Position numbers and translations under genes: made by a program
Notes under the pieces: generated by a model
Told to the model about the DNA's origin: nothing
What the model saw: only the letters and a program-made list of their open reading frames with translations
The model's database searches: none
Part shown: in pieces, positions 1 through 64,000 of the stretch
How positions within the stretch are numbered: the first letter of the stretch is position 1
Layout: the number at the start of each line of letters is the position of its first letter
DNA from: Terebella lapidaria
Lineage: Eukaryota; Annelida; Polychaeta; Terebellida; Terebellidae
Direction: 5' to 3'
Assembly: GCA_949152475.1 (NCBI GenBank)
Contig: OX424561.1
Location: forward strand, 27,336,481 to 27,400,480
DNA length: 64,000 nucleotides

Positions 1-1780
1 TGAGGAACGGGAAATCGTCCCGTTTGGACTGTCGACGGGGCTCGGGTTCCCAGCCCTCTAGGAGTTGGCGACGGAACTCTCCCCAGGGAGTTGCGACCGG
101 GATATTGAGAGCTAGCGCTTCAGCGCGGCCGCGTAGCGTGCTCCGGAAGGTCGTCGTCTTGTTGAGGTCGGAGTAAGTAAAGGCCGCAGCGAATTGTTCG
201 AAACTCCGAACGTATTGAGTGAGATTGCCCTCCTTAAAGGTCGCACGCCATTGAGCCATCTTAGCCGTAGCCAACGTTTGGGGCTCAGACGTGAGTCTCT
301 GTGGCGTGGGCGTGTCAACACTCACCGCAACTGGTGTAGTCGCTGTAGTGGCCGTCGGAGTCGGAACAGCCGAAGTCGCCGGAGCCGTCGTATCTGGGCC
401 GATCGGGGTCGCGTTAGCGGGGGCGGTCGGTGCTGTCGTCGCGGAGACGGCGAGCGATGCGGCGGGTGGTGCCGTCGTGTGGCTGGGGTCGTGTGGTGCT
501 TGTGCAGCGGGGGCCGGTTGACTGTATGGAGGCGTCACCCATGGTATCCCGACTGAGGGTGGGAATACAGCCGGTGGTGGATATCGGTATACCGATCCAT
601 CCGGGCATACACCATGGTACACTAATCCGGGTTGTGTACCATGATAGCCGGTGTCAGCGATCACGCTGGGAACGCCACCATATCCAGGCGGTGGGTTCGC
701 GTAGCCGACATGCGGTGAATAGTATCCGACAGCTACTCCATTTGGAACACCGCTTGTTGCGCCAGGGTATCCGACTGGCGGTACACCATATCCGTTGGTG
801 TTTCCGACTGATTGTGAGATCGGAGGTCCGATCATTTGCACAACACTTTCTGCCGGAGCAGACACAACTTGATCTTGCGACGGATCGAAGCGCGGTTGTT
901 CTCCGGTAGTCGGCGATGGTCGGTGCGTGGTCGGCGCGGGAGCGCGTGTGTCGGAAGTCGGCGTGTCGGGGTCGCAGGGTCGGCGACTTGATGTCGAGGG
1001 TGCTTGTCGGGGTCGCGCTTGTCGCATGGTGGCGCGAGGTTCCGCCGTTGTGTCGCTGGGTCGTTGTTGTCGTAGCGGCGTCGCGATCCGGGTAGCGGTC
1101 GTCATCAGGATGTCTTCGGATGTCGCACCCGTCTGGCTGGGTCGTGTGTACTCTACCACCGTAGGCTCGGTCGGTATGCGTGAGTACATTTCTGGCGCGG
1201 GGCCGTGTTGTCTCGGCGTCATGGACGGCGCCAGGGGTCGATTGGCCGAATAAGCGTTCGGCGGGGTCGATTCCGGAACATTGTCAGACTGACAAACCCA
1301 CTGTCGTATCCGAGAGTTACTTGGTGGGTGCGTAACCATTGACGTGTCTATGGTTACCGGCCGAACGTCCACTGCTAATTGTTCTGGGTCGATATCACAA
1401 TCTACGCTCGCTCTTTGACGTGAGCGCGTATAGTTTCTGTCGGCAAAGTCACTTTTCTGGGTCGCTCTAGCCGGCGTGGCCGAGTACGCTCTAGCGTGCG
1501 CACGCAGAATGTCACTTACTGTATGTGACGGGTCGAGCGGGTCTTCGTCTAGGAACTCCTGCACCAGGTCGGTAGGCGGCGAAAACGATCTCAGGGACGA
1601 ATGGTCGCCAATGGAGTCGAAAAGGCCGGACGGTTGTTGCTCCTGCGACAGTGGAACTGTATCGCTCATGGCGACTGAGCGAGGGCCGGAAGGTCGGAAG
1701 GCCGAATTCGGATTGATCGTCACTTCATCATCCGTAGGGTCGAGTGGCTCACCGCGGGAGGCTCCCGGGGCCAATGCCAT
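1..1780 (-). CDS. Gag polyprotein of an LTR retrotransposon (partial, runs off left edge)
   Basis: I translated the minus strand by hand from the ATG at 1780 and found no stop through base 1, giving at least 593 codons. An in-frame TGA lies five codons upstream, so this is the first possible start. The N-terminal ~480 residues are low complexity, rich in Pro, Thr, Ala and Ser, with a Gly-Tyr-Pro-rich stretch near the middle. The last ~110 visible residues (minus strand, about 330 to 1) contain a retrotransposon-gag-like helical region: MAQWRATF, then FRSTLRGRAEALAL, then WGEFRRQLLEGW. Gag packages the element RNA into particles. A candidate LTR and primer-binding site lie just upstream. The region is much more GC-rich than the rest of the window, as expected of an inserted element. 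Protease and reverse transcriptase would lie beyond the left edge. Confidence 0.75.
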   Translation of the reverse strand, partial: MALAPGASRGEPLDPTDDEVTINPNSAFRPSGPRSVAMSDTVPLSQEQQPSGLFDSIGDHSSLRSFSPPTDLVQEFLDEDPLDPSHTVSDILRAHARAYSATPARATQKSDFADRNYTRSRQRASVDCDIDPEQLAVDVRPVTIDTSMVTHPPSNSRIRQWVCQSDNVPESTPPNAYSANRPLAPSMTPRQHGPAPEMYSRIPTEPTVVEYTRPSQTGATSEDILMTTATRIATPLRQQRPSDTTAEPRATMRQARPRQAPSTSSRRPCDPDTPTSDTRAPAPTTHRPSPTTGEQPRFDPSQDQVVSAPAESVVQMIGPPISQSVGNTNGYGVPPVGYPGATSGVPNGVAVGYYSPHVGYANPPPGYGGVPSVIADTGYHGTQPGLVYHGVCPDGSVYRYPPPAVFPPSVGIPWVTPPYSQPAPAAQAPHDPSHTTAPPAASLAVSATTAPTAPANATPIGPDTTAPATSAVPTPTATTATTPVAVSVDTPTPQRLTSEPQTLATAKMAQWRATFKEGNLTQYVRSFEQFAAAFTYSDLNKTTTFRSTLRGRAEALALNIPVATPWGEFRRQLLEGWEPEPRRQSKRDDFPFL

Positions 1781-1825
1781 CAATGCCGGTCAGGTCTGGG
1801 TCGATAATCCGAGACTAGCTCAGAT

Positions 1826-1843
1826 CCTGGTCGAACGGCGCCA
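1826..1843 (-). other. Candidate tRNA primer-binding site
   Basis: Read on the minus strand, this begins TGGCGCCG immediately after a CA dinucleotide that could end the 5' LTR. Primer-binding sites start with TGG, the complement of the tRNA CCA tail. It sits about 45 bases upstream of the gag ATG. The tRNA was not identified. Confidence 0.4.
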
Positions 1844-1844
1844 A

Positions 1845-2577
1845 TGTGACGAATATCGTTCACGGCCGATATCAAGCCGGTTTAACTGGGTCGTCGTGTG
1901 ATACAATAAGCCGGCAGTTTCAATTTAACTGTTTATTGTGGTGATAAAGACTGATGATCAATCACGCACAATCAGGGTCGCACTCTCACCTACGTCGGGT
2001 GATATCCCAGTCTATATTTCTATATTCCTAATATAGTCCTTTATACAACTTGCACATATATCCGATAGATTATATATATTAATATCGACAGTCTCACAGG
2101 AACTTTTGTATATACGTCCTGCCACTGGGATGTTCACTTCACTTCTGCGCAGTAAACCGGGGCCGAGGGACCATGTGGCTGTGTAATTTCCCGCCAAGTG
2201 TAAGCGGTGTTGTGATAGGTTGAATGTGTGGTGCAATGCGCTGATGTCACCGGGAAAGTGGGTTTCCCCGGCTCGTGTCAATACTTGGAATGCCTGTATG
2301 TGTGCACGTGATGTATGGAGTATGTATGTCAAGTTCTATGTTTAGAAGTCAGTGCATGTGAAGGTCAAGGTCGAGTAAACGGGGCCGAGTGTACTGAGCT
2401 AGCGGGGCCGCAGGTGCGTGGTTTGACCTGTGTATGTAACCATGACTACATGGAGTTTATGTTTGTGATCGTATAGCGTGTACTTGTCCTGTATGTAAGT
2501 CATGCAGAATGAATGTTTGTTGTGGAAATGTGTAGTGCGCGGGAGGGACGGGAGTAACAGTCGCTAAAATTACTACA
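1845..2577 (-). repeat. Candidate 5' LTR of the gypsy-like element
   Basis: On the minus strand the segment starts TGTAG and ends GTCACA, the TG...CA ends typical of LTRs. It contains a TATA-like stretch near 2070-2085 and, closer to its 3' end, an AATAAA signal (forward TTTATT at about 1931). The candidate primer-binding site and gag follow directly. Only one LTR lies in the window, so the boundaries cannot be confirmed by comparison. Confidence 0.4.
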
Positions 2578-2994
2578 CCAGGTTACACTAGACCCTCTGA
2601 GATATATCGTTACTAATTTCAACTCATGATCCACACACGCTTGACTTTCCGTTATTGCAATGCTACAAACAAGTAAACTCTGCCTAAGACTGAGTTATTC
2701 AACCGATATTTCAAGGGACAACGGGATTGTGATTTGTGTGTCTGTCGTACATGTATCTTTAAATTGTACATTTTCACATAATTCAGTGATATTTGTAATA
2801 ATAGAATTTATGCAGACCTTAAATATAATACACTATACGTGTATGTGCGATTATACCATATTGTGTCACCCTTTGTCGTTCGATATATAACTGCTTGATG
2901 ACTAAATGCTAATTTTGCATGCTATTTCGTATGATAAATGATTACTAGTATATACTTGCGATGTTATTCGTCCGCATAACCCTGTTTGAGCCCT

Positions 2995-3300
2995 GTGTGA
3001 TAACAATGGTGAGCGGGCAAATACGAGGGCAAATATCAGGGTAAATACTGGCCGGTATCCTGCCGGCATCCTGCTCATGCGCATCGAATGACGTTGCAGA
3101 AACAACACATGTACGCGTTCTATTGTTCTTAACTTTATTATTTTCACGGTATATAATAAACACAACATCACCTGTTTTTTCCAGCATCTGCCCCGATATT
3201 TGCCCTTGATCCAGGCATTTGCCCTCGGCCTTCGGCCTCGGGCCAACACTGGAGATCTCGGGCAAATATCATGTCAAATACTGGAAAAACCAGGTAATAT
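2995..3300. repeat. Inverted gggcaaata-rich repeat (MITE-like)
   Basis: Motifs such as GAGGGCAAATATC on the left (about 3007-3050) recur in inverse orientation on the right (about 3187-3225). A GC-rich hairpin, CCCTCGGCCTTCGGCCTCGGG, sits at about 3221-3241. The copies are imperfect, consistent with a small decayed inverted-repeat element. Confidence 0.4.
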
Positions 3301-4922
3301 TGTCTATTCATGTGAGCCGCTCATTATATATTATGTGAACCGTTATGTTGCTGATTTTGCATTGTTATTTCGTATAATTGCATTATTACATTACCAAGTG
3401 ATATTTGCAATACTATACAATTAAGATGACGAATGTAGGTGAGAAAATATGTCTCTTCTGAGCTGATGTGAGGTCATTCGAAATACAATTGACAGGTGTC
3501 TATGGCATTGATATCCTTTGACAGTGTTATTCGGTATTTATAACTTCAGCTGTCAGTATTTTTGGCTTTCTCGGTAGGAAGAGTGGCGCTTCTAGGAATC
3601 ACCCCCAATAATTATTCGTTATATAAAAAAGTCCTGAAATGGGGAGTTCTATCCCCTCATTGAGACATACACGTAGTCGCTCATATATCTACAGGAGACA
3701 GCGAGCTGAGAAGACGATAGTTTAATGACTGTATTTGCATATAAATGTAATGTTTATGATTAGCCACTAACGATTGCTAAAAGATGCGGCTAACACGATC
3801 GTGACGAACAAAAAGACACAAATTGTTGTATGGCTTCAGGAGGGGATCGTCAAATATCAGCATCTGAAGATCTTTTTACGTGACCTGCGTCAAGGACATT
3901 TTCACAACGTACACTAATGTCAGGTTTCAACCTACTGCTCCTTTCCCACATTATATACACCTGTACGTACCTTTATATAGCATACCCCCTCCCCTCTAAT
4001 TGGATACTCTTTCGCATCGGCAATAACACGCGGCGATGTTCGCGACAACAGAGAGGGAGATAAAAAAAACATAATTATAATTATATCGGTACACTCACGT
4101 TGTCCATTGGACCTCCGTATGATATTTTCGAGGAAAGTATTTTGTGGGGCGACTAGGCCCCTTCTAGACGGCATGGTGCTTGATTAGTGATCACCGTGAC
4201 CGCCCACGAATCCCTGGCTCCTGTGTGGGCGACGTCGTCCGTGACTTCATCGGGGACAACACTAATGTGAATTGGGTAACTTCCATATTCCAATGGTACA
4301 AAGTGAATCCTACCAATTTTAAAATTTCGTTGGTATTCAGTAATCCTCGATTATGATCTTTAGGGATATTCAAACACGCAGGCCGTGTTGTCGCTGGTAG
4401 ATGTCAAGTTTGACCTTGAAATGATTCTCCTTGGTTTTATCCTCTTATGGATTTCCTAAGATAATATATCCGAGTTTGATCCGTATCCAAGATGATTTGT
4501 TCCATATATATCCACTGCTTGGGCACCCATGGTGCCAGTAATTGTGCTGTAGCTATCCGTGGTGCAGGGCCTACACAGCCTGAAGGCGAACTGGTAGTCA
4601 GGTATGATATTTAATGCTGTCTCGATGGAATGAGAGAACAACCAGTGGCGTTGTCACTGCCTAGCAACAGCCCGTCGTACTGTCACCGTGCACGAACATC
4701 ATCCCCATACATGGAGTAATTATGTCGTTTGCTCATCAGGGGACTCTAATTTCGACATGTTCTCTTCCCACTGAATGCCTCGTCACATTCGATGGACGCC
4801 CTGGCTGTCGCTGTGATGAACAAACAAATTCCGTCCCATCTAGTCTCCCGAACTCTGCTCTATAGATTTCGACCATCCGTTTTGCCCCGTGCGAATGAAT
4901 GTCCCCATCGCCCGAGAAAACT

Positions 4923-4945
4923 CCCTCATGAATTATTCATGAGGG
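4923..4945. repeat. Perfect 11-bp-arm palindrome
   Basis: CCCTCATGAAT and its exact reverse complement are separated by one base. It may be a small hairpin or a protein-binding palindrome. No gene is adjacent. Confidence 0.6.
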
Positions 4946-7900
4946 ACAGATTCCCACCTGTCCTACGCATGCGCACTAGCGCCACATTGGCACTGGCACC
5001 ATGCAGGAGGACAGTTGTTTGTTGTCGTCTGCTACAAGCTACAAATCCTAGTGACAGGAAGAGTTGGTATAAAGTGTCGAGTTGTGGCCCATTTAACCCG
5101 CAGAAATTAACAGGATAAGCAGAAAGAAAATACGCACCTTCACTGCTTCTAAATATTAGAACCGGGAGTTTATATATTTCTGAGACACTACATGAAGAAT
5201 ACAGAAGATGCAGTCAGCTGTCCACCAGACAGAAAAAAATACGATAATTGTGAAATTTTATCTCTATCACTATCGTATGGACATACATAATGTATTTCCT
5301 CAGATATTAGTATCACGTTTGTATAAAGTTGGGAGTCGTTTTACTTCAATCGTTGGTGTGTGTATCCCCCCGTACCCGAGTGTCGCGGGGTAAACAGTGA
5401 TGCAGGTTGCATGGATATTAATTAAAGCGGGGTTTACGTTCAGTTTGTGGGTATTGACGTGCAGTTGGATGGGTGTGTTGTGTGAGTCGTTATCCGGTCG
5501 ATGCTAAGCAAGGCAAGACAAGGTAACGTGGGGTGACGACGACGACGATATTGACCCCCGCCCGCCGGGTAGAACATACTGGCAGGTGCATACAGGTGGG
5601 GGCCCCCTGGTGTTGCCACACGGCTTTGGGATAACCGAACCCCTACTCTACACCCCCTTCAACACGTGCAAACATTGCAATGGTACATGTGCAATGAAAA
5701 GGGGGGCAAACACTGTTTATGTGTGCCAGAGCACCACCCAACAGTATCAATGGGCGCTTTGTTCGATCCGCCTGTTAGCATTCCCATCGAATATGCTTCT
5801 TTTGTCTTTTATTCTTTCTTTTTTCCCCTCATGGAGCAGCTAGCGGTTACACATGGGGCGTCCCGTCGAGTGTATAAGTTTTTAATTTACTGCTGGTCCC
5901 AGAAATTGAAGTGTTGTCGGCGAATGTTTGTCAACGACAATGTTTGTTCTGCAAGTGCTTGCTTGGAAGTTACTTGTGACATTTTTATCCTTTGAATATC
6001 CATCGTACACCCAAATTATTCAGCTACAGTCCTTGGTCGTTAGCTTTGCAAAAAAGGCAAGATATCGAATATATATTTGAGACGACAGGAAATTCGTAAT
6101 TTGCTTACAGCAACTGGCTTCGAAAAAATACAATTTTTTTAAAATGCAAATTTGTTCGATGTTTCATATTAAACTTGTCAAATTAACTGAATGAGACGTA
6201 TTTACATCAAATATTATTACTACAACCAGTCCTTTGAGAAGTTTTGCTCATTTGAACAGGCGGTTCATGCGTGAATACAGCAAATGTATCTATCACACGC
6301 AGATGTAAACAAAGCATAAAAATCTAAAATGGACTGACAAATCCAGGCAAACAACGGTATATCACTGATTATTTTGTCGTTACAACACTATATATGCAAA
6401 TACAAACTGGAAAATCTAATCGATGTGCACTTTTAAGAGTAATTTGGGCATTTGTTTACATTGGGGTTTGATGGATACACTTCGTTTGTTTATATGCCAA
6501 ACTGGCATAAAATGTGTGTTGAAACGGATGGAAAGACAAATCGGACGAACTATAATCGTCGAAATCAATTCGCACATGGTTTGTTATCTTGTATTAGATG
6601 AGTTGCACAAAAATTTGGTTTTGAAAGAACATATTGCATACATTCGAAAGCGGGTGCTTTAACGAAAAAGGCTCTCTCGTGATATTAGCTGTTTTAAAAT
6701 ATTTAAGTCTGTTTATTCCACAATGTGAACTGAAAAAGGTTGAAGCAAGGAAATAAGCCAACACAGTGATACTGTATTCCATCGTGCACCAAGCAATAGT
6801 CAAGAGCAATAAATGAAACATTGATTTTGCAATTGTCAAAACTGCACATCTAAATCATAATTCAAAGCGCGGTAAAGCATAGCCTATATGTACCTATTTG
6901 GAACTTCCGGTTTCGAAAAATCCCATATCCGTGTCTTGTACAATGATAAAAATAGACATTGTACAATACATAAATGTTAATATTTCATCTGCATGCACTA
7001 TCGAGGAATTGATAACAATTACCATTGCTCTAGCCAAATATAGGGCCTACTTGTGGTAAAGTGTATTGTGTACTCTCTAAAAATATCCCCACAAATTGTA
7101 TCAATACAATGGGTTGGTCCCGATTATTCACAACTTAGCAAGGCGTGAGGGCATGTGATTGTTCCCAAACAAAATAAAATCGAGTGTGGCTGCGGTTTTA
7201 TAATATTTTCGGCACTCTCTTACACAACTCGGGAGTATAGTTGTCACTTCGTGGCTTCAAAAGAACACGTGAATAGTAGGGCGGATGAGCCCCGCCCGCT
7301 AAATACCTCTTTCATTGTGATACCAAACACCCCACCCCTAAGTCCCAAACACAAAACCCCCAGCCAAATGTTGATTTATTTATATTTATGATGTATACTA
7401 TATATTATCGGATGATCCCATAGATGTTACGGGTGCGCAATTTATATCCCGCTAGCGTCCCGCTGAGATGTATGTTGTCCCGGTGTTGTCAGGGGTTACA
7501 ACACCTGACACGCACGTATCCCTCCCCCCCCCGCTCCACCACCTCCCAACACTTCCATAAGGTATCGATTGTGGAAGGTCTGGAGAGGATGGGAACACCG
7601 GAGTGTCGTGCGGGTGGGGGTCAGGATTAAATGGACTAGGGACATTATGGGATAAATTGCGAGATTAATCGCCATTAGGAGTTTAACCATCGGTACAGTC
7701 AGCAGGCTGTCATGACATGGTCTGCCACAAGTTTCAAAATAGGTTTGAACCATGTCATGAACGGTCTTTGTTATGAGATGAGGGACCGGAGATATTAAGT
7801 ACACCAGCAGAGAATCTATTTTATGATAATTACGTATAATTCACGTCCGGTGAACATCAGAATCTACCAGCTTTGGTTATCGAGTATTCAGTTATAAACA

Positions 7901-10900
7901 CAAAAAAATGTCAACTACAATGTACAAGACGCATTACAGGCCCATACTATTGAAATATTCCTGTGATGTGTCCCGCGGATACAGTGTCTCACATTCTCAA
8001 GCTTGTGTAAACAATCAATACCCTTGTTAGGAAATCTTTCGATGAAAAGGAGTTGAACCCAGTGCAGTTTTGATTGGAGTCCATCTAGAACAGGTATTGG
8101 CAAGCCTAATAACCTGTGAAACTTAAACTTAATTGCAAAACCGCGTGATTCGATCGCGAACAAGGGAAAAACACCATTTTAGAGAAGGCAATTCATTATC
8201 AAGAATAATGCCATGTTATTTACTGTAAATGCTTCCTGCCGGTTCATTCATGCGGAACAAGGTTGATGGGTCTCTATGGAAAGCCCGAGACTAGATCCTG
8301 CTGGCAATCTTCGGGGGTGATAAAAGTGCTCTCTGGCGTGCCATAATCAAGGTAATTCTGCTCGATCTCAAGGCCGAATCGAACAGCGACGTTAATTGGA
8401 CGTATCAGGAACACCGTGACTAGCCACAAAGCGGCAAGTGCACCATTACCCGAAGTCGGAACTATCCGATATACAGATTTTGAAGTAGACAACGGAACCG
8501 AGACCAAGTTTCAGGACAGGCAATCGTAACCGAGTCCATTGTTCAAGTTTATTGTCCAATATCAGTCAAAATCGTGGAAATTTAAGGAAATAAATAAACC
8601 CGAATGAAGTGAAATCGTAATGCCCAGAAACAAGTTTCTGCCTTTCGGCAGCCGCCATGAATAATGAAAGAATCAAACACAGAAAGTGCACTTCAAAACG
8701 ACTACTTTTAGGAGAAGATCTAGACTAAGTGGTTTTCTCGACACTTTTTTCCGATGACAATCACTTGTTTAGTACTGAACATGTATTCGAAGCCTAGATA
8801 TAATCTAAGTACTCGCATGGAAATTGCTCGTTCCACAGTCCTCTCCCACAGAAAAGTATTTGGAAGGTTTTTTCGTTTATGCCTGACACGTCTTCATAGC
8901 ATGAATCCAGTATTCTCTTCGAATCTTCTCCGAATCCTTCCAAAATGGAACTCAAATAGTTCGAATCCTCTCCGAACAAATTCGGATATGTCGAATGCTT
9001 GTAGAATACCTAGTTTCTTTTCCGCTCGCTTTCGAACAGTTTTGTTCGTTGTTTGGCACTCAAGTGACACTCAATATGTGCAGCATGCCGACAAAAACAG
9101 CCTGCAATAGCCTGCAATTATGCTCCGAAAGTTCAAAGTCATGGTCGAGCAAAAGGTCAAAGGCAAATAATTATAGATTTTGCTATATCTTTGAATTATC
9201 GAACCAACTTTACAAAATGTTAAAAAAAAATACATTTAACACATTTTCTCTCTCTCATTTTTTGTATCAATTTCTTTACCTTTAAATTTTCTTTTTTAAA
9301 GTCGGATTTGTTTATCGGCCAAATTTACAGTCAAGTTTTTCTGAAATCTTGAACCAAAATATTGAAAACAATACTGACTACCAGAAGGATGAGGGTTTTT
9401 TGTTATTGTGATTTCGCAATATTTTCAAAATGTCGGGAAAATACTACCAGAACGAAGGGTTTTTTATTTTTGTGATTTTCGCACTATTGTCAAAATGGCG
9501 GTAAAATTTCGACGAAAAACGCATGTTTCGGACTTTGCAATATATTCAAACGTCCACTCCCTTGAGACCGCTTTATGAAATATTTTGAAACTTCGTTTGT
9601 TAATATGCAGGAGAGTCCACACAAACTGGTCTTTTTAGAATTTTGAGTTTCTCCTTTATTTTTTTTTCTAGCATTTTTATTAACTTTGACAAAAAGTCAT
9701 TGAGAGGATACACCACTTACACATCAAATCGCACACATAAATGAGAAGCCCTTAGATTTGACATACAAAGACATTGAAACCTGAAAATGGCACTTTACCA
9801 TTGTCCGGTATTATATCTTAGCGACCCTTAACGTAGCCTGCTACAAACAGTCAGGTAACGAAGAGTCAAAATTTAAAAGTTATTTCTTGAATATTATCTC
9901 TTCAATGACCTATTTTATGAGTAACTGATCAGCATCCTAATACTGAACGGAAAATAGAGGGTCACCGTACTGGTTTCTTCAACATATTCGATCAAAATCA
10001 CAAACATTTACCTAAAATGACAAAAATTATGGCATTTTTGCACATTTTTTGTCCATATTCACATCTTGCATCATGTTTTCCATGCGAACGGATACGATGA
10101 CTCCTTATTTCCTCCCCTCACTGTTTGGAGCGGACTACTTGTTGAATTTTGACTTCAAAATGATGACTGTTTCCGACAGAAACATTTAATTTTGAGGATG
10201 TTTGTCGGCATTTTCCAGGTGTTATTTTAAACTCAGCGCTGAACTTGCCATCTCAAATTTCGATTTTCTGACAGAATAAAAGCGTCCAATTTCAAGGTAT
10301 ATTTTTTTTGTCATCCTGATTTTTGTTTTCACCATTGAAAACGTAGAAACATTGGTGGTTATAGGTTTTTGATGGACATACATCAGTATATGAGTATATG
10401 TATCATAGAAAGCTCCATAAAATAGCTTGGTGCATTCAAATGGGAAGTCACATAAATATGTCGAAATAACTGATGCCCCTGAAATTTTAGTTGAAACGGC
10501 TATTCTATTCGACGGACCCGACCTTTTTTTTCAAATTCGTGGACAATGTACATGTCTGTGGTAACCGTTCTAGCCCTTGTGCTAACTTTGGAGTAGGTGC
10601 CATCACCCATATGATTATCTATAGTCAAGTTCACTACAAAATCTTTGTTTAGGTTTGTCCGATCAAAATTGAAACCTTATACGTTCCAATTTGGCATAAT
10701 TTGGCACACTTTTGTTTGAAAACTGAAAGAAAAAGAGTTGGAAGACACACAGAGGAGTATTCTATTAAAATATTGTTCTTACAAAATACCATGCAATTCG
10801 GACATAGAATAACATGCCAAATTGTGTTCTAAGTTTAAAATTGATGTACACGTGGAGTGCCAACTTCTTCAGTTTTATGACAGAGATCTGATATTTGTTG

Positions 10901-13900
10901 AAATACATATGGCTTTATGCCAAATAGAAACATGAATGTTTCGAATTGGTCGGCCAATGGCCAAAAATCTTCCGAGGTTTTGCGTCGAACTTGACTTCAA
11001 TGAAGTATTACTTTATAAATGGTCAATTATGAATAATAACTTTAGCATATGATAAATCGAAATCTCCCATGAGCCAGATGTACCTAGCTGGGAGTGTTTC
11101 TCTAGCGTTATTTATTATTCATAAATTTGATTATTCATACTGTCGTATATCTCCGTATATGCTCCACATGTATCATACATCACTGACAATACTGAACCGC
11201 ATGATTGTATTTTTATCATGTTTAGAGGTTAAGCATGATGAAATATTCATCGGGCAGTGAGACACATTATACGGAATTTTATTATTTTGCACTATTATGG
11301 AAGTGGGGCATGAACAAAATGACGAGTTGGGGGGGGGGGGGGTGACTGCACTCGAATAAATACTGCCAAGCTGGTGCAACATCAACAATCGAAATAGAGG
11401 AAATCGTATCCTAACAAAGGATGTGCAGTGTCACCAACTCTGAAAAAAAGGCGCTTTTGGGTTCACTAACGAATATATGAGGTTCCATAACTCTATTTTG
11501 GGGTTCTTCACAATGACAAATATTTGTTTGCAGATATTTATACCAAGAAGGTTAGAGAACAACAGTAAAGTAAATTCATATAATCTGTAATTCATTTACA
11601 TCCCTGTTGCGCCATGGCAACAGTTCAGTTTGCCGAAAATTACGTGAGCCCCACTATACAACAAATAAAATTGCACATCCTGGAAACTATCAAATTTTTA
11701 GGAAACCATGTTGGGAAATCTTAATGATGTTGGTCATGCCAACTTTGTGACACGACCAAGTGTCTTGTTTGATTTCTAAGGGTCTGGGTGTCTTAAAGTG
11801 ATTTTGGCAGTAAGTTATGGATTTTTCCATAACTTTCTGATTGAACGAAGAAAACATAACAGTTATATATCTGCACTTGTATGCTCAAACAGATGCCCCT
11901 TTCTAATCGATTTCGTTGCGAGTTTCTGGTGGAGATATTTTGAGTTTGTTAACATTACCGCCATTCTCGGTGCTTTGTACTCCTTGATGCAGTGCGATTC
12001 CAGCTTACTCGTATATCTTCGAGCCAATCGAGCGCGAAATAGGTTAAGTCAGAGGTAACTCTGAGTTGCGCACAAAACGAAACAAAAGCGGCTGCTAGTA
12101 TTGTTATATGCTTGATTTATCCAACTGATCAAACATAGTTTGTTTTGTAACCTATTTTTCTGAGACCACAGGCATATATGTAATTGATTTAGAAAAATAG
12201 TTTTTCCACCAACATCACTTTAAGGACTTTACTTCATAATATTTAATTTCGAACCTTTGACGGTTTAGTATCGAATGTATAGCATAGACGACGGATAGCA
12301 GTAAGGTATGGGAAACTATACGAGTCAACCTGCAACGAAATGCTTAGAGAGTGTAAAGTCGTACCCAAGTTATCTGTTGAACTTATAAAACGGGTGTGTT
12401 TGTAATGGACGAATTATTAACGGTATCAACTGTGGTACAAATTTCTCTATAGAACGCTTGAAGGCTAATGATGGAACTCATTTTGATACATACATTACAA
12501 GGTTCTTGAATAAAATTAAAAAGTTCTCTGAAGAACTTGAAATGTTCTATTTGGGACTTTAGGTATTTTAAAATGGATCAATTTTGAACCCTTTGCATGT
12601 TCTTCGTCAAACCTGCATAAAAGAAACGTTTGGTTTCAGACAAAAAAAAACGTTTGATAGTTCCATACATTATGAAGAAGCTCAAAGAGACGTTAATATT
12701 CTGCCATAACTGGTTGTTCTAAGATGTGTATACTACTCCAACCGATGTATAAAATGTACATGCATATTAAAGGTTGGTGCAGAACGTCTTCCGAATTTTA
12801 AAATGTATTGATATACGAATACACACAGGAACAAGTAGGGAATAGCCCATACATGACTCCGAACGATCACACCCGATCTCCTTTCTCCAGTCTCATCATC
12901 CAATAATATGCCATAGAAAATAGGGAATTTTCCAGAATTCACGAACCACAAGTAATAGGTAAAATCAGGTGTTCTGAGAAAAATGAACAATTCCAAAGAA
13001 GTACAAACATGACAAACAAGCTCTGTACTCAGAGAAGTGAGTGGAAATTGACTTTGGAAAATACACCCTGCGTCACATAGTCTGGGTTACATGTATCCAC
13101 ATCCTTAGATGTAAATAGCTTTCTTTTCAAATAGATGAGTTTCATCAGGTATCGATTGTGTTCTAACCGTTGAATGTTCTGAATAATATATCACGGTTAA
13201 TGTAACGCATGTAAATGTATGCACATTCCATGCAGTATGCATGTATAAATATCAGATATTTTTTCCATTCCAAGTCATCGTTTTCCTGACACAGACACGG
13301 CTGATGTTCAAGTGAAGTCCGGAACGATCTGAAAATATGCATTACCAAATCTGTGACAGATCACCAAAACGCCCACTGAATTTATCTCTTTTTCATATCC
13401 ACTTTTGGTTAGGACCTCGTGACAAGCCATATATCACGAATTATGTGCCTCATTTCAGACACTCGATAATGTGCATGCAGTTTTTAAACACACCCTATGG
13501 CACCGAAAGGCGCCCTAAAATGTCCTAAACTACCCGTGTACTTTTCAACACACCAGCAATATTATTACAATAGATACATGTCCATAAACTCGAGCCCTAT
13601 TAATGAGGTGAATATTTCGCCCGGGGAAATCAAACCGTCCGCGACAGCTCGGTAAATTTCGTGCGCATTGTGGATTTTGAGGTCCTTGACCGTTGAAAAC
13701 AAGGCTTCTTTCGTGAGTACCAACGTAGATGGCGTGTAAAGCTCATGTCTGTGTCACGAAGGTTCGGATACGATAGTCTAACAAACACACACATAGGTAA
13801 CAACAAAGGGCCAAACAAAAGAAGAAACGACCTCGTTCACGGTCACGGGACAAATGGGGGAATGGAATGGGAGTGCGTATCCGTGGTCAGTGAATCGTTG

Positions 13901-15648
13901 AGGAACATGAAAACGGCGATTCAGGAGAGTGAGAGGGAGAAATAAAAGACGGATGGAAAGGGGGAACTGGCTGCTCAGTGCGGTATTTCCTGTGATTTTG
14001 TTTGGGGTTTTGCGCTGTTGTCGTTAGGGAGCTAGCGCCGAACCTCATGAGAACTGCCGTAGCTTTTTGTACCTGTGAAGAGAATAATGTGCTGTGCGGG
14101 GGTCATGATATGATGTATGGGCGACCATTGAGATGGACATGTTCACAGGACATTGGGAGTGCGTGTTATGGTCGGTGTTGATATGGAAATCACGAGACCC
14201 CCAGCAAGATGGCCCTTGACATCTGAAAAGCCGTCACGAGAGAGAGACAGATATTTGAAACGGTTCCACTCTCTCTAATCCAAAGCTGGCTAGCAACAGG
14301 GGTAATTTGCATGAGCATACAAAAAGCAATTTATAATGCCAACTGCACCATGACGACACATGCCATTGCGGATTGTCGTTTCACACGCATTAGTTTGCTT
14401 CACAGTTTAAACGGTTTCGTGTAACCTTTAGCAGCTAAAAGCATGGATTGATTGTGCATGTAAATATGGTAATGATATAACCCCGGTGATATGACTTTGG
14501 ATTGAAACTATAAAACGTGTTATAAGTAGAATTTCGTGCTTACAAATGGCCAGAATAAATATTAAATTTCATATCCCAAGCTGTATTTTTCAACCTATAA
14601 CCGCTAGTACAGAAAGATTTTGATGATGACGATAGAATATCTAACATCAAACACTTTTGGTACAGAAACGAACCCACGAAACATTTGTATAAGACATCGG
14701 AGGTAGATCGGAGGTAGAGAGAGTGTGTGAATGACAAGTGCACCAATACCCTAAAACACGTCGAATACAACTACCCCAAAACAACTTCCCAAATACACGC
14801 CAAAATCAGTTAAAGTTGAATATCATTTACGGGTAACTCGAAGTTATATCCTAGTATCTTTTACTTGGTGTATAAAATACCACAATAAAATAGTCCCTGC
14901 GGTTGTCAGTATGTTTTTTTTTTCGTTAACCATACTCGGGTTATTTTCAGACTTCCCAGCGCTCAAAATTATCGACGAACTGCATCACGATACAACAACG
15001 CCCTCTATTAACTGGCCAGTTATTAATGAACATGAATGATATCAGCATATATTGACGTTAGGTGACCTTCGCTAGGATGTCGCATCGAATGACCGTGCAC
15101 ATTGATTCGAACAAAGCTCACCTGAAGCATCAGGTGTTTTCTTGGCTTAAGAATGGAGGCCAATTTGAGTTTATAAAGTGCAGCAAAATTATATAGCCCT
15201 TAATGCAACAACACGGGATGGTGTCCGTGTATTAGAGTGCAGATTGTATGCTATAATGATGTTGCCCTTTTGATGGCTATAGTAACCTTGTCAAAATATT
15301 GTGAGGACCAGTTACCAATTGGTAGCATGGGGTTATTAACAGTACGCTATGGGGAAATTTATATTGAAGAACAAATATTTTTGAAAAATCTAAAATGTCT
15401 GGACATAGACAAATGTGTTTCATACATATATGGTACGCTGCTCGGTGTACTCCGATCCGGGGGAGCTCATGGTTAGCAAATGCTTTCTCTGCTCGGCCTA
15501 ATATTGACTTCTTTGGATGTATGTGTCTTGAAGCGAAGTGCAATGTCTCTTATACACAAGAGTACATTTCGGTGTTCACTACTATCCTTGCTATCTACAC
15601 CATAAATTACGGAACCCCTTTAGTGACACGTGAAAATGTATTTATCTA

Positions 15649-15790
15649 GCGGCCGCCACTTCAGTATCTGGCGGCCGCCATACAAGTATCTGGCCGCCAC
15701 CACTTAGTATTAATCATTTGTTACATCTAATTGAGTGGCGGCCGCCAGATACTTAAGTGCCGGCGGCCATATAATTATGTGGCGGCTACC
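15649..15790. repeat. GC-rich inverted repeat with three NotI octamers
   Basis: GCGGCCGC occurs at 15649-15656, 15671-15678 and 15738-15745, inside otherwise AT-rich DNA. The flanking motif AAGTATCTGGCGGCCGCCA is present in both orientations, so the segment can fold into a hairpin. It looks like the remains of a very short inverted-repeat element. Confidence 0.6.
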
Positions 15791-17315
15791 AGAAAAATAT
15801 ATTTCCACACCTGGCTCGCACTAACGGGCTTCCTTTATAAATTATTAGACGATGTTGACACAACAACAATATGTGCACGTACTATTTATTTTGAAGACAA
15901 AATGTTTGTCAACTCACAGTAATCAATATGAACATTCATATGTTATTGTTATATGAATAAGTACTGTCATAAAAAAATAATATGCACAATGAGAGAATAC
16001 ACGATATTTCACAACAGTGAATATAATGGAACATCATTGACTTACATTTTCGTCAATTTCATGTGTATTGGGTATGTGAAACTCGACAATTGCCAGAGCA
16101 GACCAACTTTGACAATACAGAAATATGACTTTTTCGAAGTACATACATGCGATGTCATGACTTTTCAATTCACACACAATCAAATATAGATCGGCACACA
16201 AATGCAGCGAAGTGTGAGACATATATTCAAGTCGCTGTGTAGAATGAGAGGGTGAATATTATATTCCCGATGGCGACTAGACTATTCATCGGCGATCGCC
16301 CACTGCAAATTGTAAACAGGTAAAAAGGTCTGGCCATATTTAATGCTTGCTATTCGCTACCGCTACAGCAACAAGCGATGCATTACAAAACCGTTCAATT
16401 CTTCGATTTATCCCGCCGTGACGTATGAACGGAAAGCATGCGCGTGTAGACCATTCTCGTTCTAATATTGATGTATTGCAGCTATTGCATCATCACTGTA
16501 GCAGGCAGCCTATACATCAAACATGTATCACCAGTGGGATGGGAAGTGTGCAGTAAGGAAGTACCTTGAAAAGGAGAAAGCTCACTCGAATGCATCAGAA
16601 TGAGCGTATGTTCGCTGAAACCCTGTTTGATCTGCACCAGAACAGTAAAAGCTAAAACCGCCGGATGTCAAGAGTATCAAGAATCCAGGAAAAATGTGTC
16701 GATTAAGCTTCATGAATACTTCAGATAAATCACCTGATGGTCAATTAGGGACCAACAATAATAGTAAAATGATAAAAAAAATGTTGCAGGTATGATTATC
16801 TGGATTTTATTGTCTGGGACAGCGAACACGGGCGTAGGAATGGATTATATTATTAGAGGGGGGCTAAGCAGGTTAGAGGAGTCAAGGCCAAGCTTTTTTC
16901 TTGTTCTGTGGTTGTTTCTGAGCACTCTCTAGCTCGGAGTAATTTTCATTCCAAACATGCATGCACATTTTTTTGTCATAAATCTATTACTGGTATTTAA
17001 GTATATTAACTCCCAAACTAGACCAGGTCACTTAACATATATTTTATGTCACATAACCTCATTAATTATTAGGGACACCCAGTTGTCACCACACATTTCA
17101 TTAAATTTTGGAAATTCTTATGATGCCGTCCATGGCCCAAGTACCGTACACTGCTCCTTAATACCAAACGTTCACTGAAAACATACCATTTAATCCGTCT
17201 CGCACCTTTTTAATCCGCATTGAATATAGAGGAAGGCGCAGGATATGATACTTGAGCCGTGTCCATTTCTACTGCGACTAATCGTCCAACAAAATTAAGA
17301 ACACATTATGCAATG
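15791..17315. other. Non-coding spacer
   Basis: AT-rich. Short frames of at most 78 codons, with no motif, splice pattern or repeat I could recognise. Confidence 0.4.
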
Positions 17316-19770
17316 ACTAGGTTTGGTGTTTGATCAGGTTTGATGTTTGACCAGGCTTGGTGTTTGGTGTTTGACCCAGCTTGGTGTTTGGTGTTTGACC
17401 AGGCTTGGTGTTTGGTGTTTGACCAGGCTTGGTGTTGGGTGTTTGACCAGGCTTGGTGTTTGTTGTTTGACCAGGCTTGGTGTTTGTTGTTTGACCAGGC
17501 TTGGTGTTTGGTGTTTGACCAGGCTTGGTGTTTGACGTTTGACCAGGCTTGGTGTTTGGTGTTTGACCAGGCTTGGTGTTTGACGTTTGACCAGGCTTGG
17601 TGTTTGGTGTTTGACCATGCTTGGTGTTTGGTGTTTGACCAGGCTTGGTGTTTGGTGTTTGACCAGGCTTGGTGTTTGGTGTTTGACCCGGCTTGGTGTT
17701 TGGTGTTTCATCAGGCTTGGTGTTTGACGTTTGACCAGGCTTGGTGTTTGACCAGGCTTGGTGTTTGGTGTTTGACCAGGCTTGGTGATTGGTGTTTGAC
17801 CAGGCTTGGTGTTTGGTGTTTGACCCGGCTTGGTGTTTGACGTTTGACCAGGCTTGGTGTTTGACGTTTGACCAGGCTTGGTGTTTGGTGTTTGACCAGG
17901 CTTGGTGTTTGTTGTTTGACCAGGCTTGGTGTTTGGTGTTTGACCAGGCTTGGTGTTTGACCAGGCTTGGTGTTTGGTGTTTGACCAGGCTTGGTGTTTG
18001 ACGTTTGACCAGGCTTGGTGTTTGACGTTTGACCAGGCTTGGTGTTTGACGTTTGACCAGGCTTGGTGTTTGGTGTTTGACCAGGCTTGGTGTTTGACGT
18101 TTGACCAGGCTTGGTGTTTGTTGTTTGACCAGGCTTGGTGTTTGGTGTTTGACCAGGCTTGGTGTTTGGTGTTTGACCAGGCTTGGTGTTTGGTGTTTGC
18201 CCAGGCTTGGTGTTTGACGTTTGACCAGGCTTGGTGTTTGACGTTTGACCAGGCCTGGTGTTTGGTGTTTGACCAGGCTTGGTGTTTGACGTTTGACCAG
18301 GCTTGGTGTTTGTTGTTTGACCAGGCTTGGTGTTTGGTGTTTGACCAGGCTTGGTGTTTGGTGTTTGACCAGGCTTGGTGTTTGGTGTTTGACCAGGCTT
18401 GGTGTTTGACGTTTGACCAGGCTTGGTGTTTGACGTTTGACCAGGCTTGGTGTTTGTTGTTTGACCAGGCTTGGTGTTTGGTGTTTGACCAGGCTTGGTG
18501 TTTGGTGTTTGACCAGGCTATGTGTTTGGTGTTTGACCCGGCTTGGTGTTTGATATTTGACCCGGCTTGGTGTTTGATGTTTGACCCGGCTTGGTGTTTG
18601 GTGTTTGTCCGGGCTTGTTGATTGACGTTTGACCAGGCTTGGTGTTTGATGTTTGACCAGGCTTGGTGTTTGACGTTTGACCAGGCTTGGTGTTTGGTGT
18701 TTGACCAGGCTTGGTGATTGACGTTTGACCAGGCTTGGTGTTTGATGTTTGACCAGGCTTGGTGTTTGACGTTTGACCAGGCTTGATGTTTGACGTTTGA
18801 CCAGGCTTGGTGTTTGATGTTTGACCAGGCTTGGTGTTTGATGTTTGACCAGGCTTGGTGTTTGACGTTTGACCAGGCTTGATGTTTGACGTTTGACCAG
18901 GCTTGGTGTTTGACGTTTGACCAGGCTTGGTGTTTGGTGCTTGACCAGGCTTGGTGTTTGGTGTTTGACCAGGCTTGGTGTTGGGTGTTTGACCAGGCTT
19001 GGTGTTTGGTGTTTGACCAGGCTTGGTGTTTGGTGTTTGACCAGGCTTGGTGTTTGATGTTTGATCCGGCTTGGTGTTTGGTGTTTGACCAGGCTTGGTG
19101 ATTGACGTTTGACCAGGCTTGGTGTTTGATGTTTGACTAGGCTTGGTGTCTGACGTTTGACCAGGCTTGGTGTTTGGTGTTTGACCAGGCTTGGTGTTTG
19201 ACGTTTGACCAGGCTTGGTGTTCGGTGTTTGACCAGGCTTGGTGTTTGATGTTTGACCAGGCTTGGTGTTTGGTGTTTGACCAGGCTTGGGTTCCGAAGT
19301 TGATCAGGCTCGGTGTTTGATGTTTGACCAGGCTTGGTGTTTGATGTTTGACCAGGCTTGGTCTTTGGTGTTTAATCAGGCTTGGTGTTTGATGTTTGAC
19401 CAGGCTTGGTGATTGGTGTTTGACCAGGCTTGGTGTTTGATGTTTGACCAGGCTTGGTGTTTGGTGTTTGACCCGGCTTGGTGTTTGATGTTTGATCAGG
19501 CTTGGTGTTTGGTGTTTGACCAGGCTTGGTGTTTGATGTTTGGCCAGGCTTGGTGTTTGATGTTTGGCCAGGCTTGGTGTTTGATGTTTGACCAGGCTTG
19601 GTGTTTGGTGTTTGACCAGGCTTGGTGTTCGGTGTTTGACCAGGCTTGGTGTTTGATGTTTGACCAGGCTTGGTGTTTGGTGTTTGACCAGGCTTGGTGT
19701 TTGGTGTTTGACCAGGCGTGGTGTTTGTTTTTCTACCAGGCCTGGTGTTTGGTGTTTGACCAGGCTTGCA
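17316..19770. repeat. Minisatellite, 24-bp unit, roughly 100 copies
   Basis: The unit is a 17-base core, GACCAGGCTTGGTGTTT, plus a 7-base spacer that varies mainly at its first three bases (GGT, GAC, GAT or GTT, then GTTT). Occasional units lack the spacer. As 24 is divisible by three, both strands stay open as octapeptide repeats (FDQAWCLV forward, VKHQTPSL reverse); these frames are by-products of the repeat. Between about 18.05 and 18.50 kb the spacers follow an eight-unit order (GGT, GAC, GTT, GGT, GGT, GGT, GAC, GAC) that repeats, a 192-bp higher-order repeat. Point variants accumulate toward the right end (about 19.28-19.40 kb). Confidence 0.97.
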
Positions 19771-22339
19771 ATGGCCAGGTACGATGTTGCTACGCGTTTT
19801 TTTTGTTTCTTGGCACTAAAGCAATAACTCACAGGTATAGTTATATAGGCATAGACATAAAATGGAATAACGTTGAAAACTCAATATTTAATTTCGGGTT
19901 TTATATGGTTAAACCCAGTAAAAAAAGTGAGTAAATAATTTTTCATGATTAAGGGATCGATTCATAAATAATGAAAAAAAGAATGTCCCTTATGGGCCTA
20001 CGCTTTTCCAATATGAATTGCATGGCTATTTACAATAGCTATGTCCTACATATGGTAGATCCACCGTGTCCGACACATGGTCCATGGCATAGGCGTAAAG
20101 TACCACATACTTTTAGTCACCAGTTTGTTAAGTGGTATGTATAGGAAATAGTAAGTGGTAAGTAGATTTATACTAAGTAGTAAGTGATAATTTAGTTTGT
20201 CGTCTGGAATTCCATGTAGTGAGGATATTTAGCACCATGATGGCCATATTATTTAGCACCGTGTGCCTTACACGTTTAAGAGCACAAGGGGCAACTCGAT
20301 AATGAAAGCTTGATTGCAACATCTTCAATACACAGAGGGTTTATGCCAGCAGTCACAATGCAATTGCTGCCGACACCGAGAGATGCATTTCCATTGACCA
20401 ATGAACATGATGAATGTTATGTCACGCTTTACTACAGCTCAACATACTAATTAATCACGATTTTTTTCCGAAAATTATTGAGGGTGGGGGTTGAGTAACT
20501 GTTCCTGACAGCGTACAGTTCTTGACAGCAAATAATAAACCTATATATTAATATGATGTATTGTTGGTAGCATTGACTGCTTACAATGCCAGAACTAACT
20601 GCGAATGTGTAAAATCTGAAACAATCTGAAATAATCGCCATGATTTGAATTTATTTGCAAGATACGTACACAGGCATACTGAATAGACAATTTAACACCA
20701 GCATTGAGATAAGAGTGATAATTTGCTACAAGAGCGAGATCTGGACGTCTATGATAAGTCACCGTGTCTCCCTTGCTGTGCAATATCAAGCATAATGCAG
20801 TCATAAACTTGCTCAGCACCTCCCATCGCTGTGCAAGTGCACGATTCAAAGAATACCATATCATAATGCATTCCTCCCATGACATGTGTGAGTTTCTACA
20901 TGTGTCCTGTCAAACAGAGACAGACAACTGTCAATGTGTCATATTTTGATTTTGGATTTGTGTCATATTTTGGATACATTACCAAAAAACTGAATATATG
21001 ACGAATAAAAGTTGTCGAATGCATGCCCATACCAGAAATACATCAGGCAACAGAGAAAGAAATCACACCGACAGAGGAAGTTGTGCATCGGTGCCTCTAC
21101 ATGTAGACATGAAATATGCATACCTCGGTGCGAAATGATCATGATTTAGTAATACCATCAACACAGTAGCCTTTTGGCTTCTGATTAGGTACTTATGTAC
21201 TTGTCATACACATATTTCATGGGTTTTGTTTCGGAGGTCTAAATTTTTTTTATGATATGTTGTTTTGCAGTTGTATACTAGTTCCATTAGGTGTACAGTA
21301 GAAACAACTACATTTTACACACTGTCTGCTCCTGATGACGCCAGTGTATCTTAAGATAAAATATTTGGTTGAGCTTTGTTTCTACTCCAAAATGTTGTAT
21401 CTTGCGTTTGCTATTGGCATCATCAAAATCTAGTATTGATGGTAAAGGGTGGATATTCATATGTACATGTACATGTAGTTTATTGTGTACTGTTTTACTT
21501 CATACGTTTTGCAGTGCAGTGTGCTCTTCATATATCGATTTGCTATTTTGGCGTCCCCATTTCAAGTGATTAAGGCTGTAGGGGAGGGGTTAACACCGCA
21601 AAATTATGGTCTTCCCGTTGTGATTTTGACGCCCCTGTGTCAGTTCTCTGACGTGAAAACTTAGCATACATTCAGAAATATCTGAATACATTTTCATCGG
21701 GATACGATATATGAGAAAAATCACATCACCAAAAATAAAATAAAAATGAATCCGAATTATGGCCGATCTTTTGGATTTTCTTTCCGAAAGATCGTCAATG
21801 GGACATAAATCGGGTGGGCTAAATTACAGAAACCCCCGGTTTGTGTGCCAGGTTTTGCGTTACCATCAACCAGATCATAGTGATGACAATGAAACTTTTT
21901 CAATGTCTATCTCATATAGGAATTACACATGACATCCTTGCTTGAGCAGTACGGAAGTCAAAACATGTGCTCCGAATATGAATTCCTGGTAAGATGGATA
22001 TGCTCTAGCATGGCGCTATAACTGGGACACGTTGACGTCGTAGGCTGATGATGCCGGGCCAAAATGATGTTCAAATGTTTATGGTCGAATTAGGAAATGC
22101 CGTGATATCTGTGCGTATATGCAGGGAGGGGGGGGGGGAGTTGGGCGTGCGGATATATAGGCTATATTGTGTGGTTTCTGAATACATTTAATCAATTGAT
22201 GCAATGCTTCTATGAAATTGATGGGACAGCCAGTATGCAGATCTACCATGTATCGAGTCTAACAAAGCAACTGGTATCTTCAGCATACTATTGTACCTCA
22301 TAATAGTCAGAGCTTAGACGACACAGTCTAGTCTCAATA
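19771..22339. other. Non-coding spacer downstream of Fuseless-like gene A
   Basis: AT-rich, no gene seen. It contains one copy of a dispersed repeat at about 21.37-21.47 kb and a G-run at 22.13 kb. Confidence 0.4.
21375..21470 (+). repeat. Dispersed repeat family, plus-oriented copy
   Basis: Contains the core ATTGGCATCATCAAA followed by a TCTAGTATTGATGGTAA-type tail. Related copies lie at about 26.29-26.38 kb and 51.59-51.65 kb (plus), and about 29.26-29.32, 37.19-37.27 and 57.02-57.12 kb (minus). Length and spread suggest a SINE or MITE. Confidence 0.5.
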
Positions 22340-25300
22340 TCAGTTCAACAAGGAATCCTCTTCGTTGTTGGTGGCGCTGGACAATGTCGAGTTGGAGGTG
22401 TTAGCACTTGAAAGTAGGCCACTATCGGGTGTAGACTGGACAGCCCCGTAGACGTTCAAGTCGGCGGGTCCCTTGCTGAACTGCCAGGGTACATGCTCCC
22501 CAGAATCCTGTTCTTCGTCCAAACTTGTCATCGAGGTCGGCGTCTGGAAATTGCATGGTTTTGAGTTGAACATGTTGTTGGAGTTCATACTTGCATTATG
22601 GTAGTAATAGTATACTACGAACTTACAAATTCTTTCTGCGATTACATGCACAACATAGTTCTCAGCTAGACGCAAAATATCAGTTGTAATACACCCATGG
22701 CACCATTGGAAAATTCGGTATTATTACCTTTTGTTTTTCCACTAACATGACCTTGAGATTTTTGTACATCTAATCATCGTAAAAGCATGTATCCTTTCCA
22801 ATAATTTTTCGCTTTTTCAGACGTTATACAAACACCGATTCGCCCAATAAAACACCCAATGTATAGTGAACATGTGTGTACCTGGCAAGTACAACACCAG
22901 GCCTTCATGGGCCTTGTGTAGAAGGTTTTGAAGGCCCTAGTGGTAGTTCCGTCCAAGAAGCCGTCTACGAAGCAACCACAGGTGCCCACGTAGCTAAAGG
23001 TCTGGAACACGGCGAAACCCACGTGTCCGATCACGGTGTTCAACCAGCCCCCATACAACAGGCTCGGCACAAAGTACTCAGCATTGAGATTCCACAGACA
23101 TTTCCAGATGAACATCTGTGAGGAAGAGGAAGGAGGAGAGGGTGGGGTCATGTTTCGAGACACTGAAGATGTAATAAATTCTTTATAACAGTCATGTGCC
23201 ACCAGCTGGTTGATGTATAGAATTATACCGTCATGAAGTTCATGGTAACACAATGCTTATCATCATCCTTGATGAACCGATAATAATTCAATTTCGTCGT
23301 ATTTATATCAATATTGATAGTCGCCGATCTAATATTACTCTATTTGAATATTCAAGACGTGTGGAGGGTAGAATCATTCTCTTATATCACTTAAATCGAC
23401 TTCTAATGTCTCACCTGTGACCAGAAGGACAGGAAGTAGACGAACCTCTCCCAAACTAGCAGTGACAGGAAGCGCCGGGTGGGAGACGCCTTGTCCCTGT
23501 CCAGACGTGCAGCTATCTGCCGTGACACGCCCAAGAATACTGGGTCCAGCGAGAGCAGGACCAGGGCGCTGGTGTATCCTAGAGTAGGTAGTAGCAATGT
23601 GCGAGTGTCCAGTTTCCAATTACACTTGATTGGGCGGGTATGAGATTAGTTTCAGGCATGGTTCCGGTTACATGGCGTTTTGCCGACATGCATTTGATTG
23701 GAATTGTGTCGGGTAAAAAGCTCGGTGTCATATACGTTTCATAGTACTATGATCATGTTTCGGTAGATGACCCCAGAACGACGTGGGAAGAGATTGATAG
23801 ATACTTACTCGAGTGATCACATATACCTTCGTCCATGCAGATGAATTTATGTTATCCTACCTATCCCCAAGAAAGTGAAGTTAGCCTCGTTGTAGCCTAA
23901 CAGTAGTATAATATAGTCTATACATCGAAAGGCCGTCCGACGCATCCAGATGGCAAGTGTCACCCCGACAAAATTGGAGAAAATGGCGTCCAGAACGTAT
24001 CTCCAAGTCAAGCCAGGCTTAAAACACATGAAATATACATAAGTGTAAGGGTATGAAATGGACAGAGAGGAATGATGCCGTCCGTACCACAGCTGGTTTC
24101 AATATATATACATGTATCTCGTGTAAGCGTCGCGGATCACAGCTATTATTTGTCAACTATACATGTGTTAATCTGATTTCAAAATGAACACGATTTTCGA
24201 AGAAATGTTCGTTGGTGTATGCGCGTTTTGTGTGCTTGAGATTGACTCAGTATGCTGTTATATGCTCCATACTTATCAGGACTCTTTCGTTCTCGCCGTT
24301 TGAATTATGGTGTTGCACAATTTCTTCGGTCTGACTGTTCAATGAATGTACTGTTGAAACAAGGAGATTGGTGGAACATCGATAGGCCTATTCAATTGGT
24401 GTTCTCAATAGTGGCTAATTGGTCGGTTTTTTTTTTATATAACACCGCATCTAGTATAACAGTGCCAGCATAATAATCATCAAAATGTTATCAGTCCTGA
24501 TATAACACCCATATACTCGATCATAAACTTGTAGCATGGTGGTTTAAAAATTTTGAAGTATGAGCGATTACATTTTTCATGCGGGTGCAACTTACAGCAA
24601 TGAATATAGTGCAACTTAAGCAATGAACTGTATCGATAGTCTGAAGTTATAGGCCTACATTATCAGCTTCGGTGTATCTAATCATCTGAATTTATTGTCT
24701 CCATTACAGTTCATTGCTACATGTTCTGATGTTTTGCATGACGGTTAATAAATATGTACACGTACACATGCCACGTTTTCTAGGCGATGCTACCAACTTA
24801 TAATATAACATTTAGCTATAGGCTCGTTGATACTATAGACCATTAAATGTTTTAATTTTATTCGAACGGTTAACCATTTGACCTCGATAATACTCGTGCG
24901 GCAATCGTGTTATATATTGAGTCATCACACTTGCCTTACAAGACTCATTATTCATTACCTTGACCCCAAACCTGGTCATAGGCACGAGGAGGTTCTCTGC
25001 GATGTCAGGAAGGACATAGAACGGCGAGGTAATGATGGTCTGGCGCACGCATAGTAACCCCAGAAGCACTTCCAAGAGCAGGTAATTCCCAACCACCGCC
25101 CTCCAGCCGAGGTGCAAAAGGTAGTAGTCCGTCAGCACCCATACGCCCTTCCAATACGCCATGACGAACACCCCGAAGGCCGCCATGTACAGTCTAGTGA
25201 CCACGCCCCTACCCAAGGCACTCTCCACCGTCTGCATGCGCCTGTGTAGCAAGGGATGCCCCGCGTAGCCGAAGATCGTCGCGCATCCTATCCCGAACGT

Positions 25301-25462
25301 GACCCAGCAGTTGTAGAGCAAGTTGTCCGGGTAGATGTACACGGAGAACATGTCCCAGATCCCTCGCCAGTAGCACACGAAGATCGGAAAGAGCACGAAA
25401 GAGACGACGAAAGAATCAGCAATTCTGTACCGCGTGACACTGCTGCAATCACAAGCCGCCAT
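22340..25462 (-). CDS. Fuseless-like multi-pass membrane protein, gene A
   Basis: Five exons on the minus strand: 25462-24959, 24017-23861, 23578-23415, 23115-22882, 22543-22340. All junctions have GT donors and AG acceptors with consistent phases, giving 420 residues. Exon 1 carries YWRGIWDMFSVYIYP and YWKGVWVL. Exons 2-4 carry PGLTWRYVLD, LDPVFLGVSRQI and CGCFVDGFLDGTTTRAF. Many hydrophobic segments suggest about eight membrane passes. The last exon is a short hydrophilic Ser/Asn-rich tail ending EEDSLLN. The repeated WRGxW motifs match the Fuseless family as I remember it; Drosophila Fuseless is an eight-pass presynaptic protein needed for calcium-channel localisation. The third WRG motif is degenerate (WKCLW). 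Introns 2 and 3 (282 and 299 bp) are not shared with genes B or C. Confidence 0.8.
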
Positions 25463-27147
25463 GTTTCCACCCTGTTATCCAGTGACCGAACTTCAAATGA
25501 TTACGTTCGATCACTTGAAAACATAGGTATCATTCGGAGTGAAATAGTCATGAAAACGTTTTTTCAAAATAACAAATGCCATATCACACCCACTCTTGAA
25601 ACCAACGATCATAGAAGATCATTACTTGATATTATGCGGGTTGACACAGGTGTTACATGGGGCATCGGATATGATAATTCCAATCCAATGTCAGGTTCAT
25701 GCATTGTTCTGATGAAGAGCTCGTAAATGCATGTGTCGCAACAGATATCAATCTGAAATTTCAGAATTATGTGTTCAGCCGAATGTTGCACGTCAGAAAT
25801 TATCAAATCAGACAATTATTTTTTTCTGTGACTGAATATCGGCCCTATTTTCAAAGTATCCCTGAAGTTTGTTCTATCGATGTGAAAATATTTGGCCTGC
25901 CATTTATCCGTGAAAGTCACAACACACGTTTGAAATATTTCATAGTTGTGTCCAATTGAATCGTTCGAAATGTCAAATTGAATCAAAGTCCATGTATACT
26001 ATATCTTTGACGAACCTGACTTTATTCATTGTTGTTTTGAGCATGCTGACCTATAATCTGAAAAAAAGTCATTTTGTTTTCTGCTTTGCATGTGTTCGTC
26101 TTAGGATATAGATAGTGTTGACATGAACGTTCCACTCCAGCCATGGGATATAATTACACTATAATTTCAGTCCATCGACTTCCACGTATGGATGAGAGCT
26201 GCTCTTCCGAACTTAAACTCTGGTATCTTTAGCGACGAATATTAGCACGAAGATTTGATCGGATTTTACACCAGCCTCCCTATTCCAAAATCTTAGGTTT
26301 GTATCTTAGGTTTGCTATTGCTATTTGGTATCATCAATATCTGATTTTATTAACAGGAATTGGTTGATACTTATTTTGATTCTACTAGGCTGGTGTAGTC
26401 AATACATATCGAATACGCATATTACAGTCTGGCATAGTGTACGCTATATCCCCCATAACAATATACCAAATTGAAATACAATATCTCAGTGATACTTTGA
26501 ACTAATCAGCATGCATACATGTTTTTCCATATTATTAAGAATTTTAATTTACCCATGCATCAACACGGAAAAGAGTGCAAATTGGGTCATCAAACTAGGT
26601 CAACCAAATTTCCGAAGTTTTGCAATCTCTGCACATGCAACATGATTAATTTCTCACAAAGTAAAGTGCTACGCTATCATTTACATGGCCCGACAGACTG
26701 GTAGAACGACACTATTCGCATGATAAGTACTCGCAGCCAACAACAACCGAGCTACAGATACGACGAGTTACATAAATTATACAAGTACAATAAAATCTAA
26801 TCGAGAATGTCCGTGTCCAATTTCCCAGGTGTTGAAATTTTATTCTGCGCAAAAACCGACATCGCATTTTAAGTAGGAGTTCTACTTTTATTCCATTGCT
26901 TGTTTTTTTTTTTTTAAATTAAACTGGCTCGAGCACCAATTCAACAAAATCATTGGTGTTTTGTTTCTACAGGTTATACGACACTGATATGTATAATTTC
27001 TTATTATTATTTTTCTGCCAATGTCTATATAAATACGCTTTTTGCCTAACAGCTCTTCATTAAAATACTCGTTTTCGTGAACTGTACTACGCAAACTTTA
27101 TTTAGATTTTATAAAACGTAAACGACAGTTCCGTCAGCACATTCAAT
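25463..27147. other. Divergent intergenic region between gene A and the GT92 gene
   Basis: Holds the 5' flanks of two divergently transcribed genes. A dispersed-repeat copy lies at about 26.29-26.38 kb. No core promoter motif was identified with confidence. Confidence 0.4.
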
Positions 27148-28610
27148 ATGAAGTCAAAGAAAACTCTGGTAAGCACATTGAAGACATACAATTTATTTTT
27201 TCAAAACACTTTCAACACAAATAGTGTTTTGCAATAAAATGAACAAATTATTGGCCTCGATTTTATAGACGCTGGTTACAATTAATGTCTTTTCTTTTTT
27301 AGTTCCTCTACTGCTTCGGATTAGTCATATGGATCGGCATACTTTCGACGAGTTATAACATAGCGCCTTTTGGTCGTCAGCCAATGGTTCAAAGTGATCA
27401 ATGGGTGGTAGCTGCTGCTAAGCCAACCGACTTATTCATTTATAGTGGCTATCTTGATTCAAGAACACGCAATGCCAACGCGGGAACGGCGTCTGTCCGA
27501 CTGATCAGCGTTGCTAGGCAGGTACGTGTGGAAAGAACGCGTATTTGGTGTCACGTGATGTGCGACGGGATTTCACTTGGCGAGAGTACACTTGCGTTTG
27601 GTTTTCCCGCAGGATTCGGTTTTGATTTAAACGGCACCATCTATAAGGAGTATGTTTTCACATGCAATATTTCAGAAGACGCATATACGAGTTGTTCTGC
27701 TGTTAAAGTGGCACTCGAAGTGGAAGACATGGATCACGCGCTTCCACTAAACTTCGTTGATGCTACGAGGCCTTCTCTGAAGAAACCGAATGAACGCGAA
27801 AGGCTGCACGTATGCGTGCCAGCGTCATTCGGGAATGTTCCTCCTTCACGTCTGGCGGAATGGCTCGAATACCTTCGGATAGTAGGGGTTAACAAGGTGA
27901 CGATATACAACCACAGCTTGACGGGAGAAAGCACCAAATTGTTGCAAGTCTATGCTGGTACTGGATTCGTTGAGCTGCTAGAGGCAAAACGGCTGCCTGC
28001 TTCTCTTGAAGATGACTACAATTTACCGGTCGGTCTCTTCTGGTCAGCTACAATTAACGATTGCATGTACCGGAACATGTACGCTTCCGAGTGGATCTCC
28101 ATTCTCGATTTAGACGAGATACTAGTTCCCAGATGGCACGTTGATCTTCCGGAGCTTATCTCGAATCTCACCAACGAACACCAGGCGCACATCACGGAGT
28201 TTATATTCCGCAATGCATACTTCTTCACTGACATCCTCCAGGCGACAAGTTCCGGTGAAGACGCAGAAAACGTGACGTATTTCCGCTTCCGTATGCGACT
28301 TCCAGTAAGCCCCATGGGGTTCTCGGTGAAGACAATTGTAAATCAGCGCTCTTGTATCGTCATGCATCACCACTACTGCTGGTTCCACGCGGACAGCGTG
28401 ACGTCACACGTCCTTGACGTGCCGTGGACACATGGACTACTATATCATTACAAACATTGCCATTTCGACGCTTACCTGAAGGCAAACGAACAGTCAATAT
28501 GCGAAGAGGTCCGGAACAATCCAGACAAGCACACAGTACAGGATGATACTATGCTTAAGTACAGATCCATAATGCAATCTCGGCTGAGGATCACCACAGA
28601 CATTCAGTGA
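27148..28610 (+). CDS. Family 92 glycosyltransferase (DUF23-like), type II membrane protein
   Basis: Two exons, 27148-27168 and 27303-28610. The first encodes only MKSKKTL before a GTAAGC donor; the acceptor follows a T-rich tract. The joined frame has 442 residues. Residues 8-26 (FLYCFGLVIWIGIL...) form a signal anchor after a basic start, typical of Golgi transferases. The GT92 domain spans about residues 175-415: LHVCVPASFG, LAEWLEYLRIVGVNKVTIYN, then the metal-binding ILDLDEILVPR (D276, D278, E279), EFIFRNAYFF, and a late histidine-rich HHHYCWFH. GT92 members in worms and plants are galactosyltransferases; donor and acceptor cannot be told here. The ATG at 27384 is internal and would lose the anchor. 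Confidence 0.88.
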
Positions 28611-30577
28611 TCATTAACGCAGGTGTGTTATAGGCAATGAAAAAAAATACTGCAGTGAATGGTACTCAATGGACACAATCGATTTGAAGCAATGAACACT
28701 TTTAGAATTGACTAAATTTATTCATTCCACAGTAGAAGCTCGATTTTGTCTACATGATGAGAAATCCCGCATAATATAGTATGACTGAAGCGATCGTCGG
28801 TGTATATATATACATGTACTACCAAGTGAATAAATAGCCCAACATTTCCTTGAGTGATAATGGAAAATCATACTTTAGCATCTAGTGTACCATGAATTGG
28901 CATGATTCGCCTAAAATAAAAGGGCACTATACTGATCCACTGATTCATTTGATGATTGGGCAATTATTAGGCCTATAAAAATATCAAGCCATAACCACCG
29001 TTGGGAGTAATTTGTCCGAGTCCTGAAATGACTACGACTTCCTATTTATTGGAACCGTGCAGTGGTGTTAAAAGAAATGACCACAATTTGAAAGTGAAAT
29101 CACTGAAGATATATTTACTCAATCTGTCCTGGAGAACCGAGTAAAATCGGGATTGATTGAAAATGGAGAAACCCCCCCAAAATTAATGTGAGTATCAACA
29201 TATTACCACTTAAGACATCACAAGTCTGAAGGTTACCACCAGTGATACCGGCAGAGTGATAGGAATGTAAGTATCAATCTATTACTACCGACCCAACAAG
29301 ATTTTGATCATAACAGAATAAAACCTAAAACACAAACTTTGTTGTTTGTTGGGGAATCTTCGAGGGCATGGGGACTACTTTCCATACGCTGTAATGTGTG
29401 CAAGATAATATGCACTAAATGCACCGTCCCTTCATTCAAGATTTATTTGTTTGAGGGCAAATGGACAAAAACAAAAAGGAAACACTCAGAGAATCTTGTG
29501 TCCCCTAGTATGAAAATGAGGTTCCTGTTTGCCACCAGGATCGCCACCATGTAATTCGGGTATAGATAAACCATAGAAACAGTCTACTGTGCCATTTAAT
29601 ACAAAAACGTAATAATGTTGCATTAGAATTTTGTCATGTTCGTCTCTGCATAATGCAGTCAATGGACATGACGTTTTTTGTACTTTTTAGGCACAATAGA
29701 CTGTTTCAGAGCCCCAAAGGCACATGGCATTAGCAGGTACCCCATTATCAACGTTTGAGATAAAACTGTATATTTCTTTCAATTTTGAAACAGAGAACCC
29801 CACGTCTTCAAGCAATGTCTGATTTTCATCCAAAATGAAACGCTTTTAGCCTTCAACTACGAGAATTACCCACACCCCAAAGCTGAAAAAGTGCATATTA
29901 TGTTCGTGTTGCAATTAGTTGTAGTTACAAAGTATTGTGACTGTCTAGTAAATATTTCCTCAGAGTGGCTCATTTGGAACTACGCTCGGTCAGGACGTTT
30001 CAAGGGTAATGTAGTATTGTTATTAGCCGACTAATCACGCAAAAAGTAATCATAATCTTCAATCTAGGTCTTGAGTTCATCAATATACTGACAGCTTGAT
30101 GCGTAGATACTCGACTCGTGATATCTAGCCTGCCCATTAATCTTGATGTACGGGTCATTATAACCACAGTAATCCCGATCACCATAAAAAGTTATTTCCA
30201 ATAACCCATTAACGACCGAATTCTTCCCAGGGTAATTCTGCTGGAATACCAGCGTCAATAGCGTCAATGTCTATACTTCGCTATGATTTTCATCAGTTAC
30301 GAAGACTGCTTCTGTCAAATGATTTGACTCGACATCACGACTATGCTTGGATGTGTTACGGTGGTCAGGGTTCCAGCAGTAATTGTGGTTATCATTAATA
30401 TGGTTCAAGATGAAATCATGAGCTATTAACGTCTGTCCGATGATCTTCAAATGCTAAAGATTATCAACACATAGATGGCAAAATCTGCCTGTTTATTAAC
30501 TACGAACATAGTTTAGGTTGTCTAATTCCGAAATGTGTATTCGTGCCGAACCATTGCTAGAATTTGACGTTTAAAAA
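28611..30577. other. Non-coding spacer before gene B
   Basis: About 2 kb with no credible gene. Fragments of the dispersed repeat appear on the minus strand near 29.19 and 29.26-29.32 kb. It includes the 3' flank of the GT92 gene and the upstream region of Fuseless-like gene B. Confidence 0.4.
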
Positions 30578-33500
30578 ATGGCAAAGAAAGTATGTGACGA
30601 TGATACCTCTTACTGGATTGCCGATACATTTGTATCTGCTTTTCTGTTATATCCTGCAATGGTGTTCTATTGGCGGGGTATATGGGATTTGGTTGGTGTA
30701 TACATATTTCCAGAGGATGAGCTCAAAAACTGCTGGACTATATTCGGCATGGGTTGTGGTACGATTCTCGGATACATTTTTCACCCTCTCGTGGAAAATG
30801 CCTTGCAATTTAAAGGCAAAAAGACGAAGTTCGTACTTACAAGGGTGTACATGGCTGTGTACGCGGTGATGCCGATGGCGTACTGGCGAGGAGTTTGGAC
30901 GCTTGCCGAGTATTATTTGCTGGAGTACGGCTGGAAGGTAGCGTTGGGAAACTATTTTATCATCGAAGTTCTTCTACATTCATTCCGAGTGAGGCAGACG
31001 GCCATTTTCCCGCCAATGTTCGTTCCATTGGATACGAGACCGGACGTTCTGACACCTGGCACGAGGTTCAAGGTCAAGGTGGGCGTGGTGATCATTGAGT
31101 AATCATGCTGTTTACATTGCAGCTCATTTGTTCCTTTCTTCCAAGCTCAGTTTCAAGCAATCATATTAATTCCATGTATGCCTACTGTACATAATGTACG
31201 CCGACGAATGTGGAACCTAACTCGCAAAATCGTATGTTATAAATAAATTGTGGGCTAGATGTAGGAATCGAAAAATTTTGTACACATATCAGACGTTTAC
31301 GGTGGCTTCTACAGTATCTGCCAACATTTTGAATTTTGCTCCCAAGCAAAGATTCAAAGAAGAAATTAAAAATAGGGTCAATTTCAATGCGTCTGAACAA
31401 TTCTTGCTGCATCTTAAACTATTCTCGATGTGCCTAAAATCATGTTCGATTCGACTAAAATATTTTCGATGCGTCTAAAACTAATTTAAATGCGTCTAAA
31501 ACGTCTTCGATGCACCTAAAAAAATTCGATGCGTCTGAAACTATTCTCGAAGCGTCTAAAACATTTTCGATGCATCTATTCTTGATGCGTTTAAAACTAT
31601 TCCAGATGGGTCTAAACCATTTTCGATGGCTCTAAAATATGTTCAATGCCTCTGAAATATTTTCAATGCGTCTAAAACTATTTTAGATGTGTCTAAAAAC
31701 ATTTTGAATGCGTCTGAAACATTTCCGACGTATGCAAATCGAAAATGCTTCATGTTTAATTGCATCTAATACTTAGTAATTTCCGAGGCATAAACATCAG
31801 AACTGTTTCATACGCATCGCAAAGGATTTTCTATGCACCGAAAATATTTTGGACTCATCGAAAATATTTTAGATGCATAGAAAATGTTTAGATGCATTGG
31901 AAATGTTTTAGACATGTCGAAAAAATTTTTGATGTGTCTGAAATGTTTATGATGCATCGGAATTGTTTTCGACACGTCTGAAATGTTCATGACATGTCTG
32001 AAATGTTTATGACGGGTCCGAATTGTTTTTCGACGCGTTTGAAATGTTAATGACGCGTCGGAAATGTTTTCGACATGTCTAGAATGTTTATGACACATCG
32101 GAATTGTTTTCGATGCGTCGGAAATGATTATGACGCGTGGGAAATGTTTTCGATGCGTCTGAAATGTCAATGACGCATCTGAATTGTTTTCGAAGCGTCG
32201 GAATTGTTTATGACGCGTCGGAAATGTATTCCTATTTTTAGGTTACCGGACCTATGGTTTTGGACCTATGGTTGGACCATTTCCAAGGTCACAGGACAAA
32301 ATGGCTGATATCTCGCTTATTATCAACTTTACAGCTTAGGAATCAATTGTGAACATATAGGAAATGATATATGCTGAATATTCTCGTGATCTTGAATTTG
32401 ACCTTTGACTTCATTTTCAAGGTCACAGGACAAAATGGCCAATATTTTGCTTATTATCGACTTTACAGCTTAGGCATCAATTGTGAACATATAGGAAATG
32501 ATATATGTTGAATATTCTAGTGACCTTGAATTTGACTATTGACCTCATTTTCAAGGTCATCAGGACAAAATGGCTAATATCTTTAACAATTATGGACTTT
32601 TGTCGAGGTCAATATGTTTGTTTGCAGACCTGGAAATTCCATTATTGGCCGAGGCGAAGCCGAGGTCAATATGAGGAACTTACAGGTCTGCAAACAAACA
32701 TATTGACCGAGACATAAAGTTCATAATTGTTTTATTATATATTTTTCATTTTGTGTAGAATTTTTGTGTGTCTTGCAATATCAGATCTTCCAAACGTCTT
32801 GACAAATTGATTGCTTTGTCAACATCAGGACTTCCCTTTCTATCGCAAACTCGATGACTGATACACACAATTTACTTGCGATTTATTTAATTATATTCCG
32901 GTAACGAAAGCCAGTCATTTGCGTCAAAATCGTGCCTCTTCGCTGCCAAATTCTTCTCAAATACACGCACACATACCTCGGTCTGTAATTTCGTGTTAGT
33001 ACTGTGTGCGTTATCGAAAATATTTGTAATCTTTTGATCCCTCACAGAGTGGAACCTTCCATTTGCATTTTCATCCTCCTGCATGATTGCCGCTTGCAGT
33101 TATGACTGAAAAGTCGTATGCACGAGGCCGCGTGTGAATCAAATTACCTAGACCTACTTTCGCGCGTTCTGATTGGTGAAAATGACAATTTGACGTCATA
33201 ACAAATCAATACGGCAAATTACGGACTGATCAATATGGATCCAAATGGAAAGAATGTGGTTTTGCGCTGAATATCGTCGTTTGTTGTTTTGATTTCGGAA
33301 CCTATTCATGTAGTATTTTATATCTTTTATATAATAATGCTTATTATTGACTTTACAGCTTAGGAATCAATTGTGAACATATAGGAAATGATATATTCTG
33401 AATATTCTCATGACCTTGAATTTGACCCTTGACCTAAATTTCAAGGTCAGTCATTTTCTTTTCGAGGTCAGAATACAAAATGGCTTATATCTCGCTTATT

Positions 33501-36464
33501 ATCGAATTTACAGCTTAGGAGTCCATAATCATATAGGAAATTATGTATGCTGAATATTTTGGTGATCTAGAATTTGACCTTTGATCCCATTTTCAATGTC
33601 AGAGAACAAAATGGCTAATATGTCGCTTATTATCAACTTTACAGCTTAGAAATCAATTGCGAATAAAGAGGAAATGATATATGCTGAATATTTTCATGAC
33701 CTTGAACTTGAACTTTGACCTCATTTTCAAGGTCACATCACAGAATGGCTAATATCTCACCTATTATCGACTTTACAGCTTAGGAATTTATTGTGGACAT
33801 GCTAGAAGTGATATATTTGTTGAAAAGTTCATGGCCTTGAATTTATCAGTGACTTTATTTTCAACGTCACTGAACAAAGGCTAATATCTAAAATGTATAT
33901 TGTACGGTAACCTTTCTTAGCCCTTGGGCTAATTTTTAAAATTAAAAATAGGGTCAATTTCAACGCTAAAATAAAAATATTTTCTAAAATATTTTCGATG
34001 CGTCTAAAACTATTCTCGATGTGTCTAAAACATATCCGATTCGACTAAAATATTTTCGATGCACTAAAACTATTTTAAATGCGTCTAAACATTTTCGATG
34101 CATCTAAAATATTTTCGATCCGTGTGAAACTATTCTTGATGCGTCTAAAACATTTTCAATGTATCTAAATTATTTTATATGCGTCTAAAACTATTTTAGA
34201 TGCGTCTAAAACATTTTCGATGCCTCTAAAATATTTTCCATGCCTCTAAAATATTTTCAATGCGTCTAAAACTATTTTAGATGTGTCTAAACCCATTCCA
34301 AATGCATCTGAAACATTTCCGACGTATGCAAATCGTAATTACTTCATGTTTAAGATGCATCAAATAATTGCCGAGGCATAAACATCAGAACTGTTTCATA
34401 CGCATCTCAACGTATTTTCTATGCATCAAAAATATATTAGATGCATCGAAAATATTTTACATGCATAGAAAATATTTTAGATGCATTAGGAATGTTTTAT
34501 GCATGTTTAGATGCATTAGGAACGCGTCTGAAATGTTTATGGCGAGTCGGAAATGTTTTCGACGCGTCTGAAATGTTTATGACGTATCGAAATTGTTTTC
34601 GACACGTCTGAAATGTTTATGACACGTCTGAAATGTTTATGACGCACCGAGGATAATGTTTCAAATGTAGCTACGTAAGACGCACCTAACTGCTTCCTTT
34701 GTTCAATCAGCCAGGAATCTCCTGGAAGTATGCTCTCGATTCGCTCTTTAGTCATTTCTTCGCGCTGACTCTGACTATCTGGCTGTGGCAATCGGCCTGG
34801 GAATGTGTGAACATTGCTATGTCTGCCCTCGACTACACCCTTACCAACTACATCTGCCTCGGGGTCGGTTATTTCGCGGTCTTTGTCGTCCTCTTTATGG
34901 ACCCAATCTTCTTGAGGGCTGCCCGGGCTATTGCCAAGAAGCATGCAGGTAGGGGTCTCGATGCCGCATTTATGTTGTTAGTTTCAGAGATACTTCGAGC
35001 AAAACGAACAATGAACATTGTTGACAAGGAAGCTAGCTCCAAGCTATTATTAATCGTTAATCAAACTATCATTTATCAGCGATCTTATTGTGTGTTTTCG
35101 ATTCAATAATTTGAACTTTCAATCGAATGAAACGGATGCACATGGTGCATTGCACAACAAATTGTTTAAATAATGGTATCCGTGAACGAAAATCATGCCA
35201 TTTGCTCTCCACCACTAGACTCCACGCCTGGGCGTCGGTTCCTGGCGCTACTGGCCTGGGAGGACTTTGTGATCTTGGTGGCGTTCTGGTCGCACCTGTT
35301 CCTCTGGCGAGGCTGCTGGAACCTCAACGCCGAATTTATCATCGCCGACCCGGAGCTCGGCGGCTGGGTCAACAACCTCGTGGGCACGGCCGCCTTCCTC
35401 ATCTTCCAGGCACGGAACACCCCCTTCCTTCCCCGCACACTCCCACCCACATTGGTGTACAAGATAGGCGTTCATGATAGGAGAAATTATGATATTAGAT
35501 GTTTTGGTTACAATATAAGCGAGTTCGATCCCTTGCCTCGGCAGTATAATGTGAGGTGGTATGACCAAAAATGACCACCCTTACGCCAGGATCGGCGCCA
35601 ATAAGAGATGTTAATAGAAGCTCGATCATGCTTGTTCGTTTATTGTTGTAAAATAAGTGGAGGTCATTCGAAAATTTGAAATGAATGACTTCTGGAATAG
35701 AAACCAGCCAAACACATAGAAACATCCATGTCAGGGACCACACCGGGGTCGACAATCAGCGGATTGAAAACATTTAGAGTCTGGGACTTAGACTAATTAG
35801 TGTGCTAATGTACACATATTACACCGCTGACAGGTTTACAGTTACGTTGGATACTGTGGCTGTGCCGTAGACGGTTGGCTGGACGGTACTCAGGACAGGG
35901 TGTTCCAAACTCACTACACCAAGGCGGTAGTGGAGTACTTTACAAGGCACAGGGTACGAGATCTCAGTAATAGTCGGTTTCGTCGAATACTATGAAACAC
36001 ATTTGATTTAGCGTTTGTTTATACTGTACCTATATGTATCATTGAATGGATAGTGAAAGTTGCCTACGATGTTCGCATTGATACTCCTATTTGTTATGAT
36101 AGTAATATGGACCTTGCTACAAAATGATATAACATTGACGCTGTGTATCGTACATTTATGAGAAATACATCTGCTTAAATATGATTGTTGATAAGTTTCA
36201 AGCGTTGTTTTATATCGTGATTCACAGAGATCAGATATCGTCGGGAAAGAAAATGGCACAGACGGCAAAGAGAACCCAGGCTATACGGGCACAAAATCAG
36301 GAGTTCATACCATCAGCTATGACAAGGTCAGCGCCTTGGAATCACGTCTTTGGCCGTCGTTAACTTATGAACATTCGATATCCAGAGGTGATTCCGCGGT
36401 AGGATTTGACAACATTGGCTTCGAATTGAATGGCGACGTCGACAATTTTGATCTGACGAACTGA
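30578..36464 (+). CDS. Fuseless-like multi-pass membrane protein, gene B
   Basis: Five exons: 30578-31078, 34711-34948, 35219-35409, 35834-35953, 36228-36464, giving 428 residues. Exon 1 has YWRGIWDLVGVYIFP and AYWRGVWTL; exon 2 has PGISWKYALDSLF; exon 3 has LALLAWEDF and LWRGCWNLNAEF; exon 4 has YVGYCGCAVDGWLDGT and QTHYT. All three WRGxWxL motifs are intact. Exon 5 encodes a hydrophilic tail ending GDVDNFDLTN. Exon order and the first and last junctions match gene A, but introns 2 and 3 are at different positions. The exon 3 donor is CAG/GCACGG, a GC-AG intron, inferred from alignment to gene A and from frame continuity. Intron 1 (3.6 kb) is filled with repeat elements. Confidence 0.82.
31363..32239. 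repeat. Array of GATGCGTCTAAAA-type repeats, inverted halves, copy 1
   Basis: The left half repeats a ~21-bp unit containing GATGCGTCTAAAA; the right half repeats its inverse (GACGCGTCTGAAATG types). The centre carries GACGTATGCAAATCG and CATAAACATCAGAACTG. The segment is therefore a long imperfect hairpin. A second copy lies at 33.93-34.66 kb. Both are in intron 1 of gene B. Confidence 0.75.
32588..32732. repeat. Hairpin with ~45-bp arms
   Basis: GAGGTCAATATGTTTGTTTG on the left is matched by its inverse, CAAACAAACATATTGACC, on the right, with arms extending outward to AATTATGGACTTT and AAAGTTCATAATT. The loop holds GGCCGAGGCGAAGCCGAGG. It probably marks the end of a nested MITE. Confidence 0.65.
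32887..33084 (-). pseudogene. Short ORF inside the nested element, possible tyrosine-recombinase-like remnant
   Basis: A 65-residue frame within the insertion. NAHSTNTKLQTEVCVRVFEK loosely resembles the segment before the core-binding region of Crypton-derived (ZMYM/QRICH1-type) tyrosine recombinases. No catalytic domain follows. It could equally be chance. The identification is weak. Confidence 0.2.
33930..34665. repeat. Array of GATGCGTCTAAAA-type repeats, copy 2
   Basis: A second copy of the array at 31.36-32.24 kb. It shares the AAAATAGGGTCAATTTCAA entry, the central GACGTATGCAAATCG and CATAAACATCAGAACTG, and the switch from one orientation of the unit to the other. It ends just before the acceptor of gene B exon 2 (34711). 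Confidence 0.7.
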
Positions 36465-38498
36465 AATGATATATTAGTGTTAATACCGTTTATCCATGTT
36501 AAGCAATGATCGACATTAAATGGCTTGACCAGGCACATTCAATGAATAGTATCCACTAGCAAACGATCATGCAAACTTGAATTGTATAATGATATGTATC
36601 CACAAAATGTACATGTGTTTTTTTTCACTCCAGAAGACTCTTGAGAAAATATGACATGTAGATGCTTTACGAAAAATAACCCCAAAACAAAATATTTTTA
36701 TAGAATGTTTCGTCAATTGTCAGACAGTCAGTCCTAGTATGTGAATCCAATATACTGGAGTCCTCATTGCAGTTATTATGCATGAGAACTATAACGTTCA
36801 TGCATACTCCCAAGATCAACCAGATCTTACCCTTCTGAGGTCAGTGCAACCCATTATCTCAATGATCTTATCGTACGCAGCAATATTAGGTGAATACTGA
36901 AGGATGATGATATGTAGGACTCATTGAGAAGTGATAAACATACGAGTGTCCTAGTACGTACATGATGTTATTTTGTTTTGATGATTAAGTGGAAAATACG
37001 ACGTGGTCTATCAGTATTCATATGTAATGAGAGTTATTCATGATAAAAGGTTCGAGACCCATAAAATATGTCTCCATTAAATTATAACCATAATTTTGTA
37101 TTTTGTATAATATCTGAGCTTTTTTAATAGTGATGGTACTTACTATTACACCATTATACCTGTCTAGTAAAAAACAATATTCAATGTCATTGCTACCTGC
37201 ATGCAATACACATTGATACAAGTGTCCAATTACCACCAATACAACAGGAGTTTGATGATGACAATACAAAAATAGACGCACTCCCGTCGAACCCTATCAT
37301 TTACACGCTGGGAAAGGCGATCTCCAGAATCTGAGGTTGAACGCCGGAATTGGAGGTTGAACGCCCGAATCAGAGGAAATCACGAAAAGAAACAAAACAT
37401 TGTGAGGGAAAAGCACATAGAAACGTCCCATTGAATGGGCCTATCTCGCCTCGCGCATGCGCAGTCCGTGTTTCCGATCGTTGTAACTGATTGGCCCAGC
37501 GCCATCGGTATCGTGCTAGTCCATTTCTCATGACCTATGAACTTTGACCAAGATATGCGCAGCGGATATTTTGGAACGAGGTAATCTCTCACACATGCGC
37601 AGTTACCACAGCTGAAAAGCCGAGGAAATTCTACGAACGCAGGTATGAATTTTACGAAAATCCGCCCGAAATAACTGGAGTTATAAGTCAAATCAAATTG
37701 AACAACATGTCGTAGGAAGTATGGATGAAATCTGCCTAGGTTTTGAAAACTGACAATGTAGTTATCTCCTGAATTTTTGCACGGAAAGTCATGATTTATT
37801 TGGGTACAACAAAACGTGAAGAATTTTTTGGTGTATCTTTTACCTTGGGCCGAACGGTACGTGCGCGGGCCGATTGAAAAGAACATATTTTTCATCATAA
37901 GGCCAAACGAATAAGGAGACTTGCATGTTTGTGTAACATGCAAAAAATAACTTTAGCATCCACTTAATTCGGTTTATACAGCTGTTTTAGCAGTTTATTG
38001 GTGAGATACATATATTTGTGAGAGGATGAGTGCTGGCATGGTGCAAGATCAAACTAGCTTTATCTGGACAAATGTTATTCTGCCAGATTTTTAAATAGAT
38101 ATTTCAATTCAGATATGACTTGTATTTTCATTGTACATTTAGTGGGAACCATTGGAACATGGGCAAAGTTTGAATTTAATTTGATACAGTGAATATGTGG
38201 GCAATACAGTGAATTTGGTTTGAATGTATTTAAATTTGGAAATCACTGAACATGTATATTTTAATGTATTTGATTTTCAAACTCAAATTATCGGTAGATC
38301 TATTAAGATGATAAAATTGGTAGTAACTGGTAATAACTATGACAATTTTACTTCGTAATTAGAGCAGCATTCCCAGCATGCAGCAAGATATTGTTGAGCC
38401 TTGGGGGTTCCAATTCTTTTCCTGTAGCGCGGTATAGGTATAGCATTGTTGATATGCATAATTGTTTCCGTGAAATATGGTGTATATGGTCAATGGAA
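36465..38498. other. Spacer between gene B and the RAG locus
   Basis: No gene recognised. It contains a minus-oriented dispersed-repeat copy (about 37.19-37.27 kb) and, at 37.40-37.44 kb, a segment with an inverted partner beyond RAG2L (46.95-47.00 kb). GCGCATGCGCAG near 37.45 kb resembles an NRF-1-type promoter site. Confidence 0.4.
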
Positions 38499-38715
38499 AA
38501 TACTGTAAAGCCTTTGATTTTGTAAAGACAGTTAATTTCACGGATTTCTCATTCCTACTCATTTGCGGACATTTAATTTGGTGAAATGGGCGTCTACAAC
38601 AAATAATGCCAATATAACGCAATGTAATTGACATAGTTTCGCGGACATTAACTTTTGCGAGTTTTTCTCAATAGCGAAATTCAATGTCCGCGAAATATCA
38701 AGGGCTGTATAATAG
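38499..38715. repeat. Small inverted-repeat element (MITE-like)
   Basis: The left end (ACTGTAAAGCCTTTGATTTT) and the inverted right end (ATACAGCCCTTGATATTT) are similar. The interior is AT-rich with TTTCGCGGACATTAA-type motifs in both orientations. It lies upstream of the RAG1L exons. Confidence 0.4.
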
Positions 38716-38903
38716 TAATAGAGTGCAGGCTTCAGCTTAAAATGGTCCAGGCTTTGGAAGGAGGATCATAAAAATACTACTATTAAAGTAAAAAGAGGTA
38801 AAAATGTGAAAGGAGAAATATAAGAACCAAATTCATATATGCACATGTAGGCTATATCTTTAACATAACATAAATCAAATTTGCTACTTCTCAGCAAAAG
38901 ATC

Positions 38904-39338
38904 ATGGCCGAATTCCTGAGAAGGTGTTCGGCAAGGGCTGGGAAGAGAATTTTGATGCCCAAGTCACAAGCACAGTCCATGACAAGTGTGCAGGAAATAG
39001 AGAACCTGTACTTTGTTCTCCGAGAGAGAGTCATGAGCCCTCAGCCTGAGGTCGCCCCCGATCCCCCTTTGTCTGACAAAGCCAAGGACCAGGCAGTGAT
39101 TCTCCTGAAACAAGTTTATGTCCTCTTGCGACTGTCTGATCCCCACCATTACGATTTTGTAAAAAAATTGAAGGACATTATTCAGGATGAATTGTGCGCA
39201 CAGCGCAAGTTGGATATCTCAGTCATTTTTGACAGAATTTTCTGGGAGCTTAGAGATCCGGCCCTTCACATTCCTGAACCGTATTGGTTGCTGGACGGGC
39301 TTTTGATGGAATCAGAGTTCAATCCAGTTCGTTCTTAG
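38904..39338 (+). CDS. Unrecognised 144-residue ORF upstream of RAG1L
   Basis: A complete frame with a favourable start context (A at -3, G at +4). It is basic at the N-terminus (MAEFLRRCSARAGKRILMPK), followed by a mostly helical, mixed-charge stretch with a Pro-rich linker (PQPEVAPDPPLSDK), then LLKQVYVLLRLSDPHHYDFV and a C-terminal WELRDPALHIPEPYWLLDGL. No signal peptide, membrane segment or zinc motif. I do not recognise the family. It has the same orientation as RAG1L and ends about 940 bases before the RAG1L start. It could be a separate small gene, a third gene of the RAG element, or a fortuitous frame. A T-rich tract plus CAG just upstream also allows it to be a downstream exon. Confidence 0.45.
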   Translation: MAEFLRRCSARAGKRILMPKSQAQSMTSVQEIENLYFVLRERVMSPQPEVAPDPPLSDKAKDQAVILLKQVYVLLRLSDPHHYDFVKKLKDIIQDELCAQRKLDISVIFDRIFWELRDPALHIPEPYWLLDGLLMESEFNPVRS

Positions 39339-40275
39339 ACTGATAATTTTCATTCGGATGTCATTCACAGTTTCATGGATCATGTAGTTTTAGATGTTCA
39401 AAATGTTCTGTTAAATACTCAAGAGTTTTGCATTGCTGATTAGTTGCATTATCCAAGTAAATTTTCATCAGAAAGGCTCTGTACATGTTTATTGTACATG
39501 TTCATCATTCCTTTGTCATTTTTTTTTTGCCATCAGTTCATGTATTGAAAAGTTTTTTGGTTCAAAACAATCTGTACAGTTAGTCATTCCAGTTATAAGA
39601 ACTGTCAAAATTCCCCAAAGGTTCCAAAAAAATTGTAACGAAATTCATATTTTGTGTAATGATATCATGTGTTATGGTGCTTTGTTTTTGAGTAAATTGT
39701 TTCAGTAAAACTTTAGAATCATTGTTATTTGGTGCTGTGAAGTGCATTGTTTTTTTTTCACAATCCTTTTAATATTTGGTATTGTTGAAAATACAAAATT
39801 GTGACAGGTTTAGCATATTACTTTTTGGCAAGTCTGTAGCACCTACATGTATCAACACAACTGAACTGCATATTTTTTGTAATTCAAAATACTGTACAAA
39901 GTTTTGGCGGATGAAACCCCCAAGGAGAACATTGCCAGCAACCTAAAGTCCACAAATCCACAATTAGTGATTGGTAAAGAAATGAATAGTCTGTGACATA
40001 AATCTAAAAAAGTTAATGTTCATGTGGTCAAGTATATTTCTTTTTGATTGAAGAAATGTTAACGTCTTCATGATGCAATATGTCTTGATGATATTTACTG
40101 GTATAGATGTACATGAAAGTGACTGTTGAGTACTAAGTACATGTCTTGATTATTTTTTTTTACTCTTCAGCCAGTGAAATGATACTATTTACATTTTTCC
40201 AGGTTTATGAGTATCCAGATGTGACCACTTGTGGGAAGCCCATCTTGAGAGAACACATGCACCCTAAGAGAGAGA
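39339..40275. other. RAG1L 5' flank with a probable non-coding exon part
   Basis: AT-rich. A pyrimidine tract and AG at 40201-40202 look like an acceptor, so 40203-40296 may be an internal or leader exon whose 3' part carries the RAG1L start codon. Stops upstream in the RAG1L frame (40222 and after) show the rest of that exon is untranslated in this frame. No TATA box was assigned. Confidence 0.4.
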
Positions 40276-43200
40276 ATGGATGATGAAAGTTCAGCAGTGA
40301 GTGTGCAATGCACTTATATTAAATATACTCAAATGTTCTCTGTGTTTTAGGTTACTGGACCTATGGTAACAATAGTATATGCCAACATATTGATTTTATC
40401 TGTTTGTCTTCAGAGTACCAGTCATGGATCCCAAGATTTGGTCATGCATGTGGAAAAGCTGCAACAACTTTGTCGCTTGTGCGGTGATCGAAGTGGCCAC
40501 AAGTACAGAGAAGTGGAAACATACAAAGTGGACATACATTCTTTTTTGGGCCTGGATCTAGCAAATGACAGTGCAGAGATTCATCCTCGGAAGATCTGCC
40601 CTAAGTGCTATAAGCAACTGGAGAGATACAGGGATGCTGTTAAGTCTGGGAGGGTGTTCAGACCCCAGTCTATCCCAGGCATACCCATCTTCAATGCACA
40701 CAGTGACTCTTGTTCTCTTTGTCACATGCACGCAAAGGCTGGGCGACCTCGTAAACGGAGGAGGATGGACCCTGGACTTCCGGAACCCACCCCCACGGTG
40801 CAGGACACTGGACTTTATGGACCCTCTCCATCAGCGCAGGCACCTGGACTTGCTGGATCCGCTCCCTGTCCCTCAGTACAAGAGCCTGGACTTCATGGAC
40901 CAGCTCCCTCTGTGCCAGACCCGGGACCTCCTGAACCCGCTCCCTCAATGCAGGACCCTGGACTTCCTCAACCCCGTCTCCCGCCACAGGATTCCGGACC
41001 TCCTGAACCCGCTCCCTTAATGCAAGACCCTGGACTTCTTGAACCTCCTCTCCCGCCACAGGACCCCGGACTTCCTGAACCTCCTCTCCCGCCACAGGAC
41101 CCCGGACTTCCTGAACCTCCTCTCCCGCCACAGGACCCAGGACTTCCTGAAGACCTTCTCGCGCCACAAGACCCTGGACTTCCTGAACCCCCTCACCCGC
41201 CACAGGACCCCGGACTTCCTGAAGACCCTCTCCCGCCACAGGACCCCATCCCGCCACAGGACCCTGGACTTCCTGAAGCCGCTGCCTCAACGCAGGACCC
41301 CGAACTTCCGGAGTCCCTCTTTGCTTCAGAGATATTATCGCCATCACGCGTTCCTGCACCTGGACTTTCATTGGAAATAGGGGCTGGTTATGATGATCCA
41401 CAGGAGGGCACAAGTTCAATGAACATTGACCCCATTGAGCTCGATACCAAACCAGGAGCCAAGAGAACTCTTTTCCCCAACAAACCTGAGGAAAGTCAAA
41501 AAACAAAAATCCCATTACTGGACTGTGACAGGTGGTATTTGAAATCGAAGCGCCTCAGGTCTGTGCATGATTATGTTAACAATTTCTGTGATGTGAATAG
41601 TGAGTCTAAAGGAGATGTTTTGCATATGCTGCTTAGAGAACATCTGTTAAACACAAACCAGAAAGAGAAAGCTGATGCCATACGTAGAATCTTGTGTGAT
41701 AGTGCGGTCGATCTTGATGTAGACCAGTGTTTGGCTATCCGTGTGAATCAACTGCAAACGAAAACTGAATATAGATATGAGTATGAAAGCATCTTCAAGA
41801 AAACTGGGAAAAAAGTTCTGCAGCCACCATATGCCCTTGATATTAAAGAAAAATCGTATGTGCCACCAGCAGCCAGATGGTCACTCATTGGTCAAGAGCA
41901 TTATGATCATGTTCATCACACCCCTGCTAAACTAAAAAGTAGCACTGTTGCTTGTTCGACAGGAACAGCCGATTTTGAACCATTTAATATCCTAGAAGAT
42001 TTTTCTTCCTCATTACCAGATATTCCAGTGCCGAATTGCAAAGGGGTGAAATGGGGTTATGCCGATGCTTTGGCAAAAACCTTGGAAGAACTTGATCCTG
42101 TGATCAATGAGAGGCTGTCTGGCTTGGAGGTATCAGAGCATGATAAGTTATTTACAGTGTATGTAAAAGATGGAGCTGATGGTATGGGTGATGTGGAGAG
42201 ACACATGGAGAAATCAGAGCGTTATCTCCCAGACAAGGCCTTCCGCTTTTCATTCGCGATCGTGAAAATATTGTTGTCAGTTGATGGTGAAGATGTCATT
42301 GTATTTGAGGAACAGTCACCTTCTTCAGTTAAAGTTAACAGACCATTGCTCCTCGCAATCGCGGATGAGAACAACAAATCTTCTTGTGTTGTATGTATGT
42401 CTGACATTGAGTGTGAAAGGGAATTTCTGAAAGACAAATTGCTGAAAGTCCATATCTTTGAAAGTGGAGAGCAAAGGTTGTTTCAACTTAAATTTTTCAC
42501 CTCCATGATTGATGAAAAGTTTGACAGGAGTGAAGGTGGTCTGGAATCATCTGGATCTAAGTATCTGTGTACTCTTTGTCATGCTACTAGAGAGAGCGCA
42601 GTCCAAAACCTAGGGTCATTTGTTGTGAGCAGAACCTTAGAAGATACCAGGCGCGTAGCTGAAACATTGAGGTGTAATCCAGATAATCTTAATGATGTTC
42701 AGATGAGCAAGGTTACTAAAGGTGTGAAATGCAAACCAATCTTGATGTCCGAACCTAAACATAGGGGAATTGATGCTACACATGCAGACATCAACATGGC
42801 CTCCTTCTTCAAATCTGTAATTGTCAGGGAGATTGCAGCAGTAAACAAATACGAAGCTACTCAGGACATAAAGCCCTTGATAGATGATGCTGCAGCTAGG
42901 CTTGACTTGCATGTCAAGAAGGAAATCGGCATGAATCCAGCTTTGATGATGCCCGGTAACTATGCACGTCATATGTTTGATGCTGAAAATGAGAAACACT
43001 TCTTGTCACTGATTCCAAATGAGACTAGCAAGGCAAAATTATGTGAGGTGTTCAAGTTATTCAGGTTTCTGAGGAAAATATACAGGTCCATAAACCCACT
43101 AAAGGATTATCCTGATGATGTTAAAATGTACAAGTGTAATGGTGTGAAGATGTGTAAAATTTTGCTAGACCAATTCAGCTATGTCAGGTTTCCAAACTAT

Positions 43201-43491
43201 CTGCATAAAATTGTTGAGCATGGACAGGAATTGATTGAAGATCGAAACGGACCTGGCTCCATTGGAGCAATGTCCAGTGAAGGAAATGAGGCAGGGAACA
43301 AAGTTTTCCGAGCACTGCGAAAACAACATGCTAGGAAAGGTAACACCTATGATGGACTTAGAGATGTTTTGTGGCTACACTGGCTTTACACAAGTCCCAA
43401 ACTTTGCAGGATAGGGGACACACAGAAAAGTCAACAAATGTGTTCAAAATGCTATGCCTACGGTCATAATAAACGTACTTGTACTTTGTGA
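40276..43491 (+). CDS. RAG1L: RAG1-like transposase/recombinase (RAG1L)
   Basis: Exons 40276-40296 (MDDESSA, strong Kozak context) and 40414-43491, joined across a 117-bp GTGAGT...CAG intron, give 1032 residues, about the length of mouse RAG1. N-terminal zinc region: LCRLCG (C27, C30), ICPKC (C69, C72), CSLCH (C107, C110), then basic GRPRKRRR. Residues ~125-310 are Pro-rich repeats; no RING finger is seen. A nonamer-binding-like region spans about 381-438 (KSKRLRSVHDYV...). The catalytic core aligns to mouse RAG1: D596 (DGMGDV), D707 (MIDEKF), E966 (SEGNEAGNK), zinc ligands C726/C729 and H938/H943, and HWLYTS near the end. Val646 and Met852 align to mouse E649 and R848. A CCHC knuckle (C1017, C1020, H1025, C1030) ends the protein. 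It should pair with RAG2L to cut DNA at heptamer-type ends. Confidence 0.95.
40349..40373. repeat. Transposon-end-like footprint in the RAG1L intron
   Basis: AGGTTACTGGACCTATGG matches the left end of the element at 32240 at 17 of 18 positions, and is followed directly by GTAACA, resembling the opposite end. It could be an excision footprint or a minimal remnant. Chance similarity is possible. Confidence 0.3.
40785..41310 (+). repeat. Tandem 36-bp repeats coding the Pro-rich region of RAG1L
   Basis: Unit of about 36 bp encoding variants of QDPGLPEPPLPP. It is most regular at about 41020-41270 and more diverged on the left. The reading frame is kept throughout and copies differ mostly by substitutions and by in-frame deletion, as in the short IPPQD unit. 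Confidence 0.9.
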
Positions 43492-43605
43492 TGCACTTGT
43501 GTGAAACTGTTGATGTCGATGACATGTGTGATATATATGTGTGTGTTTGTGATGATAATACATGTTGATGGTGCTGGAACATTTATGATCTGCAATGATA
43601 TTTGA

Positions 43606-43611
43606 AATAAA
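43606..43611 (+). terminator. Poly(A) signal of RAG1L
   Basis: AATAAA 115 bases after the RAG1L stop codon. Confidence 0.75.
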
Positions 43612-43639
43612 ACTGCATGTAATTCATCTTGAGCATTTG

Positions 43640-43645
43640 TTTATT
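43640..43645 (-). terminator. Poly(A) signal of RAG2L
   Basis: TTTATT on the plus strand, AATAAA on the minus, about 395 bases beyond the RAG2L stop. It lies 29 bases from the RAG1L signal, so the two 3' ends nearly meet or overlap. Confidence 0.65.
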
Positions 43646-44039
43646 GCAACAAAACAAAATGGAAAGATAAATGTAAGGCCACACTCATGATCAACTCACA
43701 TGAAATTCATGACAAAAATAATACACAAAGCAAGTTGCTAAAACATAATAATGATAATTCAAGTATAATTCAGAGATCATGAAATATTGACACGATACGG
43801 ATATCACTATTTCTGACAGCATGAGTAGCACCGAATGAAAAAAAAACCCAGGCAAACTCCCATTTTGATACCTTCCATAGTCATGATAGTGGTGAAGCAT
43901 AACATACGTGAACTGTTACATAAGTGGTATCACTGTTCCTGATAGAATGAAGCACCAATGACATAATACAACATACATGCATAAGTATATAATAATGGTC
44001 ACAATGATTCGAGACATGTCCATGACATCAGTCCAAAGT

Positions 44040-45503
44040 TCACTTTGAGCTTTTCCCTCGCCCTCGGCCATGTCCACGCCCACGACCTCGGCTCTTACCA
44101 GATGTAGCTTTCGATGCAGTGTTTTTTGCCTGTTTACATTGGTCACATTCCCATCTGCCTTTAGGAACTTCCTGTATCCGAGAGCAGAATTGGTGTATCC
44201 AGCGTTTGCATGCTGACTCACACTGAATCCATGAAATTGGAGAGACCTCTGGTGAGTCCTGGATGTCACATTTCTCTTCGAGATCGCAGGCACCAGGACA
44301 GAACGACTTCTTTGTGAGCGCGAAGATACAATGCTCTGTTCCCCCGAAGAACAAAACACACTCGCTGTCGGCGACAACTGCTGAGTGGCCTGCCGTGGCG
44401 GTTGACACATGCTTGGCTACATCCTGGTCCAACAAATCACATGTTCCTGCCTCAATGTTGATAGTGAATGATTTCTCACCCGGTGTCGGTGGAGTATCAC
44501 ACACTGAAGCGCTGTCCTGTTGGTAACCGCCGAGTACCAGTAGCTCTGAGCCAAGTACACAGACACTGTGCATGGACAGCTGGCATGGAACGTTACACTG
44601 CAGCTGGACCTCACTGACGGTGTAGTGTTCCTCCTCTTGAATGGAGAGCACAGTGACTTGGCTCACATCTACACGCTGGAAAGACTGAGATTTCTTGTCA
44701 AAGACAACACCACCGATTATCACGATGCACTGCTGACCTGGGAGGAACGCTGCCTGGTGGAATGCTCGTGGCTGGACGTGTGGCACGTTCAAGACTTTCC
44801 ATGTTCTGGATGTCACGTCAAGTTCATAGAACTTGCCATCCTGGCAAGTCTGTTTGAAACGGCGGACAACTCGTAGTGCGTACCTCTGTTCCATTTCAAC
44901 ACCACCGAAGAGCACCGCTTTTCCGTCCCCGACGATGGTTAGTGAATGACCACTCCTTGGAGAAGGAACCATCCCTGACTGTTTCCGATCATTTGGCAGC
45001 AGCACAGTCGTGGGGTCTTTGAAGACTGTACACTCGAAGCATTTTGTTGATACTTTTCTCAAGATCACTAGTTCATTGGTCATTGACATTGTACTTGTAT
45101 CCATGCCTCCAAACAACAACACTTCTGAGTCGCTCTTTACTGCACTTGCTGAGCTAAGGGGCCTCATCTGTGCTCTGGTGGTCTTTGCTTTGGACACGTC
45201 CGATATGCACACGTCAGTGTCATCAACCTGGAGCTCTATCAACATGATATCACTCGTCAGACTCCAGGTGGCCTCCTCTCTTGGCATTGCACCTCCTGTA
45301 GAAAGCAGAGTCACAACACTGTTATCTCCATCTTCTTCTCTGTCCAGTTGCACCATAACATGTCCTTGTGCTGGAAAGAAACCTTGGAGTTTCAGTTGTA
45401 GCTCAGCTCTTCTCCGCGTGATTTTCCGTTTGTCCATGGACTTCTGGGCATATGGCAAAAATTGCCAGTTCCTAGTTGTCATGTTAAAAATCACTTTTGA
45501 CAC
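44040..45503 (-). CDS. RAG2L: RAG2-like kelch-repeat and PHD protein (RAG2L)
   Basis: A single exon of 487 residues, as in vertebrate RAG2. Six kelch-type double-glycine motifs (STGG at 68-71, LLFGG at 129-133, VLFGG at 197-201, VIIGG at 261-265, VLGG at 323-326, LFFGG at 384-388) predict a six-bladed propeller, the RAG1-binding fold of RAG2. A PHD finger follows at about 402-456: C402, C406, C412, C428, C432, H437, C440, C453, C456, with the WIQC and WIHQFC signatures. In vertebrate RAG2 this domain reads trimethylated H3K4. The propeller runs almost directly into the PHD; the long acidic hinge of vertebrate RAG2 is absent. The basic Gly-Arg-rich tail (470-487) is unlike vertebrate RAG2. It is convergent with RAG1L, 548 bases apart. 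On its own it could be another kelch-PHD protein; the neighbour makes RAG2L likely. Confidence 0.9.
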   Translation of the reverse strand: MSKVIFNMTTRNWQFLPYAQKSMDKRKITRRRAELQLKLQGFFPAQGHVMVQLDREEDGDNSVVTLLSTGGAMPREEATWSLTSDIMLIELQVDDTDVCISDVSKAKTTRAQMRPLSSASAVKSDSEVLLFGGMDTSTMSMTNELVILRKVSTKCFECTVFKDPTTVLLPNDRKQSGMVPSPRSGHSLTIVGDGKAVLFGGVEMEQRYALRVVRRFKQTCQDGKFYELDVTSRTWKVLNVPHVQPRAFHQAAFLPGQQCIVIIGGVVFDKKSQSFQRVDVSQVTVLSIQEEEHYTVSEVQLQCNVPCQLSMHSVCVLGSELLVLGGYQQDSASVCDTPPTPGEKSFTINIEAGTCDLLDQDVAKHVSTATAGHSAVVADSECVLFFGGTEHCIFALTKKSFCPGACDLEEKCDIQDSPEVSPISWIQCESACKRWIHQFCSRIQEVPKGRWECDQCKQAKNTASKATSGKSRGRGRGHGRGRGKSSK

Positions 45504-45858
45504 AATGAATGAAACGGGTCGAAATTATGATTGAAAAATCTCATGAAATACGATCAAACCGTTCAACATGCAAGTCAACTGTGCAAAAATGCATGTAGTG
45601 TAAATTAAAAACAGCTGTTATATACAGCTAAGCCAGACACCAGACCGTGACACCAGGAGACAGAATGGAAATTATTTTCAGCTCACTGGGTGGAATAATT
45701 CACACCTATTGCACAATGAGTTGTTGTTAATCCGCCTGGTGGACTTCAGTTGGGAGACACATGTGTTGATATAACACCCAGTTCATGGATGGTTAAACAC
45801 ATACTTTAGATTGGCATATTGGAAACAATGGCTTTATCATAGGGCCTCTATGTTCAGG

Positions 45859-45894
45859 TTGGTGGTGGTGGTGGGGGGAGAAGGGGGGGGGGGG
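45859..45894 (+). repeat. G-rich tract, possible G-quadruplex
   Basis: GGT repeats pass into long G-runs, enough guanine blocks for a quadruplex on the plus strand. Other G-runs lie near 11.33, 22.13, 48.52 and 61.66 kb. Confidence 0.6.
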
Positions 45895-45898
45895 CAGG

Positions 45899-46027
45899 TC
45901 ACCAAGAATATATTTATGTAAAACTTTTTTTTTTATATTTTGTACACCTGTTTGAATGTAAGATCACCAAGAAGATATTTATGTAAAACTTTTTTTTATA
46001 TTTTGTACACCTATTTGAATGTAAGAT
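45899..46027 (+). repeat. 63-bp direct tandem duplication
   Basis: TCACCAAGAA through GAATGTAAGAT occurs twice in direct succession, with one GAATAT/GAAGAT change and a small T-run difference. A recent local duplication. Confidence 0.85.
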
Positions 46028-49000
46028 TGTGCACAATTACAGACTGCTGTACATGCATCAAAATAGAATAAATAATTTTACTGGAGACCTACGCAGTTAT
46101 AATAACTATGAAATTAGTGTGTAAATTTGATTATTTTGAGAGATGCAAATGGATATAGGGTGTATGATCACTACTAATATACTGCCTATATTTACATGAT
46201 CCATGTATTTCCGAAAATATAAATTACAAATGATATTTTAATAGTTATTTATTTTTTCCCCTTGTCACAAACAAAAGTCCCCGATAGTCTACAATTGTTA
46301 AAGTTAAAGTTATCAGATTTGATATAGCGCTCCTTTCAGCCGAACTAAATCCGCTTTCAAAGGCGCTTGTTCCACTTTTCAATTGCAACTATGCACCAGC
46401 TTGGCATGAAAATATATGTAATTATTACAAATACCAACTAGTACACCCCCACAGTCGCGGTCGTCAACTTTTACTGAGCTCATTTAATATATAGGCAATA
46501 ACAAACTTAATAATAAATCATGATTGAACTAGGCTACATTTGTTATCTTGAGACAAATTCTTCCTTATTTCGATGTATTGTGTTTTATTGTCAATGGAAA
46601 TTGCCTCTTTAACACACTTGAAAAAGAACACTAAAAACATTTTTTTTTCACTTTGTGTCACAATGATGCTTTTGGCTTGGCCTGGGAAAAATGGTTGGAA
46701 ATCGCTCAGATACCCCTATTATCGCCCATCTCGAATCTCGTTCATAAAATGTAAAAGTAAACGGACAGAATAACCTGAATATTGTGGCTTTTTTGATTTC
46801 CCATCAAATATTTCATTTATTGAAGTACTTCTGGTCATGTATCTTTTATTTTTTTATAATGTTTGGACATAAAATGCATTTATACTCGAATATGTGAAGC
46901 AAGCACAGGCACTAGCTCTCGTGGAGATTACCTGAAATCTCGCGTGATTTGGTCATTCAATGGGAGGCAATGCACAACGTTTCTATGTGAAAAGCCCTCA
47001 AAAGGTACGTAAAATCGCCCGTGTCATCGATATAACAGTGTGCAGAATGGTTTGAGATTGTGCAGAATGGTTGTTTAGGTGCAAAAGACTTTATATCTGA
47101 CCAGATTTCCTGAATGTTTGGCGAAATTATTTAGTATTCAACGTGAAATGAAATAAGGCTGCAACTCCACGAGTATGAGGGCTCATAAAAACCGGCAACA
47201 CCGGAATTTACGGAACAGAGTGACGAGTGCTACCAAGAACACATTGCTCTCAGGGTTTGATGACGTCTCTGCTTTGGTGATTTGGGGTTCATGACATACG
47301 AAATATACAGCCATGTGGTCATATTCTTCGCACATGCACCCAAATTCAAGATCCGTTAGATTAGTGTCAAAGAAAATCCGCAAACATAGCATGATATACA
47401 TGCAAGGACAAAACTGTATCTTACCTATCTGCATGTACTCTTTCTATGCTTCACTTACTGCTACGTGTGGTGTTTGCCATTGTCTTCACATGTACATGTA
47501 CGCAGACGAACAAGGCCAAAATAAATACTTATTTCGTTTGTGTCCCCTTGCGCGTCGTCTCAAACGTCGAGTGTCATACTTTTTTTTTTACTTTGATGGT
47601 GTTTTACAGTCATCGGCTACATTTCATTTTGTGTAGGTTAATTAGTGTCCCAAAATGGCTGTATTAATCACTATGGTCAATGATTGCTTGCAGAAACCGA
47701 TCAAGCAATGGATTGTCAAAACTACGAAGCAATCAATTAGCAAAAAAAATCCTTTACAAATTCATTCTTTTAAGATTATACAGTAATCATGATAATACAG
47801 TAACACTGGTGGATAACAAGGAGAGTCGTCCAGTACACGATTTGGTAATTTCGAACATTGGCTTATCTCTTGCGGCGGAAGAAAGGACACTTGATTTTTT
47901 CAAAGAGTCGGCCTTATTTCATTGATTAACGGCAGATTATCCTCACAGAACCGCATAGTGGAAAACTTGTTTTCTATATATAATTCCATGCGTGCGATAT
48001 AGGCCCTCTTGTTTGGAAAAATATGTGTTTATATAGTTGATATATTTGGAAGCTGCCAAAGTGTTTTGTGAAGATTTCTTTTATATTTATTTTTGATTAT
48101 TGCAATTGTTTTGGGTTATATTGTTATTTTCATATCACGTGTTCAACTTTTTATTTGATCCAATATCTAGATTTTTTTAATATTTTGTTTGTTTACAGTT
48201 CAGATAAAATATATGTCTATGTTTAAACAAACGTCTTATGGGAACGAAACCGAAAAACCGATACACAAAACAGGTACTCCGAAAATAAAAGAAAACCAAG
48301 CTGCATACAACCAGTTACAAAGCATAACTGGGACGCAAACCGAAACATTTACTTTTTTTACCTAAGTGAATTTCCCACGTCTGCTACAAGTTTTCATGCC
48401 TAAGTATTTAACCCGGCCATTTAGCGCTCAAATTGGACCATAAGAATGGATTCATATTACATAATATGTATTTTGTCAATCCCCAAGTCTGTCCTCATCC
48501 AAGTAAACCTACATGGGGGGGGGGGGGGGTGGAGGGGAGTATGCAGGTGTCAAGAAAAGTATACTAGTAGGCAGATACGATTTATTGATGAACATATTTG
48601 TCTCACACTCTATCAATACAACCAGCAAAATGATGATGACATGAGGTGATAGTTTTGGTGTCCATGAAATATGCGCAGTAAATTCTGAATAAACACATGC
48701 GTTCAACCAAATAATACAAGAGTTGGTCCCTAGATCTATCAAACTCTTGCGGGAGGCAAACCTAAATTCAACATTTTATCAACTGTTTTATACAAACTAG
48801 CAAAACACATTGCTCTTTCATTGCCACCCAATTCTACCTCATTAAAATATTGTTGTGACGTCACACCATTGTCTGAACAGTGGATTCGTCCGCACGAATC
48901 CACCGTTTGCCCCATACGAATTCATTGGTTCACTGATGCATGTAATGTCATGTTGCACAAGTTCATAATCAGTAATCTCAAGATCATCTAATGTTGAATT

Positions 49001-50330
49001 TCCAACATCGTTCAGAATGTTTGCAGCATTAATTGCGACCATACTATCCACGATTTCATATAAAAATGTGTCCCAATTATATGCCATGTTGAAATTTAAT
49101 GTCAACCAGTCGATGTCCAGTAACAGAAATGCGAGAATGTGTGTGGTATATATATGTCACTGTTTCGCTGTGTTTTGAGTACAATATATTAAAACTTACC
49201 ATCATCCATTGGAGATGTCCATTGAAACACGTTCCACGCATCAAACCCTGCTCCTTAATACTACTCGCTCACTAAATGAATGCATTTAACCCGTGTGCCA
49301 TCTTTTTAATCCTTATTGAATATATAGAGGAATGCGCGAGATATAGTACTTGGGCCGAAAACCATGTTGAGCTGAGCAATCTAAATTCACTCGGTTGCCG
49401 GCTATTTATGAATACACCTTTGTCATGCTTGACTTGCAATAGATCTAGCAGAAACAATATACATACACCTATTACCAAAAGTCTGGAATCACAAACATGT
49501 GTGCACAAATATTCCATGATTGTGCGTAATTTTGAAGTATATGCTTACTCTTTACGATACTAACAAACAACAAATATATTGATATTTTGAAAGAATTAAT
49601 GTGTTTGTAATCCATTATTTTGGAGAGCAGATATGTTCTCATTAGCTAGTGAAGAATTGTGCGTTTTAATGCAAAACCTGCGTTCCCTGGCGCATATCGA
49701 TAGCCATTGTCCACCAGTCATGAACGTTAGGGATCTCGCTGTTGTAATATGGGCAGAATGGTTTCAGATTCTTTAGAAGGATATTAACAAATCGTAATGT
49801 TTATGTCCATCCAGATTCCAAGTCTGTTTTCATAGCGAAGGAGGACCGACATGTTAAAAATTATATATCGTTTTGTGCATTATCGTGATTGCTGTTAGCT
49901 TCTAACAAATGCATTTGCTCAACTTTAATTAGTATTAAATATCATTTTTCTCCTGTATGCTTGTCTTAAACATCTATAGCAAGTACCCGATCCATATCTA
50001 TTGTGTGTTATCGCAAAAGCATAATTATTTCAAAACCAGATAAAAGTGATTCCAGACTTTTGGTAATAGGTATATGTACGAGTAATTTGCTGGTCGCATT
50101 GTGATTGTAAGAGCAATATTTTAAGTCGGATAAAACACTCGAAACAATGAATTCGTGAACGAATTCACTCGCGCGTTGCGCTCGTGAATTCGTAGGCACG
50201 AATTCACTGTTTCTCGTGCTTTATCCATGACTTATTGGAAATCATGGAGTTGCCGTCCTCAATACACATGGAGGAAAATATGCATACAAACCCAGTCACC
50301 TGCACCTATGTCAGCAATAGTTCTTAAGGA

Positions 50331-51570
50331 GATATTTTTTAGGTTTTTTTCATTTCAAAATGGCGGCCATTTTTTGACAAAAAATGGCGAATTTTCGACT
50401 TTGATGGATTCGATGGTCGTTTTCTCAAAATCTGTTCAGTAACTTCTTTTTATTGATGCATAACAGTCCTCATAATACCCCTGTGATGTGTATAAGTTTC
50501 GTTGCCCTTGAATCTCTCGAAGTGGGCCATTTTGGCCCAAACCCAGCCCAAATGGGACTTTCCCATGTTGAATTCTCCTATGCTTTATAATGGGACACAT
50601 TATGCTTAATATCTCATTTAATATTGATATTAGACACTAGGAATCAATTGTGGACATATAGGAAATGATATATGCTGAATATTCTCGTGACCTTGAATTT
50701 GACCTTCGACCTCATTTTCAAGGTCACAGGACAAAATGACTAATATCTTGCTTATTATCGACTTTACAGCGTAGGAATCAATTGTGAATATATAGGAAAT
50801 GATATATTCTGAATATTGTCATGATCTTGAGTTTGACCTTTGACCTAATTTTCAAGGTCACGGGACAAAATGGCTAATATCTCGCTCATTATCGACTTTG
50901 CAGCTCAGGAGTCAATTATGAACATATAGAAAATGATATTTACTGAATATTGCCATGACCTCGAATCCGATCTTTGACCTCATTTTCAAGGTCAAAGGAC
51001 GAAATGGCTAACATCTCACTTATTATCGACTTTACAGCTTGGGAATCGATTGTGAACATGATATACACCAAATATTTTGATGACCTTGAATTTGACATTG
51101 AACTTGTTTTCAAGGTCAGAGTACAAAATGGCTAATATCTTGCTTATTATCGACTTTACAGCTTAGGAATCCATAGTGAACATTTAGGAAGTGATATATG
51201 CTGAATATTGTGGTGACCTTGAATTTGTTCTTTAACCTCATTTTCCAGGTCAGAGAACAAAATAGCTAATATCTCGCTTATTATCGACTTTACAGCTCAG
51301 GAATTAATTGTGAACATAGAGGAAATGATTCTGCTGAATATTCTCATGATTTTGAACTTGACCTTCGACCTCATTTTCAAGGTCAGATAACAAATTGGCT
51401 AATATCTCAATTATTATCGACTTTACAGCTTAGGAATCAATTGTGGACATACTAGAAATGATATATGCTGAACATTCTCGTGACCTTGAATTGACCAATG
51501 ACCTTATTTCCAAGGTCACGGGACAAATGGCAAATATCTAAAATATATATTGTCCAGTAACTTTTCTCAG
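50331..51570 (+). repeat. Array of the ~142-bp repeat unit, forward orientation
   Basis: About seven imperfect tandem units, each with TTATTATCGACTTTACAGC, GGAAATGATATATGCTGAAT and TGACCTTGAATTTGACC followed by TTTTCAAGGTCA. It starts after an AAAATGGCGGCCATTTT segment and ends near CAGCCCTTGGGCTAG. The 52.56-55.72-kb region carries the same unit in reverse, so the two form a large imperfect palindrome. Confidence 0.85.
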
Positions 51571-51899
51571 CCCTTGGGCTAGTTTTTAGTTTACGTTTGT
51601 TATTGACACCATAAAAATCTAGTTTTATTAATGGTAATAGATTGATGCTCACAATTTAAGCTTCCAAGATTGGATGACCACTGAAGTGTTTCTTTCGTGG
51701 TTGTTATTCGTGTAGAAGCCTAGGCCTATACGGGAGGCGTGGCATGCCCATTAGGGTCAAGTGTAATAGGTACACAAGCACCTCAACAGCAGAACTTAGG
51801 GTTGTGTGTGCGGCCATGGGGACATATGAGACTGGAAACAATATTTGAGGTTGAGTGAACACAAAAACATCTAAGGATGAGTGAACTCGTATTGTTCAT

Positions 51900-52563
51900 G
51901 AGTATTTTTTGATGACGAGTCTGAAAATAACGTATGTTTTGTTCTGTTCTCATCGTTTCTGAGATTTCGACGAAAATGAAGAACGGCTCCTCGTCAGTAA
52001 CATTTTAGACCGAGGTCAAATTTCACCACGAGTCTGGAAATAACGTCCGTTTCTGTCTACGACGCATGGTTTCCATGATATCCATGAACATGTAAAAAGC
52101 GGACTCAGCGGAAAATTTTAGGCCAAGATCAAAGTTCATCCTCAGCACCCCTGGGCCTGAGACATATTTGTCTAGGGCGTCGTTTCCGAAAATAACGTTC
52201 GTTTAGCTCTATGACGCACCGTTTTTCGAGATATTGACTAAACTGAAAAATACCGACTCAGCCAAAACATTTCAGGTCATGGTCAACGTTCATTCTAACA
52301 CCCATTAGAGATGTTTGTATAGGCGGACGAGTCTGGAAACAATGATCATTTCGCTCTACGACGCACTATTTCTAAGATATAGAACCCCCCGAAAATGCCG
52401 ATTCGGCAAAAAGAATTCAGGTCAAGGCCAAAGCTCATCCTCAATACCCGTGAGACATGTTTGTCTAGTGCCGTGAGAACGAAAATACGATCCGTTTCGC
52501 CCTTCAACGCACATTTTCCGAGATTTTTAGACGGAAATGAAAATTAGGCCAAGGGCCAAAGAT
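51900..52563. repeat. ~147-bp tandem repeat, left part
   Basis: Successive imperfect units contain CGAGTCTGGAAA, TCTACGACGCAC, GCCGACTCAGC and GAGACATGTTTGTCTAGG. The same array resumes at 55.72 kb after the inserted element. Confidence 0.65.
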
Positions 52564-55500
52564 AGGTTACCGGACAATGTTTAATATTTCAGATGTTAGC
52601 CAGGTCACTGGTTAAATTCAGGGTCAAGAGAATATTCAGCATATATAATATTAAACATAATCATGTCCACAGTTGATTGCTAAGCTGTAAATTCAATAAT
52701 CAGAGAGATATTAGCAATTTTGTGCTGTGGCCTTGAAAATAAAGGCAAAGGTCGAATTCAAGGTCATCAAAATATTCAGTGTATATCATTTTCTATAAGT
52801 CCACAATTGATTCCCAAGCCATGCAATCAATAGAGGAGCAAAATATGTGTCCTTGGACTTTGAAAATAGGGTCAGAGGTCAAATTCAAGCTCACGAGAAT
52901 ATTCAGCATATATCATTTTCTATATGTCCACAATTGATTCCTAAGCTGTAAAATCGATAACAAGTGAGATATAAGCCATTTTGTCGTGTGACCTTGAAAA
53001 TGAGGTCAAAGGTCAAATTCAAGGGCATGACAATAATCATGATAATTTGCATATATCATTTCCTATATGTTCATAACTGATTCGTAAGCTGTAAAGTCGA
53101 TAACAAGCGAGATATTAGCCATTTATGACCTTGAAAATGGGGTCAAAGGTCAAATTTAAGGTCATCAGAATATTCAGCATATATCATTTCCTATATGTCC
53201 ACAATTGATTCCTAAGCTGTAGTGTCGACAATAAGCGAGATATAAGCTATTTTGTCCTATGACCTTGAAAATGGGGTCAAAGGTCAAATTCAAGGTCATG
53301 AGAATATTCAGCATATATCATTTCCTATATGTCCACAATTGATTCCTAGTCTCTAGTCTCAATATTAAGTGAGATATCAGGCATAATGTGTCCCATTATA
53401 AAGCATCTAGGAGAATTTAACATGGGAAAGTCCCATTGGGGCCAAGTTTGGGCCAAAATGATCCACTTCGAGCTATTCAAGCGCACCGAAAATTATAGAC
53501 GTCATAGGAGTACATACGAGGAGTGTTATGTATTAAAAAGAAGAAAAGTTACTGAACAGATTTTGAGAAAATGGCCGCCAAAGTCCAAAATCAGGCATTT
53601 TTCGTTGAAAACGGCCACCATTTTGAAAAAAATGCGAAAATCAAAAAAATAAAAAGTACCTCCTTCTTCAATTATTTTTAAGTATTTTTGTGCAAAATTT
53701 CAGAAAAAATTCGCCCGTAAACATAAAAGATAAAAATTAGCCCAAGGGCTAAGAGAGGTTCCCGGAAAAATGTTCAGTTTCAAACCATAACATTTTTTAT
53801 TCAAATTGTCATATTGACCTTTCATGGTCATTGAAGGTGAAATTTAAGATTACCATTGACACTGCAACATGATTTCCCATTTGATACTGAGAATGTTTAA
53901 GGTCTATCTTGAAGTGTTTTACGAGTTTATTCCATACAGCTCCCATACGTGAGTTCGGAAATGTTTTCAAGTTAGGTACATGTAAGTGGAATTGGGTCAG
54001 GGTCAAGTGGTATAAACATAGCCAATCCATGCTGTCCCGCTACCATTGTCGAGTCACTGTCACCAACACATTACTTGATTTCGCTTGTACAATACTAAAT
54101 ACTTTGTTTACTTCAAGGTCACCGCATCACTCACACTTGAACATTGCGCGTACGAACGTTTTGTTTATACCACTTGACCTGACCTAGAAACATTTCCGAA
54201 CTGGCCGATCATGAAGGAAAAATGAGGTCAAAGGTCAAATTCAAGGTCATAACAATATTCACCATATATTAATCCATTCATGTTCACAATTGATTCCCAA
54301 GCCGTTAAGTTGATAACAAACAAAATATTAGCCATTTTGTGCTCCGACCTTGAAAATAAAGTCAAAGGTCAAGTTCAAGGTCATGAGAATACTCAGCAAA
54401 TATAATTTCCTACATGTACACAACCTACTCCCAAACTGTAGAGTCGATAATAAACAAGATATTAGTCATTTTGTGCTCTGACCTTGAAAATAAGCTCGAA
54501 GGTCAAATTCGAGGTCACAACAATGTGCAGCATATATTATTTCCTATAGGTTCACAATTGATTCCTGAGCTGTAAAGTCGATAATAAGCAAGATATTAGC
54601 CATTTTGTGCTCTGACCTTGAAAATGAGGTCAAAGGTCAAATATAATTCAAGATCACGAGAATATTCAGCATATATCACTTCCTATATGTCCACAATTGA
54701 TTCCTAAGCTGTAAAGTTTTTTTATTAATTCAGATATTAGCCATTTGCTACTTTGACCTTGAAAATGAAGTCAAAGGTCAAATTCAAGGTCATCAAAATA
54801 TTCGGACTATATCATTTCCTATATGCGCACAATTGATTCCAAAGCTGTAAAGTCGATAATAAGCGAGATATTAGCCATTTTATGCTTTGACCTTGGAAAT
54901 GAGGTCAAAGGTCAAATTCAAGGTCATCAAAATATTCGGATCATATCATTTCCTATATGTGCACAATTGATTCCTAAGCTGTAAAGTCGATAATAAGCGA
55001 GATATTAGCCATTTTGTGCTCTGACCTTGGAAATGAGGTCAAAGGTCAAATTCAAGGTCATGACAATAATCAGCATATATCATTTCATATATGTCCACAA
55101 TTGATTCCTAAGCTGTGAAGTCGATAATAAGCGAGATATTAGCCATTTTGTGCTCTGACCTTGAAAATGAGGTCGAAGGTCAAATTCAAGGTCATGACAA
55201 TAATCAGCATATATCATTTCCTATGTACCCACAATTGATTCCTAGTCTCTAATCTCAATATTAAGTGAGATATTAGGCATAATGTGTCCCATTATAAAGC
55301 ATAGGTGAATTCAACATGAGGAAGTCCTATTTGGGACCCGTCAAGAAAATGAAAATGGCCGCTACACGCAGACCGGCGATTCAGGGGCAAGGAAACTTAT
55401 ACACATTACAGAGGTCTGTGGGAGTTATCTTTTGAAATGAAAATCTCAAAACTGTCTGAAAAGTTTTTGAGAAAATGGCCGCCAAAGTCAGAAATTGGCC

Positions 55501-55720
55501 GATTCTCGGCTAAAAGGGCCGCCATTTTGAAAAAAATGCGAAAATCAAGAAAAAAAAATAAATAACCCCGTCTTGAAATATTTCTAGGTATTTTTGTGCA
55601 AAATTTCAGAAAGATCCGATCGTAAACTTTAAAGATAAAAATGTGGACGGACGACGACGATGACGGACGACGGACACAACGCCATGCCAATAGGTTATCG
55701 GACCATAGGTCCGGTAACCT
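52564..55720 (-). mobile_element. Non-autonomous element with perfect 12-bp inverted ends, full of ~142-bp repeats
   Basis: Starts AGGTTACCGGAC and ends GTCCGGTAACCT, exact inverse 12-mers. Inside are some 15 reverse-oriented copies of the ~142-bp unit in two blocks (about 52.6-53.4 and 54.2-55.3 kb). Each block ends in a shared module (GTGTCCCATTATAAAGCAT, then AAAATGGCCGCC). An internal AGCCCAAGGGCT hairpin near 53.74 kb marks a nested boundary. No transposase frame is visible. It splits the ~147-bp repeat array, so it was inserted later. No clear target duplication is seen. Confidence 0.7.
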
Positions 55721-56020
55721 AAAAATGCCGACTGAGCAAAAAAGTTTAAGTCAAAGTCAAAGTTCATCCTTTATACTCCCTGAGACATGTTTGTCTAGGC
55801 TGACGAGTCCGAAAACAACCCTAGTTCCCGAGATCTCCAAGGAAGTAAAAACTGCCGACTAAGCAAAAAAAAACTGAGGTCAAGGTCAAAGGTCATCCCA
55901 AATACCACGAAGACATGTTTGTCTAGGGCGACGAGTATGAAATAACCTCCGCTTATGTAGGAAGCCTCTAGGATAAGTCAGCGAAAACTCTTGCGAGCTC
56001 TACGTCAAATAATGTTTGAC
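55721..56020. repeat. ~147-bp tandem repeat, right part
   Basis: Continuation of the array interrupted at 52.56 kb, with GCCGACT(G)AGCAAAAAA, TCAAAGTTCATCC and GAGACATGTTTGTCTAGG. Confidence 0.6.
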
Positions 56021-56410
56021 CATTATGACCCAAAAATCGACAGGGTTTTCTGTGGTGATATATGGACTTCCATGCAAAGTTTTACAGCCATTACCTGAAT
56101 ATATTTATTTACAGCACGAAAAGTTACAGCACGGGAACAAAGTCCAAAAATTGACAACTATTTTATCTTCACGGACTTAGGATTCGGCTCCAAAACTATA
56201 CAGCACATCTACACAACATGTCTGATCAGTGGTGAGAAGTACAGGTCGATTCGTTGGCTGCATTCTCGAGCGGAAACGAAACGGCGGAAAGTGAAAGAAA
56301 AAAAAACTCAGACAAAACCTCGTGCCGAAATGCCCTAATTAACCCACGCCGAACGGAGCGTTCATAAATGATGTCGATCGAAGGTCAGGGCAGTCTGGCT
56401 GTAGGTCATG

Positions 56411-56999
56411 TACAGGGTGAGCCAAAAAAGTATACCCAAACTACTTGCCCTCTATTCAGGGCCCCCTTATTATAAGTGACTATTTTTGAAATGCTAGTTT
56501 TGGTATATGTGATTGATAATTTTTCCCCAATGAAATCAGAATAATTTCTCACATTACAATAATTGCCATGACAAACAGGTGACTCCTCTTTGAATTTCTC
56601 ATTTCAATCATGAATAATGAAGCTCACTTTGCAATGAGTCTAAAAATATGTATTTCTATGCCTTCTCCACATCTAACTCTACTGGAACGTAATCTCTATC
56701 GTACGGTCAAGAGCAAGTATTTTGGTGATGCTAAACCAAGAACCGTTCAACAGTTGAATCTCAATGTTCGATCACGTCCATAACGGTCCACATTATCTGT
56801 TCCATGAATAACACTATCTATCAAAAGCTGGAACTTTGTCTTGCCCGGAATGGTACTCATATTGTTATGCTAACATGCGTTTATATGAACTTGGACTGTT
56901 CACTGTGTTGAATTCTTTCAACATTTTACTGTGTATTACTTTCTGTCAACACACTACAAGCATGTTTTTTCGGTATACTCTTTTGACTCACTCTGTATA
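56411..56999. mobile_element. Mariner-like MITE
   Basis: The left end TACAGGGTGAGCCAAAAAAG and the inverted right end TACAGAGTGAGTCAAAAGAG match at most positions; this GTGAG(C/T)CAAAA pattern is typical of mariner termini. TA dinucleotides flank both ends. About 590 bp, with no transposase frame. Confidence 0.7.
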
Positions 57000-58800
57000 T
57001 CCTCACCTTGTGAACGTATGAATGTAGGTATCAATCTATTACCACAAATACAGTAGAGTTTGATGATGCCAATAACAAACGTAAAATACAACATTTTGCA
57101 ATAGAAACAAAGCCCGACCAAAAAGTTAATCCAAAGACACACTGGCGTCATATATCATGTGTGTTTATAGTCATAATAGGGACATACAACCACACAAAAG
57201 ATCTCACAGCTAGATTCAGAAGAAAAGGCCATGTGGGTGCACTCATGAATAACCGTGGTAAAGTATGGATGCTGAAGCGCGTTAAATGACAAATACATTT
57301 CATGATTGGTATATTATAATTGCTAAGTATGTGAATTAACTATATGAGATAAAGATCGCAGCCAGCTGAATATTGTATATATATAATGAGCAATTGCGGG
57401 CTTCCGTAGCAAAGCAACACTCAAATTTACGGACATGTTTTCATTCGGACTTTATCTTGAATGACCTGGATAAAATGAAATTTATACATACCAAACAACT
57501 CTACAAATTATACAGTGGCTGATGACACTCGCAAAGCAATATCATTTAGGAGTCGTGACGTTGATTCAATAAAGATTGAAAAGGCTCGAGACTAATTAAA
57601 TGGTACGTCTCCAGTGAATGAGTAGTACTATGAAGCAGTGCAACGTACTTCGACCGTGATGTCTATTACAAGAGCGACGCTACTGTGTCTGATTTCAATC
57701 TGTTGGTGAAGACAAAATTTCAATGATGCAGAGCACAAATGTTAGTGAAAGCAAATACTGGATCACTGACATATTCGTTGTATCTTTCTTGCTGAGCCCG
57801 TTCATGTTGTGTTACTGGCGGGGTATGTGGGACTTGCTTGGAGTATATTTGTTTCCAGGAAACGATTTACTTAATGGCTGGACAACTTTTGCTATCGGTT
57901 GTGGACAAATGATTGGTTACATAACCAACCCGCTGCTCTCGAAATATTTGGATGAAAATCGACCGAACAAATGGCTATCGCTTGTACTTACAAAACTGTA
58001 TATGTCAGTCTTTGGGATATTATCAATGGCCTATTGGAGGGGAGTTTGGACACTAGGAAATTATTACCTGCTTGAACTCGGATGGAAAATTCTATTCGTT
58101 GTTTACCTCGTAATTGAGATCGCCCTACATGTACTGCGAATCAAACAAAATGTAATCGTTTTACCACTGGGAATGAGAGTTGACACAAAACCAAACGTGC
58201 TCGAATGTACCACCAGGTTTGGCACCAAGGTATCGCTCAATTTTTAGCAAACATATTTTGGATACTGTTCATGCTTCAGTTTACTGGCTGTATGGGCCGA
58301 CAATCTATTATCGTGGTTTTCATCTGTATGTCTGCCTGTCTGGATGAATTTTCTCATAACTTATTAATTTAAATACACGTAAAACTAAATACAGTTTTCC
58401 ATTTTATTTAATCGGATTCTTTAGTCATTTTGCGCCAATGTTAATGTAATGATTAATGTAATGATGATAATAATGTCTGATTAATATGAGTTCCGGACGT
58501 TGTGGGTCATTTCACGTAAAGGGTACACCTTGAGCCCCACATGGGGTAAATATTTCATGTCTGAATACCATCATAATACTTGGGGGAAACAATTTGTGGG
58601 ATATACTGAGCAAATCCACGTTCAAAATTGTAGTGTTATTTCGCATTCCTGGATAGAACATTGTTTTTAACAAACACATACTAGTTATAAAGGCCCAAAT
58701 TTATTCAGGAAACTTAGGTATGTTGCAAATGAGATGTTTTTACCTGACTTAATTGATTCTTAACCATGAAAAGCAACTGCATTTTTGAACATGTACATTG
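56825..58800 (+). repeat. Tandem segmental duplication, unit 1
   Basis: Begins inside the mariner-like MITE (AAGCTGGAACTTTGTCTTG) and ends at GAACATGTACATTG. Unit 2 (58809-60693) is nearly identical. Unit 1 has an extra ~130 bp at about 57.02-57.15 kb that includes a dispersed-repeat copy. The unit carries a promoter region and one Fuseless-like first exon. Confidence 0.9.
57723..58229 (+). CDS. Duplicate first exon of Fuseless-like gene C (distal copy)
   Basis: An exon of 507 bp, 169 codons, from ATG to a GT donor (ACCAAG/GTATCG), open and intact. It contains YWRGMWDLLGVYLFP and AYWRGVWTL, as in genes A and B. It differs from the proximal copy at about eight residues (for example V/D near residue 19 and G/R in FPGND). 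No exon 2 lies between the two copies, so it is either an alternative first exon spliced to 63178 or an orphan exon from the duplication. Reading past the donor stops after a few codons. Confidence 0.75.
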
Positions 58801-58808
58801 TTCAATCG

Positions 58809-60693
58809 AAAGCTGGAACTTTGTCTTGTCCGGAATGGTACTCATATTGTTATGCTAACATGCGTTTATTTGAACTTGGACTGTTCACTGTGTTGAATTC
58901 TTTCAATATTTCACTATGTATTACTTTCTGTCAACACACCACAAGCATGGTCTTTCGGTACACCCTTTTGACTCACTCTGTATATCCTCACCTTGTGAAC
59001 GTATGAATATATCATGTGTGTTTATAGTCATAATAGGGACATACAACCACATAAAAGATCTCACAGCTAGATGTCAGATCTTAAGGCCATGTGGGTGCAC
59101 TCGTGAATAACCGTGGTAAAGTATGGATGCTGAAGCGCGTTAAATGACAAATACATTTTATGATTGGTATATTATAAATGCTAGGTATGTGAATTAACTA
59201 TATGAGATAAAGATCGCAGCCAGGTAAATATTGTATATATAATGCGCAATTGCGGGCTTCCGTAGCAAATCAACACTCGAATTTACGTACATATTTTCAT
59301 TTGGAGTTTATCTTGAATGACCTGGATAAAATGAAACTTTTACATACCAAACAACTCTACAAATTATACAGTGGCTGATGACACTCGCAACGCAACATCA
59401 CTTAGGAGTCGTGGCGTTTATTCAATAAAGATTGAATAGGCTCGAGACTAATTAAATGGTACGTTTCCAGTGAATGAGTAGTGTTATAAAGCAATACAAA
59501 GTACTTCGACCGTGATGTCTATTACAACGCCACTGTGTTTGATTTCATTCTGTTGGTGAAGACAAAATTTCAATGATGCAGAGCACAAATGTTAGTAAAA
59601 ACAAATACTGGATCGCTGATATATTCGACGTATCTTTCTTGCTGAGCCCGTTCATGTTGTGTTACTGGCGGGGTATGTGGGACTTGCTTGGAGTATATTT
59701 GTTTCCAAGAAACGATTTACTTAATGGCTGGACAACTTTTGCTATCGGTTGTGGACAAATGATTGGTTACATAACCAACCCGCTGCTCTCGAAATATTTG
59801 GATCAAAATCGACCGAACAAATGGCTATCGCTTGTACTTACAAAACTGTATATGTCAGTCTTTGGGATATTATCAATGGCCTATTGGAGGGGAGTTTGGA
59901 CACTAGGAAATTTTTACTTGCTTGAACTCGGATGGAAAATTCTATTCGTTGTTTACCTCGTAATTGAGATCGCCCTACATGTACTGCGGATCAAACAAAA
60001 TGTAATCGTTTTACCACTGGGAATGAGAGTTGACACAAAACCAAACATGCTCGAATGTACCACCAGGTTTGGCACCAAGGTATCGCTCAATTTTAGCAAA
60101 CATAGTTTGGATACTGTTCATGCTTCAGTTTATTGGCTGTATGGGCCGACAATCTATTATCGTGGTTTTCATCTGTATGTCTGCCTGTCGGGATGAATTT
60201 TCTCATAACTTATTAATTTAAATACACGTAAAACTAAATATATTTTTCCATTTTATTTAATCGGATTCTTTAGTCATTTTGCGCCAATGTTAATGTAATG
60301 ATTAATGTAATGATGATAATAATGTCTGATTAATATGAGTTCCGGACGTTGTGGGTCATTTCACGTAAAGGGTACACCTTGAGCCCCACGTGGGGTAAAT
60401 ATTTCATGTCTGAATACCATCATGATACTTGGGGGAAACACTATGTGGGAAATAGTGAGTAAATTGTGAAAATTTCAGGGCACTGCACCCAACAGATTTT
60501 CTGTAATCCACGTTCGAAGTTGTAGTGTTATTTCGCAGTCCTGGATAGGACATTGTTTTTAACAAACACATACTAGTTATAAAGGCCCAAATCTATTCAG
60601 GAAACTTAGGTATGTTGCAAATGAGATATTTTTAACTGACTTAATTGATTCTTAACTATGAAAAGCAACTGCATTTTTGAACATGTACATTGA
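58809..60693 (+). repeat. Tandem segmental duplication, unit 2
   Basis: A near-identical copy of 56825-58800. It includes only the right part of the mariner-like MITE, so the breakpoint lies in that element. It lacks the ~130-bp insertion of unit 1 and has ~65 extra bases near 60.44-60.51 kb. Confidence 0.9.
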
Positions 60694-63600
60694 ACTAATG
60701 AATTAAAGTCATAGTAGCAAGGTACCATTATATGGTTTTATTCTTGTTCAGAAGAAGCTATTGTGGACATTTGGTGATAAAAAAGATGCTCGCGTTAATT
60801 GGTAACTAATAACTGCGACATGTAATCGAGTATATTGAGCCAGTATTACAATCGCCTTCTCATGCCCATGAAAAAAATAGCTTCGGCAGTTTCCGTAATC
60901 GTGACGTCAGTTGAGGCAAAATGTGCCTTGATGGCCCGCCAAAAACGTAAAATACGTAATTTGGGCGGTCAGCTCAAAGATGGAAAATCTCTTTAAAATG
61001 CATGTGATTCAACAGAAAACACGCTAAAACCAGCAAATACTAGACATCTTGCAGTTCAACAAACCTCCATTCTAAGTGAATAAATAGTACTGATTCTAAA
61101 TATCAAGACAAGAAATGCCGTATTCCCCGACTATCTCACCCGTTCACTTGAATTGTCAAACATACACTAGGGGAATGAATAGGCGACATGAAGTTTACCT
61201 TGCTGGCTACATGTACTTTCAGTTCTGCCTCAACTGACGTCACCAATCACGTGACCCACACTAAAATCTGGATCAAAATCTTCGGCAATTTACGGAAGGA
61301 GTGCCTATTTGATTCAATATCTCGAAATCAATTGATTGTATTTGCAAAATTCTTTCGAATATATTGAAAACTATTCATAATAGACTAAATGAAAAGTACT
61401 TTCATCAGCATGCTACTAGGTCTTTAATATACTTGGTATCCTCATGAAGGAGTTAACATTGTACTCAATTTTTGGAAATTATGTGTAAATTGTTACGAAG
61501 AATAATATAACCAACTACATTTATGTGTTAGTAGTTTAATTTATATCTCATCCGTGTCAAATACCAAGGATAAATTATTGCATACAGCTGGCCAAATCAT
61601 GCTCATTAAGGTCAGTACCGTGGAAATCATATTATAGGCAGATTTAAAGGAAGGGGGGGGGGGGCGCACCCGGCGCGCGACCACCACCCCCACCCCTTTT
61701 GCGCTCCCAGAAATGATAAATCGTAAGAAAAATGGAAGAAAAATCATTGCCAAATATGAAGATGTCGTTAGACTCCCAATAGTCATTTGACTTTCTCAAG
61801 CTTCAACAATAACCAAAATGTAGTATTGATCATGATCTGTAAGTGTAGGCCTATTACAGCACGCCCTGACTACAGCAACACAAAGCATGCACGAACTCGT
61901 TTTTGTCCTTTTCACGCTGCATATATAAAGCCTGAATCCTGCCTTGCGATTCGGGTGGTAATCTCACTGTCAAAAATTACATTTATTGATGTTTCGATCG
62001 ATATCGACGAAAATATTTGAATTTATAAACTCGGAACAGATAACAATGCGACTTTGACTGTCTCAATACTTTCATTCATAATCGATAAATATGCACCCCA
62101 ACGAATAAGAGTGACATTTGTACTAGAAACGATGGTTATCTATAAAACCCTAGTCATTGATCGCTGGGCACTCATGAATGGTAGGTGCCGGATTATATAA
62201 TTATATACAGAATTTGATAGGGACTGAAACAGCCAACCTAGCTCAATGTCTCAGTCAGCATGGCATGTATCTGACATGTTGCAGAAAGCATTTCATATTT
62301 TTGGGTAGTACCAACTAGAGGGCACGTGTTAACAAATGATTAGCCAATCAGCGAATGACTAGTAAATCAGCAAGCGTTCAGCTCACTTTATAGGCCATGT
62401 CTTTGGAATTCGGTGTGACATATCGCATCATTTTTTGTTGCTAGAGCTATATCCTTGGGTTATTCGGAGAAATTCTCCGAATAACATTCTCAATATGTCA
62501 TGTGATTGGCGGAGCGCGCTGCGAGACTGACGTCATTATGGGAACCATAGGGGAATCTATGGAGGAGAGGGGAAAGGGGTTCACATTAACGGGTCCATGT
62601 ACGTTTAATCGTGATATTTGTAAGGGGTGTTATATTTTTGTGATTGTGTTTGTATGCCAAAAGTGCTGCTTGTGTCGTAAATAGCACCTACAAAATGCAC
62701 TGAGCGAAAAAAAAATCAGGCTGAAGCTAGTGGTAGATCACTAAACCCAGTAGATCATGAAGTGACCAGTAACCAGTGACAAGTGACCACCGTTTTATAG
62801 ATAACCAGAAAGGTTTCTCAATAAAACTGTTCGACCCCCTGAAACCCCAAAATGTTGGCCCAAAGTAGTCCGGATTGCATGAATTGGCCTGCTCATAAAT
62901 ATAGAGCCTACCCGGTCTGTTTTCAGTATGAACATACATCTATCATATAGTCTGCAATATTGAATTTGACATCCCACCAGTTTGAGTGTTCAAACTCAGG
63001 GTTACCTCTACTTCGAAATGTATAATCTTTGGATATAAACTCTCAAAGACAGAGCTTAGGATCGTTTAAATGATTAATAGATTTTGGAAGCGAGAACTTA
63101 CACGGCAAGCTACAACACTCTTGGTACAATGTTCTTTATTTATATTGACTGAATATGCACGACCTATTATTCAACAGCCGGGGCTCACCTGGAGGTACAC
63201 CTTTGATTCGATCTTCAGTGTCGTGGTGGCTCAGACCTTAGCCGTTCTCCTCTGGCAAGTAGCGTTCGCCTTCATGGACATAGCATTCTCCAGTGTTGAG
63301 TACACGAAGTCCAACTTCATATGCCTAGGGATCGGGTACTGCCTGGTGCTGGCCCTCCAGGTTTCTGACCCAGTGTTCCTGCGGGTGACCAGATGGATAG
63401 CGTTTAGACACGACTCCTCGACGCCGTGGCGGAGACTTCTCGCACTGCTTGCCTGGGAGGACTTCCTCAATTTCATCGGCTTCTGGGTTCTTATTGTGTT
63501 CTGGAGGGGCGCATGGGGTTTGAACTCGCAGTTCGTTGTGCCCGACTTAAAAGTGGGCGGATGGGTGAACACGGTCGTGGGACAAGTGGGTATGTGGTTG

Positions 63601-64000
63601 CTGCAGGTGTGCTGCTATTTCGGGGTGCCTGGATGCGGGAAGGATGGCTGGATGGACGGCACCGAGGACAGAACATTCCAAACGCACTACAGCGAGTCAA
63701 TGTGGAAATTCCTCAAGCAATGCAAGGTATGTGTAGTTGGATGTGGTTTCAATACTTGACATTCTACATTTTTCTCCATCAAAACGAATTGAATGCCCAT
63801 ACAGATAGTCTCCCGAAGGATGGTAATAAATAATGCATCAGGAAATGTCTATTTCATCAACATGATCAATGGTATCTATAATTTGTGATGGTCATTTGCA
63901 GGCGTCAAGAATTGACACGATAAATCACAACAATTCAAAGGCCGTGCACAAAAGTGATTCCACCGCTGCTGTTATCACATCCTTGGACGACGGAGAGAGT
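59573..64000 (+). CDS. Fuseless-like multi-pass membrane protein, gene C (partial at right edge)
   Basis: Exons 59573-60079, 63178-63726 and 63902 to beyond 64000. Phases are all zero. Exon 1 (169 codons) carries the first two WRGxW motifs. Exon 2 (183 codons) contains PGLTWRYTFDSIF, SDPVFLRVTRWIAF, LALLAWEDF, FWRGAWGLNSQF and GCGKDGWMDGTEDRTFQTHY. It covers in one piece what genes A and B split over three exons. Exon 3 begins the hydrophilic tail (ASRIDTINHNN..., then SLDDGES like the SLDEEQDSG of gene A) and is cut by the window edge. The family is assigned as Fuseless-like from the WRGxW repeats and multiple hydrophobic segments. Intron 1 is about 3.1 kb. Confidence 0.8.
60694..63177. other. 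Remainder of gene C intron 1
   Basis: No other gene recognised. It includes a G-run followed by CCACCACCCCCACCCC (61.66-61.70 kb) and short frames without motifs. Confidence 0.4.

Follow-up and report, generated by a model that had tools for sequence, protein, structure and literature searches.

A probable complete RAG-like transposon with asymmetric ends and a third gene in the annelid Terebella lapidaria

Positions 37414-46989 of the window (i.e. the whole stretch of 64,000 nucleotides analysed here) very probably correspond to a complete RAGL DNA transposon that was recently mobile by RAG-type cut-and-paste. The evidence (selection, ends, duplications, near-identical copies, open frames and key residues) was in all cases read from the sequence. 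The preliminary description had recognized a RAG1-like and RAG2-like gene pair at 40276..45503. The gene pair stands, but the element that contains it is larger, and its ends and a further gene, ORF1, lay outside that description.

Ends, target-site duplications and copies

The boundaries of the element were set by the sharp ends of its homology with other copies, which have the ends at 37414 and 46989 in common, and the following features were identified.

37414..46989, no strand: whole RAGL transposon, 9,576 bp (sharp homology ends versus the copies on C3, C9, C14, C1(85.23M) and, for the left end, C2)
37409..37413, no strand: AAAAG, 5-bp target-site duplication, left
46990..46994, no strand: AAAAG, 5-bp target-site duplication, right
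37414..37426, plus strand: 5' terminal inverted repeat (TIR), block 1, CACATAGAAACGT
37427..37437, plus strand: 5' TIR, block 2, CCCATTGAATG, without spacer
37453..37462, no strand: GCGCATGCGC palindrome near the 5' end
46954..46964, minus strand: 3' TIR, block 2, CCCATTGAATG
46965..46976, minus strand: 3' TIR spacer, 12 bp
46977..46989, minus strand: 3' TIR, block 1, CACATAGAAACGT

Duplications of 5 bp flank all seven elements for which both ends are known, including C1b, the ends of which were located by requiring equal flanks. The copies on C3, C9 and C14 lie at different sites and are 98-99% identical to the window element, non-coding parts included. ORF1, RAG1L and RAG2L are all open both in the window copy and in C9, while most of the 13 RAG1L loci, which make up the copy count that had been suggested as a check, are degraded. 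The exact 13-bp end gives 22 matches genome-wide, as opposed to 36 for the reversed control. Because the matches are fewer than in the control, and 11 of them are unpaired (the other 11 belong to known elements and are accounted for by five pairs plus the C2 left end), a swarm of MITEs with this exact end was ruled out. A GT92 gene neighbours the element; of the 18 matches to its protein, the only two that carried names were weak ones to insects.

The TIRs of the window element are perfect and bipartite, start with CAC and contain an A-rich stretch at positions 8-10. They are also asymmetric, block 2 being offset by 0 bp at the 5' end versus 12 bp at the 3' end. The same 0/12 offsets were found in C12, the 5' second block of which matches at only 7 of 11 positions, and offsets of 0/11 in C1b, so that the asymmetry is present in three subfamilies. 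The palindrome near the 5' end is one that we take to be NRF1-site-like; its GCGCATGCG is preserved in C12 and C1b, again at the 5' end. As in a 12/23-type signal pair, the second block is shared by the two ends, and the difference between their spacers is close to one turn of DNA; by this analogy, the asymmetry of 0 versus 11-12 bp is reminiscent of the 12/23 rule.

It is quite possible that the second block is, instead, a site for a host transcription factor, and that pairing of the ends does not involve the 0/11-12-bp offset. According to PMC7481187, a YY1 site overlaps with the second block of lancelet ProtoRAG (TR5), which has an effect on transcription, and the CCCATT found here includes the CCAT that is present also in the ProtoRAG TR5/YY1 motif. 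The imperfect second block at the C12 5' end would fit such a role, as would the proposal, made in PMC7204232, that for invertebrate RAGL the outer 15-17 bp matter most and asymmetry makes rather little difference. However, recombination of ProtoRAG also depends on TR5 and on spacer length (PMC8289069), and the maintenance of the 11-12 bp offset in three subfamilies speaks against a site that merely serves the host.

The RAG1L and RAG2L genes

The two genes are arranged tail to tail, as previously described, and form a convergent pair.

40276..40296, plus strand: RAG1L exon 1, MDDESSA, 21 nt (inferred splice sites)
40297..40413, plus strand: RAG1L intron, GTGAGT...CTTCAG
40414..43491, plus strand: RAG1L exon 2; predicted protein of 1,032 aa overall
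40918..41247, plus strand: 36-bp coding tandem repeat, Pro-rich, at the RING position of other RAG1Ls
44040..45482, minus strand: RAG2L, kelch and PHD, 480 aa (open frame to 45503, first ATG at 45482)

The start of the plus-strand gene at 40276 was upheld by a splice model in which the inferred GTGAGT donor and CTTCAG acceptor keep the frame from the MDDESSA exon into 40414-43491; related copies carry frame-breaking indels within the intron part. With the open reading frame 40363-43491(+), the profile search returned a significant match to the Pfam RAG1 core (E=1.9e-88), bearing out the RAG1-like identity proposed earlier, and a match to the Pfam RAG1 importin-binding model (7.5e-8). The best solved relative is the lancelet RAG1L (6b40_A, 593 bits, residues 381-1014), followed by the vertebrate RAG1 chains with 274-289 bits. 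D606, D717 and E976 (numbering of the open reading frame, counted by eye) align with D600, D708 and E962 of mouse RAG1, in agreement with the D-D-E core assigned initially, and transposase-type residues, V656 and M862, are found at the positions of mouse RAG1 E649 and R848. The tail carries the Cx2Cx3GHx4C motif defined in PMC7204232. With respect to the N-terminal zinc-binding region previously assigned to RAG1L, the zinc pairs were recovered, but there is no RING (ZDD) zinc domain and the proline-rich repeat is found in its place, a further case of the RING being optional.

The protein nearest to RAG1L is 54% identical to it. In a tree built without known members of RAGL families A, C or D, RAG1L falls among invertebrate RAG1Ls and apart from two amphibian RAG1s, as expected from the invertebrate origin already proposed. 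Given this grouping, RAG1L is, as judged from sequence comparison, a cousin rather than an ancestor of vertebrate RAG. Thus, of the ProtoRAG-type ancestry envisaged in the preliminary description, kinship with RAGL transposons is retained and the position of ancestor is not.

The minus-strand protein had been described as a kelch and PHD protein like RAG2, which is confirmed by its matches to kelch families, PHD fingers and the lancelet RAG2L (6b40_M, 5.3e-34), with the Pfam RAG2 and PHD models falling below the cut-offs (E=0.0081 and 0.00093, respectively). Complete RAGL transposons with TIRs are also found in echinoderms and the acorn worm, and belong to the RAGL-A family, which is closer to vertebrate RAG and is marked by an acidic hinge in RAG2L. 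The window RAG2L differs from RAGL-A in that no acidic stretch is found between kelch and PHD. The zinc spacing of its PHD, Cx5Cx15Cx3Cx4Hx2Cx12Cx2C, fits the invertebrate RAG2L pattern in PMC7204232.

Pairwise comparison of the window element with C1(85.23M) gave dN/dS values of 0.114 for the RAG1L core and 0.181 for RAG2L. Between the window and C9, RAG2L differs by one synonymous and four nonsynonymous changes (ratio 1.18), too few to show selection. The uninterrupted frames had been taken to indicate recent mobility or selection, and the near-identical copies, the duplications and the dN/dS values (0.095-0.181 over the three genes) are in line with both.

ORF1 and the putative transposition mechanism

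38904..39338, plus strand: ORF1, third gene, 144 aa (purifying selection, conservation)

ORF1 precedes RAG1L and is read in the same direction. Its dN/dS of 0.095, from the same pairwise comparison, indicates that it is under purifying selection. It is kept in two subfamilies and was not detected in a third (C12/C5); homology searches found no relative elsewhere. From these two negative results, ORF1 may be dispensable or lineage-specific. They would also suit a different, rather unlikely origin, namely that ORF1 is not a transposition protein but either a captured fragment of a host gene or a stretch of RAG1L included in an alternative transcript, the more so as no relative suggestive of a function was found. 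Against this, ORF1 ends at a stop of its own, the position of which is the same in C1b as in the window group, its low dN/dS is that of a constrained protein, and it gave no match to the RAG1L proteins compared. Furthermore, no host source was found, because all ten of its genome matches lie inside RAGL DNA.

In the mechanism proposed here, RAG1L and RAG2L would together act as a cut-and-paste transposase, which would bind the asymmetric bipartite ends, cut beside CAC and insert the element with a stagger of 5 bp in the target DNA. The PHD of RAG2L is probably a reader of histone marks, and the ORF1 product may be a small helical protein with an accessory role, either aiding transposition or regulating it. 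A more speculative proposal, which we consider doubtful, is that of a three-protein RAG system, in which ORF1 would be a dedicated partner of RAG1L-RAG2L with control over assembly, targeting or regulation, while the ends, through their offset of roughly one turn, would impose an invertebrate version of the 12/23 rule. If true, asymmetric pairing and a helper protein would become open to study outside adaptive immunity.

It is very improbable that the RAG1L-RAG2L pair of the window has been domesticated by the host and is still flanked by transposon ends. In favour of this, its genes have open frames and show purifying selection, and domesticated RAGL genes have been argued for in sea urchins (PMC9885083), but its TIRs and target duplications are perfect and its C3, C9 and C14 counterparts are 98-99% identical at other sites even in non-coding parts.

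Comparison with known RAG systems

Intact RAGL transposons are known from lancelets, molluscs, a nemertean, cnidarians and an alga (PMC7204232, PMC9435367), and are among the best living models for the origin of the antibody-recombining enzyme. The window element probably extends them to annelids. Gene order in the mitochondrial DNA points to an annelid host; ARAGORN and Rfam detected no tRNA in the mitochondrial stretch. No annelid RAGL was returned by word search of the available text of PMC7204232 and PMC9885083, or by titles and abstract openings among the literature matches listed; PMC9435367 speaks of several lophotrochozoans, and a first annelid report is not claimed. Likewise, no third RAGL gene was found by word search of the available text of PMC7204232 and PMC4411706, or by titles and abstract openings among the matches listed. 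The element thus joins near-identical copies with perfect footprints to a constrained third gene unmentioned in the RAG-evolution literature covered.

With lancelet ProtoRAG (BbRAG1L/BbRAG2L; PMC8289069, PDB 6b40) the element shares the convergent pair, the CAC ends, the asymmetric bipartite TIRs and the zinc-motif C-terminal tail, and ProtoRAG provides the nearest solved structures for both proteins. However, the ProtoRAG spacers are 27/31 bp rather than 0/12, and no third gene is mentioned for it in the sections of PMC8289069 covered, whereas ORF1 is present here. Furthermore, its RAG2L lacks the PHD and its RAG1L has the RING (PMC7204232), the reverse of what is found in the window.

The RAGL_B and RAGL_D elements of oysters and a ribbon worm (PMC7204232) resemble the window element in the convergent pair, the 5-bp duplications, AAA at TIR positions 8-10, a RAG2L PHD of the same zinc spacing, and V and hydrophobic residues where mouse RAG1 has E649 and R848; they differ from it with respect to ORF1 and in their hosts, that of the window element being probably an annelid. 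Molluscan RAG1Ls also keep the ZDD (PMC7204232), unlike the window RAG1L. AanRAGL of the alga Aureococcus (PMC9435367) has, similarly, a 13-bp block and a second block, asymmetric spacers (4/13) and 5-bp duplications, but the offset is 9 bp instead of 12, and its two reported genes run in the same direction.

As for vertebrate RAG1/RAG2, the window element is a free transposon, without an acidic hinge before the PHD, and within the searched region its RAG1L shares 33-34% identity with the RAG1 of amphibians. Shared with the vertebrate system are the core homology, the D-D-E residues, CAC and spacers differing by about one DNA turn (11 bp in the 12/23 signals). With the 0/11-12-bp asymmetry across three subfamilies, the existence of a 12/23-like pairing rule becomes testable in transposons outside adaptive immunity.

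RAG1L and RAG2L in a probable annelid

The RAG1-like and RAG2-like gene pair first read at this site proved real and well read: it belongs to a known type of element, the RAGL transposon, found here in what is probably an annelid; the element carries a constrained third gene (ORF1), and its ends differ by an offset of approximately one DNA turn. The frames are:

38904-39338: ORF1, 144 aa, between the 5′ end and RAG1L
40363-43491, plus strand: RAG1L open reading frame, read and scanned
44040-45503, minus strand: RAG2L open reading frame, read and scanned

The RAG1-like identity was borne out by the Pfam scan, in which RAG1L matched RAG1 across residues 394-1022 (1.9e-88) as well as the RAG1 importin-binding family (7.5e-8), and by the PDB search, which returned lancelet RAG1L as its best relative (593 bits), followed by vertebrate RAG1. 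RAG2L matched kelch families and lancelet RAG2L (5.3e-34), and its PHD zinc spacing is the invertebrate pattern given in PMC7204232 (section 9); the Pfam RAG2 and PHD models scored below their cut-offs. No acidic hinge was found ahead of the PHD. Judged on sequence, the matches of both proteins are far beyond chance.

A RAG1L tree was built from 43 rows, namely 41 of the 43 protein-search matches (two partial ones being omitted), the window and C1b, a diverged element of the same genome. The window and C1b paired with support of 100/100, were adjoined by the database proteins P0001 and P0002 (88/95) and were placed among invertebrate RAG1Ls, apart from the two amphibian RAG1s, in a sample assembled without deliberate inclusion of families A, C and D.

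Aligning the window with the C1(85.23M) and C2 copies revealed frame-breaking indels upstream of 40414, and conservation of the putative splice signals, GTGAGT as donor following 40296 and CAG as acceptor preceding 40414. The predicted splice joins MDDESSA to STSHGSQDL with the frame kept, so that the start at 40276 in the preliminary description is right, with a predicted protein of 1,032 aa.

As counted on the PDB-search alignment, mouse RAG1 D600, D708, E962 and H795 correspond to D606, D717, E976 and H807 (numbering of the 40363-43491 frame); V656 stands at the place of E649, and M862 at that of R848. According to PMC7204232 (section 9), most protostome RAG1Ls carry V and hydrophobic residues at the latter two positions, and transposition is activated by hydrophobic residues at 848. 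The RAG1L tail contains a Cx2Cx3GHx4C motif. At the N-terminus, no RING model gave a match at E<=1 in the Pfam scan; residues 131-385 include 74 Pro but a single Cys, and a 36-bp coding repeat lies in this region. Zinc-RING families are precomputed for the sister protein P0001 and not for P0002, both of which adjoin RAG1L in the tree. Loss of the RING zinc domain (ZDD) in echinoderms, a nemertean and a jellyfish is described in PMC7204232 (section 8).

The transposon, its ends and its copies

When 30-56 kb of the window was compared with the 12 other RAG1L loci, homology stopped sharply at approximately 37414 and 46989. Identity to the window element is 98-99% for the C3, C9 and C14 copies, and mostly 85-91% for C1(85.23M) and C2. 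Five-base-pair duplications flank all seven elements for which both ends are known.

Duplications of 5 bp at the element ends
Window: AAAAG, perfect
C14: TAACA, perfect
C3: TTGCA, perfect
C9: CACGG, perfect
C1(85.23M): CACAG, perfect
C12, diverged element of 9,255 bp: TTGTG on both sides
C1b at C1(81.37M), diverged element of 7,966 bp: CGCGG, ends located by requiring equal flanks (best pair 12/13 terminal inverted repeat bases, runner-up 8/13)

C2 retains the left end only, and a search for paired ends of C5, C4, C6, C1c and C1d found none.

Each end comprises two blocks, of 13 bp and 11 bp, CCCATTGAATG, which abut at the 5′ end (distance 0) and are 12 bp apart at the 3′ end. In C12 the 3′ end is identical to that of the window and the 5′ block 2 matches at 7/11 bases; in C1b the spacers are 0 and 11, with 10/11 matches in both the 5′ and 3′ blocks. 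Likewise bipartite and asymmetric are the ends of ProtoRAG (spacers 27/31, PMC8289069) and of AanRAGL (4/13, PMC9435367), and the spacers of vertebrate signals differ by 11, against 0 versus 11-12 here; thus, the asymmetry is of a kind already known. What the present element adds is that the offset of about one DNA turn is retained in three subfamilies. The expectation, in PMC7204232 (section 12), that invertebrate RAGL is fairly insensitive to asymmetry counts against a pairing role for the offset.

The genome-wide copy count proposed in the preliminary description gave at least 13 RAG1L loci including the window (44 of 1,578 candidates scored, five low-complexity rows excluded), and RAG2L pieces added degraded copies on C16. 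The RAG1L frame is open in the window (1042 aa), C3 (1018), C9 (1054) and C14 (975), the lengths varying in the Pro-rich repeat. RAG2L is complete in the window and C9, has no normal end in C14 and is interrupted by an insert of approximately 4.02 kb in C3; a further insert, of approximately 3.35 kb, lies outside the coding frames of C9. From these frame states and that of ORF1, all three genes are open in the window and C9. The element may be active at present.

The C3 insert (approx. 39084149-39088169, stretches L021/L022) has inverted ends, TAGTCAGGAGGAA, and looks like another DNA transposon. C1b (1869-9834 of stretch L029) is a second full-length, diverged RAGL with RAG2L open (500 aa frame) and RAG1L fragmented, with a break near L029:5237. 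Arrays of a 134-bp repeat occur in the window (several, 32278-55335) and at 1337-4112 of L039, around the degraded RAG1L copy at C1:66.17M.

ORF1, the third gene

ORF1 is 98.6-100% identical to that of the window in C14, C3 and C9 and 97.9% in C1(85.23M), and is frameshifted in C2. Between the window and C1(85.23M), 9.5 synonymous and 3.5 nonsynonymous changes were counted (dS 0.109, dN 0.0104, ratio 0.095; Fisher p 2e-4 with rounded counts and approximate site numbers). In the window/C1(85.23M)/C2 alignment, nucleotide identity is 97% in ORF1 versus 89% in the 5′ non-coding part and 87% in the ORF1-RAG1L interval. C1b carries a homologue (39% identical) at the equivalent position, with the stop at the same place, and C1d a fragment.

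Of the 10 ORF1 matches from the genome search, seven rows fall in six elements of the window group and one falls in C1b; the remaining two lie in new places. These two hold further degraded element pieces, one including a 5′ end with block 2, so that 10/10 matches lie inside RAGL DNA. ORF1 was sought and went undetected in C12 and C5; a tree of 13 rows, built without the fragments C6, C1c and C4, sets these two apart as a third subfamily. The predicted ORF1 model, built from four sequences, is all helical (mean pLDDT 80.6), and a structural search with it gave no convincing match. We infer an accessory role for ORF1.

Surroundings and mitochondrial contig

The transposon lies inside an apparent Fuseless-family (PF15993) gene array, with these and other features in the window:

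24836-25474, minus strand: Fuseless-family piece
30575-31099, plus strand: Fuseless-family piece
35170-35571, plus strand: Fuseless-family piece, slightly under cut-off
57693-58244, plus strand: Fuseless-family piece
63070-63756, plus strand: Fuseless-family piece
27303-28607, plus strand: glycosyltransferase family 92 frame, 435 aa, relatives mostly unnamed
17338-19768: 24-bp tandem repeat, approximately 102 copies, strong strand skew
1-1900: GC-rich (57-61%), several overlapping Arg-rich frames, five of which gave no Pfam match over cut-off

Contig C438 is mitochondrial (invertebrate code) and encodes on one strand nad3, nad2, cox1, cox2, a 63-aa frame and cox3; for the nad2 frame Pfam names the proton-antiporter family only, and the 63-aa frame is atp8-like by eye, with no Pfam match. 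Conserved annelid clusters include nad3-S1-nad2 and cox1-N-cox2, and atp8 precedes cox3 in a sipunculan (PMC2667193); a conserved annelid mitochondrial order is also described (PMC4866719). The host is probably an annelid. Besides C438, contig C417 has a second COX1-like match at 44633-46450, in two pieces and with TGA codons, which may be a nuclear copy, an intron-split gene or the product of another organism in a mixed sample.
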